Below are positions 1 to 57,588 of a DNA stretch of 57,588 nt, in pieces. How positions within the stretch are numbered: the stretch's first letter is position 1; every line of letters starts with the position of its first letter. A program made the position numbers and the translations under genes. The stretch lies in assembly GCA_944388175.1 (NCBI GenBank), contig CALXHR010000011.1, forward strand, positions 1 to 57,588, read 5' to 3'. The stretch comes from an uncultured Gemmiger sp. (lineage in GTDB: Bacteria; Bacillota; Clostridia; Oscillospirales; Ruminococcaceae). Below the pieces are notes generated by a model. That model saw nothing but the letters and a program-made list of their open reading frames with translations, was not told the origin of the DNA and made no database searches.

Positions 1-23
1 TTTTTGACCACTTTTGATAAAGT

Positions 24-422
24 TTAGCGCTTGCTGAACTGCGGAGCGCGACGGGCAGCCTTGAGGCCGTACTTCTTACGCTCTTTCATACGAGGATCGC
101 GGGTGAGGAACCCGGCCTTCTTGAGGGCGGGGCGCAGCTCGGGGTTGAACTGCAGCAGGGCGCGGGACAGACCGTGGCGGATGGCGCCCGCCTGGCCGGC
201 GCAGCCGCCGCCGACCACGTTGACGACGATGTCGAACTTGCCCTCGGTCTCGGTGAGGACCAGCGGGCTGTTGACCAGCAGCTTGAGGGTCTCGAGACCG
301 AAGTAGTCGTTGATATCGCGGCCATTGATGGTCATTTTGCCGGTGCCGTTGTAGACACGCACGCGGGCAACAGAATGTTTACGACGGCCGGTGCCGTAGA
401 AATAAGGTTTGGTTTCGTACAT
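24..422 (-). CDS. rpsI: 30S ribosomal protein S9
   Basis: S9 of the small ribosomal subunit, whose C-terminal tail reaches the P-site tRNA. The 132-aa product has the usual length. It carries the family features: an N-terminal [13 protein letters not shown] block, an internal [14 protein letters not shown] stretch, and a basic tail ending in the typical SKR. The start is ATG at 422-420, preceded by AAGGAGG at good spacing. It lies 20 bp downstream of rplM in the conserved rplM-rpsI operon and is surely cotranscribed with it. The window begins just after the stop codon, so the operon terminator is not visible. Confidence 0.98.
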
Positions 423-442
423 CTTCGATTGCCTCCTTCAAC

Positions 443-874
443 TCAGATCTCAACGGCTTCGGGCTTCTGCGCCGCATGGGCGTGGTCGGCCGTCTTGTAG
501 CAGTGCAGGCGGGTCATCGCCTTGGCGCCCAGCGTGTTGGAGGGCACCATGCCCTTGACCGCGTAGGTCATGGCCTTGTCGCTGGCCTCGGCCATCAGGG
601 TCTTGTACTGGGTCTCTTTCAGGCCGCCGATCCAGCCGGAGTGGGTGCGGTGGAACTTCTTCTCCAGCTTTTTGCCGGTCAGGACCGCCTCGTCACAGTT
701 GATGATGATGACGTGGTCGCCGCAGTCGACGTTGGGGGTGAAAACGGGTTTGTTTTTGCCGCGCAGGATGACGGCCGCCTTGGCGGCGACGCGGCCCAGC
801 GGTTTGCCGGCGGCGTCGATCACATACCACTTGCGGTCAGCCATTTCAGCGGGCTTGGCGAGAGTCGTGCTCAT
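443..874 (-). CDS. rplM: 50S ribosomal protein L13
   Basis: L13 is an early-assembling protein of the large subunit. The 143-aa product shows the family sequence: KWYVIDAAGKPLGRVA near the N-terminus, then GDHVIIINCD and a K-rich middle. The frame is open upstream, but the start chosen is ATG at 874-872: a GGAGG sits 8 bp before it, and the protein then begins like other Firmicutes L13 with a short extension before DRKWYV. It is the first gene of the rplM-rpsI operon, with its own strong promoter and a roughly 90-nt leader upstream. Confidence 0.97.
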   Translation of the reverse strand: MSTTLAKPAEMADRKWYVIDAAGKPLGRVAAKAAVILRGKNKPVFTPNVDCGDHVIIINCDEAVLTGKKLEKKFHRTHSGWIGGLKETQYKTLMAEASDKAMTYAVKGMVPSNTLGAKAMTRLHCYKTADHAHAAQKPEAVEI

Positions 875-965
875 AGTAGGAACCTCCATTATAAAATAAC
901 ACGTCCGTTCAAAAAACGGTATCAAGCAGCGCCGGGCACCTTGTGCGCGGCGCCTTTTTCGCGCA
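875..965 (-). promoter_or_regulatory. Leader of rplM-rpsI, possible L13-type autoregulatory RNA
   Basis: Between the inferred transcription start near 965 and the rplM ATG lie about 90 nt that can fold. One hairpin pairs GCGCCG-C-GCAC with GTGC-C-CGGCGC around an AAG loop (about 925-952). A smaller one pairs CCGTT with AACGG (about 907-921). Firmicutes rplM operons often carry a ribosomal-protein leader (the Rfam L13 leader) that binds L13. Structure and position fit that idea, but I did not verify the consensus, so the class is inference. Confidence 0.45.
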
Positions 966-971
966 AGTGTG

Positions 972-1000
972 ATTATAGCAGAACCCTCGGCGCAAGTCAA
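972..1000 (-). promoter_or_regulatory. Sigma-A promoter of rplM-rpsI
   Basis: On the minus strand TTGACT (1000-995) and TATAAT (977-972) are separated by exactly 17 bp. This near-perfect match to the housekeeping consensus fits a highly expressed ribosomal protein operon. It predicts a start near 965. Confidence 0.9.
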
Positions 1001-1120
1001 CGCTTTTGGGCAAGAATTTTTATATATTCCGGCATTGCTCGCAAATACTCCAATTTTCTTTTGTTTCCTCTTGTTTTCTCACTTTGTATTTTCGGTTTTG
1101 TGTTTTGCCGGGCAAGGCGC

Positions 1121-1166
1121 AAAAAGCCCGGCCCGCCGGGCAAAACTGCGCGGCGGGCCGGGCTTT
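1121..1166 (-). terminator. Rho-independent terminator of the HPr-like gene
   Basis: A 15-bp perfect stem (1123-1137 pairing with 1152-1166, sequence AAAGCCCGGCCCGCC) is followed on the minus strand by a run of T. It lies 18 bp past the stop codon of the HPr-like gene and separates it from the rplM promoter. The rest of 1001-1120 is AT-rich with no gene. Confidence 0.9.
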
Positions 1167-1183
1167 CGGTTTGCGGTTTCCGT

Positions 1184-1405
1184 TTACTGTTTGATCGCGT
1201 TGACGACGCGGCGCAAATCGCCCTCGTCCTCGCACACGATCTTCACGGGGTGGCTGTAATCCAGGCTCATCATGCCCAGGATGCTCTTGGCATCGGCAAT
1301 GCTGCCCTTCATGTCGTGCACACCGACAGCGTTATAGCACTTGGCGGCAGCAGACACGATCCCCTTGACTTCCGTGAAGTTGGAAACCTTGACTTGTTTC
1401 ACCAT
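1184..1405 (-). CDS. HPr-like protein lacking the phosphorylatable histidine
   Basis: A 73-aa HPr-fold protein. The C-terminal half has the HPr signature around the regulatory serine: AKSILGMMSLDYSH with Ser41, equivalent to Ser46 of B. subtilis HPr. Where HPr has the GIHARPA active-site loop, this protein reads FTEVKGIVSA, so both His15 and Arg17 are absent. It therefore should not carry phosphate from Enzyme I to PTS permeases. Retaining the serine region recalls Crh, the regulatory HPr paralogue. Start ATG 1405-1403 follows a clean GGAGG. It is monocistronic with its own promoter and terminator. The fold call is secure; a regulatory role is inference. Confidence 0.82.
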   Translation of the reverse strand: MVKQVKVSNFTEVKGIVSAAAKCYNAVGVHDMKGSIADAKSILGMMSLDYSHPVKIVCEDEGDLRRVVNAIKQ

Positions 1406-1837
1406 AGTAATGACCTCCAGATAATTCCCACAGCAAGCCAACCTCTGGGGCGGCGCAACGTCTGCGCCGCGCGGCTTGCCGTGCAGGGCGCCGCCGGGCC
1501 ACCATGCCCGGGTCTTTCCGTCCCTGCATTGGCATTATAGCATAAAATATGCCCGCTTGTTTTGTGAGAGATGCACAAAACCGATTTTTTCCATTTCCTG
1601 CACAAAAGACCCAAATCTTCATTTTGGCGATTTGGTGAGTTTGCTCATATTCCAGGCAGGCCTTCCCCGTCTGTTCATTATATTTATGTTGTCTGAAAGC
1701 AAAATTTATGTTTTTAGATCGTTTTTGTGGATTTTTACCGGTTTCTGCCGTGATTTTGCCTTTTGGCTCGTCCGGTATGGATAACTAACTGCAACAAAAA
1801 GCCATAATTTCTCTGCTTTTTAAGCGCGAGTGCCGGG
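1406..1837. other. Intergenic region between tex and the HPr-like gene
   Basis: This 430-bp stretch has no convincing gene. It holds an extended -10 promoter for the HPr-like gene on the minus strand (TGC-TATAAT, TATAAT at 1539-1534, no good -35) and a roughly 120-nt GC-rich leader. An AT-rich segment follows from about 1550 to 1830. At its left end a weak terminator-like hairpin for tex pairs AAAAAGC (1796-1802) with GCTTTTT (1815-1821). A 102-codon open frame on the plus strand (1476-1784) has a composition unlike neighbouring proteins and no ribosome binding site. Confidence 0.55.
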
Positions 1838-3997
1838 TTACACCCCTTTCATCGATAGAGCGATGCGTTTTTTGCCCACATCGACGCTGAGGACCTTGAC
1901 CTTGACGATATCGCCGACTTTGAGCACCTCGCGCGGGTGCTTGATAAAGCGGTCGCTGATCTGCGAGATGTGCACCAGGCCGTCCTGGTGGACGCCGAGG
2001 TCGACGAACGCGCCGAAGTCGATGACGTTGCGCACGGTGCCCTGCAGCACCATGCCGGGCTTGAGGTCCTCCAGCTGCATGATATCGCTGCGCAGCAGCG
2101 GCGGGGGCAGCGTATCGCGCACATCGCGCCCCGGCTTGCACAGTTCGCTGACGATATCGTGCAGCGTGGGCGCACCGATGCCCAGGGCTTCGCACAGGGG
2201 CTTCTCCCCTTTTGCCTGGACGGCGGCGGGCAGGCCGGCCAGCGCCGGGGTGCCGATATCGGCCGCCGTAAAGCCGCAGGCGTCCAGCAGGCCCTTGGCG
2301 GCGGCGTAGCTTTCGGGGTGGACGGCGGTGGCGTCCAGGCGGTTTTTGGCTTCCGGCAGACGCAGGAAGCCGGCGCACTGCTCATACGCTTTGGGGCCCA
2401 GGCCCTTGACTTTTTTGAGCTGCGCGCGGGAGGTGAACGCCCCCTCGGCTTCGCGCCGGGCGACGATGTTTTTGGCCGTGGCGGCCGTCAGGCCGGCCAC
2501 GCGGCGCAGCAGCGGCGCGCTGGCGGTGTTGAGGTCGACGCCGACGCTGTTGACGCAGTCCTCGACGACGCCGTCCAGCGTCTCGTCCAGGCGTTTTTGC
2601 GGCATATCGTGCTGGTACTGCCCGACGCCGACGGCCTTGGGGTCGATTTTGACGAGTTCGGCCAGGGGGTCCTGCAAACGCCGCGCAATGGACACCGCGC
2701 TGCGCAGGTTGACGTCGAACTGGGGGAACTCCTCGGCCGCCAGTTTGCTGGCGGAGTAGACCGAAGCCCCGGCTTCGCTGACGACCATGTATTGCAGGCG
2801 CAGGCCGTTTTCGGCCGCCAGCTCATGGATGACGGCAGCGGCGAACTCCTCGGTCTCATGGCCGGCGGTTCCGTTGCCGATGGCCAGCACCTCGACGCCG
2901 TGCGCCAAAATCATCTGCTTGACGGTGCGCTTAGCCTGGTCGACGCGCTTGAACTCCGGCACGGGGTAGACGACGCCGGTGTCCAGCACTTTGCCGGTGG
3001 GGTCGACGACGGCGACCTTGCAGCCCATGCGGTAGCCGGGGTCCAGCCCCATGACCGTTTTGCCGCGGATGGGCGGCTGCAGCAGCAGCTGGCGCAGGTT
3101 ATCGCCAAAGACGCGGATGGCCCCCTCGGCCGCGGCGTCGGTCAGTTCGCCGCGCAGCTCGTTTTCGAGACTGGGGTGGATCAGGCGGCGGTAGGCGTCC
3201 AGCGCGGCGGCTTCCACCAGGGCGGCGCTGGCCCCGCCGGTCTTTTTGCGGGCGAACATCCAGGCGACGATGGCGCCCGCGCGCTCGGCGTCGACCTGGA
3301 TGCTGACTTTGAGGTAGCCCTCGCGCTCGCCGCGGTCCAGCGCCAGCACGCGGTGGCCGGGGATTTTGGCCAGCGGCTCGGCATAGTCGTAGTACTGGGC
3401 ATAGACGCTGTCCTCGTCCCTGGCTTTGGCGCTGGCGATGCGCCCGAACGCGCGGTAGTAGCGGCGCAGTTCGGCGCGGCAGGCCGCGTCGTCGGAGATC
3501 TGCTCGGCCAGGATATCCTGCGCGCCGGCCAGCGCGGCGTCCGCGTCGGGCACTTCATCGTTCAGGTACGCGGCGGCGGTCGCCTGCGGGTCCAGGGCCG
3601 GGTCCTGCGCAAAAATCGCATCGGCCAGGCCCTGCAGCCCGCGGGCGCGGGCGATACCGGCGCGGGTCTTGCGCTTGGGTTTGTAGGGGCGGTAGAGGTC
3701 CTCGACTTCGGCCAGGGTGGCGGCCTTTTGCAGCGCGGCGGTCAGCTCCGGCGTCATGGCGCCCTGCCCGTCGATGGCGGCGGCGACCTCCTCTTTGCGC
3801 TTGTCCAGCCCGCGCAGGTAGGCCAGGCGGTCGCCCAGGTCGCGCAGGACCTGGTCATCCATCGAGCCGGTGGCTTCCTTGCGGTAGCGCGCGATGAAGG
3901 GGATGGTATTGCCCGCGTCGATAAGGTCGATGGCCCCCTGCACGTTTTGGGCGGTGAGGTGCAGTTCGGCGGCAAGCTGTTCAGCATAGTTCGACAT
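1838..3997 (-). CDS. tex: Tex family RNA-binding transcription accessory protein
   Basis: A 719-aa Tex protein, a nucleic-acid-binding factor linked to transcription. The domains come in Tex order: an N-terminal helical region with DLYRPYKPKRKTR, a YqgF/RNase H-like domain (VMGLDPGYRMGCKVAVVD), tandem helix-hairpin-helix motifs (NTASAPLLRRVAGL, LKKVKGLGPKAYEQCAGFLR), and a C-terminal S1 domain (LKPGMVLQGTVRNVIDFGAFVDLG). Full length. The frame is open further upstream, but ATG 3997-3995 is chosen because MSNYAEQLAAEL matches Tex N-termini and an AGAGAG lies before it. Its start overlaps the end of the upstream membrane-protein gene by 17 bp, which suggests translational coupling. Confidence 0.95.
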   Translation of the reverse strand: MSNYAEQLAAELHLTAQNVQGAIDLIDAGNTIPFIARYRKEATGSMDDQVLRDLGDRLAYLRGLDKRKEEVAAAIDGQGAMTPELTAALQKAATLAEVEDLYRPYKPKRKTRAGIARARGLQGLADAIFAQDPALDPQATAAAYLNDEVPDADAALAGAQDILAEQISDDAACRAELRRYYRAFGRIASAKARDEDSVYAQYYDYAEPLAKIPGHRVLALDRGEREGYLKVSIQVDAERAGAIVAWMFARKKTGGASAALVEAAALDAYRRLIHPSLENELRGELTDAAAEGAIRVFGDNLRQLLLQPPIRGKTVMGLDPGYRMGCKVAVVDPTGKVLDTGVVYPVPEFKRVDQAKRTVKQMILAHGVEVLAIGNGTAGHETEEFAAAVIHELAAENGLRLQYMVVSEAGASVYSASKLAAEEFPQFDVNLRSAVSIARRLQDPLAELVKIDPKAVGVGQYQHDMPQKRLDETLDGVVEDCVNSVGVDLNTASAPLLRRVAGLTAATAKNIVARREAEGAFTSRAQLKKVKGLGPKAYEQCAGFLRLPEAKNRLDATAVHPESYAAAKGLLDACGFTAADIGTPALAGLPAAVQAKGEKPLCEALGIGAPTLHDIVSELCKPGRDVRDTLPPPLLRSDIMQLEDLKPGMVLQGTVRNVIDFGAFVDLGVHQDGLVHISQISDRFIKHPREVLKVGDIVKVKVLSVDVGKKRIALSMKGV

Positions 3998-6344
3998 TGG
4001 GTTCTCTCTTTCTTTTGACAAAATGTACAAACAGGTACGCGGCGTAGACGGCCCAGGCGGCCAGGCAGATGCCGGCCGCGGGGGCCAGCCCCGGCGTGTG
4101 GTAGGTAAAGGTGATGTCGGCATCGCCGGCCGGCACGGCGACGGCCATCAGGCCCCAGTCGACGCGCTCGATATCGGCCGGCGCGCCGTTGACGGTGGCG
4201 GTAAAGCCGTCGTCATACGGCACGCTGAAAAACACAAGCTGCGGTTCGTCATAACAGCTGTGGGCCGTAAAGCCGGTGCGCGTGGCCGTAAACTGCGGCA
4301 CGGCCGCGGCGCGGCGGGTTTCGCAGTCGGCGGCGTAGGTCTCGGCGCTGCGGTCGGCGAGTTCCTCGTCGGGCAGCGGGTCCAGCAGGGCGCCGTAGCG
4401 GGCGATCTGGGCGTCGTCCAGCAGCAGCGCGCGCAGCAGAATTTGCGCGCGCTCCTCCTCGGGCACGGTGTCCAGCTGCTCCTGCGTGACATAGTGGTCG
4501 TAGGCAAAGCCCATCGGCACCCAGTTTTCATTTTCATACAGTGCAAAGGCGCCGGCCTGCCCGGCGGGCGTCCAGCCGGGCAGCGCTTCGTTTTGCCAAT
4601 CCTCGACGCTGTCCTGTGCCACCAGCGTGTACCGCACGCTGAGCAGCCCGCGCAGGGCGTAGTTTGCGGCTTCCGGCTTGGAGTTGACGTCCCGCTGGAC
4701 GCCGACCTCCGGGTAGAAGGCCATGATGCTGGGCGCGACGGTGGAGTTGAAAAATTGCAGGCAGCTGCGGTCGAACCACAGCCCCAGGTTGCTGTGCGCA
4801 CCGTAGGCGTCCAGGCGGTAGAAAGCGTCGTTTGGCAGCGCGGCGGCAAGATCATCCGCCGAGCCCTGTGTCTCGGCAATCAGGTCGCTGTCGGTCTCCC
4901 ACTGGGGGTATTTGGTTAGCGAGAGGTGTACCGTGCCGTACACAAAGGTGAACGCCAGCACGGCGGCCAGCAGGCGGCGCGGCCAGTCCGGCCGGGCGCG
5001 CCAGAGCCGCCACAGCCCCCAAAACAGCAGTACGCCCAGCATGCTGACGCCAAAGATGCCCCAAAAGCGCGGCTGGAGATCGACGACGCCAAGGCGGAAG
5101 TTGCCGTCGTCGTCGGTGTTGGGCACCAGCGCGAACGCCGCCGCGCTGAGCGTGATGAGCGCCACCGTCCGCCAGGCGCGGGGGACTTCGCGCTCGGCCA
5201 GGTCACCGCGGGAGAGCAGCGTCCCCGTGGCCCCGCACAAGACCAGCACCGGCATGTAGTACCACCGCGCATAGTAGCTGGAGTTGAGCGCATAGAACGC
5301 GCTGTTGAGCACCGGCACGAAGGCGCACACCACGCACAGTTTGAGCAGGCGGCTGAACGGGTGACGGCGGCGCGCGCGGCAAAACGCCAGCCCGCCCACA
5401 ATGCCGACGAGCGGCAGGTAGGCCGTCATGCTGGTGTGCTTGAAGACGCCGCCCTCGAACAGATCTTTAAAGTACGGCGCGTCGGGCATCAAAAAGGCGC
5501 TGTACAAAATGGCGCCGTACTGCTGCGAGTTGCCGTACAAAAGGTAGCCGTAGCCGTTGAAGGGGTCGATGGTGCGGGGGTTCTGCAAAAGCGAGAGACC
5601 GGCCGGCACCAGCAAAATGCAGCCCATGGCGCACCCCAGCAGCGAAAAGGCGGCCAGCGAAACAAAACGCCGCGGCCCCACTTTGTACGCGCGCCCGGCC
5701 AGCATACACAGGAAATACAGGATCAAAAAGACGGCCTGCCCGGCGAAGAAGAAATAGTTGTTGACGAGGTTGAGCGCCACCCAGAACGGGAACGGCGCAT
5801 ATTTGCCGTCGAGCACGGCGTCGTCCAGTGACGCCAGCAGGTACGGGAACAGCGCCACAACGTCGAGAAAATGGTTGAAAAAGATGTTGTACACCGTAAA
5901 GCCGGAGCAGGCGTACAAGCAGGCGGCCAGCAGCTGCCAGTCGGCCCCGCGCACCCAGCGGCGCGCCCACAGGTAAGCCCCGCCGCCAGCCAGCGCGAAT
6001 TTCAGGCACAGCAGCGGCACCATGGCCCAGGGCATCCACTGTGAGGGCACCCACAGCGTCAGCCAGAAAAACGGGCTGCCCAGCAGGTAGAAGGAATAGG
6101 CGTTGACGAACCCGCTGCCGAGGTCGGTGGCCCAGCTGAAACTGCCGCCCTGTTTGACAAAGGCGTTGGCGTACTGGTAAAAGTTGATCTGCTGGTCGTT
6201 GAAATCGCCGGCATAGTGGAACCAGCCGCCGCCCCAAAACGCGTCGGCGATGCAGTGCGGCAAAAACAGCGCCGCCGCCAGCAAAAAGCACAGCACGAAC
6301 GCCCGCTTATATTGCGATTTTGGCCGGATGGCTGGTAGCTGCAT
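3981..6344 (-). CDS. YfhO-family polytopic membrane protein
   Basis: A large integral membrane protein (787 aa) with about a dozen hydrophobic segments in the N-terminal 500 residues, a soluble extracytoplasmic part (about residues 520-750), a final membrane span, and a basic tail (VHFVKRKREPN). The family features are GGGWFHYAGDFNDQQINFY after the first span and FNHFLDVVALFPYLLASLD. This family resembles GT-C glycosyltransferases and includes B. subtilis YfhO, involved in lipoteichoic acid glycosylation; the donor here is unknown. Start ATG 6344-6342 has GCGAGG upstream; the longer open frame lacks a site. It overlaps tex by 17 bp and is probably cotranscribed with it. Confidence 0.8.
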   Translation of the reverse strand: MQLPAIRPKSQYKRAFVLCFLLAAALFLPHCIADAFWGGGWFHYAGDFNDQQINFYQYANAFVKQGGSFSWATDLGSGFVNAYSFYLLGSPFFWLTLWVPSQWMPWAMVPLLCLKFALAGGGAYLWARRWVRGADWQLLAACLYACSGFTVYNIFFNHFLDVVALFPYLLASLDDAVLDGKYAPFPFWVALNLVNNYFFFAGQAVFLILYFLCMLAGRAYKVGPRRFVSLAAFSLLGCAMGCILLVPAGLSLLQNPRTIDPFNGYGYLLYGNSQQYGAILYSAFLMPDAPYFKDLFEGGVFKHTSMTAYLPLVGIVGGLAFCRARRRHPFSRLLKLCVVCAFVPVLNSAFYALNSSYYARWYYMPVLVLCGATGTLLSRGDLAEREVPRAWRTVALITLSAAAFALVPNTDDDGNFRLGVVDLQPRFWGIFGVSMLGVLLFWGLWRLWRARPDWPRRLLAAVLAFTFVYGTVHLSLTKYPQWETDSDLIAETQGSADDLAAALPNDAFYRLDAYGAHSNLGLWFDRSCLQFFNSTVAPSIMAFYPEVGVQRDVNSKPEAANYALRGLLSVRYTLVAQDSVEDWQNEALPGWTPAGQAGAFALYENENWVPMGFAYDHYVTQEQLDTVPEEERAQILLRALLLDDAQIARYGALLDPLPDEELADRSAETYAADCETRRAAAVPQFTATRTGFTAHSCYDEPQLVFFSVPYDDGFTATVNGAPADIERVDWGLMAVAVPAGDADITFTYHTPGLAPAAGICLAAWAVYAAYLFVHFVKRKREPNVELC

Positions 6345-6377
6345 AGCAAAAACCTCGCAGTGATCCGCATAAACGTA

Positions 6378-6406
6378 CTGCCAGAACGGCAGAACTGTGG
6401 TATACT
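6378..6406 (+). promoter_or_regulatory. Promoter of the YfbR-like gene in a divergent intergenic region
   Basis: CTGCCA (6378-6383) and TATACT (6401-6406) are spaced by 17 bp, with TGTGG just before the -10 (extended -10, TGG-TATACT). On the opposite strand TGC-TATACT (TATACT at 6425-6420) could drive the YfhO-tex pair. The two promoters share about 105 bp. Confidence 0.6.
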
Positions 6407-6449
6407 GTAAACAGTTTTTAGTATAGCACAAACCGCAGGAGGAAAAAAG

Positions 6450-7052
6450 ATGAAAACCTACCCGCTGAGCGCCCTGCTGGGCCGCATGAAATACATCACA
6501 CGGTGGAGCCTGATGCGCAACGGCCGCCCCGAAACGTTGAGCGAACACACCGCCGACACCGCGCTGCTGGCGCACACGCTGTGTTTGATCGCCAAACATT
6601 GCACCGGCACCGGGGCCGCGCTGCGGCCCGAGGTGGTGGCGACGGCCGCCTTATACCACGACGCGCCGGAAATTTTGACCGGCGACATGCCGACGCCGGT
6701 CAAGTACAAAAACGATGCGCTGCGCAGCGCCTACAAAGCCGTCGAACGCGAGAGCGCCCGCGTGATGGCCAGCCTGCAGCCCGAGGAACTGCGCGCCGAG
6801 ACCGAAGCCTACCTGACGGGCAGCGTGCTCAACGACGCCGAGCGCAAGGTGCTGAAAGCGGCGGACCGGCTTTCGGCCATCATCAAGTGCATTGAGGAAG
6901 GCCAGGGCGGCAACCGCGAGTTTGAAGCCGCGCGCGAACAGCAGCTGGCCGCCCTGCACGCGCTGGATTGCCCCGAAGCCGAATATTTCATCGAGCATAT
7001 GCTGCCGTGCTACGCGCAGAACCTTGACGAACTGACCCGCGGCCGGTTCTGA
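6450..7052 (+). CDS. YfbR-type HD-domain 5'-deoxynucleotidase
   Basis: A 200-aa HD-superfamily metal-dependent phosphohydrolase matching E. coli YfbR, which removes phosphate from deoxynucleoside 5'-monophosphates. Diagnostic stretches are RWSLMRNGRPETLSEHTAD (metal-binding His of SEHT), YHDAPEILTGDMPTPVKY (the HD pair and substrate loop) and NDAERKVLKAADRLSA (distal Asp). Start ATG 6450 follows GCAGGAGG. It stands alone, divergent from the YfhO-like gene and convergent with dus, which fits a nucleotide-pool housekeeping enzyme. Confidence 0.88.
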   Translation: MKTYPLSALLGRMKYITRWSLMRNGRPETLSEHTADTALLAHTLCLIAKHCTGTGAALRPEVVATAALYHDAPEILTGDMPTPVKYKNDALRSAYKAVERESARVMASLQPEELRAETEAYLTGSVLNDAERKVLKAADRLSAIIKCIEEGQGGNREFEAAREQQLAALHALDCPEAEYFIEHMLPCYAQNLDELTRGRF

Positions 7053-7111
7053 GTGCGCAAAACCGGCGGCTGTACCGGTCCCTGTAGGCAGCGGCAAAAT
7101 GCCGTACCTGC

Positions 7112-8089
7112 TTATTCCTGCAAGCGGTAGACCGCGTCGATTAGGGTGTCGACGTCGGTGAAATGCTCGAGCATCGAGCAGTAGCGCCGCAGCGACGCCG
7201 CGCCGCGCAGGCCTTTCATATAGTGCATGGCCTGGCTGCGCGCCTGGGGCATGGCCAGGTACTCGCCTTTTTCCTCACACATTTCGTAAATTTGCGCGCG
7301 CAGCGCGTCCATGCGCTGGCGCAGCGTGGGGGCGGCGGGCGGTTGCTCGCCCAGCAGCGCCGCGCGCACTTGTTCAAACAGCCAGGGGTCGCCCAGCGCG
7401 GCGCGGCCGATCATGACGCCGTCGCAGCCGGTCTCCTGCAGCAGTGCCAGTGCGCCCGCGGCGCTGGTCACGTCGCCGTTGGCCAACACTGGGATATCCA
7501 CCGCCTGCTTGATGGCGGCGATGGCCCCGGCGTCGATGGGCGGGATGTACATCTGCTCCCGCGTGCGGCCGTGCACGGCCAGCAGGTCGGCCCCGTTGCC
7601 GGCGCACTGCTTGGCGACCTCGACGCCGGTGCGGTGTTCGTCGTCCCAGCCGATGCGCATCTTGACGGTCAGTGGCGTATCGTCGCCCAGGGCCTTGCGC
7701 GCGGCGGCCACCATGGCCCCGCACAGCGGCGGGTCCAGCAGCAGGCGGCTGCCCGCGCCGCTGGAGGTGATCTTGGGCGCGGGGCAGCCCATGTTGATGT
7801 CCAACATATCAAAGCGGATGCCTTTTTCGCGCACCAGCAAAATGGCCTTGGCCAGCGTTTCGGGCTCGGCCCCGAACAGCTGGATTGCGTACAGCCCGTG
7901 GGGCGCGGGGTCCCTGAGCAGCGCGAAGGATTTGCGGTCGCCAAAGCACAGCGCTTTGGCGCTGGCCATCTCGCTGACGGTCCACGCCGCGCCGTGGTCG
8001 GCCATCAGGTGGCGGCAGGCGGCGTCGGTCAGCCCGGCCATGGGGGCGAACACCGCCCCGGTGGGAATTTGCAGGGTTTTGAGTTGCAT
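7112..8089 (-). CDS. dus: tRNA-dihydrouridine synthase (DusB-like)
   Basis: An FMN-dependent enzyme (325 aa) that reduces uridine to dihydrouridine in tRNA D-loops. Visible family motifs are VFAPMAGLTDAACRHL at the N-terminus, DINMGCPAPKI with the catalytic Cys, LTVKMRIGWDD, LLAVHGRTREQMY, PVLANGDVTS and GVMIGRAALGDPWLF, all in TIM-barrel order. ATG 8089-8087 is chosen over an upstream in-frame start because AGAGG precedes it and MQLKTLQIP fits the family. It diverges from polA across a 144-bp region with back-to-back promoters. The 59-bp gap to the YfbR-like gene shows no strong terminator. Confidence 0.93.
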   Translation of the reverse strand: MQLKTLQIPTGAVFAPMAGLTDAACRHLMADHGAAWTVSEMASAKALCFGDRKSFALLRDPAPHGLYAIQLFGAEPETLAKAILLVREKGIRFDMLDINMGCPAPKITSSGAGSRLLLDPPLCGAMVAAARKALGDDTPLTVKMRIGWDDEHRTGVEVAKQCAGNGADLLAVHGRTREQMYIPPIDAGAIAAIKQAVDIPVLANGDVTSAAGALALLQETGCDGVMIGRAALGDPWLFEQVRAALLGEQPPAAPTLRQRMDALRAQIYEMCEEKGEYLAMPQARSQAMHYMKGLRGAASLRRYCSMLEHFTDVDTLIDAVYRLQE

Positions 8090-8120
8090 GGGGTACCTCT
8101 TTTGTGTGATCTCGGCTTCC

Positions 8121-8153
8121 ATTCTACCACATTTGCGGCGTTTGTGGTATACT
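8121..8153. promoter_or_regulatory. Symmetrical divergent promoters of dus and polA
   Basis: The plus strand has TATACT at 8148-8153 preceded by TGTGG. The minus strand has TAGAAT at 8126-8121, also preceded by TGTGG. The two form an inverted repeat, TACCACA (8125-8131) and TGTGGTA (8143-8149), with an 11-bp spacer. Both promoters are of the extended -10 type with poor -35 elements, so bound polymerases would clash or compete. Confidence 0.6.
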
Positions 8154-8164
8154 ATACTTGCTGC

Positions 8165-8219
8165 AAAAAAGGGCGGCGCCCGCGCAGCCGTAAGCTGCGC
8201 GCCCTGCTCTGCCTTTTTT
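8165..8219 (+). promoter_or_regulatory. Terminator-like structure in the polA leader
   Basis: The polA 5' untranslated region begins at about 8160. It contains a 7-bp hairpin (GCGCAGC 8182-8188, GCTGCGC 8194-8200) extended by GGGC/GCCC pairing, with a run of six T at 8213-8218 just before the AAGGAG site. An outer AAAAAAGG/CCTTTTTT pairing is also possible. It may act as an attenuator or translation-modulating fold; the role is inference. Confidence 0.35.
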
Positions 8220-8233
8220 AAAGGAGTTTTGTT

Positions 8234-10741
8234 ATGAAATTAATGGTACTGGACGGCAACAGCCTGGTGAACCGGGCGTTTTTTGGCATCAAGCTGCTGA
8301 CGACGAAGGACGGCCGCTATACGAACGCCATCTATGGCTTCCAGAATATCCTGCTCAACCTGCTGGCGGCCCACGCGCCCGACGCCGTGGCCATCGCCTG
8401 GGACGAGCGCGCACCGACGTTCCGCCACGAAGCCTACGACGGCTACAAAGCCACCCGCCACGGCATGCCCGAGGAACTGGCCCAGCAGATGCCGGTGCTG
8501 AAAGCTCTGCTGGACGAACTGGGCTTTGTGCAGGTGAGTAAACCCGGCTGGGAGGCCGACGACATTTTGGGCACGCTGGCCGCCGCCTGCGAAGCGCAGG
8601 GCGGCACGACGCTGCTGGCGACCGGCGACCGCGACAGTTTGCAGCTGGTGGACGCCGCCACCACCGTGCTGCTGGCCACCAACCGCGAGACGCTGACGAT
8701 GGACCCGGCCGCCATCCGCGAAAAATACGGTCTGGAACCGGCACAGCTCATCGACGTCAAGAGCCTGATGGGCGACAGCTCCGACAACATCCCCGGCGTG
8801 CCGGGCATTGGCGAAAAGACCGCGCTGGCGCTGATCCAGAAATTCGGCAGCCTGCAAAGCGTCTACGACCACCTCGACGACCCCGCCGTCAAGCCGGGGC
8901 AGCGCGCCAAGCTGGGCGCCAACCGCGACAAGGCCGAGCTTTCCTACATGCTGGGCACCATCCGCAAGGATGCGCCCATCGAGACCGACCCCGCCGCCTA
9001 TGCCCGCCGCCCCGGCGACCCGGCAGCCGCCGCCCACCGCCTGGCCGGGTTGGAGATGCACAAGCTCATCGACCGCTGGCAGCTGCAAGGCGGCAGCGCG
9101 CCCGCCGCGGACGCCGCCGCGCTGGACGCCGTAGCCCCCGCCCCGCCGCCCGCCGCGCTGACCGGCCGCGCCTGCCTGGCGCAGAACGAGGACGGCGCGT
9201 GGTATGCCGTGCAGGGCAAGCAGGTGTTTTTGCCCGACGAAACGCAGCTGGCCGCGCTGCTGGAAAGCGACGCCGAGCTGTGGGCCTTTGACGCCAAACC
9301 GCTGTACCGCCTGGCGCTGGACCACGGCGGGCTGGGCCGCGCGCTGCGCTTTGACGGCAAGCTGGCCGCCTACCTGCTGAACCCTTCGGCCAGCCAGTAC
9401 ACCGTCAAGACGCTGGCGGCCGAGTATGACGTGCCCGCCGCCTTTGCCTGCGAAGCCGCACCCGACGCCGGCGTGCTGGCGGCGCTGCTGGACCGCCTGG
9501 CCGCCGCGCTGGACGAGAGCGGCCAGCGCGCCCTGCACGACGGGATGGAACTGCCGCTGGCCCGCGTGCTGGCGGATATGGAGCGCACCGGCTTTGCCGT
9601 CGACGCCGCGGGCATCCGCGCGTTTGGCGACAGCCTGCGCGGCGAGCTGGACGGCATTCTGGCGCACATTTACGAGGAAGTGGGCTACGAGTTCAACGTC
9701 AACAGCCCCAAACAGCTGGGCGAAGCACTGTTTGACAAGCTGGGCCTGCCGCCGCGCAAAAAGACGGCGCGCGGCTACTCCACCGACGCCGAAACATTGG
9801 AGAGCCTGCGCCCCTACAGCCCGGTCGTCGACCTGATTTTGCAGTACCGCACCTACGCCAAGCTGCTTTCGACCTATGTGGACGGCATTTTGCACGCGCT
9901 GGCCCCCGACGGGCGCATCCACTCGACCTTTTTGCAGACCGAAGCGCGCACGGGGCGGCTTTCCTCGACCGAGCCGAACCTGCAGAACATCCCCATCCGC
10001 ACCGAACTGGGCAGCCGCCTGCGCGGTTACTTTGTGGCCGGGGACGGCAACGTGCTGGTGGACGCCGACTACTCGCAGATCGAGCTGCGCATCCTGGCGC
10101 ACATCACCGGCGACGAGGCGATGCAGCAGGCGTTTTGCCACGGGGCGGACATCCACCGCTCCACCGCCGCCAAAATTTACCACATCCCCGAAAGCGAGGT
10201 CACGCCGCAGCTGCGCTCGGCCAGCAAGGCCATCAACTTTGGCATCATGTACGGCAAGGGGGCGTTCTCGCTCAGCAAAGACCTCGGCGTGTCGGTCAAG
10301 GAAGCCGAGACCTTCCTGAAAACCTATCTGGCCGCCTTCCCCAAAGTGGACGGCTATATGCAGACCTGTATTGCCCGCGCCAAAGAGAACGGCTATGTCG
10401 AAACGCTGTTCGGCCGCCGCCGCGCCCTGCCGGAACTGGCGAGCTCCAACTTCCAGGTGCGCGCCAGCGGCGAGCGCATGGCCCGCAACACGCCGATCCA
10501 GGGCACGGCGGCCGATATCATCAAGCTGGCGATGGTGCATGTGTGGCAGCGCCTGCGCGACGAAAAGCTGCAGGCCAAACTGCTGCTGCAGGTGCACGAC
10601 GAACTGATTGTGGAAGCGCCGGAAGCCGAAGCCGAGGAAGTGCAGCGCGTATTGCGCGAGGAGATGGAGGGTGTGGTGCGCTACAGCGTGCCGCTGACCA
10701 CCGACGTCGGCACCGGCAAGACCTGGCTGGAAGCCCACTGA
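8234..10741 (+). CDS. polA: DNA polymerase I
   Basis: Family A DNA polymerase (835 aa) for Okazaki-fragment processing and repair. The N-terminal 5'-nuclease domain (about 1-290) has KPGWEADDILGTLA, ATGDRDSLQL and GDSSDNIPGVPGIGEKTA. The middle region (about 300-450) is an exonuclease-like fold without the DxE proofreading motif, reading ELWAFDAKPLYRL, so proofreading is probably lost, as in many Firmicutes PolI. The polymerase domain has motif A DADYSQIELR (about residue 610), motif B RSASKAINFGIMYGKG and motif C QVHDE (about 786). Start ATG 8234 follows AAAGGAG. tsaD follows after 21 bp, probably in the same transcript. Confidence 0.98.
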   Translation: MKLMVLDGNSLVNRAFFGIKLLTTKDGRYTNAIYGFQNILLNLLAAHAPDAVAIAWDERAPTFRHEAYDGYKATRHGMPEELAQQMPVLKALLDELGFVQVSKPGWEADDILGTLAAACEAQGGTTLLATGDRDSLQLVDAATTVLLATNRETLTMDPAAIREKYGLEPAQLIDVKSLMGDSSDNIPGVPGIGEKTALALIQKFGSLQSVYDHLDDPAVKPGQRAKLGANRDKAELSYMLGTIRKDAPIETDPAAYARRPGDPAAAAHRLAGLEMHKLIDRWQLQGGSAPAADAAALDAVAPAPPPAALTGRACLAQNEDGAWYAVQGKQVFLPDETQLAALLESDAELWAFDAKPLYRLALDHGGLGRALRFDGKLAAYLLNPSASQYTVKTLAAEYDVPAAFACEAAPDAGVLAALLDRLAAALDESGQRALHDGMELPLARVLADMERTGFAVDAAGIRAFGDSLRGELDGILAHIYEEVGYEFNVNSPKQLGEALFDKLGLPPRKKTARGYSTDAETLESLRPYSPVVDLILQYRTYAKLLSTYVDGILHALAPDGRIHSTFLQTEARTGRLSSTEPNLQNIPIRTELGSRLRGYFVAGDGNVLVDADYSQIELRILAHITGDEAMQQAFCHGADIHRSTAAKIYHIPESEVTPQLRSASKAINFGIMYGKGAFSLSKDLGVSVKEAETFLKTYLAAFPKVDGYMQTCIARAKENGYVETLFGRRRALPELASSNFQVRASGERMARNTPIQGTAADIIKLAMVHVWQRLRDEKLQAKLLLQVHDELIVEAPEAEAEEVQRVLREEMEGVVRYSVPLTTDVGTGKTWLEAH

Positions 10742-10762
10742 CGAAGCAAGAAGGAAAACCGT

Positions 10763-11770
10763 ATGTATGTTTTAGGGATCGAATCCACCTGCGACGAGAC
10801 CGCCGCCGCCATTGTGGAGGACGGGCGCACCGTGCGCGCCAACGTGATTGCCACCAGCGTGAAGGAACAGGCGCTGTACGGCGGCGTCGTGCCCGAAATC
10901 GCCAGCCGCCGCCATGCCGAGTGCATCAGCGCCGTGGCAGACAAAGCCCTGGCCGACGCCGGGCTGACGATGGACGATATAGGCGCGGTGGCCGTGACCT
11001 TTGCGCCGGGGCTGATCGGCGCGGTGCTGGTAGGGGTCAACTTTGCCAAGGGGCTGGCCTACGCGGCCGGCAAACCGCTGGTGCCGGTGCACCACCTGCG
11101 CGGCCACATTGCGGCCAACTACCTGACGCACCCGGCGCTGAAACCGCCGTTTTTGTGCCTGGTGGCCAGCGGCGGGCACAGCCATATTGTGCTGGTGGAG
11201 GACTGGTGCCGCTACAAAGTGCTGGGCCGCACCGTCGACGACGCCGCCGGCGAAGCCTACGACAAGGTGGCCCGCACGCTGGGGCTGGCCTACCCGGGGG
11301 GGCCCAGCATCGCGGCGGCCGCCAAACACGGCGACCCGCACGCCTATAAGCTGCCGGTACCGCATGTGGAGGGAAAATACAACGTCAGTTTCAGCGGGCT
11401 CAAGACCGCCGTCATCAACGAGGTGCACAACGCCGCCCAGCGCGGCGAGCCGGTGGACGTGGCCGGCATGGCCGCCAGCTTCCAGGAGCGCATCGACCAG
11501 ATTCTGGCGCGCAAATTGCTGGCGGCGGCCGCCGACACCGGCGCGCGCACCGTCTGCCTGGCGGGCGGCGTGGCGGCCAACGGCCGGCTGCGCCAGCTGG
11601 TGAACGACGGCGCGCAGAAACTGGGCGCGCAGGTCTATTTGCCGGAGTTAAAATACTGCGGCGACAACGGCGCCATGATTGCCGCGCAAGGCTACTATGA
11701 GTACCGCGACGGCAACCTGGCGGACTGGACGCTCAACGGTCTGCCGACGCTGGCCATCGACTACCGGTAA
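10763..11770 (+). CDS. tsaD: tRNA N6-threonylcarbamoyladenosine synthase subunit TsaD
   Basis: The ASKHA-fold subunit (335 aa) that transfers the threonylcarbamoyl group to A37 of ANN-decoding tRNAs with TsaB and TsaE, neither of which is in this window. Signatures are VLGIESTCDETAAAI at the N-terminus, YGGVVPEIASRRH, VHHLRGHIAAN with metal-binding His111 and His115, LVASGGHSHIV, GEAYDKVAR and a C-terminal CGDNGAMIA. The usual acidic residue between the two histidines (HHxEGH) is Arg here (HHLRGH), a minor departure. It follows polA closely; transcription ends at the hairpin at 11781-11815. Confidence 0.97.
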   Translation: MYVLGIESTCDETAAAIVEDGRTVRANVIATSVKEQALYGGVVPEIASRRHAECISAVADKALADAGLTMDDIGAVAVTFAPGLIGAVLVGVNFAKGLAYAAGKPLVPVHHLRGHIAANYLTHPALKPPFLCLVASGGHSHIVLVEDWCRYKVLGRTVDDAAGEAYDKVARTLGLAYPGGPSIAAAAKHGDPHAYKLPVPHVEGKYNVSFSGLKTAVINEVHNAAQRGEPVDVAGMAASFQERIDQILARKLLAAAADTGARTVCLAGGVAANGRLRQLVNDGAQKLGAQVYLPELKYCGDNGAMIAAQGYYEYRDGNLADWTLNGLPTLAIDYR

Positions 11771-11780
11771 CCACAAAACC

Positions 11781-11815
11781 AAAAACGGGAATGCGCAAAG
11801 CATTCCCGTTTTTTT
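11781..11815. terminator. Bidirectional terminator between tsaD and the polysaccharide operon
   Basis: A perfect stem, ACGGGAATGC and GCATTCCCGT around a short loop, is flanked by A5 on the left and T7 on the right. It can end plus-strand polA-tsaD transcription and, read the other way, the long minus-strand operon whose last gene stops at 11831. Confidence 0.92.
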
Positions 11816-11830
11816 GTGTAATCGGTGCGT

Positions 11831-13117
11831 TTATTCGGCCATACCGGGCAGCAGGCGCGCGTCGGGCAGCTGGACAAGGCCCCAGCGGCGGGCGTTCCAT
11901 TCCACGCGGCTTTCGCCGTAGGTATCCACGATGCCGAACCGCGGCCCCGGCACGCAGTCCTCGTCGCTGTTGCCGCCGCCCTCGCCCGCCGTAAACAGCG
12001 TAAAGTAGGTGTTGTACTGCGCCGGCGAAAGCATCGAGAGGTCGTATTCCAGCGCCAGGCGGTTTTCCCCCGGGTGCATCTGCAGCCCGTACAGGCAGGA
12101 AGTCGCCAGCGGCGCGCCGACTTCGTCGCGCACCTCAAACCGCAGGCCGATCTGCTGCGCCGCCTGCCTGGCGTCCACCGTCATGGTCAGGCGCACGGGC
12201 GCGGTGCGCTCCAGCGCTTCGACGGAATCCGCCGCAAAGCGGATGCTACGGATGCGCAGCGCGTCGTTTTCGCACCAGCTTTCGCGCTGGTAGCGGGTGT
12301 AGTCCATCGCGCTGCCGCTGCCGCTCTGGCCGCGGGCGGCCAGGTAGATGGCGATGCCCTCGTCCACAGCGCCGTCAAAGACGATCTTGCCCTGGTCCAG
12401 CACAATACAGCGGTCACACAAATCGCGGATGGTGGCCATGTTGTGGCTGACGTACAAAACGGTCTTGCCGTCGCGGGTGGCGGCCTGGCGCATCTTGGTC
12501 AGGCATTTTTTCTGGAACTTCATGTCGCCGACGGCCAGCACCTCGTCCATAATCATGATCTCGCTGTCGAGGTGGGCGGCCACGCTGAACGCCAGCTTGA
12601 CGTACATGCCGCTGGAATAGCGCTTGACCGGCGTGTCGATGAAATCGCCAACTTCCGAAAAGGCGATGATCTCGGCCATTTTGGCGTCGATCTCGGCGCG
12701 GGTCATGCCCAGGATGGCGCCGTTGAGGTAGACGTTCTCGCGGCCGGTCATCTCGGGGTGGAAGCCGGTGCCGACCTCCAGCATCGAAGCCACGCGGCCG
12801 TAGAGGTCGATATCGCCCTCGGTGGGGGCGGTGACGTGGGTGAGCAGTTTGAGCAGCGTGCTCTTGCCTGCGCCGTTGGAGCCGATGATGCCCACGGCCT
12901 CGCCTTTTTTTACGGTAAAGCTGACGCCGTTGAGCGCCATAAACGTTGTGCCGATGAGCCGCTGGTCGGTGCCGATCAGGGTGTTGGGGTCCTCTTTGCC
13001 GCGTTTGCGTGCCCACCAGCTTTGCAGGTCGCCGCGCAGCGTGCCGCCGCCGATCTGCCCCAGGCGGTACTGCTTTTTGACGCCGCGCACGCGGATCATG
13101 GTATCGTCTTGCTGCAT
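11831..13117 (-). CDS. Wzt/TagH-type polysaccharide ABC transporter, ATP-binding subunit
   Basis: The ATPase (428 aa) of a two-component glycan exporter. The N-terminal ABC domain has Walker A GSNGAGKST, a degenerate signature YSSGMYVKLAF typical of this exporter family, Walker B IMIMDEVLAVGD and an H-loop VSHNM. After residue about 265 comes a long C-terminal domain (about 160 aa, beta-rich) like the Wzt carbohydrate-binding domain that recognises the glycan terminus before export. Start ATG 13117-13115 follows AAGGGGG. It is the last gene of the operon, 12 bp after the permease gene. Such an extra domain suggests the polymer is finished and capped in the cytoplasm. Confidence 0.93.
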   Translation of the reverse strand: MQQDDTMIRVRGVKKQYRLGQIGGGTLRGDLQSWWARKRGKEDPNTLIGTDQRLIGTTFMALNGVSFTVKKGEAVGIIGSNGAGKSTLLKLLTHVTAPTEGDIDLYGRVASMLEVGTGFHPEMTGRENVYLNGAILGMTRAEIDAKMAEIIAFSEVGDFIDTPVKRYSSGMYVKLAFSVAAHLDSEIMIMDEVLAVGDMKFQKKCLTKMRQAATRDGKTVLYVSHNMATIRDLCDRCIVLDQGKIVFDGAVDEGIAIYLAARGQSGSGSAMDYTRYQRESWCENDALRIRSIRFAADSVEALERTAPVRLTMTVDARQAAQQIGLRFEVRDEVGAPLATSCLYGLQMHPGENRLALEYDLSMLSPAQYNTYFTLFTAGEGGGNSDEDCVPGPRFGIVDTYGESRVEWNARRWGLVQLPDARLLPGMAE

Positions 13118-13129
13118 GGTGCACCCCCT

Positions 13130-13987
13130 TTACACGGTATCGACAAAGGTCTTTTCGACTTTGCTGAACAGCGAAAGCCCCAGTGCCAGCAGCACGGCGG
13201 TCCATGCCAGCGAAAGCGCCCACATCAGCGGCGTGACCTGGCCGGAACCGAAATAGATCAGGCGGAACGTCTCCATCGGCGCCGTCATGGGGTTGAGCAG
13301 CATGGCCCAGTACAGCGGGCGGCTCATGCCTTCGATCATGGACAGCGTATACACCACCGGCGTGCCGTACATCCACAGCTGCACGCCGAAAGTGACGACG
13401 ACCATCAGGTCGCGGTAACGCGTCGTCAGGCTGGAGACGATGATGCCGCACCCCAACCCCAGCAGGCCGACCTGCGCCAGCAGCAGCGGCGTCAGCGGCG
13501 TCAGGGCCCAGTTGGGCGCAACTTCGCCTTTGGCCACGTAAAACAACAGCAGCGCCAAAAACATGACGAACTGCAGCACAAAGTTGATCAGCGCCGACAG
13601 CATGGTGGACACCGGCATGGCCAGCCGCGGGAAATACACCTTGCTGAAAATGGCCGAGTTGGCGGTGAACGTGGCCGAAATTTTGTTGATGCAGGCCGCA
13701 AAGAACCCCCACACCGCCGTGCCGGCCAAGTAGAACAGCGACTGCGGCGCGCCGCCCGTGGGCAGCCCGGCAATGACGCCGAACATGACGGTGTACATGG
13801 CGGCCGACAGCAGCGGGTTGATGAGCACCCACGCCGGGCCCAGCACCGTCTGTTTGTACAGGATGGCGAAATCGCGCTTGACAAACAGCCAGATCAGGTC
13901 TTTGTAGCGCCACAGTTCGCCAAGGTCCACCCGCGACCAGCCTTTGGCCGGGCCGTAGTGGACATGGTAAGTTTGCGTTTGTTCCAT
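13130..13987 (-). CDS. Wzm/TagG-type polysaccharide ABC transporter permease
   Basis: An ABC-2 type membrane subunit (285 aa) with a cytoplasmic N-terminus (RYKDLIWLFVKRDF) and six predicted spans, including MYTVMFGVIAGLPTGG and the C-terminal MYGTPVVYTLSM and LNPMTAPMETFRLIYFG stretches typical of the TagG/RfbA permease family. It partners with the adjacent ATPase to flip a lipid-linked glycan across the membrane. ATG 13987-13985 is chosen because AAGGAG precedes it and the upstream open frame is low-complexity Arg/Pro/Ala. It lies 43 bp after the preceding glycosyltransferase. Confidence 0.93.
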   Translation of the reverse strand: MEQTQTYHVHYGPAKGWSRVDLGELWRYKDLIWLFVKRDFAILYKQTVLGPAWVLINPLLSAAMYTVMFGVIAGLPTGGAPQSLFYLAGTAVWGFFAACINKISATFTANSAIFSKVYFPRLAMPVSTMLSALINFVLQFVMFLALLLFYVAKGEVAPNWALTPLTPLLLAQVGLLGLGCGIIVSSLTTRYRDLMVVVTFGVQLWMYGTPVVYTLSMIEGMSRPLYWAMLLNPMTAPMETFRLIYFGSGQVTPLMWALSLAWTAVLLALGLSLFSKVEKTFVDTV

Positions 13988-14030
13988 AGCGGGGACTCCT
14001 TTTGGGTTCCGGCGCGGGGCCGGGCAGGCA

Positions 14031-14999
14031 TCACTGCCTGCTGTGCAGAAAAGCAAGATACACCGGCAGCCCCAGGCGCAGCAGCGCGGCGCGCAGCCGC
14101 ATACTGGTTTGCCCGGTGCGGCGCGCCAGCGCGTCGTACGCCGCCGCGCAGCCGCGGCAGGCCGCGCGGTAGCGGGCGCGCTGGGCCGGGGTGGAAAGGT
14201 CAAAGCGGTGTTTTTCGCTCAGGTTTTGGATGGCGTCGTTGAGCAGCCCTTCGGCGCGCAAAAAGTCGCCTTTGGCGGCAAAATAGTCGCACCATTCCAG
14301 CAAAAATTCGCTGCGGTCCAGGTAGTTGCGGCTGGACCCCTGCGCCATAATGCTGCCGCTGTGCTGCAGGTAGCGGTACCCGGGGTAGGCCAGGCAGACG
14401 ATGGTACCGCACCGGTGCAGCAGCTGCGGCATCAGGAACTGGTCCTCGTACCGTTTGCCGGGGCGGAAGCGCAGGTCTTGGAACACGCGGGCCCGGATGA
14501 GCTTGCTGCAGGCGATGGCGTAGTACACGCGCTGCTCGCCCAGCGCAAAATAGCGCTGCCAGACGCCGTCCTCCTCCAGCACTTCGTCGTGCAGGATGGT
14601 GAAATCCGGTTTGGCCAGCGGGCGGCCCGTCTCGTCGACATAGACAAGGTTGATGATGACCAGGTCGGCGTTGTGCGCCTGCTGCGCCGCGTAGGCGCGC
14701 TGCAATGTGTCGGGTTCCAGCGTGTCGTCGGCGTCCAGAAACGTCAAAAACTCGCCCGTGGCCGCCGCGATGCCGGTGTTGCGCGCGGCCGAAAGGCCGC
14801 CGTTTTGCCGGTGGATGACCCGGATGCGCGGGTCTTTTTGCGCCCAGGCGTCGCACATACCGGGGCAGGCGTCGGGGCTGCCGTCGTCCACCAGCAGAAT
14901 CTCGAGGTCGGCAAAGGTCTGCCCCGCGACGCTGGCGACGCAGGCGTCAAGGTAACGCTCGACTTTATAGACCGGGATGATAACGCTGATGGCAGGCAT
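14031..14999 (-). CDS. GT2 family glycosyltransferase
   Basis: A 322-aa GT-A fold glycosyltransferase. The N-terminal catalytic domain has ISVIIPVYKVERYLDACVAS, LVDDGS (donor nucleotide binding), NGGLSAARNTG and the metal-binding LDADDT; the acceptor part contains KRYEDQFL. The C-terminal 100 residues are helical and basic. No signal peptide or membrane span is evident, so it probably acts at the cytoplasmic face on a lipid-linked acceptor. Start ATG 14999-14997 follows AAGGAG. It shares the block DACPGMCDAWAQKDPRIR with the next glycosyltransferase upstream, and the corresponding DNA is almost identical. Sugar specificity cannot be read. Confidence 0.88.
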   Translation of the reverse strand: MPAISVIIPVYKVERYLDACVASVAGQTFADLEILLVDDGSPDACPGMCDAWAQKDPRIRVIHRQNGGLSAARNTGIAAATGEFLTFLDADDTLEPDTLQRAYAAQQAHNADLVIINLVYVDETGRPLAKPDFTILHDEVLEEDGVWQRYFALGEQRVYYAIACSKLIRARVFQDLRFRPGKRYEDQFLMPQLLHRCGTIVCLAYPGYRYLQHSGSIMAQGSSRNYLDRSEFLLEWCDYFAAKGDFLRAEGLLNDAIQNLSEKHRFDLSTPAQRARYRAACRGCAAAYDALARRTGQTSMRLRAALLRLGLPVYLAFLHSRQ

Positions 15000-15034
15000 G
15001 GCAGGCTCCTTGGCGGTTGGTTTGGGGCGGCGGG

Positions 15035-16033
15035 TCAGCCGCGGCGCAGGCCCAGCAGGCGCGTGTAGGCGTGAAAAACCGGCAGCCCGGCGCGCAGCGC
15101 CGCCGCGCGCAGTTTCAGCGTCCGCGTGCCCTTTTGCGCGGCCAGCGCGTCGTAAGTTTGGCACAGCTGCGCCTTGACGGCCGCAAACTCGGCCCGGTGG
15201 CCGGGCTTGCGCAGGTCGTAGGCGGCTTTGTTGCGGTACAAAAACGCGGCAGCGTCGGTCAGCGCGCCCTCGGCGCGGTCATACCAGCCGCGCTGCAAAA
15301 AGTAGGCGGCGCGGTGGATGTCGCCCCGCGTCATGGCCAGGCGGACCTCGTGGCGGGCGGTCTCGGTAATGCTGCCGGCGTGCTGCAGCACATAGTAGCC
15401 GGTGTAGGCCAGGCCGCGGATGGTCCCGCAGCGGGCGATGAGGTCGGGCAAAATATAATAATCCTCGTGCACCATGCCCACGGGGTAGCGCACGCCGTCA
15501 AACAGCTTGGCGGCGTACAGCCGGTGGGCGGTGCCGGTGAACTGGTTGACCCACGGCGTGTTGAACGCGTCCCAGAACTGCGTCTCGGTCAGGGTGGTGT
15601 CGGCGGCAAAGCGCTGTTCGGGGGGCAGCGGGCGGCGGGTCCCGTCCGGCAGGGCCAGGCAGGCGTTGCAGAGCACCAGCTCGGCCCCGGTCTGCTGGGC
15701 GTCGGCGTACAGCGTGGCCAGCAGGTCAGGCGCGACGGTGTCGTCACTGTCCACCATCGTGATCCAGCCGCCGCGGGCGGCGTCCAGCCCGGCGTTGCGC
15801 GCGCCGGAAGGCCCCGGCCCCGCCTTGGGCGGGTGCAGCGCGCGGATGCGCGGGTCTTTCTGCGCCCAGGCGTCGCACATACCGGGGCAAGCGTCGGGGC
15901 TTTCGTCGTCGATGAGCAGCAGCTCAAAGTCGGCAAACGTCTGCGCCAGAATGCTCTGCACACAGGCATTCAGCGTGGTCTCGGCCCGGTAGACCGGCAC
16001 CAGGACGCTGATTTTGGGTGTCGTTGGCAGCAT
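15035..16033 (-). CDS. GT2 family glycosyltransferase, paralogue of its neighbour
   Basis: A 332-aa GT2 enzyme with ISVLVPVYRAETTLNACVQS, a nucleotide-binding LIDDES, SGARNAGLDAARG and a metal-binding VDSDDT; the acceptor region has VHEDYYILPDL. The C-terminal tail (TLKLRAAALRAGLPVF) resembles that of the downstream gene (SMRLRAALLRLGLPVY), so the two are tandem paralogues. Start ATG 16033-16031 follows AAGGGG. It lies 10 bp after the ATP-grasp gene. Confidence 0.88.
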   Translation of the reverse strand: MLPTTPKISVLVPVYRAETTLNACVQSILAQTFADFELLLIDDESPDACPGMCDAWAQKDPRIRALHPPKAGPGPSGARNAGLDAARGGWITMVDSDDTVAPDLLATLYADAQQTGAELVLCNACLALPDGTRRPLPPEQRFAADTTLTETQFWDAFNTPWVNQFTGTAHRLYAAKLFDGVRYPVGMVHEDYYILPDLIARCGTIRGLAYTGYYVLQHAGSITETARHEVRLAMTRGDIHRAAYFLQRGWYDRAEGALTDAAAFLYRNKAAYDLRKPGHRAEFAAVKAQLCQTYDALAAQKGTRTLKLRAAALRAGLPVFHAYTRLLGLRRG

Positions 16034-16043
16034 GGCGCGCCCC

Positions 16044-17150
16044 TTACGGTGTGCCCGCCGGCGCGTCGTCGATGCCCGGCAGGTGGATGAGGTCGCCCAT
16101 CATGCGGTTGGCGCTGGCGGGGTGCCATTCGGGGATGCCGCCGTAGGTGGTGAACGTCATCTCGCCAAATTGGATGGTCCCGTCCGCCAGCTGGTACAGA
16201 TCGACCCGCACGCAGGGGAAACCGGCGGACAGCGTCTCGGACAGTTGGATCATTTTTTCCAGGTTTTGGGGGCGCGGGACGTCGGGTTCGGTGTAGGGGA
16301 CGATGTAGTTGAATTTCTGGCGGTTCCAGTCGCGGTCAAAAAAGACCATCTGCTCGTCGCGGTCGTTGTAGCGGCCGCAGACGTACTTGATATAGTGGAC
16401 TTTGCCGTCAAAGCAGAAGAACTTGTAATCGTACAGTTCGCCGCCCTCGTTTTCCAGGTACTGTTCCGCCAGAATCCTGGGCTTGATATCGCGGTATTGC
16501 AGTTCCAGCCCGCCCATCATGTAGGCGTAGTTGAGCTGCATCCAGGTATCGAACTTGCGCTTGGCGTCCGCGCGGTCAAACTTGGCTTTGTCGGGCACAA
16601 TGATGTTCCAGCCGGAGCCGTGGTTGGCCTTGAGGGCGAATTTGTCGGGCAGGGCGTCAAAGTCGATCTCGTCAAAGCGATCCCAAACGCCCAGCAGCGG
16701 GATGAGGTACTCCTCCCCGATTTTGTCTTTGACCCAGTCCCGGACCAGGTATTTGTCCGAGAGCAGCGTGCGCATCTTGAGGTCGTCGTGCAGTTTGAGC
16801 CACTGGGCTTTCTGGTTGTAGGTCACGGGGTGCTGCAGGTCCAGTTCTTCGTCGGAGTTTTGCTCAAACCACTCTTTTAGCGCTTCCTCGTAATGCTGCG
16901 GCGGCAGGCACATCCAGTAGGCATAGTGCTTTTTGCCGGAAAGCGGCGTATATTTGCGCCAGGCGCGCCAGTAGCGCAACACCCCCGCCGCGCCGCCCAT
17001 GCGCCGGGCAAACGCCACGCCGCCGCGCAGCGCGCGCGGCAGCCAGGTGACCGCCCGGCCGATCTTGTACGACGACGACCCGTAGACGGCCTGCAACTCG
17101 TTTTCCAGCAGTTCTACGCGGCGCTGGGCATGGCTTTCTTCCGTAGGCAT
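16044..17150 (-). CDS. TupA-like ATP-grasp enzyme of surface polymer biosynthesis
   Basis: A 368-aa protein of the ATP-grasp TupA-like family, named after teichuronopeptide synthesis in an alkaliphilic Bacillus and common in capsule and wall-polymer clusters. Visible features are YNQKAQWLKLHDD, LSDKYLVRDWV, FALKANHGSGWNIIV (ATP-binding loop), RILAEQYL, DYKFFCFDGKVHYI and the magnesium-binding end FPCVRVDLYQL followed by FGEMTF. The N-terminal 60 residues are basic and partly helical. The expected chemistry is ATP-dependent ligation of a carboxylate to an amine or similar group, which hints at amino-acid or peptide decoration of the glycan; the substrate is inference. Its ribosome binding site overlaps the end of the preceding gene. 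Confidence 0.8.
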   Translation of the reverse strand: MPTEESHAQRRVELLENELQAVYGSSSYKIGRAVTWLPRALRGGVAFARRMGGAAGVLRYWRAWRKYTPLSGKKHYAYWMCLPPQHYEEALKEWFEQNSDEELDLQHPVTYNQKAQWLKLHDDLKMRTLLSDKYLVRDWVKDKIGEEYLIPLLGVWDRFDEIDFDALPDKFALKANHGSGWNIIVPDKAKFDRADAKRKFDTWMQLNYAYMMGGLELQYRDIKPRILAEQYLENEGGELYDYKFFCFDGKVHYIKYVCGRYNDRDEQMVFFDRDWNRQKFNYIVPYTEPDVPRPQNLEKMIQLSETLSAGFPCVRVDLYQLADGTIQFGEMTFTTYGGIPEWHPASANRMMGDLIHLPGIDDAPAGTP

Positions 17151-17156
17151 CGTGGG

Positions 17157-18215
17157 TCAGGCCTCCTCCTGTTTTTGGCGCGCTTCCTCCAACAGGGCGC
17201 GCACCTTGGGTTTCCAGATGAAGTGGCGGCAGACTTTGGTGACGAAGAACCACACGGGGTTTTCCACCTCGCACCAAAGGCGGGCCAGGACGGTTTCGTT
17301 GTTGTAGTTGACGATGCGGCGCAGCCGCCCCGCACGGTAGGTGCGGATGTTTTCCAGGTACGTCTGCGCCTGCGCCGTCAGCTGGGGGTCTTTGCGCGCG
17401 GCGAACAGCTGGCTGTACTCAAACAGCGTGCGCACAAGCCCGCTGCCAAAAAAGCCCTTGCAGATGACCTTTTGCTGGTACAGCATCAGCGCGTTGAGGA
17501 TGTAGTTCTGGTAGACGCTGCGGCGGTGGTAGGTGCTGCCCTCGATCTGGCGGTAGTGGAACATGCAGTCCGGCAGGTAGTACACGCCGCCGTAGGGCAG
17601 AAACTGGAACGTGAGCATGTTGTCGATGATCTGCACGCCGCTGGCATACGGGTCGATGCCCTGCCGCCCGACGTTGCGGAACATCATGGCGTTGGTGTGC
17701 ACGTACAAAAAGCTCCAGTATTCTTTCGCTGTCAGGCCGCAGGCGCGCAGCGGTTTTTCAATGGGCTGCGTTTTGCCGGTGCTCTGCCAGTAATAGCAGC
17801 CGTTGTGACCGCAGGCCACATAGCGGTGCGCGGTGTCGGCGTCCAAGATATCGGCCTGCTTTTGCAGTTTGCGGTCGTCGGTGTAAAAATCGTCGCCGTC
17901 GAGGTAGCAGACATATTCGCCCCGGGCCTCGTAAAACAGGCGGCCGCGGATGGCGTTCATGCGCTGGATGCGCGCGTTGGCTTCGTACTGGGCGCCGGGG
18001 GTACGGTCCATCACAAAGACGCGCACGATATCGGGATACTTTTGTTCCCATGCGCGCAGCTTTTCGATGGTGCCGTCGTCGGACCCGTCGTCGGCGCAGA
18101 GCACCTCGACGGGGAAATCGGTTTTTTGGGCCAGCACGCTCTGCATCGTCTGGTCGACGTAGGGCGCCAGATTGTAAAACGAGATCAGAACGCTGACTTT
18201 GGGCTGCTGTTTCAT
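17157..18215 (-). CDS. GT2 family glycosyltransferase
   Basis: A 352-aa GT2 enzyme. The N-terminus reads KVSVLISFYNLAPYVDQTMQS, followed by VLCADDGSDDGT and the metal-binding YLDGDDFYTDD. The acceptor region has LTFQFLPYGGVYYLPDCMF and HYRQIEGSTYHRR. The layout resembles bacterial polysaccharide transferases that begin with a SFYN motif. Start ATG 18215-18213 follows AAAAGGA; an earlier in-frame ATG (18239) overlaps the end of the upstream gene and lacks good spacing. It lies 20 bp after the acyltransferase gene. Confidence 0.87.
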   Translation of the reverse strand: MKQQPKVSVLISFYNLAPYVDQTMQSVLAQKTDFPVEVLCADDGSDDGTIEKLRAWEQKYPDIVRVFVMDRTPGAQYEANARIQRMNAIRGRLFYEARGEYVCYLDGDDFYTDDRKLQKQADILDADTAHRYVACGHNGCYYWQSTGKTQPIEKPLRACGLTAKEYWSFLYVHTNAMMFRNVGRQGIDPYASGVQIIDNMLTFQFLPYGGVYYLPDCMFHYRQIEGSTYHRRSVYQNYILNALMLYQQKVICKGFFGSGLVRTLFEYSQLFAARKDPQLTAQAQTYLENIRTYRAGRLRRIVNYNNETVLARLWCEVENPVWFFVTKVCRHFIWKPKVRALLEEARQKQEEA

Positions 18216-18235
18216 GGCTGGTTCCTTTTGGCGGG

Positions 18236-19117
18236 TCATTCCGGCTCGATCTGTTCCAGGCCGTAATGGCGTTTTTGGGGCAGATCCAGCGCGTTGTACC
18301 AGGTGGTAAAATCGCTGTCGGACCACGGCATATAGGTGGTAAAGTGGTGCCGCCACGGGTAGACCGGTTCGCCGGTAAATTTGTTTTTGATGCGGCGCAC
18401 GTCGGAACTGACGCGCCCCGGGTTGCCCACCACGACCGCATAGGCGGGCACCGGCTTGGTGACGATGGCCCCGGCCGCGACCAGCGCGTCCTGGCCGATT
18501 TCCAGCCCGGGCATCACGAGGGCCCCGGTGGCCAAAATGGCGAAGCTGTGCACATGCACGCCGGCAAAATTCCCCGACGGCGGCGTAGGGTCGTTGGTGA
18601 GCACCACATAGGGGAAAATCCACACAAAGTCGTCGACGCGGGAAAGCTGGCCGATGTGCACGTTGCTGTGCAGGCGCACATAATTGCCGATGCGGCAGTT
18701 GCCCTGGATATCGGACAGCGTGCCGACGCTGACATGGTCGCCGATCGTCGTTTTTTCGCGGATGGTGACGTTGTGCCCCGTCTGGAACCCCTGCCCGATG
18801 GTGGAACCGCCGTACAGGATGGTGCCGCTGCGCAGCAGTGCGTGCGCGCCGATGACCAGCGGGTGGTCGTGGCGGGCGTGGTCCCGGTAAAAATCCACCG
18901 GATACTCGCCCAAAATGCAGTTGGCCCCAACCTGGGACCCCGCCCCCAGCGTGACGCCGCCGCGCACGATGGTGTTGCTGTCGACAAAGACGTCGTCGCC
19001 CAGCACGGTGCCATCCTCAATCACGCAATGGTGGCCCAGCGTGACATTTTTGCCCAACACGGCGCCCCGGCCGATGACGCAATGGGCCCCCTGCTGCGCA
19101 GGTTGTCTGTGCTGCAT
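18236..19117 (-). CDS. Left-handed beta-helix (hexapeptide repeat) acyltransferase
   Basis: A 293-aa acyltransferase. From residue about 12 to 225 it is a run of hexapeptide repeats (IGRGAVLGKNVTLGHH, VLGDDVFVDSNTIVRGGVTLG, IGDHVSVGTLSDIQGNCRIG) forming a trimeric left-handed beta-helix. It ends in the typical MPGLEIGQDALVAAGAIVTKPVPAYAVVVGNPGRV, then a roughly 60-residue aromatic-rich extension. Between FdtA- and FdtB-type genes it most likely acetylates the amino group of a dTDP-3-amino-3,6-dideoxyhexose (FdtC/QdtC role). The extension makes it longer than typical FdtC. Start ATG 19117-19115 follows AAGGAG. Confidence 0.85.
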   Translation of the reverse strand: MQHRQPAQQGAHCVIGRGAVLGKNVTLGHHCVIEDGTVLGDDVFVDSNTIVRGGVTLGAGSQVGANCILGEYPVDFYRDHARHDHPLVIGAHALLRSGTILYGGSTIGQGFQTGHNVTIREKTTIGDHVSVGTLSDIQGNCRIGNYVRLHSNVHIGQLSRVDDFVWIFPYVVLTNDPTPPSGNFAGVHVHSFAILATGALVMPGLEIGQDALVAAGAIVTKPVPAYAVVVGNPGRVSSDVRRIKNKFTGEPVYPWRHHFTTYMPWSDSDFTTWYNALDLPQKRHYGLEQIEPE

Positions 19118-19132
19118 GTTGACGCTCCTTCT

Positions 19133-19552
19133 TTACGGCTCTGCCGGGCCGCGTTGCGCCGCCAAAGCCAAAAACGTATCGTAGTCCCGGATATAATCGT
19201 CGGCGTCATAGTAAGAATCCGCCGCCACGCACAGCACCGAATTGTCCTGCTGCCAGAGCATCTCGCGCCACATAAAGTGCTCGACGATCAGGCCCTTGGC
19301 GGGGTCGTCCAGCAGGACCTCGGTCTTTTCGCGCCCGTCGTCCAGGCGGATCAAAATGCTGCCGTAGGGGCACCACAGCAGCTGGCGCAGCGCTTTGTGC
19401 GCATGGCCGCCGCGCTGCACGCCCTGCGGCGCGCCGTAGATGTAGTAGATGCGCTTGACCGCAAACGGCACGTCGCGCCCGGCCTCAAAGACCGAAAGCG
19501 TACCCATGCCCTCGGCCGTGACGCTTTTCATGCGGATGGTTTGGATAATCAT
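19133..19552 (-). CDS. FdtA/QdtA-type dTDP-4-keto-6-deoxyhexose isomerase (WxcM-like cupin)
   Basis: A 139-aa single-domain cupin of the FdtA/WxcM C-terminal family. It should isomerise dTDP-4-keto-6-deoxyglucose to the 3-keto sugar that the aminotransferase uses next. Motifs are GTLSVFEAGRDVPFAVKRIYYIYG, RGGHAHKALRQLLWCPYGS with the two catalytic-type histidines, and GLIVEHFMWREM. Whether the product is the galacto (Fuc3NAc) or gluco (Qui3NAc) isomer cannot be read. ATG 19552-19550 is chosen because AAGAAGGG precedes it and MIIQTIRMK fits the family start. rmlA and rmlB, needed upstream, are not in this window. Confidence 0.85.
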   Translation of the reverse strand: MIIQTIRMKSVTAEGMGTLSVFEAGRDVPFAVKRIYYIYGAPQGVQRGGHAHKALRQLLWCPYGSILIRLDDGREKTEVLLDDPAKGLIVEHFMWREMLWQQDNSVLCVAADSYYDADDYIRDYDTFLALAAQRGPAEP

Positions 19553-19568
19553 GGTTTTTCCCTTCTTT

Positions 19569-21137
19569 TCAGGAGATCCTGACGACGGCTGTACCGTCCA
19601 GTATAGCACAAGAATCGCCGTTGGGGTAGCAGGGCATGGCCTGTACGCGGGGGTCCTGCGCCCAGGCGTCCAGCTGGGCCTGGTCGGCCACAATGTTGGC
19701 CGCGCTGCCCATCACATGCTGGAACCACCATTTGAGGGTGCCGTCGTAGGTGACGGCCGAGGGGACCTGGTGCAGATCGCCCTCCGCATAGCGGCTGAAC
19801 GCCGGGTTGCGGTAGGCAAACGCGGAATCGGTAAAGTCGCCGGCAAAGACGACCGGGGTGACGCCTTCCTCATACCCGGGCAGCTGCCGCACCTGCGCCA
19901 TGACGGTCTCCATCTGGCGGGCCGTCTGATCGTAGACGAGCTGGGTGTACACATACGCCCCGTTGGCGCAGATGACCATGCGCAAAATCCAAAACGCACA
20001 CAGCAGCGCCGTCCCCCAGCCCCACAATGCGCGGGGCGCGGGCTGCGGGGCTGCGCCGGGCGCAGGCCTGCCAAAAAACAGCAGCAGCGGCAGCGCCCAG
20101 ACCAGGAACACGGCGTGCTGCATCAGGATATACACATTGCCGGACGCAAGCAGCCAGATGACGTTGAGCCCCAGCGGCAGCAGCAGCACGGCGATGGCTG
20201 CCTGGGCAGCCGCGCGGACGCCTTTGCCGCGCAGCCGCAGCGCCAACCCCAGCACCGCCAGCCCCAGCGCCAGCGCCGTCGCCACGCGCATGCCGCGGTC
20301 GTTCCAGCCGGAATACCCCAGCAGCGTTGCAAAAAAGTTGCGGTATACCGCCGGGATGCCGGCCAGGATGGCGGCCGGCCCCAGCCGCGCCAGCTGGGCC
20401 AGGCCGTTGCCGGTATCGGCCAGCTGGTAACCGGTAAGCGCCAGCGAGACCTGGACCGAGACAAGGTACAGCCCCGCCCCCAGCGCCAGCGAGAGCAGAT
20501 ACCGCCCGCCCCGCGCCAGCCAGGCGCGCCACGGCGTGCCCGCCAGCGCTTTTTGCAGCAGCACCAGCAAAAACAGGCCCAGCGCAAACTGGATGTACGC
20601 CTGGTACAGCGCCAGGCAGACGCAGAAACAACCTGCCGCGCCGCCCAAAGCCAGCGCCCCGCGCCGCCGCTCGGCGCACCATACGCCGGCGCAGGCCAGC
20701 AGCATCGCCAGCAGGTAGGCGTCGGTCTCGTAGGTATAGGTGGCCAGCATGGCCGTGACACTGGCGCAGCAGGCCAGAACGCCCGTGAGCAACGCCGCCC
20801 CGGCGCGCCGCAGCCGCAGCAGGCGGGCCATGCCATACCCGCTGAGCGCCACATATACGGTGCTGAACGCCCCGATCAGCCACGGCGCGGCCACCTTGCC
20901 GCGCACAAGCGGGAAATACAGGTTTTGCGCCCAGCGGCCCAGCACGTACATCGTCCACTGCGCGTCGAACACCAGCACTGTGCCGTCATGGTTGGGGAAC
21001 AGGTTGGCAAACGCAAACCCGTGCGCCAGCAGCATGCCGGCCAGAGCCGCCAGCGACACGGCGGCCAGCAGCGGCCTGTCGACGCCTTGCAGCGTTTTGC
21101 GCGCCTTTTCTTCGATCTTGTCCAGTATCTGCGTCAT
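19569..21137 (-). CDS. GtrII-like polytopic membrane glycosyltransferase
   Basis: A 522-aa integral membrane protein with about 10-12 spans and an extracytoplasmic C-terminal domain (about residues 390-520). The N-terminal part FANLFPNHDGTVLVFDAQWTMYVLGRWAQ and the following spans fit the GtrII family of GT-C enzymes that add side-branch sugars to a glycan outside the membrane from a polyprenyl-linked donor. A cytoplasmic amphipathic stretch (DKIEEKARKTLQG) precedes the first span. It lies 24 bp after its upstream neighbour and 16 bp before fdtA; start ATG 21137 follows AAGGGG. The donor sugar is unknown. Confidence 0.75.
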   Translation of the reverse strand: MTQILDKIEEKARKTLQGVDRPLLAAVSLAALAGMLLAHGFAFANLFPNHDGTVLVFDAQWTMYVLGRWAQNLYFPLVRGKVAAPWLIGAFSTVYVALSGYGMARLLRLRRAGAALLTGVLACCASVTAMLATYTYETDAYLLAMLLACAGVWCAERRRGALALGGAAGCFCVCLALYQAYIQFALGLFLLVLLQKALAGTPWRAWLARGGRYLLSLALGAGLYLVSVQVSLALTGYQLADTGNGLAQLARLGPAAILAGIPAVYRNFFATLLGYSGWNDRGMRVATALALGLAVLGLALRLRGKGVRAAAQAAIAVLLLPLGLNVIWLLASGNVYILMQHAVFLVWALPLLLFFGRPAPGAAPQPAPRALWGWGTALLCAFWILRMVICANGAYVYTQLVYDQTARQMETVMAQVRQLPGYEEGVTPVVFAGDFTDSAFAYRNPAFSRYAEGDLHQVPSAVTYDGTLKWWFQHVMGSAANIVADQAQLDAWAQDPRVQAMPCYPNGDSCAILDGTAVVRIS

Positions 21138-21160
21138 GCGGGCAGGTTCCCCTTACAGCG

Positions 21161-22120
21161 TTATGCCCCGGCGGTATCGCCGGAGGCTTCGTAAATGGCG
21201 CGCAGGGCGGCCGCGTCGCCGTTTACGGGCGGCTGCCAGGCGCGCTGCGCTTTTTTGAACGGGTGGTTCTGCGGTACGATGCACCGGCCGATCAGCCCGC
21301 GCACCAGGCGGCTTTTGTGCCGGTCGTTGAAAAAATACGCATAGGCTTTGCGCACGGTGGCGTCCTGCGGGTAGAGCGTGCGCAGCAGCTGCACCATGGC
21401 GCGCCACTCAGCCGCCATGCGCTGGCGCGCCGCCGCGTCGGTGGAGACGCCGCCGCCGTACTCGTACCAGCTGGTCAGGCGGTCGTACCGGCGGATGGGC
21501 ACGCCCTGTACGGCGAACAGCCGCACGGCGAAATCCTCGGCCAGGCGCACATGCCCGGCCATCGTTTGCAGCGCCTGGACCAGCAGCGCGCGCTCATACA
21601 CCATGCCGCAGCCGCTGATGCCGTCGTCAAACAGCAGCAGGTTGCGCTTGATGCGCGCGGCGTCGTAGTGGGCGGGGTCGTAGGGCGCGCGGTCAAACGG
21701 CGTTTCGCCGGGGGCAGGCGTCGGCGCGGGCTGCGGCGTGTAGTACGCCTGGCGGGCAAAGGCCACGCGCGGCGCGTCGGCCCGCAGCCGCCCCAGCCAC
21801 CAGGACAGTGTGCCTGCATCGTAGAGGTAGTCCCCCGGCGAGAGCGTCAGCACCCAGCGGGTGGCGGCCTGCTGCGCGGCGTTAAGGACGTTGCGCACCG
21901 TGCCGCCGTTTTGCGCCAGGCGCGCCGTGCCCACGGCCGTGATGCCCTGCGCGGCCAGGTAGGCCGTACTCTGGGCAAAATTGTCCTGCGGGGAGCCGTC
22001 GTCGGCCAGCAGTACCGCGAAGTCGCGGGTGTCCTGCAGGGCCAGCGAGGCCAGCGTGCGCCGCAGCGCCGCCGCATCGGGCCGGTATTGTGCGATAAGC
22101 ACCGTCAGCAGCGTTTCCAT
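21161..22120 (-). CDS. GT2-like glycosyltransferase with altered metal motif
   Basis: A 319-aa protein starting like a GT2 enzyme (LTVLIAQYRPDAAALRRTLASLALQ) with the nucleotide-binding LLADDGSPQDN and NGGTVRNVLNAAQQA. The usual DxD metal motif is replaced: the aligned position reads LTLSPGDYLYDAGTL, so the first Asp is missing. The acceptor region CGMVYERALLVQAL and LAEDFAVRLF is recognisable. The C-terminal part is basic. Start ATG 22120 has GGGGAGGGGG upstream. It could be a working divergent enzyme, use another acidic residue, or have lost activity. Confidence 0.8.
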   Translation of the reverse strand: METLLTVLIAQYRPDAAALRRTLASLALQDTRDFAVLLADDGSPQDNFAQSTAYLAAQGITAVGTARLAQNGGTVRNVLNAAQQAATRWVLTLSPGDYLYDAGTLSWWLGRLRADAPRVAFARQAYYTPQPAPTPAPGETPFDRAPYDPAHYDAARIKRNLLLFDDGISGCGMVYERALLVQALQTMAGHVRLAEDFAVRLFAVQGVPIRRYDRLTSWYEYGGGVSTDAAARQRMAAEWRAMVQLLRTLYPQDATVRKAYAYFFNDRHKSRLVRGLIGRCIVPQNHPFKKAQRAWQPPVNGDAAALRAIYEASGDTAGA

Positions 22121-22154
22121 CGTCGGCCCCCTCCCCTTTCTCGGTTACTCTATT

Positions 22155-23039
22155 TTACTCCATGCGGCCCATTTTGCCGCGCCAGAAATCCAATGCGCCG
22201 CGCCAGGCCCCGTAGCTGCGCCCCTTTTTGCGGCCCAGCAGTTTGGTCAGCGCGTAGCGCGCCGCACCCGCCGCCAGCGGGCCGACGGTTTTGGCGCGCG
22301 CATAGGCTTTGCTTTTGCCCTTGCAGGTCAGGTACAGCGTGTTGCGCGTGATGTAATAGACCGAGAGCATGCCCCCCGCGCTGCCGCCGGCTTTGTGCCA
22401 GATCCTGGCCTGCGGCAAAAACCACAGCGGCACGCCGGCGTCGGCCAGGCGCAGGCAGTAGTCGACATCCTCGCAGTACATGAACAGCGTTTCGTCCAAA
22501 AAGCCGACGCGCTCGATGACGGCGCGCGGCAGCAGCACGCAGCAGAAGGTGATGAAACTGACCTGCTGCGGCTGCGAGAACGCCGGCCCGTCCTTTTGGT
22601 GGCCGCCCAGGTGCTTGACCTTGCCGGTGGCGCGGTCCAATGCGCCGCCGGCGAACCAGATCTCGTCCGGCGGGTCCAGAAACAGCATTTTGGGGCAGCT
22701 GACCGCCCCGGCCGGGGTGTTGGCCAGCAGGTTTTGCAGGAAATCCGGCGCGGCGACGGTGTCGTTGTTGAGCAGCAGCACCCAGTCGCAGCCGTCGGCC
22801 AGCGCGCGGCGGATGCCGACGTTGTTGGCCGCGGCAAAGCCCAGGTTTTGGCTTTGCGGCAAAAACACCGTGTTTGCCGGCAGATGCGCCCCCAGCTGCG
22901 CGACGGAGTCGTTTGTGGACGCATCGTCGAGCAGAATGATCTCAAAGTCCGTAAACGTCTGCTTTTGCAGGCTTTGCAGGCACTGCACGGTGTCCTGCCA
23001 GCCGTTGTAGTTGGAGATGACGATCCCGACTGTTGGCAT
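22155..23039 (-). CDS. GT2 glycosyltransferase, rhamnosyltransferase-like
   Basis: A 294-aa GT2 enzyme of the WbbL/RfbF-like type. Motifs are VGIVISNYNGWQDTVQCLQSL, ILLDDASTNDS, NLGFAAANNVGIRRAL and the metal motif LLLNNDTVAAPDFL, then SFITFCCVLLPRAVIERVGFLDE and MYCEDVDYCLRLADAG. The basic C-terminus may sit on the membrane. The family includes dTDP-rhamnosyl and other dTDP-deoxysugar transferases, which fits the dTDP-sugar genes around it, but the sugar is unproven. Start ATG 23039-23037 follows AAGGAG and comes 2 bp after the fdtB stop, so the two are tightly coupled. Confidence 0.88.
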   Translation of the reverse strand: MPTVGIVISNYNGWQDTVQCLQSLQKQTFTDFEIILLDDASTNDSVAQLGAHLPANTVFLPQSQNLGFAAANNVGIRRALADGCDWVLLLNNDTVAAPDFLQNLLANTPAGAVSCPKMLFLDPPDEIWFAGGALDRATGKVKHLGGHQKDGPAFSQPQQVSFITFCCVLLPRAVIERVGFLDETLFMYCEDVDYCLRLADAGVPLWFLPQARIWHKAGGSAGGMLSVYYITRNTLYLTCKGKSKAYARAKTVGPLAAGAARYALTKLLGRKKGRSYGAWRGALDFWRGKMGRME

Positions 23040-23041
23040 GG

Positions 23042-24160
23042 TTACTCCTTCCACGAATTGACCGCGTCGATGACGGCCTGCACCTGGGCGTCGGTCATGC
23101 CGTAGTACATCGGCAGGCTGAGCTCGGTGGCCGAGATCTCTTCGGCCAGGGGCAGCGCGCCAGGGCCAAGGCCCAGTTCGCGGTAGGCCCCCTGCAGGTG
23201 GATGGGCGTGGGGTAGTGTTTGTTGGTGCCGATGCCGCAGGCGTTGAGGTGCGCTTCCAGCGCGTCGCGCCGGGCGCAGCGCACGGCAAAAATATGGTAG
23301 ACGTGCTCGCACCCTGGCGCCACCGTGGGCAGCGTGACGGCCGGGTTGCAAATGCCGGCGCAGTAGCGCCCGGCAATGCGGCGGCGCTCGGCGTTCATGC
23401 GGTCCAAATGCGGCAGCTTGGCGGCCAGGAAGGCGGCCTGCAATTCGTCCAGGCGGGAGTTCTGGCCCTTGTAGATGTGGTGGTATTTATAGTCGCTGCC
23501 GTAGTTGCCCAGCGCGCGCACCTTTTGGGCCAGGTCGGGGTCGTTGGTGGTCACGCAGCCGGCGTCGCCCAGCGCGCCGAGGTTTTTGCCCGGGTAGAAG
23601 CTGAACGCCGCGGCGTCGCCCAGGCTGCCCGCGCGGCGGCCCTGGAAGGTCGCGCCGTGGGCCTGGGCCGCGTCCTCGATGACTTTGAGGCCATGCGCTT
23701 TGGCGATGGCGTTGATGGCGTCCATCTGCGCGCACTGGCCGTACAGGTGCACGGCAATGATGGCTTTGGTGCGCGGGGTGACGGCGGCCTCGATGCGGGC
23801 GGGGTCGATGTTGTAAGTAGCCAGCAGCGGCTCGACAAACACCGGCGCGGCCCCGGCGTAGCTGACGGCCAGCACGGTGGCGATGAAGGTGTTGGACGGC
23901 ACAATGACCTCGTCCCCCGGGCCGATGCCCATCGCTTTGAGGATAAGCACCAGCGCGTCGAGGCCGTTGCCGCAGCCGACGCAGTGCGCCGCGCCGCAGT
24001 AGCGGGCGAAGGCGGCCTCAAAGGCTTCGTCCTCGCGCCCTTCGATGTACCAGCTGTTTTGCAGCACGCGGTCGAACGCCGCGCGCAGGTCACCGTCGAG
24101 CTCCTTTTCCATCGGGCGGAAAGAGACGAACGGCACCGAAAGTTTTGTCGGTTGGGACAC
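23042..24160 (-). CDS. FdtB/QdtB-type sugar aminotransferase (DegT/DnrJ/EryC1 family)
   Basis: A PLP-dependent sugar aminotransferase (372 aa). It aminates a dTDP-3-keto-6-deoxyhexose with glutamate as donor, the step after FdtA. Family features: [45 protein letters not shown], and the PLP-binding [16 protein letters not shown] with Lys192. The C-terminal [13 protein letters not shown] and [13 protein letters not shown] are typical. The start is most likely GTG 24160-24158, with GAGG about 9 bp upstream and the usual short lead into SVPFVSF; a TTG six bases earlier is less well spaced. First gene of the glycopolymer operon, directly behind its promoter. Confidence 0.9.
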
Positions 24161-24235
24161 AGTCAAACGCCTCGTTTTCTGGTAAAAGTCTGCGCCGCAG
24201 CGCAACGGGCATACCTGCCCAAAATATACCGTCTT

Positions 24236-24264
24236 ATTATACAACGATTTGCCCGCTTTCGCAA
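24236..24264 (-). promoter_or_regulatory. Promoter of the 12-gene glycopolymer operon
   Basis: On the minus strand TTGCGA (24264-24259) and TATAAT (24241-24236) are 17 bp apart, predicting a start near 24229. I see no internal strong terminator between here and 11831, so all twelve genes can be one transcript. Confidence 0.8.
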
Positions 24265-24266
24265 CC

Positions 24267-24323
24267 AAAAAAAGCAGGACGTCCCCCGGCGTGCCGGGTT
24301 TTTTCGACACGCAGGGGGACGCC
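24267..24323 (-). terminator. Composite terminator after the DUF1540 gene
   Basis: On the minus strand GGCGTCCCCC (24323-24314) can pair with GGGGGACGTCC (24287-24277), followed by a T7 run (24273-24267). Inside it, CCCGGC and GCCGGG form an alternative short hairpin with six T on the plus-strand side (24299-24304), so it may also stop plus-strand transcription. It insulates the glycopolymer promoter. Confidence 0.65.
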
Positions 24324-24330
24324 CTCCGGC

Positions 24331-24633
24331 TCAGTTTTGCGCGGCGGCGCGTGTGCGGCACTGGGGGCCGCAGTCGCTGACGTCGATGCTGATATGCGCC
24401 GCGCGGCAGGTGGAACCCGCCAGGTAGCGGCAGCTGCGCTCGGTACAGTGCACGTCGGTCTCGGCCGTGGCGGGGGCGTTGTCGGTGGCGACGTTGCCCA
24501 CGCCCTCGTTGCAGCGGTAGCTGCTGCACACCGCGTCGCCCGGCCCGGCGTGGCGCACCGTAACGCCGCCCAGGCAGCAGCCGCCGGCTTTGTTGTGGCA
24601 GCAGTCGTACTGCGCACAGTCCAGATATGCCAT
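24331..24633 (-). CDS. Cys-rich DUF1540 protein
   Basis: A 100-aa protein with two copies of the short Cys-rich DUF1540 motif: [21 protein letters not shown] at the N-terminus and [21 protein letters not shown] near the C-terminus, followed by DVSDCGPQC. Such small proteins are common in Clostridia, probably bind metal, and have no known function. The open frame extends far upstream through the tRNA genes, but ATG 24633-24631 with GGAGGTG upstream gives the correct family start. Downstream of the tRNA-Gln terminator, so it needs its own promoter; none is clear. Confidence 0.85.
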
Positions 24634-24712
24634 AGGGCAAACACCTCCGCCGCCAGTATGCCCGCAAAACGGGCGGTTATGCAAAGGCGCCCCCACACCG
24701 CGCAGGCTATAC

Positions 24713-24749
24713 AAAAACCCGCGCCGCAGCGAACGCTGCGGCGCGGGTT
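24713..24749 (-). terminator. Terminator of the tRNA cluster
   Basis: A perfect 13-bp stem (CCCGCGCCGCAGC and its complement around a 4-nt loop) is followed on the minus strand by TTTTTG. It starts directly after the CCA end of tRNA-Gln. Confidence 0.92.
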
Positions 24750-24824
24750 TGGTTGGGCCGGCCGGATTTGAACCGACGGATGGAGGAGTCAAAGTCCTCT
24801 GCCTTACCGCTTGGCGACGGCCCA
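24750..24824 (-). tRNA. tRNA-Gln (UUG)
   Basis: A full cloverleaf on the minus strand. Acceptor TGGGCCG pairs with CGGCCCA; the D-arm has GCGGTAAGGC, the anticodon loop is CTTTGAC (anticodon TTG), and the T-arm has GGTTCAAATCC. Discriminator A and an encoded CCA follow. Last of three tRNAs in a minus-strand cluster. Confidence 0.96.
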
Positions 24825-24828
24825 GTAA

Positions 24829-24864
24829 AAGAAAAGACCGTGTGGCTGTGCCGGCACGGTCTTT
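24829..24864 (-). terminator. Terminator-like hairpin between tRNA-His and tRNA-Gln
   Basis: AAAGACCGTG and CACGGTCTTT form a perfect 10-bp stem with a 12-nt loop (24833-24864), followed on the minus strand by TCTTTTAC. It sits inside the tRNA cluster, so it is either a partial terminator or a processing/stability element. Confidence 0.6.
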
Positions 24865-24866
24865 GG

Positions 24867-24944
24867 TGGGGTGCCTAGAGGGATTCGAACCCTCGGCCTC
24901 CAGAGCCACAATCTGGCGCGCTAACCAACTGCGCCATAGGCACC
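24867..24944 (-). tRNA. tRNA-His (GUG)
   Basis: A full cloverleaf on the minus strand. Acceptor GTGCCTA pairs with TAGGCAC, with the extra G at -1 opposite C73 that marks tRNA-His. Anticodon loop TTGTGGC gives anticodon GTG. The T-arm is GGGTTCGAATCCC, and CCA is encoded. Confidence 0.96.
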
Positions 24945-24950
24945 ATACAG

Positions 24951-25024
24951 TGCGCCCGAAGGGTCTCGAACCCCCGGCCCACTGCTTAGAAGGCAGTTGC
25001 TCTCTCCAGCTGAGCTACGGGCGC
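24951..25024 (-). tRNA. tRNA-Arg (UCU)
   Basis: A full cloverleaf on the minus strand. Acceptor GCGCCCG pairs with CGGGCGC, the D-arm has TAGCTCAGCTGG, anticodon loop CTTCTAA gives TCT, and the T-arm is GGGGTTCGAGACCC. CCA is not encoded, unlike the other two tRNAs here, so it must be added after transcription. First tRNA behind the cluster promoter. Confidence 0.95.
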
Positions 25025-25062
25025 ATAATGGTTCTTGCCCGGTGGGGCATGTTGCGACGGAT

Positions 25063-25091
25063 ATTATAACAGATGCGCAGCGGCAAGTCAA
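25063..25091 (-). promoter_or_regulatory. Promoter of the tRNA cluster
   Basis: TTGACT (25091-25086) and TATAAT (25068-25063) with a 17-bp spacer on the minus strand, close to consensus as expected for stable RNA genes. The start near 25056 is about 30 nt before tRNA-Arg. No clear terminator separates it from the asnB gene ending at 25119. Confidence 0.9.
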
Positions 25092-25118
25092 GGGGTGCGG
25101 CGGCATTTTTTGGCTTTT

Positions 25119-26963
25119 TTAGCATTCGGGCGGCGTTGGGTCCCCAAAGTACAGCCCGTACCACAAAAGAAAGCTGTACACTGCCCAAATTTGGGTCATG
25201 CCCTGCGTGCGGCCGGCGCGGTGCGCTTCCAGCAGTTCGCACAGCGCGTCGGTGTCAAAAAAGCGCGCGGCCGCCGGGCTGGTGAACGCTTCGCGCACCC
25301 GCGTGTAATAGGGTTCCTGCCGCAGCCAGGCCGCCAGCGGTACCGGGAACCCGCGCTTTTTGCGCCGGGCCACGGCGCGCGGCAAACTGCGCGCGGCTGC
25401 GGCGCGCAGCGCCACTTTACCGCGGCGGCGCGTGCAGCGCAACCGGCGCGGCAGCCCCCGCGCCACAGCCCAGACTTCGCGGTCCAAAAACGGCACGCGC
25501 AGTTCGAGACCATGCGCCATGCTCATGCGGTCGGCCTTGCGCAAAATATCATAGGGCAGCCAGGTGTGCAGGTCCACCCACTGCAGCGCCGTCGGCTCGT
25601 CAAGGCCCGCGGCCGCGTCGAACCAGGGCCGGAACCGCCGCGCCGGGTCGGCGGCCGGCGGGTGTTTGAGGTAGCGGTCGCGCTCGGCCGGGGTGGCAAA
25701 CACATAATGGGCCCGCGCGCAGCGCTGCCAGGGTTGCTGCGCGCCGCGCTGCAAAAACCGGCAGCCCGGCAGGCAGCGGGCCAGCGCACGCCGCACCGCG
25801 CGCGGCAGCCTTTGCCAGGCCGCCGCGTGCACGCCCTGGCGGTACAGCGGGTAACCGCCGAAGAGTTCGTCCGCCCCCTCGCCCGAGAGGACAACCTTGA
25901 CTTTTTGCCGCGCGCTGCGGCACAGGAAATACAGCGGCACGGCGGCCGGGTTGGGCATCGGTTCGTCGTGGTACCACTGCACGGCGCGGGCCGCGGCAAA
26001 GAAATCGTCGGCGGTGACCTGCGTCTCGTGCAGGGGCACGCCCAGCGCCGCGGCCGTGGCGCGCGCGGCGTCCAGCTCGGAACAGTCCTGCTCGGCATAG
26101 CCGACCGTGAAGCACTGCAGCCGCGGCTGCTGCTGCGCAGCCTTGCACGCCGTCAGGGCGGAGTCCACCCCACCCGAGAGGAAACACCCGACTTCGACGT
26201 CAGCCAGGCGGTGGGCCGCCACACTGCCGGTAAAGGCCGCGTCGATATCCGCCGCCCACTGTGCCCGCGTGCGACCGGGGCGCGGCGCAAAGCGCAGCTG
26301 CGCAAAGCGGCGGCGCGTCAGGCGGCCGTTTTGCCACAGCAGGCTGTGGCCGGGCAGCAGCTCATACACGCCGGCAAACAGCGTCTCGCCGCCGGGCAGG
26401 TACTCGATGCTCAAAAAATCGGGCAGGGCGGCCGCGTTGAAGCGTTTTTCAAACGCCGGGTGGTCCAAAAACGCCTTGATCTCGCTGGCGAACAGCAGCG
26501 TTTCGCCGCGGCGGTACCAGTACAGCGGTTTGACGCCAAAGGGGTCCCGCGCGCAGAACAGCGTGCCGGCCTGGCGGTCCCACAGCGCAAAGGCGAACAT
26601 GCCGCGCAAGCGGGCGGGCAGGGCGGCGCCCCACTGCTCCCACCCGTGCAGCAGTACTTCGGTATCGCTGTGGGTGGCAAAGATATGCCCGGCGGCCGTC
26701 AGTTCAGCCGTGAGTTCGCGGTAGTTGTAAATTTCGCCGTTGAACACGCACACCAGGCTGCCGTCCTCATTACACATGGGCTGGGCGCCGCCCGCCAGGT
26801 CCACGATGGCCAGCCGCCGGTGCCCCAGCGCGGCGCGGGCGTCGGCAAAAATGCCCTCGCCGTCCGGCCCGCGGTGGGCGATGCGCGCCGTCATGGCCTG
26901 CACGGTGCGCCGCGCGGCGGCCGGGTCCTGCCCGGGCGAGATAAATCCTGCGATCCCACACAT
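25119..26963 (-). CDS. asnB: Glutamine-dependent asparagine synthase family amidotransferase (copy 1)
   Basis: An AsnB-type enzyme (614 aa): N-terminal glutaminase (class II, catalytic Cys2 in MCGIAGF, IAHRGPDG, NGEIYNY) and C-terminal ATP-pyrophosphatase amide-forming domain (CFLSGGVDSAL, about residues 260-267; VVLSGEGADELFGGY; MSMAHGLELRVPFLD). Start ATG 26963-26961 places Cys at position 2; the GTG two codons earlier would bury the nucleophile and sits too close to the GGGGAG. The family makes asparagine but also amidates peptidoglycan (AsnH on D-Asp, LtsA/AsnB on diaminopimelate). Directly downstream of an AslFm-like ligase (27-bp gap), a wall role is plausible. It pairs with a second, inverted copy at 28324-30156. 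Confidence 0.93.
   Translation of the reverse strand: MCGIAGFISPGQDPAAARRTVQAMTARIAHRGPDGEGIFADARAALGHRRLAIVDLAGGAQPMCNEDGSLVCVFNGEIYNYRELTAELTAAGHIFATHSDTEVLLHGWEQWGAALPARLRGMFAFALWDRQAGTLFCARDPFGVKPLYWYRRGETLLFASEIKAFLDHPAFEKRFNAAALPDFLSIEYLPGGETLFAGVYELLPGHSLLWQNGRLTRRRFAQLRFAPRPGRTRAQWAADIDAAFTGSVAAHRLADVEVGCFLSGGVDSALTACKAAQQQPRLQCFTVGYAEQDCSELDAARATAAALGVPLHETQVTADDFFAAARAVQWYHDEPMPNPAAVPLYFLCRSARQKVKVVLSGEGADELFGGYPLYRQGVHAAAWQRLPRAVRRALARCLPGCRFLQRGAQQPWQRCARAHYVFATPAERDRYLKHPPAADPARRFRPWFDAAAGLDEPTALQWVDLHTWLPYDILRKADRMSMAHGLELRVPFLDREVWAVARGLPRRLRCTRRRGKVALRAAAARSLPRAVARRKKRGFPVPLAAWLRQEPYYTRVREAFTSPAAARFFDTDALCELLEAHRAGRTQGMTQIWAVYSFLLWYGLYFGDPTPPEC
26520..26669 (-). repeat. Inverted repeat arm within asnB copy 1
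   Basis: This segment encodes the DTEVLLHGWEQWGAAL to FGVKPLY part of the glutaminase domain. Compared by eye with 28612-28762 on the other strand it is about 85-90% identical, with perfect runs of 17-21 bp (for example CAGTGGGGCGCCGCCCTGC). The arms face each other about 2 kb apart. Confidence 0.8.
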
Positions 26964-26990
26964 CGGCACTCTCCCCTTTCTCTGGTTGCA

Positions 26991-28211
26991 TCACAGCGCG
27001 CCGGCGCGCCACTGCGCCCCCACCTTGCGCCAGTACCCGGCCTGGCGCAGCAAAAACCAGACCCGCCGGGCCGGGCCCTCGCCGTCTGCCAGCAGGTGGC
27101 GGCGGCCGCGCCCGCGGCGGCGCAAAACGGCGGCGCGCTGCAGCGCGGCCCGGCCGGGGCAAAACCGCCGCACGACGCCCCAGGGCGCCGTGTACCACAC
27201 CGCCGGGCGCAGCGCCGGGGCCGCGGGCGGGCGGCCGTCCAGCAGGTCGGCGGCCAGGGGCAGTGCCAGGTTGGCCCCGGCCGCCGTGCACGCGTAGGAC
27301 GAACGCCCCGGGCGGGGGTTCATCTCAAACAGAACGGGTTCGCCGCCCGGTGCGTATTTGAGGTCAAAATTGGCAAAACCGCGCCAGCCGCTTTGTTGCA
27401 GCAGCGCGCGCAGCGCCGCCAGCAGCGCCGCGTCCTGCCGGGCGGGTTCCACCAGCAGCGCCGCGTAGTTACCGGTGCCTTCGGGCGTGCGCTCCTGCAA
27501 CAGCACCTGCGCCTGCACGGCCCAGGCCGCCGTGCCGTCCTGCGCGCAGTAGATATTGACGACGCCAAGGGCAGTGTCCGGCCCGGGGATGTATTCCTGC
27601 ACGAGCCAGCCGCCGCGGTAGCCACCCTGCGCCGCCGCGGCGGCGCAGGCCCCCAGTTGCGCGCGGTCCTGCGCTAGGTATACCTTGCGCTTGCCGGCAA
27701 ACCGGCAGGGCGCATACGCCGCCTGGTCGGCCGGTTTGACGACGGCCGGCCAGCCGAACGGCAATGCTGTGGGCAGCGGCGCGCCGGGCCCCAGCAGGAC
27801 GGTTTGCGGCGTGCGCAGCCCCTGCGCGGCGCAGGCCGCGGCAAAGCCCGGTTTTTGCCCCAGCCGCTGTACCAGCGCCGGCGGCGGGCAGGCAAAGCGG
27901 TAGTGCGCCGCCAGTGCGCTTTGGCAGCGCGCCAGCTGCAGGGCGTAGTCGTCGGCACAGGGCACCAGCAGCCGCGCCTGCCCGGGGAAGGCGCGCGCCA
28001 CCGCCGCCAGCGTGCGCACAAGCACGGCGTCACAGCCCAGATCCTGCCGGCACACCACCGTTTGCAGCAGCCGCGTGGCGGCCAGCGCCGGCAGCGCACG
28101 GCGGCAGACCGCGACGCTGCGCACGCCGAATGCTTCCCAAAAGCTGCGCGCCATGCCGTAGACGTTGGCGTCGCCGCCGAGCAGAACCGGCAAAACCCCA
28201 GGCACAGGCAT
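26991..28211 (-). CDS. ATP-grasp ligase related to D-aspartate ligase AslFm
   Basis: A 406-aa ATP-grasp protein. The N-terminal VLLGGDANVYGMARSFWEAFG, then LVPCADDYALQLARCQSAL, PAVVKPADQAAY, the ATP-grasp core LVQEYIPGPDTALGVVNIYC, GTGNYAALL, GFANFDLKYAPGG and the metal-binding FEMNPRPGRSSYAC all match the AslFm type, which ligates D-Asp to the stem-peptide lysine in Enterococcus faecium. The C-terminal 60 residues are Arg-rich and may bind membrane or wall precursor. Start ATG 28211-28209 has GCGAGG just upstream. First gene of a pair with asnB, mirroring the E. faecium link of D-Asp ligation and amidation. The actual amino acid substrate is inference. Confidence 0.7.
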   Translation of the reverse strand: MPVPGVLPVLLGGDANVYGMARSFWEAFGVRSVAVCRRALPALAATRLLQTVVCRQDLGCDAVLVRTLAAVARAFPGQARLLVPCADDYALQLARCQSALAAHYRFACPPPALVQRLGQKPGFAAACAAQGLRTPQTVLLGPGAPLPTALPFGWPAVVKPADQAAYAPCRFAGKRKVYLAQDRAQLGACAAAAAQGGYRGGWLVQEYIPGPDTALGVVNIYCAQDGTAAWAVQAQVLLQERTPEGTGNYAALLVEPARQDAALLAALRALLQQSGWRGFANFDLKYAPGGEPVLFEMNPRPGRSSYACTAAGANLALPLAADLLDGRPPAAPALRPAVWYTAPWGVVRRFCPGRAALQRAAVLRRRGRGRRHLLADGEGPARRVWFLLRQAGYWRKVGAQWRAGAL

Positions 28212-28323
28212 CCCCCCTCGCCTTAGTGTATGACGAAGGGGGCCGGCTATGCGCCAACGCCCGTGGTTGCCGCGGCGTTTTTGCGCATACTATACGGCAG
28301 TGTGAGGAGAGGAGGGAACGCCC
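28212..28323. promoter_or_regulatory. Divergent promoter region of the two ligase/asnB pairs
   Basis: This 112-bp region drives the AslFm-like-asnB pair leftwards and the asnB-murE pair rightwards. On the plus strand TTGCCG (28267-28272) precedes a CATACTATAC -10 region at about 28286-28295; on the minus strand TACACT (28230-28225) is a possible -10 with a poor -35. AGGAGAGGAGG precedes the plus-strand ATG. Sharing one region suggests co-regulation. Confidence 0.45.
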
Positions 28324-30156
28324 ATGTGCGGGATTGCCGGGTATATCGCCGGGCAGGGCGCGGCCAGCGCCGCCGTATTGCAGGCGATGCTGGCGTGCAT
28401 CGCCCACCGCGGGCCGGACGGCCAGGGCGCGTTTGTGGAAGGCGCGGCTGCGCTGGGGCACCGGCGGCTGGCCGTGATTGACGAGGACTGCGGCCCCCAG
28501 CCGATGGCTAACGAGGACGGCCGCCTGGTGTGCGTATACAACGGCGAAATTTACAACTATCAGGCACTCACCGCCGAGCTGACGGCCGCCGGGCACGCCT
28601 TTGCGACCCGCTGCGACACCGAGGTGCTGCTGCACGGGTGGGAACAGTGGGGCGCCGCCCTGCTGCCGCGGCTGCGCGGGATGTTTGCCTTTGCGTTGTG
28701 GGACCGCGCGGCCGGCACGCTGTTCTGTGCGCGGGACGCGTTTGGCGTCAAACCGCTGTACTACTGCCGCACGGCGGACGGCACACTGCTGTTTGCCAGC
28801 GAAATCAAGGCGTTTTTGGACCACCCGGCCTTTACAAAGCGCCTGAACGAACCGCAGCTGGAACGCTACCTGAGCTGCCAGTACTCGCCGGGGGAGGAGA
28901 CGTTTTTTGCCGGCGTGTACAAACTCCCGCCGGGGCACTGGCTGACGTTTGACGGGCAAACGCTGCGCCGCGGGCGCTGGTGGGCCCCGGTGTTTGCGCC
29001 GGACGCTGCCCCGGATGATGCGCCCGCCGCCCTGGACGAAGCGCTGCGCGGCAGCGTAGCGGCGCACCTGGCGGCCGACGGGCCGGTGGCGGGGTTTCTT
29101 TCGGCAGGGGTAGACTCGGCCTATATCACGGCGCTGGCGCGGCCCAAGCACTGCTATACCGTCGGCTATGCCGAGGGGCGGTACGACGAATCCCCGGCCG
29201 CCGGGCGGCTGGCGGCGGCCCTGGGGGTGCAGGACCATGTTGTGCGCATCACGCCCGAGGCGTTTTGGGCCGCGCTGCCCGCCGTGCAGTACCACATGGA
29301 CGAACCGCTGGCCGACGCGGCCGCCGTGGCGCTGTACCTTTTGTGCTGCGAAGCCGCGCGCGGCGGCAAGGTTGTGCTCTCGGGCGAGGGGGCGGACGAA
29401 TTGTGCGGCGGGTACAACATCTACCGCGAGCCGTTCACCGCCCGCTGGTACGGCCGCCTGCCGGCCGCTTTGCGCCGGGCGCTGGGCGCGCTGGCCGGGC
29501 GGTTGCCGGCGGTGCCCGGCGTCAATTTTATCGCACGGCGCGGCGTACCGCTGGCGCAGCGCTACTACGGCCCCACGGCCCTGCTGGACGAACGTGCCAA
29601 GCGCCGCCTGCTGCGCCGCTATACCGGCGCGGGCGACCCGCGTCTGCTGGCGCGCCCCGTATGGACGGCCAGCGCCGGGCTGGACCCCGTGACCCGCATG
29701 CAGGCCTGCGACCTGGCGCTGTGGCTGCCCGGCGATATTTTGCTGAAAGCCGACAAGATGAGCATGGCGCATGGCCTCGAACTGCGCGTGCCGTTTTTGG
29801 ACCACGCCGTGTGGAACGCCGCCCGCCGCCTGCCCCCGGCCGCCAAGGCCGACGCCCGTCAGACCAAGCGGGCGCTGCGCGCCGCGGCCGCCCGCCGCCT
29901 GCCCGGCGCCGACGCGGCCCGCCCCAAGCGGGGGTTCCCGGTGCCGGTGCGGGACTGGCTGCGGCAGGAGCGCTGGGCCGCCCCCGTGCGCGCGGCGTTT
30001 GACCGCCCGGCGGCCGCACGGTTCTTTTGCGTGCGGCGGCTGCATAGGATGCTACGGCAGCACCTGCGCGGCACGCGCGACAACTGGCGGCAGATTTTTT
30101 GCATCTACTGCTTTTTGGTGTGGTACGAACAATATTTTGAGGGGGATGCGCCATGA
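28324..30156 (+). CDS. asnB: Glutamine-dependent asparagine synthase family amidotransferase (copy 2)
   Basis: A second AsnB-type enzyme (610 aa), close to copy 1 in its glutaminase half: MCGIAGY with Cys2, IAHRGPDGQG, NGEIYNYQALTAELTAAGH. The ATP-pyrophosphatase loop reads GFLSAGVDSAY (about residue 260), with Ala where the family and copy 1 have Gly (SGGVDS). VVLSGEGADELCGGY and MSMAHGLELRVPFLD are intact. The synthetase half differs much more from copy 1, so acceptors probably differ. The stop overlaps the start of the murE-like gene by ATGA, so the two are translationally coupled, pointing to amidation of a peptidoglycan precursor rather than free asparagine synthesis. Confidence 0.92.
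   Translation: MCGIAGYIAGQGAASAAVLQAMLACIAHRGPDGQGAFVEGAAALGHRRLAVIDEDCGPQPMANEDGRLVCVYNGEIYNYQALTAELTAAGHAFATRCDTEVLLHGWEQWGAALLPRLRGMFAFALWDRAAGTLFCARDAFGVKPLYYCRTADGTLLFASEIKAFLDHPAFTKRLNEPQLERYLSCQYSPGEETFFAGVYKLPPGHWLTFDGQTLRRGRWWAPVFAPDAAPDDAPAALDEALRGSVAAHLAADGPVAGFLSAGVDSAYITALARPKHCYTVGYAEGRYDESPAAGRLAAALGVQDHVVRITPEAFWAALPAVQYHMDEPLADAAAVALYLLCCEAARGGKVVLSGEGADELCGGYNIYREPFTARWYGRLPAALRRALGALAGRLPAVPGVNFIARRGVPLAQRYYGPTALLDERAKRRLLRRYTGAGDPRLLARPVWTASAGLDPVTRMQACDLALWLPGDILLKADKMSMAHGLELRVPFLDHAVWNAARRLPPAAKADARQTKRALRAAAARRLPGADAARPKRGFPVPVRDWLRQERWAAPVRAAFDRPAAARFFCVRRLHRMLRQHLRGTRDNWRQIFCIYCFLVWYEQYFEGDAP
28612..28762 (+). repeat. Inverted repeat arm within asnB copy 2
   Basis: Partner of 26520-26669 in inverted orientation, about 85-90% identical by eye. 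Recombination between the arms would invert the segment carrying the 5' parts of both asnB genes and the AslFm-like gene. Confidence 0.8.
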
Positions 30157-31634
30157 AGCTGTGCGAACTTTTGCCGGCGGCGGGCGGTGTGCTGTTGCAG
30201 GGCGACCCGCGCGCCGAGGTGCGGGCGCTGTGCTGTGATTCCCGCGCGGTGACGCCGGGTGCGCTGTTCGTCTGCCTGCCGGGGCGGCATGCCGACGGGC
30301 ACAATTTTGCGGCGGCCGCCGTGCGCGCCGGGGCCATGGGTGTTGTGTGCGAGCACCCGGTGCCCGGCCTGCCGCCGGGGACGCCGGCGGCGCAGGTACC
30401 GCACGCGCGCGCGGCGCTGGCGCAGCTGGCCTGCCGTTTGTACGGCGACCCCGCGCGCCGCATGACGATGATCGGCGTGACCGGCACCAAAGGCAAAACG
30501 ACGGTGGCCTGGCTGCTGGCCGCCATGCTGGCAGCGGCCGGGCGCAAGGCCGGCGTGCTGGGCACCAACGGCGCGCAGTGGCCGGGGCACCGTGTGCCGC
30601 TGCCCCGCACAACGCCCGAGAGCAGCGACCTGCAGGCGCTGCTGCGGCGCATGGCCGACGACGGCTGCGACGCCTGCGTGATGGAAGTTTCCAGCCTGGG
30701 GCTGCAGCAGCACCGCGTCGACGGCATTTTGTTTGACATCGGCATCTTTACCAACCTTTCGCCCGACCACATCGGCCCCGGCGAACACGCCGACTTTGCC
30801 GAGTACCTGGCCTGCAAGAGCGAACTGTTCCGCCGCTGCCGTGTCGGCGTCGTCAACGCCGACGACCCCCACGCCGCGGCCGTGCTGGTGCGCCACACCT
30901 GCCGCGTGGTGCGCTACGGCGTGCAGAACTCGGCCGCCTGGCGCGCTTTGCCCGGCTGGCAGCCGCGGCGCGCGCCCGGCTTTTTGGGCGTGGATTTTAC
31001 CGCCGTGACCCCTGCCGGGCAGGCGCTGCGCTGCCGCGTGGGCATGCCGGGGCGCTACAGCGTGTACAACGCGCTGGCCGCGCTGGCCGCCGCCGGCGTG
31101 CTGGACCTGCCGCACACCGCCATGCAAACCGGGCTACAAAGTTGCGTGGTGCGCGGCCGCACCGAGGTGGTGCCGCTGAACGCGCCGTTTACCGTGGTGC
31201 TGGACTACGCCCACAACGCCGCGGCGGCCCAAAGCGTGCTGCGCGCGCTGCGCGCCTGCCGCCCGGCGCGGCTGGTGGCGCTGTTTGGCTGCGGGGGCGG
31301 GCGCAGCCGGGTGCGCCGCTTTGGCATGGGCGAAGCCTGCGCCCGCCTGGCCGACGCCTGCATCGTGACCGAGGACAACAGCCGCGGCGAGCCGCTAGAC
31401 GCCATCTGGGCCGATATCCGCGCCGGTATGCGGCGCGGCGGCCCGGGGACGCCCTGCGTGCTGATTGCCGACCGGCGCAAGGCACTGTACTACGCGCTGG
31501 GCCACGCCCGCCCCGGCGATATCCTTGCCGTGCTGGGCAAAGGGCACGAGACGACGCTGCAGCGCGGGGCCGAGACCCTGCCCTTTGACGAGCGGGAGAT
31601 CATCCAGACCTACATGCGCGAAAAACAGGCATAA
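30153..31634 (+). CDS. MurE-like UDP-MurNAc-dipeptide ligase
   Basis: A Mur ligase (493 aa) of the MurE type, which adds the third residue to UDP-MurNAc-L-Ala-D-Glu. The uridine-binding N-terminus has CCDSRAVTPGALFVCLPG; the ATP loop is GVTGTKGKTT (about 108-117); TTPESSDLQ, EVSSLGLQQHR and the lysine normally carbamylated (LACKSELF, Lys222) are present. The substrate motif that is DNPR in diaminopimelate-adding enzymes reads DNSR (about 408-411), and the GCGGDRDxxKRPxMG block reads GCGGGRSRVRRFGMG. It may be a specialised paralogue. It overlaps asnB copy 2 by 4 bp; a hairpin at 31640 ends the unit. Whether a standard murE exists elsewhere is unknown. Confidence 0.88.
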   Translation: MKLCELLPAAGGVLLQGDPRAEVRALCCDSRAVTPGALFVCLPGRHADGHNFAAAAVRAGAMGVVCEHPVPGLPPGTPAAQVPHARAALAQLACRLYGDPARRMTMIGVTGTKGKTTVAWLLAAMLAAAGRKAGVLGTNGAQWPGHRVPLPRTTPESSDLQALLRRMADDGCDACVMEVSSLGLQQHRVDGILFDIGIFTNLSPDHIGPGEHADFAEYLACKSELFRRCRVGVVNADDPHAAAVLVRHTCRVVRYGVQNSAAWRALPGWQPRRAPGFLGVDFTAVTPAGQALRCRVGMPGRYSVYNALAALAAAGVLDLPHTAMQTGLQSCVVRGRTEVVPLNAPFTVVLDYAHNAAAAQSVLRALRACRPARLVALFGCGGGRSRVRRFGMGEACARLADACIVTEDNSRGEPLDAIWADIRAGMRRGGPGTPCVLIADRRKALYYALGHARPGDILAVLGKGHETTLQRGAETLPFDEREIIQTYMREKQA

Positions 31635-31639
31635 CAAAG

Positions 31640-31672
31640 CCGCGCCGCCCTGTGCCAAACAGGGCGGCGCGG
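31640..31672. terminator. Hairpin between the convergent murE-like gene and rsuA
   Basis: CCGCGCCGCCCTG (31640-31652) and CAGGGCGGCGCGG (31660-31672) form a 13-bp perfect stem with a 7-nt loop, followed by AAATTTTG on the plus strand. T-tracts are short on both sides but the position between convergent genes supports termination both ways. Confidence 0.7.
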
Positions 31673-31725
31673 AAATTTTGTATGAAGTTCTGTATGTTTT
31701 TTGCTCTGCGGGCGCGCGGCGCGCG

Positions 31726-32442
31726 TCACCGCCCGCTTTGCAACGCCGTCAGCTCCGTCTGCGTCAGTTCCCGGTACTGGCCGGGGGCCAGCGCGGGGTC
31801 CAGCGCCACGCCGCCGATGCTTTCGCGGTGCAGCGCGTTGACGCCCGCGCCAAAGACGCCGAACATCCGCTTGATCTGGTGGTAGACGCCCTGGCGCAGC
31901 GTCACGCGCACCGTGCAGGGGTCTGCCCCGGCCGGTTCGACCCGGGCGGGGGCCAGCGTCTGGCCGTCGGCCAGCGTGACGCCCGCCGCAAACCCGGCGC
32001 GCATTTCCGGCGTCAGCGGCGTGTCCAGCGTGACAAGGTAGACTTTTTCGACATGGTGCGTCGGCGCAAGCAGGTCGTGCGCCAGCGCGCCGTCGTCGGT
32101 CAGCAGCACAAAGCCGGTGCTGGTTTTGTCTAGCCGGCCGGCCGGGAACAGCTGCCGCCGGGGGTAGGCGGCGGCCACCAGGTCCGCCACGGTGGTGTCG
32201 CGTTTGTCCCGGCTGGCGCTGACGACGCCCGCCGGTTTGTTGAGCATGATGTAGACGTATTTCTGGTACGCCCCCGCCAGCGGCGCGCCGTCCAGCGCCA
32301 GGGCGGCGGTTTCGTCCACCTGCGCGTCGGCCTGTTTGCACACGGCCCCCGCCACCGCCACGCGGCCTTTGGCGATGGCTTTGCGGCTTTCGCTGCGGGT
32401 CATGCCGGTGCGCGCGGCCAGCAGTTTGTCCAGCCGCATCAT
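31726..32442 (-). CDS. rsuA: RsuA-family 16S rRNA pseudouridine synthase
   Basis: A 238-aa pseudouridine synthase of the RsuA/RluB/E/F group, probably modifying 16S rRNA. It has an N-terminal S4 domain (MRLDKLLAARTGMTRSESRKAI) and the catalytic LFPAGRLDKTSTGFVLLT with the conserved Asp, then EKVYLVTL and QGVYHQIKRMFGVFG. Start ATG 32442-32440 overlaps the ybaK stop (ATGA), and AGGAG lies upstream. Cotranscribed with ybaK. Confidence 0.93.
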   Translation of the reverse strand: MMRLDKLLAARTGMTRSESRKAIAKGRVAVAGAVCKQADAQVDETAALALDGAPLAGAYQKYVYIMLNKPAGVVSASRDKRDTTVADLVAAAYPRRQLFPAGRLDKTSTGFVLLTDDGALAHDLLAPTHHVEKVYLVTLDTPLTPEMRAGFAAGVTLADGQTLAPARVEPAGADPCTVRVTLRQGVYHQIKRMFGVFGAGVNALHRESIGGVALDPALAPGQYRELTQTELTALQSGR

Positions 32443-32933
32443 GCCGGGTGCTCCTGCGTGATCGCCGCCGTCTTGCCGCGCACGGCGCGGATAAGGTCGG
32501 CGGGTGCGCACTCGATCTGGGTGCCGATGCGCCCACCCGAGACCAGCATCGACGGCTGGGCCAGGCAGCTCTCGTCAAACACTGTCAGGTACTGCTTTTT
32601 CATGCCCACCGGGCTGCACCCGCCGCGGATGTAGCCGGTGACTTTGTTGATGTCCGCCACATGGATCATCGCTACGCTTTTGACGCCGGCGGCTTTGGCG
32701 GCTTTTTTGAGGTCGAGTTCCGCCAGAACCGGCACGACGAACACATAATAGTTGCGGTCTGCCCCCTGGGTGACCAGCGTCTTGAACACCCGCGCGGGGT
32801 CCTGCCCGGTCAGCCGCGCCACCGTGGCGCCATCGACGGCCTGGCCTTCCTCATGCGGGTATTCGTGCGCGGTGTAGGCGATTTTGGCGCGCTCCAGCAT
32901 GCGCATGGCGTTGGTTTTGGCTTCTTTGCCCAT
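32439..32933 (-). CDS. ybaK: YbaK/EbsC-type aminoacyl-tRNA deacylase
   Basis: A 164-aa YbaK-family editing protein, which clears misacylated Cys-tRNA(Pro) in trans. Visible: KTNAMRMLERAKIAYTAHEYPHEE, ARVFKTLVTQG (Lys of the active site), YVFVVPVLAELDLKKAAKAAG, and YIRGGCSPVGMKKQYLTVFDES. ATG 32933-32931 is chosen over an upstream open frame because GGGGAGG precedes it and MGKEAKTNAM is the usual start. It overlaps rsuA by 4 bp. Confidence 0.93.
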   Translation of the reverse strand: MGKEAKTNAMRMLERAKIAYTAHEYPHEEGQAVDGATVARLTGQDPARVFKTLVTQGADRNYYVFVVPVLAELDLKKAAKAAGVKSVAMIHVADINKVTGYIRGGCSPVGMKKQYLTVFDESCLAQPSMLVSGGRIGTQIECAPADLIRAVRGKTAAITQEHPA

Positions 32934-32982
32934 GGCGGGCCCCCTCCCCGGCGGGCGGGCCGCCGTTTGTTTGCTGCCTTTT

Positions 32983-33011
32983 ATTATAAAGCGGCGGCAA
33001 CGTTTGCGCAA
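32983..33011 (-). promoter_or_regulatory. Promoter of ybaK-rsuA
   Basis: TTGCGC (33011-33006) and TATAAT (32988-32983) with a 17-bp spacer on the minus strand. Its -35 lies only 4 bp from the -35 of the divergent aroF promoter, so the two promoters are back to back. Confidence 0.75.
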
Positions 33012-33015
33012 GGGG

Positions 33016-33044
33016 TTGACTTTAGCAGTTTAAAGTGCTAAAAT
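33016..33044 (+). promoter_or_regulatory. aroF: Promoter of the DAHP synthase gene
   Basis: TTGACT (33016-33021) and TAAAAT (33039-33044), spacer 17 bp. Near-consensus. Confidence 0.88.
33021..33042 (+). promoter_or_regulatory. Inverted repeat operator inside the aroF promoter
   Basis: TTTAGCA (33021-33027) and TGCTAAA (33036-33042) are a perfect 7-bp inverted repeat with an 8-bp spacer, filling the -35/-10 interval and touching the -10. A dimeric repressor bound here would block polymerase. The regulator is not identified; an aromatic amino acid repressor is a guess from context. Confidence 0.55.
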
Positions 33045-33093
33045 CCCGGTATCAGAAATTTTGCCAACGGATATAGACAGGGAGAGTACCGCC

Positions 33094-34113
33094 ATGATTA
33101 TCGTCTTAAAACAAAACGCCCCCGCCGCCCAGGTGCAGCAGTTCTGCGCGGAACTGCGCGGCATGGGGTTTGCCATCAACGATTCCGTCGGACGCGACAC
33201 CCATATTTTGGGTTTGATCGGCGACACAAAGGACCTGGCTGAAAGCTGGGTGCTGGCCAACCCGGTGGTGGAGACCTGCCGCCGCGTCAGCGAGCCGTAC
33301 AAAAAGGCCAACCGCAAGTTCCACCCCGACGATACGGTGGTGGACGTGGCCGGGCATAAGATCGGCGGCGGGTACTTTGCCGTGATGGCGGGCCCGTGCA
33401 GCGTGGAGGGGCGCGACCAGATCGTGGGCATCGCGCAGCGGGTGCAGGCGGCCGGGGCCGGCATTTTGCGCGGCGGCGCGTTCAAGCCGCGCACCAGCCC
33501 CTACAGTTTCCAGGGCCTGCGGGCCGAGGGGCTGGAGCTGCTGCAGGCCGCCCGCGCCGCGACGGGCCAGCCCATCGTGACCGAATTGATGAACAACGAG
33601 CATATCCCGCTGTTTGTGGACGCCGGGGTGGATATGATCCAGATCGGCGCGCGCAATATGCAGAACTTTGAGCTGCTGAAAGCCGTGGGCAAGTTGCAGG
33701 TGCCGGTGCTGCTCAAGCGGGGGTTGTCCTCGACGCTGGAGGAATTGGTGATGAGCGCCGAGTACATCCTTGCCGAAGGCAACCCCAACGTCGTCCTGTG
33801 CGAGCGCGGCATCCGCACCTTTGAGACGAGCATGCGCAACACGCTGGACCTTGCGGCCGTGCCGATGCTGAAAAAGATGACCCACCTGCCGGTGGTTATT
33901 GACCCCAGCCACGCGGCGGGCCTGGCCTTTATGGTACCGGCGCTGGCGCAGGCCGCCGTGGCCGTGGGCGCCGACGGGCTGATGATTGAGGTGCACAACG
34001 ACCCCGCCCGCGCCAAGAGCGACGGCGCGCAGAGCCTGACGCCCGACCAGTTTGACGCGCTGATGGGCGTGATCCGCCCGGAACTGGAATTTTTCGGCAA
34101 GACGCTGAACTGA
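33094..34113 (+). CDS. aroF: 3-deoxy-7-phosphoheptulonate (DAHP) synthase
   Basis: The first shikimate-pathway enzyme, joining phosphoenolpyruvate and erythrose 4-phosphate. The 339-aa protein is of the Thermotoga/Bacillus type: an N-terminal ferredoxin-like regulatory domain (MIIVLKQNAPAAQVQQFCAEL, HILGLIGD) and a TIM barrel with FAVMAGPCSVEGRDQI, LRGGAFKPRTSPYSFQGL, DMIQIGARNMQNF, VLLKRGLSSTLEE and VVIDPSHAAG. Start ATG 33094 has GGGAGAG upstream. Monocistronic, with a strong promoter carrying an inverted-repeat operator and its own terminator, so expression is probably repressed by aromatic end products. Confidence 0.96.
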   Translation: MIIVLKQNAPAAQVQQFCAELRGMGFAINDSVGRDTHILGLIGDTKDLAESWVLANPVVETCRRVSEPYKKANRKFHPDDTVVDVAGHKIGGGYFAVMAGPCSVEGRDQIVGIAQRVQAAGAGILRGGAFKPRTSPYSFQGLRAEGLELLQAARAATGQPIVTELMNNEHIPLFVDAGVDMIQIGARNMQNFELLKAVGKLQVPVLLKRGLSSTLEELVMSAEYILAEGNPNVVLCERGIRTFETSMRNTLDLAAVPMLKKMTHLPVVIDPSHAAGLAFMVPALAQAAVAVGADGLMIEVHNDPARAKSDGAQSLTPDQFDALMGVIRPELEFFGKTLN

Positions 34114-34123
34114 CCCACAACGC

Positions 34124-34162
34124 AGCAGCCCCTGGCTCTTTGAGCCAAGGGCTGTTTTGTTT
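34124..34162 (+). terminator. Terminator of the DAHP synthase gene
   Basis: CAGCCC-C-TGGCTC pairs with GAGCCA-A-GGGCTG (one mismatch), followed by TTTTGTTT. It lies 12 bp past the stop codon. Confidence 0.88.
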
Positions 34163-34169
34163 GCGTGGT

Positions 34170-34505
34170 TCACGCCGAGCAGGAGACGAGCAACACCGGC
34201 AGGATTTCTACCAGTATGACGGCCAGCACCACCCAGCCGACGATCTGGCCAAGGCGCTTTTTCCTGGCCGCATCGCCCTGGCGCGGCGGGCGCTTGGGCG
34301 GCGCGGGGCGGTGGGCGTAGGCCGGGCGCCCCGGCGTTTCGCGCACGCGGTGCGGCACTTTTTCGCCGTTACCGTCGTGGGTGCGCGCGCTTTCGCCCGG
34401 GTGCTCACTGCGCAGGGTGTACTTTTTCTCGTGATAATACGGCATCCCGCAGTCGGTACACCGGTCATCGACGATCTCGCCGCCGCAAAAACTGCACTTG
34501 GACAT
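34170..34505 (-). CDS. Small zinc-ribbon protein with a C-terminal membrane span
   Basis: A 111-aa protein of unknown function. The N-terminus is a four-cysteine zinc ribbon (CSFCGGEIVDDRCTDCG), then a hydrophilic, Pro- and Arg-rich linker (about residues 25-80), and one C-terminal hydrophobic segment (LGQIVGWVVLAVILVEILPVLLV) that likely anchors it with the ribbon in the cytoplasm. Start ATG 34505-34503 follows AAGGAGGGG. Monocistronic, convergent with aroF. Similar architectures occur widely in Clostridia without a known role. Confidence 0.75.
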   Translation of the reverse strand: MSKCSFCGGEIVDDRCTDCGMPYYHEKKYTLRSEHPGESARTHDGNGEKVPHRVRETPGRPAYAHRPAPPKRPPRQGDAARKKRLGQIVGWVVLAVILVEILPVLLVSCSA

Positions 34506-34611
34506 ACGGTTTCCCCTCCTTGTATAGCTGCCAAACACCGTCGTTTTCTTTATTGTAACAGGATTCAGCCCCGCCGTACAGGGGTTTTACCGCGGTTTTA
34601 CACAAAATCTG

Positions 34612-35784
34612 TCACGGCTGCATGGCGCGGCGGCGCAGCGCCGTCTTGCGGTGCAGGCTTTCGGCCATTGCGAACATCAGCACCAGGATGACCGCCAGCG
34701 CCCACGGGTACAGCGCCGGCGTGACATACTGCGCCAGCAGCCCGAACACCGGTGGCACCAGGCAGCTGCCCACGTAGGCGGTGGCCATCTGCAAACCGGT
34801 CATCGACATGCTGACCTCGCGCCCGAAATTGATCGGCGTCTCATGGATGATGCTGGGGTAGATGGGCGCACAGCCCAGCCCCACCGTGATGAGCCCCGCA
34901 AACAGCGTACCCTGCCCGGTGGGCAGCAAAATCAGCACGGTGCCGGCGGCGATGAGCGCCTGCCCCAGGCGGATCATGTTCTGGTCTTTGATTTTCATCG
35001 TCAAAAAGCCGCAGACGCCGCGCCCCACCGTGATGCCCACATAGAACAGGCTGGCCCAGCGCGCGGCGGTGCCGGCGTCGATGCCGCGCACCAGCGTGCA
35101 GTAGCTGGCCGCCCACATGCCGGCGGTGGATTCCAGCGCGCAGTAGCAGAAAAAGCAGACGAGCACCTGCGGCACGCCGGGGCGGCGCAGCAGCTCCGGG
35201 ATGGGGTGGGGTTTGAACTCGGCCCCCTCGACGTTGGCCTGGGGGCGTTTCCACAACGGCAGGCTGAGCAGCAGCACCGCCGTGAGCGCAAACTGCAGCA
35301 GCGCAATGGTGCGGTAGCCGCCCTGCCAGCTGCCGCCCGCCAGCGCGCGGCCCATGATGACCGGCCCGGCGCTGGCGCCGAGGCCCCACATGCAGTGCAG
35401 CCAGCTCATGTGGCGGCTCTCGTAATGCAAAGCCACATAGTTATTGAGCGCCGCGTCGACGCTGCCGGCCCCCAGCCCGTAGGGCACCGCCCACAGGCAC
35501 AACTGCCAGAACTGCCCGCTGAGCGAAAAGCCCAGCAGCGCCACGGCGGTAAGCAGCACACTGACGGCGGTGACGCCGCCGGGGCCCAGGCGCAGGGTCA
35601 GACGCTCGCTGCACAGGGCCGAGACGATGGTACCGGCCGAGATAATCATGGATACAATGCCTGCCCACGACAGCGCGGCGCCCAGTTCGCCGTACATGCT
35701 GGGCCAGGCCGCGCCCAGTACCGAGTCCGGCAGGCCCAGGCTGATGAACGCCAGGTAGATGACCGGCAAAAGCAAAGAGACCAT
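34612..35784 (-). CDS. MFS transporter
   Basis: A 390-aa major facilitator with about 12 predicted spans: LLLPVIYLAFISLGLPDSVLGAAWPSMYGELG at the N-terminus (fucose-permease-like), GLGAGSVDAALNNYVALHY after span 4, and LGLGCAPIYPSIIHETP in span 9-10. This subgroup often carries sugars, but no substrate can be read. Start ATG 35784 has GGGGGAAAAG upstream. On the minus strand TGG-TATAAT (TATAAT at 35845-35840) is a likely extended -10 promoter. It is a single-gene unit between the zinc-ribbon gene and ilvD. Confidence 0.85.
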   Translation of the reverse strand: MVSLLLPVIYLAFISLGLPDSVLGAAWPSMYGELGAALSWAGIVSMIISAGTIVSALCSERLTLRLGPGGVTAVSVLLTAVALLGFSLSGQFWQLCLWAVPYGLGAGSVDAALNNYVALHYESRHMSWLHCMWGLGASAGPVIMGRALAGGSWQGGYRTIALLQFALTAVLLLSLPLWKRPQANVEGAEFKPHPIPELLRRPGVPQVLVCFFCYCALESTAGMWAASYCTLVRGIDAGTAARWASLFYVGITVGRGVCGFLTMKIKDQNMIRLGQALIAAGTVLILLPTGQGTLFAGLITVGLGCAPIYPSIIHETPINFGREVSMSMTGLQMATAYVGSCLVPPVFGLLAQYVTPALYPWALAVILVLMFAMAESLHRKTALRRRAMQP

Positions 35785-35915
35785 CGAACACTTTTCCCCC
35801 GTTTTCCGCCCGCGCCGGGCGGTTTTTGTATACCACCGAATTATACCACCGTCGTTTGCGGCGCGCTATCCCCTTTTTGTATTTTTTGCGCAAAATTTCC
35901 CGGTTGCCCAGCAAA

Positions 35916-35947
35916 CCCCCGCGGCGGCCTTGCGGCCGCCGCGGGGG
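35916..35947 (-). terminator. Hairpin after ilvD, probable operon terminator
   Basis: CCCCCGCGGCGGCC (35916-35929) and its complement (35934-35947) form a 14-bp perfect stem with a 4-nt loop, 27 bp after the ilvD stop. The following T-tract on the minus strand is short (TTTGCT). The remaining 35785-35915 holds only the MFS promoter. Confidence 0.65.
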
Positions 35948-35974
35948 GAACTGGCGTATGGCGTATGTACGGCG

Positions 35975-37633
35975 TTATTGCAGCACCGCGCCGAGGTTTG
36001 CGCTGGCGACCTGCCGCGCGTAGCGCGCCAGCCAGCCGGACTTGACGTTGGGTTCCGGCGGCACATAGGCGGCCTTGCGGCGGGCGAGTTCCTCGTCGCT
36101 GACCTGCAGCGTGATGCGGGCGTTGGGGATGTCGATGGCGATGGTGTCGCCCTCCTGCACAAGGCCGATGGGCCCGCCGGACGCCGCCTCGGGGCTGACG
36201 TGGCCGATGGACGCGCCGCGCGACGCGCCGCTGAACCGGCCGTCGGTGATGAGCGCGACGGTGGTGTCCAGTTTCATGCCGGCCAGCGCGCTGGTGGGGT
36301 TGAGCATCTCGCGCATGCCGGGGCCGCCTTTGGGCCCCTCGTACCGGATGACGACGACGTCGCCGGGCACGATTTTGCCGGCGTAGATGGCGGAGATGGC
36401 CGCATCCTCGCTGTCAAAGACGCGGGCGGGGCCGCTGTGGACCTGCATTTCGGGCGCGACGGCGCTGCGCTTGACGACGCAGCCGTCGGGCGCGAGGTTG
36501 CCCCACAGAATCTGCAGCCCGCCGGTGGGGCTGTACGGGTCGTCGATGGGGCGGATGGCCTTGGTGTCCAGAATATGCGCGCCGGCGATGTTTTCGCCCA
36601 GCGTTTTGCCGGTGACGGTGGGCACGTCGAGGTCGAGCAGGCCCTTTTTGGCGAGTTCGGCCTGCACGGCGGGGATGCCGCCGGCTTGGTACAAATCGGG
36701 CATGTGGGTGGGGCCGGCGGGGGCCAGGTGGCAGAGGTTGGGCGTTTGGGCGCTGACCTCGTTAAAGAGTTTGAGGTCCAGCGGCACGCCGGCTTCGTGC
36801 GCGATGGCCAGCAGGTGCAGCACCGTGTTGGTGGAGCAGCCCAGCGCCATATCGCAGGTCAGGGCGTTGCGGATGGACCGTGCGTTGACGATCTGCCGCG
36901 CGGTGACACCGCGGCGCACCAAATCCATGATGGCCATGCCCGAGCGCTTGCCCAGCTGCAGCCGCTTGGCGTAGACGGCGGGAATGGTGCCGTTGCCGGG
37001 CAGCGCGATGCCGATGGCTTCGCACAGGCAGTTCATGCTGTTGGCCGTGTACATGCCGGAACAGGACCCGCAGCCCGGGCAGCAGTTGCAGGTGCAGTCC
37101 TCGAGCTGGGCGTCGTCGATGAGACCGGCCTTGTAGGCGCCGACGGCCTCGAACATTTTGGAAAGGCTGACCTCCTCGCCCCCCACGTTGCCGGCCAGCA
37201 TCGGCCCGCCGGAGCATACGACGGCCGGCACGTCCAGCCGGCAGGCGGCCATGAGCATACCGGGCACGATCTTGTCGCAGTTGGGCACCAATACCAGGCC
37301 GTCGAGCTGGTGGGCCTGGCACATCGTCTCGACGCTGTCGCAGATCAGCTCGCGGCTGGGCAGGCTGTACTTCATGCCCGCGTGGCCCATGGCGATGCCG
37401 TCGCACACGCCGATGGCCGGCATCAGGATGGGGGTGCCGCCGGCCATGCGGACGCCGGCTTTGACGGCTTCGGCCAGTTTATCGAGGTTCATGTGGCCGG
37501 GCACAATCTCGCTGTAGGCGCTGATGACGCCGATGAGCGGGCGGTCGAGTTCTTCGGGCGTGTAGCCCAGCGCGTAGAACAGGCTGCGGTTGGGCGCGCG
37601 CTCAGGGCCTTTTTTGACGTTATCACTGTGCAT
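35975..37633 (-). CDS. ilvD: Dihydroxy-acid dehydratase
   Basis: An Fe-S dehydratase (552 aa) making the 2-keto acids for valine and isoleucine. Features: [54 protein letters not shown] (cluster Cys), the [19 protein letters not shown] block (cluster Cys), [11 protein letters not shown], and the C-terminal [24 protein letters not shown]. Start ATG 37633 follows GGAGGG. Last gene of ilvB-N-C-D; an 87-bp GC-rich gap separates it from ilvC. Confidence 0.97.
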
Positions 37634-37720
37634 GGGGAAACCCTCCGTTTTCTGTGGGGAAACAAGACCGGCCGGGGCGGCGCGTCTGCCGGGTCCCGGC
37701 CGGGGTTCGGTCCGGCGTGG

Positions 37721-38746
<1,026 letters not shown>

Positions 38747-38798
38747 CTACTCCTTTTTTTGTGATGGTTATATGGTAAATTGTATGGGGAAACGTTCG

Positions 38799-39389
38799 TC
38801 ACGTCCGGGCGGACGGGCTGCCGGGCAGCGGGAACTGCGCGGCGCGGACTTCCTGCCGCGGCTTTTGCATGTGCTGGTGCTTGCCGCCGCGTTCCAGCGC
38901 CGTGACGCCGGTGCGGCAGAGCTCCAGAATTTCGTATTCGCTGAACATCGTCAGGAACGCGTCGATCTTTTCCGGCTTGCCGGTCAGTTCCAGCACCATG
39001 CTGTCGGGCGAAAGGTCGATGATCTTGGCCTTGTAGATGCTGGCGATCTCGCGCAGTTCGGCGCGGTTTTTGTTGTCGCACGCCACTTTGAGCAGCAGCA
39101 GCTCGCGCAGCAGACTCTTGTCGGGGTCCAGTTCAAAAATCTGGCGGGTGACTTCCAGGCGTTCGGTCTGCAAGATCAGCTGGCGCAGGGCCTGTTCGTC
39201 GCCGCGCAGCGTGACGGTGATGCGGCTGATCTTGGGGTCGTTGGTCTCGGACACGGTCAGCGTGTCGATGTTGAAGCCGCGGCGGTTGAACAAACTGGCG
39301 ACGCGCGCGAGCACGCCGCTCTGGTTGTCGACCAGCAGGCTGATGACGCGGCGCGGGCTGGTGTTGGCGGTCGGCTGTACGGTTTGCAT
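38799..39389 (-). CDS. ilvN: Acetolactate synthase small (regulatory) subunit
   Basis: The regulatory subunit (196 aa) giving valine feedback control. The N-terminal ACT domain reads RRVISLLVDNQSGVLARVASLFNRRGFNIDTLTVSET, followed by a second ACT-like domain (LLLKVACDNKNRAELREIASIYKAKIIDLS and KIDAFLTMFSEYEILELCRTG). A Gly/Pro/Arg-rich tail of about 25 residues extends past the usual end. It lies 12 bp after ilvB; start ATG 39389 follows AAGGGGG. Confidence 0.96.
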   Translation of the reverse strand: MQTVQPTANTSPRRVISLLVDNQSGVLARVASLFNRRGFNIDTLTVSETNDPKISRITVTLRGDEQALRQLILQTERLEVTRQIFELDPDKSLLRELLLLKVACDNKNRAELREIASIYKAKIIDLSPDSMVLELTGKPEKIDAFLTMFSEYEILELCRTGVTALERGGKHQHMQKPRQEVRAAQFPLPGSPSART

Positions 39390-39401
39390 GGCGGTACCCC
39401 C

Positions 39402-41066
39402 TTACTCCATCAAAATATCCTGGACGGTGCCGCCGCCCGGGATCATGGGCAGCACTTTTTCGTCCTTGCCGATGCGGCAGTCGATCCAGCTGGGGCCGTC
39501 CTGTTTCAGCGCGTCGGCAAAGGCGGCCTTGAACTCCTCCGGCGTGGCGGCGCGGTAGCCCTTGGCGCCGAAGCCTTCGGCCAGTTTGACAAAATCGGTG
39601 CGGCGGTGGGGGTCGGTGTCGGCGTAGCGCTTGCCGTAAAACGCCGTCTGCCACTGGCGCACCATGCCCAGCACCTGGTTGTTGAAGATGACGGTGATGA
39701 TGGGCAGCCCGTAGCTGACCGCCGTGCATCCCTCGTTGAGGTTCATGTGGAAAGACCCGTCGCCGGTGAGCATGATGACCCGGGCGTTGCGGCCCAGCGC
39801 CATCTGCGCGCCGATGGCCGCGCCGTAACCAAAGCCCATGGTGCCCAGGCCGCCGCTGGTCAAAAAGCCGCGGCTGTGGGTGTGGTGCAGGTACTGCGCC
39901 GCCCACATCTGGTGCTGGCCGACGTCGGTGACGTAGACGGCGTCCGGCCCGGCCTGGCGGCAGATTTCCTCAATCAGCTGGTGGGGGCGCAGCTCGGTGT
40001 CGCTGTCCACGGGTTGGTAGTCGTTTTTCTGCCAGGCGCGGATCTGTTCCATCCACAGCTTGTGCTCGGTCTTTTCGACAAAAGGCAGGATGGCCTGCAA
40101 AATGTAGCTGGCGTCGCCGGCCAGGCTGAGGTCCACCGCGACGTTTTTGCCCAGCTCGCTGGGGTCGATGTCGATCTGGATGACTTTGGCGCGCGGGGCA
40201 AACTTGGCCGGGTTGAGCGCCACACGGTCGGAGAATCGGGTGCCGACGGCAATGACGAGGTCGGCCTCGTTGACGGCCTTGTTGGCGGCATAGCAGCCGT
40301 GCATGCCCAGCAGGCCCAGGCTGTGCGGTTCGCCGTAGCCCAGCACGCCGGCGGCCATCAGCGTGTAGGTGGCGGGCATGCCGGTTTTTTCCAGCAAATC
40401 GCGCAGCGGCTGGCAGCCGGCCGCGCTGCGCACGCCGCCGCCAAAGACGACGATGGGGCGCGCGGCCGCGTTGATCATGGCGGCGGCCGCCTTGACGTCG
40501 TCGAGGTCGTAGCGCGTGACGGTGCGGATGAGCTCCGGCGGCTGGCGGGTGTACTCGCACTCGGCGGCGGTGACGTCCTTGGGGATATCGACGAGGACGG
40601 GGCCTTTGCGGCCCTGCTGCGCGATGCGGAAGGCCGCGCGCATCGTGTCGGCCAGGTCCTCGACCCGGCGCACGGTGTAGTTGTGCTTGGTGATGGGCAT
40701 CGTGATGCCCTCGATGTACGCTTCCTGGAAGGAATCGCGCCCCAGCTGCGTTGTGGGCACGTTGCCGGTAAAGGCGACGATAGGCACGCTGTCCATGTAA
40801 GCGGTGGCGATGCCGGTGACGAGGTTGGTGGCGCCGGGGCCGCTGGTGGCCAGCACCACGCCGGTGCGCCCAGTGGCGCGGGCGTAGCCGTCCGCCGCGT
40901 GGGCGGCGCCCTGCTCATGCGCGGTCAGTACCGTGTGGATGCGGTCGGCGTTTTGGTACAGCGCGTCGTACAGGTTGAGCACCGACCCGCCGGGGTAGCC
41001 GAACAGCGTGTTCACCCCCTGCTCGATCAGCACTTCGACGAAGATCTGCGAACCGTTGAGTCTCAT
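39402..41066 (-). CDS. ilvB: Acetolactate synthase large (catalytic) subunit
   Basis: A thiamine-diphosphate enzyme (554 aa) condensing pyruvate with pyruvate or 2-oxobutyrate. Motifs: LFGYPGGSVLNLYDAL, the catalytic Glu in VLTAHEQGAAHAADGYARATG, VVLATSGPGATNLVTGIATA, the FAD-domain GDASYILQAI, and the ThDP/Mg motif LTGDGSFHMNLNE through IFNNQ. Start ATG 41066 follows AAAGGAGG. First gene of the ilvBNCD operon, controlled by the T-box leader immediately upstream. The set is completed by ilvA at 43192-44403; leu genes and ilvE are not here. Confidence 0.97.
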   Translation of the reverse strand: MRLNGSQIFVEVLIEQGVNTLFGYPGGSVLNLYDALYQNADRIHTVLTAHEQGAAHAADGYARATGRTGVVLATSGPGATNLVTGIATAYMDSVPIVAFTGNVPTTQLGRDSFQEAYIEGITMPITKHNYTVRRVEDLADTMRAAFRIAQQGRKGPVLVDIPKDVTAAECEYTRQPPELIRTVTRYDLDDVKAAAAMINAAARPIVVFGGGVRSAAGCQPLRDLLEKTGMPATYTLMAAGVLGYGEPHSLGLLGMHGCYAANKAVNEADLVIAVGTRFSDRVALNPAKFAPRAKVIQIDIDPSELGKNVAVDLSLAGDASYILQAILPFVEKTEHKLWMEQIRAWQKNDYQPVDSDTELRPHQLIEEICRQAGPDAVYVTDVGQHQMWAAQYLHHTHSRGFLTSGGLGTMGFGYGAAIGAQMALGRNARVIMLTGDGSFHMNLNEGCTAVSYGLPIITVIFNNQVLGMVRQWQTAFYGKRYADTDPHRRTDFVKLAEGFGAKGYRAATPEEFKAAFADALKQDGPSWIDCRIGKDEKVLPMIPGGGTVQDILME

Positions 41067-41118
41067 GGCGGTTCCTCCTCCTTTTCTTTTTGGCCGGGCC
41101 GCGCCGGGCGGCGGATAG

Positions 41119-41397
41119 AAAAAAGCAGCCTTTGCCCCTTATACCCAAGAGACAAAGGCTGCCAAAAGCACTCTGCGGTACCACTCTTATTGGGACGCAT
41201 GCGTCCCCCCTCAACGGGCTTTGCACAAAGCCCTGCACGGTAACGGGTGCGCCCGTACCCGCTTACTGGCCGTGTTCGGCGGGTCTGCTCCGGGATCACT
41301 TCGCGGTGCGCCTGCCCTGCTGCCTTGCACCACCCGGCAGTTCTCTGGCGGCGGTCACGCACCGTTACTTGTTCCCTTCCACGCATTTGTGGATTTG
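41119..41397 (-). ncRNA. T-box leader of ilvBNCD
   Basis: A tRNA-sensing leader on the minus strand, beginning near 41397. The conserved T-box AAGAGTGGTACCGCAG lies at 41188-41173, followed by a strong terminator: GCAGCCTTTG paired with CAAAGGCTGC (41162-41125) and T6 (41124-41119). The 5' part holds a large Stem I region, including AGAGAACTGCCGGGTGG and GAAGTGATCCCGGAG (about 41294-41280). The specifier codon appears to be GTG (Val), which is followed by A as usual, or ATC (Ile). Uncharged tRNA should stabilise the antiterminator and switch on ilvBNCD. Confidence 0.9.
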
Positions 41398-41403
41398 GGT
41401 AAA

Positions 41404-41432
41404 ACTATACCGCACTTCGCCCCGGTTGTCAA
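41404..41432 (-). promoter_or_regulatory. Promoter of the T-box/ilvBNCD transcript
   Basis: TTGACA (41432-41427) and TATAGT (41409-41404) with a 17-bp spacer on the minus strand. Confidence 0.9.
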
Positions 41433-41449
41433 GTTTTTTTGTGGAAAAC

Positions 41450-41478
41450 TTGCAACTTCCGGCAGCGGCCGCTATACT
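41450..41478 (+). promoter_or_regulatory. Promoter of the DUF815 ATPase gene
   Basis: TTGCAA (41450-41455) and TATACT (41473-41478), spacer 17 bp, divergent from the ilv T-box promoter with the two -35 elements 17 bp apart. Confidence 0.8.
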
Positions 41479-41516
41479 TGAAGAGTAGTCTCTTGGGGAA
41501 AGGATCGAACAAAGTT

Positions 41517-42692
41517 ATGCAACGAAACGAATGGCTGGCCCGGCTCGACGCGCTCGTCGTGTTCCGCGGTTTGTTGGACACCCCGCTGCTGCGCGCGCTG
41601 CGCTGCGCGCTGACCGCCGACGAGGCGGACCTGGGCGGCGCGGTGGCGGCGTTTGAAGCCGTGTTGTTTGCCCAAAACACCAACTGGACCGACGCCCTGC
41701 TGGACGCCGCGCTGGAGGACGAGAACCTCTGCCTGCGCCTGGCGGCGGGCGGCGACGCCGGCAACGTGCTGGAAACCGCGCTGGAAAGCGAACTGGACTT
41801 TTTGCAGGCGCTGGGCCGCGCCGGGCTGGACGATGTGTGCCACGGCGCGCCGGAATACCTGCCCCGCTGGCTGGTGACCCCCGACGCCGATTTCCACGCC
41901 GCCTACGCGGCGCGCCGCGCGGCGGTGGGGCAGAAAGGCTACGGCATCTTTGCGCGCCACCATGTGTTCACGCTGGAAAACGGCCGCCTGGCCCCGGTGC
42001 GGTACCCCGACCCACAGCGCCTGGACGAACTGCCCGGCTATGAGCGCGAGCGGGAAAAAATTCTGGCCAACACCCGCGCCCTGCTGGAAGGCCGCCCCGC
42101 CAACAACGTGCTGTTGTACGGCGACGCGGGCACCGGCAAGTCCAGCACGGTCAAAGCCATTGCCAACGAGTACGCGCCCGAGGGCCTGCGGCTGATTGAA
42201 GTGAAAAAGAACCAGCTGTACCAGATCCCCGCCCTGATGGACAGCCTGGCCAAAAACCCGCTGAAGTTCATTTTGTTCATCGACGATTTGAGCTTTGCCG
42301 CCAACGACGACAACTTTGCCGCGCTGAAGGCCATTTTGGAAGGCAGCGTCGGCGGGCGCAGCCACAACGTGGCCGTGTACGCCACATCCAACCGCCGCCA
42401 CCTGGTCAAAGAGTCGATGACCGACCGCACCGGCGACGACCTGCATGCGTCCGACACGCGGCAGGAGCTGATGAGCCTTTCGGCCCGGTTCGGGCTGACG
42501 GTGACGTTCCAGCAGCCGGACAAAGTGCGCTATGAAGCCATTTTGCTGGAACTGGCCCGCCAGTACGGCGTGCAGATGCCCAGCGACCAGCTGTACATCA
42601 AGGGCGAAGCGTTTGCCCTGCGCGCCGGCGGCCGCAGCCCCCGCGTAGCCAAGCAGTTTATTGAGCTGCTCAAAGGCGGGGTGCAGCTGTAA
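41517..42692 (+). CDS. DUF815-type AAA+ ATPase
   Basis: A 391-aa protein. The N-terminal 170 residues are helical and specific to the family. The C-terminal AAA+ domain has Walker A LLYGDAGTGKSST (about residues 200-210), Walker B FILFIDDLSF, VYATSNRRHLVKE and a C-terminal lid (GGRSPRVAKQFIELL). This is the DUF815 family, widespread in bacteria and without a firm function. Start ATG 41517 is chosen because earlier in-frame codons lie within the promoter; GAAAGGA is upstream at slightly long spacing. Monocistronic between ilvB and ridA. Confidence 0.85.
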   Translation: MQRNEWLARLDALVVFRGLLDTPLLRALRCALTADEADLGGAVAAFEAVLFAQNTNWTDALLDAALEDENLCLRLAAGGDAGNVLETALESELDFLQALGRAGLDDVCHGAPEYLPRWLVTPDADFHAAYAARRAAVGQKGYGIFARHHVFTLENGRLAPVRYPDPQRLDELPGYEREREKILANTRALLEGRPANNVLLYGDAGTGKSSTVKAIANEYAPEGLRLIEVKKNQLYQIPALMDSLAKNPLKFILFIDDLSFAANDDNFAALKAILEGSVGGRSHNVAVYATSNRRHLVKESMTDRTGDDLHASDTRQELMSLSARFGLTVTFQQPDKVRYEAILLELARQYGVQMPSDQLYIKGEAFALRAGGRSPRVAKQFIELLKGGVQL

Positions 42693-42724
42693 ACCGCGCC
42701 GCACAGAAACCGCTCATGCCCTCC

Positions 42725-42759
42725 CGCCGCGCCCGGCATTGCCCCGGCGCGGCGTTTTT
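42725..42759 (+). terminator. Terminator of the DUF815 gene
   Basis: CGCCGCGCC (42725-42733) pairs with GGCGCGGCG (42746-42754) and is followed by TTTTTG. It lies between the convergent DUF815 and ridA genes. Confidence 0.88.
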
Positions 42760-42771
42760 GTGCGCCCGCGT

Positions 42772-43146
42772 TTACGGACGCCGCGCAATGCACTCGATCT
42801 CGACTTTGGCGCCCTTGGGGATACCGGCCACCTGCACGCAGCTGCGCGCGGGGAACGGCTGGGCAAACGCCTCGGCGTACACCTCGTTGACGGCGGCAAA
42901 GTCGTTTAAATCGGCCAGGAACACTACGGTTTTGACCACATCCGCCATGCCCAGGCCGGCCGCGGCCAGGATGGCTTTGAGGTTGGCCAGGCTCTGCCGG
43001 GCCTGGTCCCGCACGTCCGCCGGCATGGCGCCGGTGGCAGGGTCGACGGGGATCTGCCCCGAGACGAACACGAGGTCCCCCAGGTCCAGCGCCTGGGAAT
43101 ACGGCCCGATGGCCGCGGGGGCGTTTTGCGTGGAGATAACGTTCAT
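42772..43146 (-). CDS. ridA: RidA family 2-iminobutanoate/2-iminopropanoate deaminase
   Basis: A 124-aa RidA (YjgF/YER057c) protein. It hydrolyses reactive enamine/imine products released by PLP enzymes such as threonine dehydratase. Signatures: IGPYSQALDLGDLVFVSGQIPVDP, NLKAILAAAGLGMADVVKTVVFLAD, and the substrate-binding Arg/Glu region FPARSCVQVAGIPKGAKVEIECIA. ATG 43146-43144 is chosen; an ATG four codons earlier touches the AAGG. It lies 45 bp after ilvA, its natural partner enzyme, and is almost surely cotranscribed with it. Confidence 0.95.
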   Translation of the reverse strand: MNVISTQNAPAAIGPYSQALDLGDLVFVSGQIPVDPATGAMPADVRDQARQSLANLKAILAAAGLGMADVVKTVVFLADLNDFAAVNEVYAEAFAQPFPARSCVQVAGIPKGAKVEIECIARRP

Positions 43147-43191
43147 TGTGATACACATCCTTTTTTGTCGTTACAGGGGAAGTTTTTCCGT

Positions 43192-44403
43192 TCAGGTGCG
43201 CTCGGTTACAAGGGCGAAGCCTTCGGCCGTCAGCGCCTGGCGGATTTCCTCGATCTGGGCGGCGTTGCGGGTCTCCAGCCCGAGCTTGAGGAAACAGCTG
43301 GTGATGGCCATGTTGGTGTCACCCAAATCGTACTGGACGCTGACGACGTTGGCCCCGCAGCCGGAGATGATCTCGCTGACGCGGGTCAGCTGGCCGGGCT
43401 TGTCCTCCAGCGCGATGGTCAGGTTGCACTTGCGGCCGCTCATGACAAGGCCGCGCGTGATGACACGCGAGAGGATGTTGACGTCGATGTTGCCGCCCGA
43501 GATCAGGCAGACGGTCTTTTTGCCGGCCAGCGGCAGCTTGCCGAAGAGGGCCGCCGCCACCGGCGTCGCGCCGGCGCCCTCGGCCACCAGTTTCTGGTTT
43601 TCCATCAGGGCCAGGATGGCGGCGGCGATCTCGTCCTCGCTGACGGTGACGATGTTGTCGACGTAGTCCAGCGCCATCTGGTAGGTCAGTTCGCCGGGCG
43701 TCTTGACGGCGATGCCGTCGGCAAAGGTGTCGACGCGGTCCAGCGTCTCGTAGGTGTGGTCGTGGTAGGCGCGGGCCATACTGGCCGCGCCGGCCGCCTG
43801 TACGCCGTAGACCTTGACGTCGGGGCGCAGGCTTTTGATGGCGAACGCCACGCCCGAGATCAGCCCCCCGCCGCCCACCGGCACGATGACGGCGTCGACG
43901 TCGGGCAGCTGGTCGAGAATTTCCAGCCCGATGGTGCCCTGCCCGGCAATGACGAGCTCGTCGTCATACGGGTGGATGAAAGTCATGCCGGTCTGCTGCT
44001 GCAGTTCCACCGCGCGGTCGTGCGCATCGTCGTAAGCGCCCTTGACCAGTTCAACCTCGGCGCCCAGGCGCTTGGTGCTTTCCACCTTCATGATGGGCGC
44101 ACCGTCCGGCATGCAGACAACGCTTTTGATGCCCATGCGGGCGGCGGCCAGCGCCACGCCCTGCGCATGGTTGCCGGCCGAGCAGGCGATGACACCTTTG
44201 GCGCGTTCTTCGGCCGTGAGCTGGCTGATCTTGTAGTACGCCCCGCGCAGCTTGAAACTGCCGGTGAGCTGCAGATTCTCGGTCTTTAAGTACAGCTCGG
44301 TACCCGGGCACAGGTGCGGCGCGGCGATGAGATCGGTCTTGCGGGCGACCTGTTTGAGCACGAACTTGGCGTGGTAGATTTTATCGAGCGTGAGCACGGG
44401 CAT
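43192..44403 (-). CDS. ilvA: Threonine ammonia-lyase (dehydratase)
   Basis: A PLP enzyme (403 aa) turning threonine into 2-oxobutyrate for isoleucine. The catalytic domain has LTGSFKLRGA with PLP-binding Lys51, IACSAGNHAQGVALAA, PVGGGGLISGVA and the C-terminal SGGNID. One ACT-like domain follows (about 325-403: CNLTIALEDKPGQLTRVSEIISGCGANVVSV), so the length matches the short regulated form. Start ATG 44403 with AAGGGGG close upstream. It heads an ilvA-ridA unit with a strong promoter, a palindrome upstream and a structured leader. It supplies the isoleucine branch of the ilvBNCD pathway next door. Confidence 0.94.
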   Translation of the reverse strand: MPVLTLDKIYHAKFVLKQVARKTDLIAAPHLCPGTELYLKTENLQLTGSFKLRGAYYKISQLTAEERAKGVIACSAGNHAQGVALAAARMGIKSVVCMPDGAPIMKVESTKRLGAEVELVKGAYDDAHDRAVELQQQTGMTFIHPYDDELVIAGQGTIGLEILDQLPDVDAVIVPVGGGGLISGVAFAIKSLRPDVKVYGVQAAGAASMARAYHDHTYETLDRVDTFADGIAVKTPGELTYQMALDYVDNIVTVSEDEIAAAILALMENQKLVAEGAGATPVAAALFGKLPLAGKKTVCLISGGNIDVNILSRVITRGLVMSGRKCNLTIALEDKPGQLTRVSEIISGCGANVVSVQYDLGDTNMAITSCFLKLGLETRNAAQIEEIRQALTAEGFALVTERT

Positions 44404-44428
44404 TCCCCCTTGTGATAGCCGACAACGC

Positions 44429-44478
44429 AGCCCGGCCCGCTGGCAGCGGGCCGGGCTTTGGATCGCACCTTTGCGATC
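44429..44478 (-). promoter_or_regulatory. Structured 5' leader of ilvA-ridA
   Basis: Two stable hairpins fill the roughly 85-nt leader. GATCGCA/TGCGATC (44461-44478, 4-nt loop) comes first in the transcript. A 14-bp palindrome AGCCCGGCCCGCTG/CAGCGGGCCGGGCT (44429-44457) ends about 25 nt before the ATG. No T-run follows on the minus strand, so it is not a plain terminator. It may control translation or RNA stability, or bind a protein. Confidence 0.5.
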
Positions 44479-44494
44479 TGCGGCGCATAGCAGG

Positions 44495-44523
44495 ATTATA
44501 GTTGAGGTTTTCTAATTTGTAAA
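44495..44523 (-). promoter_or_regulatory. Promoter of ilvA-ridA
   Basis: TTTACA (44523-44518) and TATAAT (44500-44495), spacer 17 bp, minus strand. Confidence 0.85.
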
Positions 44524-44538
44524 GTGAAACATTTTCAC
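44524..44538. promoter_or_regulatory. Palindrome GTGAAA-cat-TTTCAC next to the ilvA promoter
   Basis: A perfect 6-bp inverted repeat with a 3-bp spacer abuts the -35 of the ilvA promoter. The size and symmetry fit a dimeric regulator site, acting as an activator at this position or as a repressor. Its owner is unknown; the sequence is only loosely like a CodY site. Confidence 0.5.
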
Positions 44539-44549
44539 CATAAAACTTC

Positions 44550-44610
44550 CCGCTTTCCCGCACGGCGGACAGCGCCCCGTGCCCGCCCGGGATCCGCCGG
44601 GCGGGTTTTT
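44550..44610 (+). ncRNA. Candidate short transcript ending in an orphan terminator
   Basis: On the plus strand a strong hairpin (CCCGCCC 44582-44588, GGGCGGG 44599-44605) is followed by T5, but no plus-strand gene lies upstream of it: ilvA is on the minus strand and the lipoprotein gene has its own promoter further right. A hairpin GCACGG/CCGTGC precedes it. A possible promoter is TTGTAA (44517-44522) with TAAAAC (44541-44546). This may be a roughly 60-nt small RNA; weak evidence. Confidence 0.3.
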
Positions 44611-44653
44611 GCTTGTTTTGCGCCGTAACACGCGGCATTTTTTCGTTTCTCTC

Positions 44654-44682
44654 TTGTGCTTTTTGCGCAGCGCCCGTATAAT
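44654..44682 (+). promoter_or_regulatory. Promoter of the lipoprotein gene
   Basis: TTGTGC (44654-44659) and a perfect TATAAT (44677-44682), spacer 17 bp; weak -35. Confidence 0.65.
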
Positions 44683-44743
44683 GGAAGCAAGCCCTACCGC
44701 CCGCCGCGCAACGGCGGCGGGCCGCTGCAAAGGAGGATGCCGG

Positions 44744-45469
44744 ATGAAACACGCGAAGCCCCCTGCCCTGCCCACCGCCGCGGCGCTGGCGGCCGCTTTG
44801 CTGCTGGCGGCCTGCGCCCCGGCCCAAAGCGGCCCCCCGCAAGCGCCCGAGTACCCCTGGACGGACCGCTACGAGCAGACGCTGGCCGCCCTGGACGAAG
44901 CCGGCGCCGACTATGAGGTCGCGGACGACGCGGCCACCGGCGTTTCCGTCACGATGGAAAGCGGCGAGTTGTTCGGCGTGCCGGTGCAAGACCTGTACCT
45001 GCTCTTTGACGACAACGGCGCGCTGGAAGGCGTGAGCGGCGTGGTGGCACCGGAACAGACCGACGCCATGCAGGCCGCGATGCGCAAGGCGCTGGGCGCC
45101 CCCGTGGACAGCTACTGCCCGGCCAGCTACAACGCGCTGGAGGAGTTCGGCGTCCGCCTTTCCACCGACCTGGTACCGCTGGGCGGCCTGTACTGGCATG
45201 AAGAACAGCCTTTGAGCGAAACGCTGCCCGAAAAAGACGGCCTGACCCCCGCCCAGCAGTGGCAGAAAGCGCTGGAAGCCACTGGGCGCGTTGACCTGAC
45301 CGAGAAAGAACCCCGCACCATCACCGTCAACGGCGAGGAGCGCACCCTCTGGTACGGCACCGAGGCGCTGGAACAGTTTTTGGCCAACAACTGGGAGTAT
45401 CTGGCCTGCTACGAGCCCGACGGCGACGGCGCACGGGTGTCTGTGAGCCATGTGATCTGGCCGTTCTGA
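44744..45469 (+). CDS. Secreted lipoprotein of unknown function
   Basis: A 241-aa protein with a type II signal peptide: basic MKHAK start, hydrophobic AALAAALLLAAC with the lipobox Cys at about residue 25, then a Pro/Gly/Ser linker. The mature part (about 200 aa) is acidic with no motif I recognise; it has a central VVAPEQTDAMQAAMRKALGAP stretch and a C-terminal VSVSHVIWPF. Expected to be anchored on the outer face of the membrane. Start ATG 44744 follows a strong AAAGGAGG. A single-gene unit with its own promoter and terminator; the neighbours give no hint of function. Confidence 0.8.
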   Translation: MKHAKPPALPTAAALAAALLLAACAPAQSGPPQAPEYPWTDRYEQTLAALDEAGADYEVADDAATGVSVTMESGELFGVPVQDLYLLFDDNGALEGVSGVVAPEQTDAMQAAMRKALGAPVDSYCPASYNALEEFGVRLSTDLVPLGGLYWHEEQPLSETLPEKDGLTPAQQWQKALEATGRVDLTEKEPRTITVNGEERTLWYGTEALEQFLANNWEYLACYEPDGDGARVSVSHVIWPF

Positions 45470-45488
45470 AGCCCCCTTTTGGATACCG

Positions 45489-45519
45489 CCCCCCGCCGGG
45501 TGACCGGCGGGGGTTTTTT
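45489..45519 (+). terminator. Terminator of the lipoprotein gene
   Basis: CCCCCGCCGG and CCGGCGGGGG around a GTGA loop, followed by T6. Confidence 0.95.
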
Positions 45520-45541
45520 GTGAATTTGTAAAAAAGTACGC

Positions 45542-45570
45542 TTGACAAAAATACGGTTTCGCACTAAAAT
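45542..45570 (+). promoter_or_regulatory. Promoter of marR-MATE
   Basis: TTGACA (45542-45547) and TAAAAT (45565-45570), spacer 17 bp: a strong promoter embedded in the inverted-repeat operator. Confidence 0.92.
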
Positions 45571-45605
45571 GGCCCTTGCGCAGTTTTAGTACGAAACCGT
45601 ATTAT
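45548..45605 (+). promoter_or_regulatory. Large inverted-repeat operator of the MarR-family gene
   Basis: Two 20-bp arms (45550-45569 and 45584-45603) are inverted copies with a single mismatch and a 14-bp spacer. The left arm fills the -35/-10 interval; the right arm lies just after the start site. Each arm is itself an imperfect palindrome (for example TAGTACG-aaac-CGTATTA), the form expected of a MarR dimer site. Two dimers could bind and lock the promoter; autoregulation by the gene directly downstream is the simple reading. Confidence 0.75.
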
Positions 45606-45638
45606 CGTTTTGCCAACGCCCCACAGGAGGGAACCCCC

Positions 45639-46088
45639 ATGAACGAAGCCGAAATGACCCGCCTGGTGCGCCGCCTGGCGCTGGTCACCAACCGCATGGA
45701 CGGCGCGTACTACCTGTACGCGCGGCAGCACGGCGTGAACGAAAACGCGCTGACGCTGCTGTACGCGCTGGACGACGGCGAGCCCCACAGCCAGAAACAG
45801 GTGTGCGAGGAATGGCTGATGCCCAAGACGACGGTGAACACCATCGTGCGCCAGCTGGAAGCCGAGGGCTACCTGACGCTGCGCCACGACGAGGGCCGCG
45901 GCCGCGAAAAAACGCTGTGCCTGACGCCGGCCGGCGTCGCCTACGCGCGGGCGGTGCTGCGCGACATCTACGCGGGCGAGAACGCCGCCATGGCAGACAC
46001 GCTGGCGCAGTATACGCCGCAGTTCATCGACGCGCTGGAGCGCTACACCGACACCCTGTGCGCCCGCTTTGAGGCGGCGGGCCGCTGA
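45639..46088 (+). CDS. MarR-family transcriptional regulator
   Basis: A 149-aa winged-helix repressor. The N-terminal helices (MTRLVRRLALVTNRMDGAYYLYARQHGVNENALTLLYAL) lead into the recognition part SQKQVCEEWLMPKTTVNTIVRQLEAEGYLTLRHDEGRGREKTLCLTPAG with the wing DEGRGREK, then dimerisation helices. Start ATG 45639 follows AGGAGGG; an earlier in-frame codon lies inside the operator. It is 39 bp upstream of a MATE pump and behind a double operator. It most likely represses itself and the pump until a small toxic ligand binds. Confidence 0.92.
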   Translation: MNEAEMTRLVRRLALVTNRMDGAYYLYARQHGVNENALTLLYALDDGEPHSQKQVCEEWLMPKTTVNTIVRQLEAEGYLTLRHDEGRGREKTLCLTPAGVAYARAVLRDIYAGENAAMADTLAQYTPQFIDALERYTDTLCARFEAAGR

Positions 46089-46127
46089 CGCGCACCACGA
46101 TTTTACCCGGGAGGATACGAAATTTTT

Positions 46128-47489
46128 ATGGACCAGCAGACGATGTTTTTAAAAACGCCGCCCGCAAAACTGTTTTTTATGGCCGCGCTGCCCGGCGCCA
46201 TCGGCATGTTGGCGTCGTCGCTGTACGGCCTGGCCGACGGCATCCTGGTCGGCCAGTTCCTGGACGGCACGGCCTTTGCCGCGCTGAACCTGGCGTTCCC
46301 GTTCGTGTTCATCAACTTTTCGCTGGCCGACCTCATCGGCGTCGGCTCGGCGGTGCCGATCTCCATTGCGCTGGGGCAGGGGCGCGACAAACAGGCCAAC
46401 AACATTTTTACCTGTGCCTGCCTGATGATTTTTAGCACCGGCATCCTGATGGGTGCGGTGATGTATGCCGCCGCGCCGTGGCTGATCGCCATGATGGGGG
46501 CCGAGGGGCAGTTTGCCGCGTTTGCCGTGCAGTACCTGCGGGTGTACGCGCTCTGCTCGCCAGTGACGACCATCGTGTTTGCCACCGACAACTACCTGCG
46601 CATCTGCGGGCAGATCAAGGGCAGCATGTACCTGAACATCCTGATGTCGGGCCTGAGCGCCGGGCTGGAGTTTTTATTCCTGGCCGTGTTCGGCTGGGGC
46701 ATCTGGGCGGCGGCGCTGGGCACCTGCCTGGGCATGATGGTCTGCGCCGTGCTGGCGCTGGCGCCGTTTGCGCTGGGCCGCATGAAGCTGCGGTTCTGCA
46801 AACCGCAGTTCACCCGCAGCATGGTGCTGCGCATTGCCAGCTGCGGCAGCCCGGCATTTTTGAACAACATCGCCGGCCGTGTGACCAGCATTTTGATGAA
46901 CATGCTGCTGGTGCGCCTGGGCGGCGAGGTCGCAGTCTCGGTCTACGGCGTTCTGATGTACGCCGACGGGTTCATCCAGCCCATTTTGTACGGCGCGTGC
47001 GATTCGCTGCAGCCGGCCGTAGGCTACAACTGGGGCGCAGGGCGCTACAGCCGGTCCCGCGCCATTGAGGGGTGCTGCCGCCGGGCGGCGCTGGTCATCT
47101 CGTTGGTGGCGGCGGCGGTGCTGTTCGCCTTCCCCGCGCAGACGGCGCAGCTGTTTTTGGCCGACGCCAGCGCGGCCGACCTGGCCATGGCCGCCGGGGC
47201 CGTGCGGCTGTTCAGCCTGACCTACCTGACGCGGTGGTTCTCGTTCTGGACGCAAAGCTACCTGCTGGCCGTCGAAAAGGCCGTACAGGCCACCGTGATC
47301 TCGGTGTCGACGGCGCTGGTGTTCCCGGTGGCGCTCATTGCGCTGCTGTGGCCGCTGGGCCTGACCGGCCTGTGGCTGAACTTTGCCGGCACCGCCCTGC
47401 TGGCAGGGCTGCTGGCCGCCGCGCTGCTGCGGCGCGAATGGCCCGACCTGACCCGCCCCGACGCGCCGGCGGCGGGACCCGCCGAGTGA
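46128..47489 (+). CDS. MATE family multidrug efflux transporter
   Basis: A 453-aa MATE (MepA/DinF-like) antiporter with 12 predicted spans in two halves. The first half begins AKLFFMAALPGAIGMLASSLYGLADGILVGQFLDG; the second has GSPAFLNNIAGRVTSILMNMLLVRLGG, and SLQPAVGYNWGAGRYSRSR is typical. It exports cationic drugs or dyes, driven by sodium or protons. Start ATG 46128 has GGGAGGA upstream at long spacing. Cotranscribed with the MarR-type regulator, which probably controls it. Confidence 0.92.
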   Translation: MDQQTMFLKTPPAKLFFMAALPGAIGMLASSLYGLADGILVGQFLDGTAFAALNLAFPFVFINFSLADLIGVGSAVPISIALGQGRDKQANNIFTCACLMIFSTGILMGAVMYAAAPWLIAMMGAEGQFAAFAVQYLRVYALCSPVTTIVFATDNYLRICGQIKGSMYLNILMSGLSAGLEFLFLAVFGWGIWAAALGTCLGMMVCAVLALAPFALGRMKLRFCKPQFTRSMVLRIASCGSPAFLNNIAGRVTSILMNMLLVRLGGEVAVSVYGVLMYADGFIQPILYGACDSLQPAVGYNWGAGRYSRSRAIEGCCRRAALVISLVAAAVLFAFPAQTAQLFLADASAADLAMAAGAVRLFSLTYLTRWFSFWTQSYLLAVEKAVQATVISVSTALVFPVALIALLWPLGLTGLWLNFAGTALLAGLLAAALLRREWPDLTRPDAPAAGPAE

Positions 47490-47563
47490 ACTTTGCTTGA
47501 CAAAAGACGTCGCCGCCAGCGGACATGCGCCGAATGACAGCGTCCAAGGCATCGATACAGAAA

Positions 47564-47598
47564 CAGCGCCCCGCCGGGTTTTACCCGGCGGGGCGCTG
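47564..47598. terminator. Hairpin between the convergent MATE and aldose epimerase genes
   Basis: CAGCGCCCCGCCGGG (47564-47578) and its complement (47584-47598) form a 15-bp perfect stem. T-tracts are short on both sides (TTTCTG on the minus strand). Position favours termination for both genes. Confidence 0.7.
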
Positions 47599-47611
47599 CG
47601 CTTTGCAGTGT

Positions 47612-48484
47612 TTATTCGATGGTGATGGACCAGGCGAAGGCCTTTTGCGCGCCGGGGGCCAGCGTTTCGCGCTTGGCCGGCTCATTGACCGAGTTGGCCC
47701 AGCCGTTCCACGGCTCCATGCAGACGAAGCGCTCGGCGTCCTGCTGCCACAGCACGCCGTTGCCAAAGCAGCGTTCGTCAAAGGCGACGGTGACCTTGTG
47801 GCCGTTGCCGGAATCGGTAAAGACCATGGGGCTTTGCACGTCGGTGAGCAGGCGGATGGAATCGGCGCTGCCGGGCTGGCGCGTGAGGGTGATCTGCGCC
47901 GGGGCGGCGGGCTGCGGGCCTTTGGCGTCCTGCGAGCAGGTGGCAGCCCGGATGTCGAAGCGGACGTTGTCGAGGTTGCTGACCGCGAAATACGGGTGGA
48001 AGCCGACGTTGAACGGCATGTCGGCGTCGCCATGGTTGGCGACGGTCAGCGCCAGCGTGGCGGTGTTGCCCGCGAGGGTATAGCGCATCGTCAGCTCAAA
48101 CTCGAACGGGTAGACGAACTTGGTCAGGCCGTTGGGGCGCAGCGTCAGCTCGATGGCGTCGTCGCACGCCGTCTTGACCTGCCACGGCACAAGGTCGGCC
48201 AGGCCGTGGATCTCGATGGGGTAATCGCCGCCGGCAAAATGGTGGACACCGCCGTCCGGCTTGCCGCAGTTGGGGAACAGGATGGGGATGCCGCAGCGCG
48301 GGCGGTCGGTGGACTCGAAGTTTTTGTCGCGCAGCCACAGGTACTCCCGCCCGTCTTTGGTAAAGGAGGTCGCCATGCCGCCTTTTTCCGGCGTGACGGT
48401 CAGCGCGTAGGCGCCGTCGGTCAGCGTCAGTGTGGCGTAGCGCGCGCCGTATTTCTCGTAGGTACCGGTCTGGATCGTAGACAT
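47612..48484 (-). CDS. Aldose 1-epimerase family protein
   Basis: A 290-aa galactose-mutarotase-fold protein. Key stretches: GGMATSFTKDGREYLWLRDKNFES, RCGIPILFPNCGK, the catalytic-type His in IEIHGLADLVPW, and FNVGFHPYFAVSN, close to the YeaD/aldose epimerase group that acts on free or phosphorylated sugars. ATG 48484-48482 is chosen with GAGGTG 9 bp upstream. It is 66 bp after uxaA on the same strand and may be cotranscribed, which would link it to hexuronate use. Confidence 0.88.
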   Translation of the reverse strand: MSTIQTGTYEKYGARYATLTLTDGAYALTVTPEKGGMATSFTKDGREYLWLRDKNFESTDRPRCGIPILFPNCGKPDGGVHHFAGGDYPIEIHGLADLVPWQVKTACDDAIELTLRPNGLTKFVYPFEFELTMRYTLAGNTATLALTVANHGDADMPFNVGFHPYFAVSNLDNVRFDIRAATCSQDAKGPQPAAPAQITLTRQPGSADSIRLLTDVQSPMVFTDSGNGHKVTVAFDERCFGNGVLWQQDAERFVCMEPWNGWANSVNEPAKRETLAPGAQKAFAWSITIE

Positions 48485-48549
48485 ACAAAACACCTCGTTC
48501 TCAAAAAAATCGCCGCGGGCGGCCTGCGCCCTTGCTTATTTCCAGTATA

Positions 48550-50034
48550 TCACAAAACGACGCCGTCTTTAAAGATGGAAATTTCGCGGAAGCCTTTGCG
48601 CTCGGCGCAGGTCCGCTTGCCGCTGGCGACTTCCAGCACCAGGTTGTACAGGTCCTCGCCCGCTTCGTCCAGCGTGCGCTGCCCGTCGGCCACAACGCCG
48701 GCGTTAAAGTCGATCCAGTTGGCTTTTTTGGCGGCCAGCTGGCTGTTGGTGGCGATCTTGAGCGTGGGGGCCGGCGCGCCGAACGGCGTGCCGCGCCCGG
48801 TCGAGAAGAGGATCAGGTGCGCGCCGGCGGCCGTGAGCGCCGTGGCCGAGACCAGGTCGTTGCCGGGGCCGTACAGCATGTTGAGCCCTTTGGTGACGAC
48901 GGGGTCGCCGTAGCCGATGACGTCCATGATGGGCGCGCTGCCGCCTTTTTGCACGCAGCCGCAGGATTTATCTTCCAGCGTGGTGATGCCGCCCTGTTTG
49001 TTGCCGGGGCTGGGGTTGTCGTAGACGACCTCGTTGTGGCGGATGAAGTAGTCTTTGAAACCGTTAATCATGGCGACGGCTTTTTGGAACACTTCCTCGT
49101 TCTGGCAGCGGTCCATCAAGAAACCCTCGGCGCCGAACATCTCGGGCACTTCGGTCAGCACGGTGGAACCGCCGCGCGCGCAGAGCCTGTCGCTGAAACG
49201 GCCGATGACGGGGTTGGCGGTGATGCCCGAAAGCCCGTCCGACCCGCCGCATTTCATGCCGACGACGAGTTCGCTGGCGGGGATGGGCTCGCGCCGGAAC
49301 TGCCCGGCGTAGGCGGCCAGTTCTTTGAGCAGCGCGCGCCCGGCGGCCAGTTCGTCCTCGACGTCCTGGCAGGTCAGGAATTTGACGCGGTCAGGGTCAT
49401 AGTCGCCCAGCTCGGCCAAAAACTGGTCGTGGGTCAGGTTTTCGCACCCCAGGCTCAGCACCAGCACGGCCCCGGCGTTGGGGTGGCGCGTCAGCGCGGC
49501 CAGCAGTTTGCGGGTCTGCGCGTGGTCGTGGCCGGTCTGCGAGCAGCCGAACGGATGGGGAAAGGTGTACAGCCCGTCGATGGAACCGGTGACGAGGTCC
49601 TGGTTGTCCCGCACCAGGGCTTTGGCGCAGTCGTTGACGCAGCCGACGGTGGGGATGATCCAGATCTCGTTGCGGATGGCGGCGCGGCCGTCCCTGCGGC
49701 GGTAGCCTAGGAACGTCTCGGGCGGGACGGGCGTCAGCGGGCGGACGTTGGGGTGGTAGGCGTACTCGATCTCGCCCGAAAGGTTGGTGTGCACGTTGTG
49801 GGTGTGCATCCAGGCGCCGGGCGCGGCGTCGGCCGTGGCATGCCCGATGGGGAAACCGTATTTGATGACGTTTTCGCCCTTGTGGATGGGCGCAATGGCC
49901 ATTTTGTGGCCCTGGGGGATATCCTCGGCGGCGGTGACCGTCGTGCTGCCGACCGGCACGGCCGTGCCTTTGGCGATGGGGTGCAGCGCGACGACGACGT
50001 TGTCGCCGGGGTGAATCTGGATGGCAAGCGGCAT
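48550..50034 (-). CDS. uxaA: Altronate dehydratase
   Basis: A 494-aa UxaA-family dehydratase converting D-altronate to 2-keto-3-deoxygluconate. The N-terminal SAF domain (about 1-95: IQIHPGDNVVVALHPIAKGT, KMAIAPIHKGENVIKYG) is fused to the catalytic domain with FLGYRRRDGRAAIRNEIWIIPTVGCVN, HPFGCSQTGHDHAQT, LGCENL, GMKCGGSDGLSGITANP and CGCVQKGG. Full-length fusion form. Start ATG 50034 follows AAGGAG. It follows uxaB after an 81-bp gap with a terminator-like hairpin. Third step of galacturonate breakdown. Confidence 0.95.
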   Translation of the reverse strand: MPLAIQIHPGDNVVVALHPIAKGTAVPVGSTTVTAAEDIPQGHKMAIAPIHKGENVIKYGFPIGHATADAAPGAWMHTHNVHTNLSGEIEYAYHPNVRPLTPVPPETFLGYRRRDGRAAIRNEIWIIPTVGCVNDCAKALVRDNQDLVTGSIDGLYTFPHPFGCSQTGHDHAQTRKLLAALTRHPNAGAVLVLSLGCENLTHDQFLAELGDYDPDRVKFLTCQDVEDELAAGRALLKELAAYAGQFRREPIPASELVVGMKCGGSDGLSGITANPVIGRFSDRLCARGGSTVLTEVPEMFGAEGFLMDRCQNEEVFQKAVAMINGFKDYFIRHNEVVYDNPSPGNKQGGITTLEDKSCGCVQKGGSAPIMDVIGYGDPVVTKGLNMLYGPGNDLVSATALTAAGAHLILFSTGRGTPFGAPAPTLKIATNSQLAAKKANWIDFNAGVVADGQRTLDEAGEDLYNLVLEVASGKRTCAERKGFREISIFKDGVVL

Positions 50035-50069
50035 AAGTCGTTCTCCTTACTTGATAAGCCTTACAAAAA

Positions 50070-50098
50070 CGCGGGGCCGGGGCAGCCCCGGCCCCACG
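50070..50098 (-). terminator. Terminator-like hairpin between uxaB and uxaA
   Basis: GGGGCCGGGGC (50073-50083) and GCCCCGGCCCC (50085-50095), extended by a few outer pairs, are followed on the minus strand by GCG-TTTTTG. It lies inside the uxaB-uxaA pair, so it could lower uxaA expression or protect the upstream mRNA 3' end. Confidence 0.6.
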
Positions 50099-50115
50099 TG
50101 CAAGGGTTTGGGAAA

Positions 50116-51615
50116 TTACAGGCAGGAAGCGTAGGCGGCCAGCGCGCCCTGCTCGCGGATCATCGTCAGGTTCTTGACGGTGGCGTCCTCAAAGCCGGGG
50201 ACCGCGGTCAGGTCCTGGCCCCACATCTGCTCGTTGTCCATGACGGCGTGCACCAGCGCGGGGATGGCGTCGTCCTTGTGGGCGTAGTAGAACTCCAGCA
50301 CCCAGCGGTCGTCGCTGACGGTGTAGGCGTTGCCCTTGGCGCGCTTGCAGACCAGCCCGGCGTCGGTGAGTTCCTGCACGTCGTTGCTGTAAAACGCGAT
50401 GTAGGCGGCAAAGCTCATGGTTAGGCAGGCGGGCAGCGTGCCGTTCTTCTGGACATATTCGAGGAAGGACGGCATGTTGCGCGCGCGCCACTTGGAGGTG
50501 GAGTTGAGCGAGATGCTCATGAGTTCATGGTTGACGAAGGGGTTGTTGAAGCGGTCCTGCACGGCGGCGGCAAAGCGCTTGCAGTCCTCTTGGTCCAGCG
50601 GCAGGATGGGCACGACCTCGTCCAGCAGCATCTTGTTCATGTATTTCAGGATGGTGTCGTCGTGCATGCAGTCGCGCACGATGTCAAACCCGGCCAGGTA
50701 GGCGCCCAGCACAAAACCGGTGTGCGCGCCGTTGAGGATGCGCACCTTGCGCTTTTTGTAGGGGCTCATATCGGGCGTGACAAAGACGTGATCCTCCAGC
50801 CCCGCTTTGCGGAACGGCAGCACGTCGTTGAGTTTGGGGTCGCCCTCGATGACCCAAACGCCGAACACCTCGCCCACATCGGTCAGCGGGTCGGCGTAGC
50901 CGTTCTTTTCTTCCAGTTCCGCCACCTCTTTGGGGTCGCGGATGCGGCCGGGCACGATGCGGTCGACGAGCGAACCACAGAAGGTGCAGTCCTCGTTGAC
51001 ATACTGTTTAAAGCCGTCCTCGAGTCCCCACTGGTCGATGTACTGGTTGACGCATTTAAGCAGCTGCTTGCCGTTGTCGTCGATGAGCTCGCACGCCAGC
51101 ATCAGGATGCCCGGCTTGCCGGCCTGATAGCGGTGGTAGAGCACCTGGGTCAGCTTGGCGGGGAAGCTGGACGGCGGGCAGTCGCCCTGCTGGCAGGCGG
51201 GGTCGTAGACGATGCCGGCCTCGGTGGTGTTGGAGACGATGATCTCGAGATCGTCGCTGGCGGCAACCTCCATCATCGCTTCGTAGTCCGCCTTTTCATA
51301 CGGGTTCAGGCAGCGCGACACGCTGGAGATCACGCGCTTGTCGTCCACTTTCCGGCCGTTCTCGCTGCCGCGCAGGTACAGTGTGTACAGGCCGTCCTGC
51401 GCGTTGATCATCGGGGCCAGGCCGGGCGCAATGGGCTGCACCAGCACGCATTTGCCGTTCCAGCCGGCTTTTTCGTTGGCCAGGTCGAACCAGTAGTCCA
51501 CAAAGGCGCGCAGGAAATTGCCCTCGCCAAATTGCAGGACCTTTTCCGGCGCGTGTTCCAGGATATACCCGGTATAACCAGACTGTTTGAGGACGGGGTA
51601 GTTCAAGGTCTCCAT
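50116..51615 (-). CDS. uxaB: Tagaturonate reductase (altronate oxidoreductase)
   Basis: An NADH-dependent reductase (499 aa) of the mannitol/altronate dehydrogenase family, converting D-tagaturonate to D-altronate. Features: VLQFGEGNFLRAFVDYWFDLANE (nucleotide-binding N-terminus), IVSNTTEAGIVYD, FCGSLVDRIVPGRIRD, and the C-terminal domain VRILNGAHTGFVLGAYLAGFD with the catalytic His/Lys region, then FNNPFVNHELMSISLNSTSKWRARNMPSF. ATG 51615-51613 has AAGGAG upstream; the longer open frame has none. Divergent from uxaC, which supplies its substrate. Confidence 0.94.
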   Translation of the reverse strand: METLNYPVLKQSGYTGYILEHAPEKVLQFGEGNFLRAFVDYWFDLANEKAGWNGKCVLVQPIAPGLAPMINAQDGLYTLYLRGSENGRKVDDKRVISSVSRCLNPYEKADYEAMMEVAASDDLEIIVSNTTEAGIVYDPACQQGDCPPSSFPAKLTQVLYHRYQAGKPGILMLACELIDDNGKQLLKCVNQYIDQWGLEDGFKQYVNEDCTFCGSLVDRIVPGRIRDPKEVAELEEKNGYADPLTDVGEVFGVWVIEGDPKLNDVLPFRKAGLEDHVFVTPDMSPYKKRKVRILNGAHTGFVLGAYLAGFDIVRDCMHDDTILKYMNKMLLDEVVPILPLDQEDCKRFAAAVQDRFNNPFVNHELMSISLNSTSKWRARNMPSFLEYVQKNGTLPACLTMSFAAYIAFYSNDVQELTDAGLVCKRAKGNAYTVSDDRWVLEFYYAHKDDAIPALVHAVMDNEQMWGQDLTAVPGFEDATVKNLTMIREQGALAAYASCL

Positions 51616-51688
51616 ATACGCTTGTCTCCTTCTTTTTGGTTCGTTTTCTTGGGCGCAGCCGCCGGGGCCATGCCAGACTTTCGTTGTT

Positions 51689-51717
51689 ATTGTAGGTTTT
51701 TTCGCCGTTTCCGTCAA
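51689..51717 (-). promoter_or_regulatory. Promoter of uxaB-uxaA
   Basis: TTGACG (51717-51712) and TACAAT (51694-51689), spacer 17 bp, minus strand. The rest of the 384-bp uxaB/uxaC divergent region is AT-rich, with CTTG-ca-CAAG and short A/T-tract repeats but no operator I can name. Confidence 0.75.
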
Positions 51718-51843
51718 GGCAGTTTCCATGCCGAACGAACATATCTTGCGCACCTGCGTTTTACTTTCGTGTTTTCCACATCTTGCACAAGAAAAAGCCT
51801 TATTTTTTGGCTATTTTTTCAGTTTTCCCGCAATTTTTTCCTC

Positions 51844-51872
51844 TTGTTGCCACCGGGCGCATTCTGTATAAT
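51844..51872 (+). promoter_or_regulatory. Promoter of uxaC
   Basis: TTGTTG (51844-51849) and a perfect TATAAT (51867-51872), spacer 17 bp. A roughly 120-nt leader precedes the uxaC start. Confidence 0.65.
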
Positions 51873-51999
51873 AGTAGCAGAGTATGCGTTATTTGCGCGC
51901 GCGGGCAGCGCAAAGTATGCGCTGTGCGCCCGGCGGGTACGCAGCCCGCCCCCCCCTGGCCGGTCAGCCTATCTTACTGTAAAAAAGGAGCGCCTGTAC

Positions 52000-53442
52000 A
52001 TGAAAGCATTTATGGACAAAAACTTTTTGCTGGACACCCCCACCGCCCAGCACCTGTACCACGATTACTCGGCCAAGCTGCCCATCATTGACTACCACTG
52101 CCATATCCCCCCGCAGGAAATCTATGAGGACCGCCGCTTTGAGAACATCGCCCAGGTGTGGCTGGGCGGCCACCAGGTGCTGGCCGACGGCAGCGATTTC
52201 TACTTTGGCGACCACTACAAGTGGCGCGTGATGCGCTCCAACGGCGTGCCGGAAGAATACATCACCGGCGACAAACCCGACCGCGAGCGGTTCCAGAAAT
52301 TTGCCGAAGCGCTGGAGAACGCCATCGGCAACCCGATGTACACCTGGTGCCACCTGGAGTTGAAAAAATACTTCGGCTATGAGGGCGTGCTCAACGGCGA
52401 GACCGCGCAGCAGGTGTGGGACCTGTGCAACGAAAAACTGCAGAACGACCCCAATATGACGGTGCGCGGCCTGATTGCGCAGAGCAACGTCGCCATGGTG
52501 GGCACCACCGACGACCCCGTCGACACGCTGGAATGGCACAAGAAAATCCAGGACGACCCCTCCATCAGCGTCGTGGTCGCGCCGTCGTTCCGCCCCGACA
52601 AAGCGCTGAACATCCGCAAGCCCGGCTTTGCCGACTACATCCACAAGCTGGAGGAGGTCGTGGGCCGCAAATTTGCCTGCGCCGACTGCGTTGTCAAAGC
52701 GCTGGACGAGCGCCTGCAGTTCTTTGTGCAGATGGGGTGCCGCGCTTCGGACCACGGGCTGGACTACGTCCCCTATGTGCCCACCGACGTGGACAAGGCG
52801 ACGGCCGCCTTTAAAAAGGCGATGGCCGGCGAGACGCTGACCCAAGAGGAAGGCGACGCCTACACCACCTACGTGCTGCTGGCGCTGGGCCGCCTGTACA
52901 AGAAGTACGACGTCGTGATGCAGGTGCACTACAGCTGCCTGCGCAACGTCAACGAAGCGATGTACAACAAACTGGGCCCCGACACCGGCTACGACATGAT
53001 CGCCGTGACCGACTGCAGCACCACCCTCAGCCGCCTGCTGAGCGCCCTGACCGCCACCGGCGAATGCCCCAAGGTCATTTTGTACAGCCTGAACCCCTCG
53101 GACTTCGACATGCTGGGCACGCTGATCGGCGCGTTCCAGGACGACGAAGTGCCCGGCAAGATCCAGCTGGGCTCCGCCTGGTGGTTCTGCGACACCGACG
53201 ACGGCATGTACCAGCAGATGAGAACGCTGGCGCGCCTGGGCCTGCTGGGCAACTTTATCGGCATGCTGACCGACAGCCGCAGCTTCCTGAGCTACACCCG
53301 CCACGAACTGTTCCGCCGCCTGATGTGCAACCTCATCGGCCACTGGGTCGAAAACGGCCAGTACCCCAACGACGAGAAAGCGCTGCAAAAGATCGTCGAG
53401 GGCATCAGCTACTACAACGCCAAGCGGTATTTCCGCCTGTAA
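52000..53442 (+). CDS. uxaC: Uronate (glucuronate/galacturonate) isomerase
   Basis: A 480-aa TIM-barrel metal enzyme of the amidohydrolase superfamily, converting D-galacturonate to D-tagaturonate and D-glucuronate to D-fructuronate. Motifs: IIDYHCHIPPQEIYEDRRFENI (metal HxH), FGDHYKWRVMRSNGVPEEYITG, SNVAMVGTTDDPVDTLEWH, ASDHGLDYVPY, VVMQVHYSCLRNVN, FLSYTRHELFRR and ISYYNAKRYF at the end. Start ATG 52000 follows AAAAAAGGAG. Divergent from uxaB-uxaA; together they degrade pectin-derived hexuronates to 2-keto-3-deoxygluconate. kdgK, kdgA and the uptake system are not in this window. Confidence 0.96.
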   Translation: MKAFMDKNFLLDTPTAQHLYHDYSAKLPIIDYHCHIPPQEIYEDRRFENIAQVWLGGHQVLADGSDFYFGDHYKWRVMRSNGVPEEYITGDKPDRERFQKFAEALENAIGNPMYTWCHLELKKYFGYEGVLNGETAQQVWDLCNEKLQNDPNMTVRGLIAQSNVAMVGTTDDPVDTLEWHKKIQDDPSISVVVAPSFRPDKALNIRKPGFADYIHKLEEVVGRKFACADCVVKALDERLQFFVQMGCRASDHGLDYVPYVPTDVDKATAAFKKAMAGETLTQEEGDAYTTYVLLALGRLYKKYDVVMQVHYSCLRNVNEAMYNKLGPDTGYDMIAVTDCSTTLSRLLSALTATGECPKVILYSLNPSDFDMLGTLIGAFQDDEVPGKIQLGSAWWFCDTDDGMYQQMRTLARLGLLGNFIGMLTDSRSFLSYTRHELFRRLMCNLIGHWVENGQYPNDEKALQKIVEGISYYNAKRYFRL

Positions 53443-53457
53443 GCCCCCATAAAAATT

Positions 53458-53490
53458 GCGAAGGCCCCCGGCAGGGGCCTTCGCTTTTTT
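53458..53490. terminator. Bidirectional terminator between uxaC and the glycosylase gene
   Basis: GCGAAGGCCCC and GGGGCCTTCGC around a 5-nt loop, with T6 on the right and A5 plus TT on the left. It ends uxaC and, on the other strand, the glycosylase gene stopping at 53502. Confidence 0.93.
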
Positions 53491-53501
53491 GTCGGTTCTT
53501 A

Positions 53502-54152
53502 TTATGGCCGCGGCCTGCCCGCTTTGGCCGCCGGGTCCGTAAGGCCGGGCACCGCGCCGCCGGCCACCGCCCACAGGTACAGGCTGGCCACGCTGCCGTA
53601 GGGGCTGTAGCGGCGGCGGTATTTTTCAAACTGTGCGCGGCTGATGCTGCGGTGGCGGTAGACCATGCGCAGCCCGCGCTGGATGGCCAGGTCGTCGTAG
53701 CTGAACACATCGGGCCGCTGCAGGCAGAACAGCAAAATCATCTCCGCCGTCCACACGCCGACCCCCTTGAGCGCCGTCAGCGCACGGATGGCTTCGGCGT
53801 CCGGCAGCTGCGCCACCGCCTGTAAGTCGAACGCGCCGCTTTGCACCTTGTTGGCAAAGTCCTGGAGGTAGGCCACTTTGCGCATCGACATGCCGAACGC
53901 CTGCAGCGCGGCCGGGTCGGCCGCCGCAATGTGCGCCGCGTCCACCACGCCCAGCCCCGCCTGCACGCGCTGCCAGATCGTCGCCAGCGCTTTGGTGGAA
54001 ATCTGCTGGCCGATGATCTGGTGCACGACGGCGGCGAACAAATCGCCGTCGACTTCGCGGTAAACCGGCCCGACGGCGTCAATGACCGCGCCCAGGGCCT
54101 TGTCTTTGCGTTTCAGGTACTCGGTCTCGGTCTCGCCGTAGGCAAAATACAC
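53502..54152 (-). CDS. AlkA/Mag-type DNA-3-methyladenine glycosylase
   Basis: A 216-aa HhH-GPD base-excision repair glycosylase. LFAAVVHQIIGQQISTKALATIWQRV is the conserved N-terminal helix region; the helix-hairpin-helix is ALTALKGVGVWTAEMILLFCL, and the catalytic Asp lies in FSYDDLAIQRGLRMVY. It lacks the N-terminal beta domain of E. coli AlkA and is closer to short yeast-type Mag. The start appears to be GTG 54152-54150, with GGGGAGAG upstream and MYFAYGETE following. It lies 44 bp downstream of nrdG on the same strand and may share its transcript. Confidence 0.9.
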   Translation of the reverse strand: MYFAYGETETEYLKRKDKALGAVIDAVGPVYREVDGDLFAAVVHQIIGQQISTKALATIWQRVQAGLGVVDAAHIAAADPAALQAFGMSMRKVAYLQDFANKVQSGAFDLQAVAQLPDAEAIRALTALKGVGVWTAEMILLFCLQRPDVFSYDDLAIQRGLRMVYRHRSISRAQFEKYRRRYSPYGSVASLYLWAVAGGAVPGLTDPAAKAGRPRP

Positions 54153-54196
54153 GCGTGTTCTCTCCCCTGTTTCCTTTTATATAAGTTATATAAGCG

Positions 54197-54745
54197 TCAC
54201 ATCTTGTGGTCGGCAAAGATCGGGTCGTCCTGCCACAGCACCACATGCCCGGCCGCCCGCGTCTTGTTCAGATCAATGATGCGCTGGTTGCTTGACCCGC
54301 GGAACCGCAGGCTGATATCGTACTGGTCCTGCACAAAGTCGCCGTCCACCAGCACGTCGAGGTACTGCAGAAATTCGTCGGTAACCTCGCACCGGCCGGG
54401 GCCGGGTTGCAAAATTTCCCGCTCATAGTGGTTGCCGGTATAGCACCAGATCGTCTTGTGCGGGAACAGCACCTTGACGTTTTTGACAAACGGCAGCAGT
54501 TCGCGCTGGTTTTCCGGCTCAAACGGCTCGCCGCCCAGCAGCGACAGGCCGTTGATGTAATCCGGCTCCAGGCTTTTTAAGATGGCGTTGCGCACCTCTT
54601 TGGTGAACGGTTCGCCGTAGGCGAAATCCCACGCGACGGCGTTAAAACAGTTGGGGCAGTGCCGCCGGCAGCCCGAGACAAACAGGCTGGTGCGCACGCC
54701 CTCGCCGTTGGCGATATCGCAGTATTTGATCGTTGCATAGTTCAT
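54197..54745 (-). CDS. nrdG: Anaerobic ribonucleotide reductase activating protein
   Basis: A radical-SAM activase (182 aa) that installs the glycyl radical on NrdD. The cluster motif is CRRHCPNC (CxxxCxxC) following NGEGVRTSLFVSG; GLSLLGGEPFEPEN and the SAM-binding IWCYTGNHYE are present, and DVLVDGDFVQD ends the core. ATG 54745-54743 has AGAGGAG about 11 bp upstream. Usually nrdG follows nrdD on the same strand; here they diverge across 419 bp. Confidence 0.96.
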   Translation of the reverse strand: MNYATIKYCDIANGEGVRTSLFVSGCRRHCPNCFNAVAWDFAYGEPFTKEVRNAILKSLEPDYINGLSLLGGEPFEPENQRELLPFVKNVKVLFPHKTIWCYTGNHYEREILQPGPGRCEVTDEFLQYLDVLVDGDFVQDQYDISLRFRGSSNQRIIDLNKTRAAGHVVLWQDDPIFADHKM

Positions 54746-54819
54746 GCCGCGTAAACTCCTCTTTTCTGCACACACTACATCTTGTGGTCCGGTGGGGCGT
54801 CTGCCCCAGAAACACCCCC

Positions 54820-54848
54820 AGTATACCAGCTTTGCCCCCCGGCCGCAA
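54820..54848 (-). promoter_or_regulatory. Promoter of nrdG
   Basis: TTGCGG (54848-54843) and TATACT (54825-54820), spacer 17 bp, minus strand, with TGG before the -10. About 75 nt of leader before the ATG. Confidence 0.7.
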
Positions 54849-54974
54849 GCCCCGCCCGCCGGCCGGCGCGCGCAATTTCAACGCTGTAGCGCGCACTTGT
54901 GAGATTCCACCCAAAATTACCAAAAAAGCCGCGGGATTTTCGTCACTATTTTTTTGTGCGTTGAAACGATGAAA

Positions 54975-54990
54975 ACGGTATATTTTGTTT
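54975..54990 (+). promoter_or_regulatory. NrdR box-like site, upstream copy
   Basis: Read against the NrdR consensus (ACACwATATmTwGTGT), this 16-mer, ACGGTATATTTTGTTT, matches at about 12 positions. It starts exactly 31 bp before the better copy, the spacing usual for tandem NrdR boxes. Confidence 0.6.
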
Positions 54991-55005
54991 TGTTTGAACA
55001 GAAAT

Positions 55006-55021
55006 ACACAATATGTTGTGG
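55006..55021 (+). promoter_or_regulatory. NrdR box, promoter-proximal copy
   Basis: ACACAATATGTTGTGG matches the NrdR consensus at 14 of 16 positions. It ends 9 bp before the nrdD -35. NrdR, the ATP/dATP-sensing repressor of ribonucleotide reductase genes, is expected to bind here and shut off nrdD when dATP is high. nrdR itself is not in the window. Confidence 0.85.
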
Positions 55022-55030
55022 TTCAACCTA

Positions 55031-55059
55031 TTGACTTTTGGGGGCCCCGGCGATAGAAT
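55031..55059 (+). promoter_or_regulatory. Promoter of nrdD
   Basis: TTGACT (55031-55036) and TAGAAT (55054-55059), spacer 17 bp. About 100 nt of leader precedes the nrdD ATG. Confidence 0.85.
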
Positions 55060-55164
55060 AAATATGCTCGCCAAGCGGGCATATACGGTATGAACTAAAT
55101 TGCGGATTTTATACACGTTGTTGTAAACCGTATAGACACCCTGTTCAAGTTGAGGAGAAGCACC

Positions 55165-57387
55165 ATGAAGATCATCAAGCGCAACGGCAGCGAAGCCGTA
55201 TTCGACATTACCAAGATCATTGCGGCCGTGACCAAAGCCAACAACGTTGTGCCGGAAAGCCAGCGCTTGACGAAACACCAGATCATTGAGATTTCGGACC
55301 AGGTGCAGGCCGACTGCCTGGGCCGCGGCCACGCCATGAACGTGGAGGAAATCCAGGACCTGGTCGAGGACGCCATCATGGCCACCGGCGCCTACGAGGT
55401 CGCCCGCAAATATATCACCTACCGCTATGTGCAGGGGCTCAAGCGCACGCGCAACACCACCGACGACCGCATCCTGGCGCTGATCGAGTGCAACAACGAG
55501 GAAGTCAAGCAGGAGAACTCCAACAAGAACCCCACCGTCAACTCGGTCCAGCGCGACTATATGGCGGGCGAGGTCAGCAAGGACCTGACGATGCGCATGC
55601 TGCTGCCCCCGGAGGTCGTCAAAGCGCACGAGGAAGGCATCATCCACTTCCATGACGCCGACTACTACGCCCAGCACATGCACAACTGCGACCTCGTCAA
55701 CCTGGACGACATGCTGCAGAACGGCACCGTCATCTCGGGCACGCTGATCGAGAAGCCGCATTCTTTCTCGACCGCGTGCAACATTGCCACGCAGATTATC
55801 GCGCAGGTCGCGTCCAACCAGTACGGCGGGCAGAGCATCAGCCTGACCCACCTGGCCCCCTTTGTGGATGTGAGCCGCAAAAAAATCCGCCGCGACGTCG
55901 AAGCCGAGATGAAAGAGCTGGGCATCGACCCCGGCGAGGAGAAACTCTCCCAGATTGTGGAGGGCCGCCTGCGCGAGGAGATCAAGCGCGGCGTGCAGAC
56001 CATCCAGTACCAGGTTGTCACGCTGATGACCACCAACGGCCAGGCGCCGTTCATCACGGTGTTTATGTACCTGGGCGAGGCCGGCGACGACCAGCGCCTG
56101 AAAGCCGACCTGGCCATCATCATTGAGGAGATGCTGCGCCAGCGCTACCAGGGCGTCAAGAACGAGGCCGGCGTGTGGATTACCCCCGCCTTCCCCAAAT
56201 TGATCTACGTGCTGGAGGAGGACAACGTCCGCGAGGGCACGCCCTACTTCTACCTGACCAAGCTGGCCGCCAAGTGCACGGCCAAGCGCATGGTGCCTGA
56301 CTATATCAGCGAAAAGAAGATGCGGGAGTACAAACTCTCCAAGGGCGAGACCGAGGGCCACGGCGACGTGTACACCTGCATGGGCTGCCGCAGCTTCCTG
56401 ACGCCGGACCGCAGCGGCAACGGCTGGGACAACATTGCCAACGCCAAGAACTACGACGGCAAGCCCAAATATTACGGCCGCTTCAACCAGGGCGTCGTGA
56501 CCATCAACCTGGTGGACGTGGCGCTGTCCAGCGGCGGCGATTTTGACAAGTTCTGGAAGATTTTTGACGAGCGGCTGGAGCTGTGCCACAAGGCCCTGAT
56601 GTGCCGCCACAACCGCCTGAAAGGCACGCTGAGCGACGCCGCGCCCATCCTGTGGCAGTACGGCGCGCTGGCCCGCCTGCAGAAAGGCGAGACCATCGAC
56701 AAGCTGCTGTACGGCGGTTACTCCACCATCAGCCTGGGGTACGCCGGCTTGTATGAGTGCTGCAAGTATATGACCGGCCGCAGCCATACCGACCCGGCCG
56801 CCAAGCCCTTTGCGCTGGAAGTCATGCAGCACATGAACGACGCCTGCGCGGGCTGGAAACAGCAGCACAACATCGATTTCAGCCTGTACGGCACGCCGCT
56901 GGAGTCCACGACCTACAAGTTTGCCAAATGCCTGCAAAAGCGCTTTGGCGTGATTGCCGGCATCACCGACAAGAACTATATCACCAACTCTTACCATGTG
57001 CATGTGGCCGAGCAGATCGACGCGTTCACCAAACTGAAGTTTGAGAGCGATTTCCAGAAGCTCAGCCCCGGCGGCGCCATCAGCTATGTCGAGGTGCCCA
57101 ACATGCAGGATAACCTGGAAGCCGTCATCAAGGTGATGCAGTTCATCTACGACAACATCATGTACGCCGAGCTCAACACCAAGAGCGACTACTGCCAGGT
57201 GTGCGGCTACGACGGCGAGATCCAGATTGTCGAGGAGGACGGCAAGCTGGTGTGGGAGTGCCCCAAGTGCCACAACCGCGACCAGAACAAGCTCAACGTC
57301 GCCCGCCGTACTTGCGGCTACATCGGCACCCAGTTCTGGAACCAGGGCCGCACGCAGGAGATCAAGGACCGCGTACTGCATCTGTAA
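55165..57387 (+). CDS. nrdD: Anaerobic (class III) ribonucleoside-triphosphate reductase
   Basis: A glycyl-radical enzyme (740 aa) making dNTPs from NTPs without oxygen. The N-terminal ATP-cone domain (about 1-95: MKIIKRNGSEAVFDITKIIAAV) gives dATP feedback. The catalytic barrel has HFHDADYYAQHMHNCDLVNL (active-site Cys) and YTCMGCRSFL. The C-terminus has a four-cysteine zinc site (CQVCG, CPKCHN) and the radical loop RRTCGYIG with Gly718. Start ATG 55165 follows GAGGAG. It pairs functionally with divergent nrdG and lies behind tandem NrdR boxes. No clear terminator is visible after it. Confidence 0.97.
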   Translation: MKIIKRNGSEAVFDITKIIAAVTKANNVVPESQRLTKHQIIEISDQVQADCLGRGHAMNVEEIQDLVEDAIMATGAYEVARKYITYRYVQGLKRTRNTTDDRILALIECNNEEVKQENSNKNPTVNSVQRDYMAGEVSKDLTMRMLLPPEVVKAHEEGIIHFHDADYYAQHMHNCDLVNLDDMLQNGTVISGTLIEKPHSFSTACNIATQIIAQVASNQYGGQSISLTHLAPFVDVSRKKIRRDVEAEMKELGIDPGEEKLSQIVEGRLREEIKRGVQTIQYQVVTLMTTNGQAPFITVFMYLGEAGDDQRLKADLAIIIEEMLRQRYQGVKNEAGVWITPAFPKLIYVLEEDNVREGTPYFYLTKLAAKCTAKRMVPDYISEKKMREYKLSKGETEGHGDVYTCMGCRSFLTPDRSGNGWDNIANAKNYDGKPKYYGRFNQGVVTINLVDVALSSGGDFDKFWKIFDERLELCHKALMCRHNRLKGTLSDAAPILWQYGALARLQKGETIDKLLYGGYSTISLGYAGLYECCKYMTGRSHTDPAAKPFALEVMQHMNDACAGWKQQHNIDFSLYGTPLESTTYKFAKCLQKRFGVIAGITDKNYITNSYHVHVAEQIDAFTKLKFESDFQKLSPGGAISYVEVPNMQDNLEAVIKVMQFIYDNIMYAELNTKSDYCQVCGYDGEIQIVEEDGKLVWECPKCHNRDQNKLNVARRTCGYIGTQFWNQGRTQEIKDRVLHL

Positions 57388-57588
57388 ACAAAGCCGCAAC
57401 CAAAATAACCGAAAAATTTTTTCTGGCGAATTTTCAAAAAAATGAACTTTATGAGCAAGTAAACTGAAAAATCGATTTTGCCTGAAAGTTCAAAATAATG
57501 AACAATAAGTTCGATAAGGTAGAATAAGTTTCGCAAAAATAAAAGAAGACATGGTTTGCAGATCTCTGGTAGAATGAAGTTGCGACAC
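57388..57588. other. AT-rich region after nrdD without a recognisable gene
   Basis: The last 200 bp are far richer in A+T than the surrounding genes. There is no supported open frame. It holds an inverted repeat GTTCA-aaataa-TGAAC (57488-57503), repeated ATGAAC and AAGTTC words, and two -10-like TAGAAT words (57520-57525; 57570-57575, the latter preceded by TGG), which may be upstream control for a gene beyond the window. Confidence 0.5.

Follow-up and report, generated by a model that had tools for sequence, protein, structure and literature searches.

A four-gene Asl-AsnB and AsnB-MurE locus in an uncultured Gemmiger sp., a probable peptidoglycan-precursor pathway

Introduction

Among the closest described counterparts of the locus analysed here is a system of lactic acid bacteria, in which AslA, RacD and AsnH build an L-Lys-D-Asp/D-Asn bridge. 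In the sections of the review cited here (PMC4155827), the characterized Asl enzymes act on Lys, AsnH is assigned to L. lactis (a first-pass annotation of our DNA had placed it in E. faecium), and the one mDAP species among the four reviewed lactic acid bacteria is without asl. The same sections describe asnB1 with murE in L. plantarum, a pair concerned with mDAP amidation, and no asl or asnH in that species. A4gamma peptidoglycan, in which mDAP is combined with a D-dicarboxylic bridge, is restricted to the Dermabacteraceae according to the part of a 2013 paper cited here (PMC4062624).

Here we describe a locus in a window of 57,588 nucleotides (the whole stretch of DNA analysed) from an uncultured Gemmiger sp., a gut bacterium of Gemmiger/Subdoligranulum type. 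Like the AslA-RacD-AsnH system, it has a ligase of the same ATP-grasp family, as judged by a tree, and an AsnB partner; it differs in being without a racemase and in having two AsnBs and a MurE that keeps its motif arginine. Like the L. plantarum pair, to which it is likened by gene arrangement, it has an AsnB adjoining MurE, here of the arginine type, but Asl and a second AsnB lie next to them. The first-pass annotation knew of no description of such a combined locus, which no longer holds given the L. plantarum pair and the AsnB-MurE-Asl-racemase clusters of Pediococcus (L246, L250) and Vagococcus (L209, L226, L228, L240). The latter hold the four functions in one cluster, but with one AsnB, the racemase inside, a MurE with DDPG and all genes in one direction. 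The parts are thus familiar and the kind of locus is already known; the combination suggests an unusual wall chemistry.

Results

Layout of the locus

Below, clade A is the window's clade, which bears a second gene set (the trio), and clade B comprises the genus relatives without it. The features are as follows.

25119..26963, minus strand: AsnB1, glutamine-dependent amidotransferase (TIGR01536, 496 bits, above cut-off)
26991..28211, minus strand: Asl-family ATP-grasp ligase of the diverged clade A type (tree, fold model, retained catalytic-type residues)
28212..28323, no strand: divergent gap of 112 bases separating the two gene pairs (sequence)
28324..30156, plus strand: AsnB2, glutamine-dependent amidotransferase (TIGR01536, 464 bits, above cut-off)
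30153..30156, plus strand: ATGA overlap of 4 bp between AsnB2 stop and MurE start (ORF coordinates)
30153..31634, plus strand: MurE, UDP-MurNAc-tripeptide synthetase, motif DNSR (NF001126, 404 bits, cut-off 373; TIGR01085, 404 bits)
31640..31672, plus strand: 14-bp hairpin 3' of the murE stop, resembling a terminator on either strand (sequence)

All four ORFs are intact, and they bear out the gene order given by the first-pass annotation, i.e. a minus-strand pair of AsnB1 and the ATP-grasp gene diverging from a plus-strand pair of AsnB2 and MurE, as well as the 4-bp overlap in the second pair, from which translational coupling is likely. The AsnB1 ORF spans 25119-26969 and starts with GTG; a better start lies two codons further in, at 26963 (MCGI..., with the N-terminal Cys). 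Within the 112-base gap a GGAGG-type ribosome site precedes AsnB2, and a consensus scan of the gap gave no promoter-like site. The hairpin sits between murE and a convergent pseudouridine synthase gene.

Conservation across the genus

The four genes stand side by side in 29 of the 35 genus genomes, the window's own included; these 29 include G015, with AsnB1 cut at a contig end, and G032, with the MurE match in two pieces. This adjacency exceeds chance, and the synteny in relatives that the first-pass annotation had proposed as a check is strong. In the remaining six genomes, the genes are in pieces on separate small contigs (G001), AsnB1 is lost at a contig end (G023), or only AsnB2-MurE (G030), only MurE (G017, G028) or none of the four genes (G025) is found. 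The last four, which are without Asl, are 82-87% complete; the window's own assembly is 69% complete.

The dN/dS values were 0.10-0.34 within group (five genome pairs) and 0.11-0.34 within clade A, where the four-gene copies are still constrained. As a control, IlvC showed 90-99% identity to the window among members of both groups (several matches were partial, and G003, G011 and G017 gave none). The order of these identities cuts across the groups, so that gene exchange is possible.

The Asl-family ligase

In a 75-row tree the ATP-grasp protein is nested inside the Asl (D-aspartate-ligase) family. Starred branches of 98-100 join it to Oscillospirales Asl and then to proteins of Lysinibacillus, Viridibacillus, Ureibacillus and Planomicrobium; this and the other trees are 'quick' trees without bootstrap, with 3 of the 13 trio genomes among their rows. 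Of the 29 genus proteins, 15 are in the Asl tree, together with 33 of the 80 named loci; AslFm is not among its rows, and it has no non-Asl ATP-grasp outgroup. The named species whose ligases group with the window Asl presumably have A4-type walls. Among the best 80 of 582 Asl-family loci (those named), some of them short stretches, 58 have a racemase as a neighbour, 39 an AsnB, 14 a MurE and 6 a Fem-type enzyme; Pfam confirmed the racemase in 4/4 neighbours tried and FemAB in 1/1.

Other routes did not name the protein. No Pfam or NCBIfam profile reaches its cut-off, the sole Pfam match being ATPgrasp_Ter at 25.9 bits (cut-off 29.1), and none of three Asl proteins, from Pediococcus, Enterococcus and Lysinibacillus, gave any Pfam match. 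The PDB sequence search gave weak VanA/Ddl matches only. The predicted structure (pLDDT 92.8) has an ATP-grasp fold, for which the top rows of the structure search were a carbamoyl-phosphate-synthase-like protein, PurK and PylC; this points to the general fold and is not specific to Asl. The rows listed contain no solved Asl structure. The AslFm-type ligase of the first-pass annotation therefore stands as a member of the Asl family by tree, but its 'AslFm-type signatures' are absent from the profile libraries.

The window Asl keeps the ATP-grasp-type Lys, Asp, Glu, Asn and Arg in invariant alignment columns, whose catalytic roles in Asl we assume from ATP-grasp enzymes. In clade A, however, of the 76 columns with conservation of 90% or more in 121 other sequences (near-copies included), 12 are replaced throughout the clade and a further 10 vary among its members. 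The replacements include Y124A (Y in 121/121 others), E239Q and K293V. Such changes at conserved positions mean that the use of D-Asp may be lost; as far as the alignment can tell, they weaken the D-Asp claim for the window Asl and not for the clade B relatives.

The two AsnB proteins

Both AsnB-type proteins have the N-terminal Cys and the glutaminase and synthetase domains. The AsnB tree places 10 four-gene AsnB1 rows in one clade (100, starred) inside a clade (99, starred) with 13 AsnB1 rows from the Oscillospirales AsnB2-Asl-racemase-AsnB1 operon; in the same tree 11 four-gene AsnB2 rows form one clade (100, starred) inside a clade (98, starred) with 7 operon AsnB2 rows. By this tree AsnB1 is orthologous to the downstream AsnB of that operon and AsnB2 to the upstream one. 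The operon is carried by Anaeromassilibacillus senegalensis An867, Neglecta and others (L199, L215, L218, L225, L227, L321) and holds the nearest Asl outside the four-gene lineage; it differs from our locus in that it includes the racemase, that its stretches contain no murE and that its genes are not divergent. Many related Oscillospirales loci consist of Asl-racemase-AsnB1 alone. The orthology of both AsnBs makes the locus look like this operon rearranged, minus the racemase and plus murE.

The TTIR segment of E. coli AsnB (1ct9), in which we take the aspartate-binding D and R to fall, is absent from the AsnB1 and AsnB2 alignments. Judged by alignment, both proteins share the feature by which wall amidotransferases are recognized in the part of PMC8554201 cited here, namely that the aspartate-binding residues of asparagine synthetase, D and R, are missing. 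After loss of Asl, AsnB2 remains beside MurE in 7 of 11 Asl-negative stretches, and AsnB1-type matches are absent in 4/4 genus genomes without Asl, which fits the proposal of one amidotransferase per ligase in the first-pass annotation. The AsnB relatives by profile also include lasso-peptide cyclases, with scores below cut-off.

MurE and its motif

MurE shows three Mur ligase domains, scores above the cut-offs of both families listed above, and is assigned as MurE, most likely using mDAP. It is the one MurE over cut-off in the window's own assembly (69% complete), and in well-assembled relatives without the trio the four-gene MurE is the sole strong match. In the tree it falls on the housekeeping side of the MurEs (support 94, no star). 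It is thus hardly the dedicated extra partner that the first-pass annotation had seen in it. An only copy combined with a want of synteny had been named there as speaking against the reading; the copy is single in the own assembly, but the synteny is strong.

A non-wall ligase or a locus for a natural product, in which MurE and AsnB were recruited to a secondary peptide, would agree with the ATP-grasp protein having no specific profile name and with the lasso-peptide cyclases below cut-off. The Asl family nevertheless has racemase, MurE and FemAB as neighbours, and a MurE that is the sole strong match in well-assembled trio-less relatives should serve the wall there, so that we consider this reading very improbable.

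The window MurE has DNSR, i.e. the arginine of the mDAP motif is kept, the proline is replaced and strict DNPR is not seen. DNSR or DNNR was found in 30/30 genus rows, the own row included; these are the best 30, with G001, G008, G010 and G032 outside, and G008, read separately, also has DNNR. The 32 Asl-positive family rows (30 genomes) comprised 17 DNPR, 12 DNNR, 1 DNPG, 1 DNPA and 1 cut at a contig end, and the 32 Asl-negative rows 21 DNPR, 8 DNNR, 2 DNSR and 1 DSNR. The rows were best matches plus picks, not a random sample, and G356 and G381 contribute two each to the Asl-positive rows. Genomes without Asl have DNNR and DNSR as well, so the motif is no marker of Asl; the arginine is present on both sides, and mDAP or Lys could not be read from motif correlation alone. 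We take 4bub, a Lys-using MurE, also to have an arginine at this position. The motif arginine thus falls short of proving mDAP.

These counts bear on the view that the wall is of the Lys type (A4alpha), with MurE using L-Lys or L-Orn despite the arginine, Asl making an L-Lys-D-Asp bridge like that of lactic acid bacteria, one AsnB amidating D-Asp and the other amidating D-Glu in place of MurT/GatD. The Lys specificity of the tested Asl enzymes in the cited sections of PMC4155827 and the DNSR/DNNR motif in place of plain DNPR speak for it, as does the absence of MurT_C from 35/35 genus genomes, which leaves D-Glu amidation, if there is any, to another enzyme (MurT is present in the lactic acid bacteria reviewed in the same sections). 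On the other hand, the MurEs adjoining Asl that were read in lactic acid bacteria and other Clostridia have lost the arginine (DDPG, DNPD, DNPG, EDPG and similar; the one exception is L166 with EDPR), whereas the window MurE kept it; the DNNR and DNSR of Asl-negative rows also tell against it, and in 15 Asl-positive family genomes of 9 genera the single detected MurE is plain DNPR, a count in which a distant extra MurE may be missed, because in many genomes only part of the first-look candidates was scored. We therefore regard the Lys-type wall as rather unlikely. The kept arginine, together with the occurrence of Asl in other genomes of the family whose MurEs are plain DNPR, predicts an mDAP-D-Asp (A4gamma) wall. 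The predicted wall would resemble that of the Dermabacteraceae, which are Actinobacteria.

A second gene set in clade A

A trio that looks Lys-like, AsnB3-Asl2-MurE2, is also present in the same gene order in 13 of 34 genus relatives, including the closest relative and every other member of the window's clade examined; the MurE2 motif is DNPD, without arginine, in 13/13 trio genomes. A search of the window's own assembly (69% complete) did not find the trio, but it does occur in G019, whose Asl, AsnB2 and MurE are 96-98% identical to those of the window. Among 12 trio genomes (G001, with no whole MurE, was left out), the four-gene Asl is less similar than Asl2 in 66/66 genome pairs and the four-gene MurE less similar than MurE2 in 65/66, with median divergence ratios of 2.59 and 1.71, respectively; the pairs have branches in common and do not count as independent. 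In trio-less genomes the median identity is 82% for the four-gene Asl and 80% for MurE. The presence of the trio and the diverging four-gene locus in the window's clade imply that the substrates of the four-gene Asl may have shifted.

It is thus conceivable, at somewhat less than even chances, that in this clade the trio is the main wall pathway, with the old Asl and MurE left to produce a modified peptide of a minor or different kind. The uniform order and DNPD motif, the faster divergence of the older copies and their conservation in trio-less genomes all favour such a takeover. Against it stand the missing trio in the window's incomplete assembly, the dN/dS values of clade A, and the restriction of the trio to one clade, hence to one event, in a genus where IlvC fails to separate the groups.

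Racemase

The aspartate racemase profile TIGR00035 is over cut-off in 34/34 genus relatives, a further likeness to the AslA-RacD-AsnH system. It is also found in G017, G025, G028 and G030, so the racemase does not track Asl. In the own assembly (69% complete) no aspartate racemase was found; a second, weaker hit seen in the relatives, probably glutamate racemase, does not appear there either.

Discussion

We consider it probable that the locus is a peptidoglycan-precursor pathway with the following steps. MurE would add the third, diamino residue, most likely mDAP, to UDP-MurNAc-L-Ala-D-Glu, and AsnB2, probably coupled to it in translation, would amidate this residue. The Asl-family ligase would activate D-Asp, or another D-dicarboxylic acid, and attach it through the side-chain amine of residue three. 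AsnB1, whose gene follows that of Asl on one strand, would amidate the D-Asp so attached. D-Asp would be supplied by an aspartate racemase encoded outside the locus, a role that the racemase of the genus may fill. Substrates, reaction order, cross-bridge and wall type are all parts of this proposal. The tree, the gene families and the neighbours of the Asl family support the wall-precursor locus with an Asl-family ligase put forward by the first-pass annotation. AslFm, L. lactis AslA, AsnH, LtsA and L. plantarum AsnB1 are outside the sequence sets compared, and the tie to tested enzymes is an indirect one. Among the literature listings, none gave a wall type for Gemmiger, Subdoligranulum or Faecalibacterium, and the one paper that joined D-aspartate ligase with peptidoglycan and diaminopimelic acid was the review PMC4155827.

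The locus probably derives from the Oscillospirales operon. More tentatively, Oscillospirales with an arginine-type MurE and Asl might build an A4gamma wall, and the window's clade might later have gained the Lys-type set and be partway through a change of wall type, a scenario that we hold to be doubtful. Wall type counts as a stable character in taxonomy and shapes how a cell is viewed by host sensors, lysozyme and wall-binding phage enzymes. If Asl works on mDAP, the pattern of the reviewed lactic acid bacteria fails in these gut commensals, and if the change of wall type is real, the window's clade would hold two opposed stem-peptide chemistries in one gut commensal. The 13 relatives with both sets are natural material on how bacteria change an essential polymer.

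A parallel to the proposed ligation is offered by PylC of the pyrrolysine pathway, which joins D-ornithine to the side-chain amine of lysine. PylC has the same fold as Asl, and its PDB titles name bound lysine and the lysine-Ne-D-ornithine product; it is, however, only 14% identical to the window Asl and acts on free lysine, not on a wall precursor.

Gene content and membership of the ligase

The four neighbouring genes that the first-pass annotation had singled out were correctly observed, and the same adjacency is found in 29 of the 35 genus genomes:

25119-26963, minus strand, AsnB1, glutamine-dependent amidotransferase
26991-28211, minus strand, Asl, ATP-grasp ligase of the D-aspartate-ligase family
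28324-30156, plus strand, AsnB2, glutamine-dependent amidotransferase
30153-31634, plus strand, MurE

Judged by its sequence, the ligase is a member of the Asl family. In a tree of 75 rows, built without AslFm, AslA or non-Asl ATP-grasp outgroups, it is nested on starred (supported) branches among Oscillospirales and Planococcaceae proteins. Named genomes were scanned with an alignment of 27 Asl relatives, and the best 80 of 582 loci were kept. These include loci of Enterococcus avium, E. malodoratus, Vagococcus, Pediococcus, Ligilactobacillus, Lysinibacillus sphaericus, Viridibacillus, Ureibacillus, Planococcus, Sporosarcina and Bhargavaea, i.e. taxa with L-Lys-D-Asp or L-Lys-D-Glu bridges. 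Within about 5 kb of Asl, the best 80 loci carry an Asp/Glu racemase (58), AsnB (39), MurE (14) or a Fem-type enzyme (6). The earlier interpretation as a wall locus is well supported.

Origin of the gene order

Some Oscillospirales, Anaeromassilibacillus senegalensis An867 and Neglecta among them, have the order AsnB2-Asl-racemase-AsnB1 (loci L199, L215, L218, L225, L227 and L321), and many other Oscillospirales loci have Asl-racemase-AsnB1 alone. Compared with this operon, the four-gene locus lacks the racemase, has AsnB2 reversed and has murE added. The layout was also read in 20 more stretches around Asl from the family: all four genes stand in the same order in five (L311-L315), three of them precede a contig end in one (L310), Asl-racemase-AsnB1 is present in six (L316-L321), and eight have other layouts. 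In the AsnB tree the four-gene AsnB1 rows and AsnB2 rows each form one clade (100, starred); the window's AsnB1 groups with the downstream and its AsnB2 with the upstream AsnBs of the operon, so both are old members of an Asl operon. It appears that in the Gemmiger/Fournierella lineage the operon was opened, losing its racemase, while AsnB2 was inverted and murE came to lie behind it.

A TIGR00035 aspartate racemase is found outside the locus in all 34 genus relatives (e.g. G004:C1:1032380-1033036). This gene may be the operon's racemase relocated, and may serve Asl; as the four genus genomes without Asl have it too, it may also have a role of its own. MurT_C, indicative of D-Glu amidation, was detected in 4 of the 61 genomes searched and in none of the 35 genus genomes.

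Eleven stretches around the same MurE lineage, some of them short, were taken from genomes without Asl. AsnB2 stays beside MurE in seven and is absent in four; Asl and AsnB1 were seen in none of the 11. Likewise, no AsnB1-type match was found in the Asl-less genus genomes G017, G025, G028 and G030 (82-87% complete). The retention of AsnB2 and the absence of AsnB1 where Asl is missing support the view that AsnB2 would act with MurE and AsnB1 with Asl. A review of lactic acid bacteria describes the same pairing as AsnB2-MurE in L. plantarum, where asnB1 is paired with murE for amidation of meso-diaminopimelate (mDAP), and a system of AslA with RacD and AsnH in L. lactis (PMC4155827).

MurE and the third residue

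The four-gene MurE reads DNSR in the window's clade (clade A) and DNNR in the rest, and the motif arginine is kept in all 30 genus rows. The DNPR motif of E. coli MurE binds the mDAP carboxylate through its arginine. The MurEs adjoining Asl elsewhere have DNPD, DNPG, DDPG, EDPG and similar motifs, L166 alone having EDPR. The annotation had taken this MurE for a dedicated extra copy, but it is the sole strong MurE match in clade-B genomes G008, G012, G014 and G031 (98-99% complete), where the next matches have E-values of 1e-24 or weaker, or are absent. Fifteen other Asl-bearing family genomes from nine genera have a single detected MurE with plain DNPR, although a distant second one was possibly missed. 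Asl thus probably works in bacteria with an mDAP-type MurE, and a wall of mDAP-D-Asp type is predicted. In the contrary reading, the four-gene MurE would use Lys despite its arginine. Of the lactic acid bacteria reviewed in PMC4155827, the mDAP species lacks asl, and PMC4062624 limits mDAP-based A4gamma walls, as of 2013, to Dermabacteraceae.

The annotation had also supposed a combined locus without precedent; its kind is in fact known. For the variant, in which an arginine-type MurE accompanies Asl and two AsnBs and a Lys-like set was later overlaid, no description was found among the open-access papers searched.

In some Clostridia (L144, L153, L168) the MurE ORFs beside Asl are longer than usual (about 780-830 residues) and are possible fusions. 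L401 (G358:C19) has two inverted AsnB2-MurE copies with equal MurE scores on one 17.9-kb contig, perhaps an assembly artefact.

A second set of genes and divergence of the first

A second set, AsnB3-Asl2-MurE2, occurs in 13 of the 34 genus relatives, always in identical order and with DNPD in MurE2:

Genomes: G001, G004, G006, G011, G013, G016, G018, G019, G020, G022, G026, G027, G034
Loci: L139-L141, L406-L415

In trees that took in 3 of the 13 sets, its proteins cluster apart from the four-gene proteins, with those of other Clostridia. The carriers are precisely the 12 clade-A relatives of the window and G011, which has an Asl that splits off between clade A and the others. No such set was seen in the window's own assembly (1.75 Mb, 14 contigs, 69% complete); G019, whose Asl, AsnB2 and MurE are 96-98% identical to the window's, carries it.

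The second set evolves slowly. Over 66 non-independent pairs of 12 genomes (G001 left out), median identity was 66.8% for Asl versus 87.3% for Asl2 and 67.9% for MurE versus 83.3% for MurE2, the four-gene copy being less similar in 66/66 and 65/66 pairs, respectively. In genomes without the second set the four-gene medians were 82% (Asl, 16 rows) and 80% (MurE, 17 rows). Of 76 Asl positions with at least 90% conservation across 121 other sequences, clade A has replaced 12. The four-gene genes are still constrained within clade A (dN/dS 0.11-0.34). These observations concern a single clade and so count as one event. The IlvC control does not reproduce the division into genomes with and without the set, so genes may have passed between lineages.

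Two clade-A Asl matches (G006:C40:76387-77568 and G027:C65:96973-98166) have one internal TAG each, which would fit weaker constraint.

Surroundings of the locus

A surface-glycan cluster adjoins the four genes:

11834-24667, minus strand, surface-glycan cluster: ABC-2 transporter, three GT2 glycosyltransferases, GtrII, FdtA, hexapeptide acyltransferase, DegT aminotransferase
16047-17150, minus strand, TupA-like second ATP-grasp protein (PF14305), within the cluster
24750-25024, three tRNA genes, after the cluster

The GC content of the window peaks at 71-72% at 26001-32000, the same place as the fast-evolving four-gene locus.
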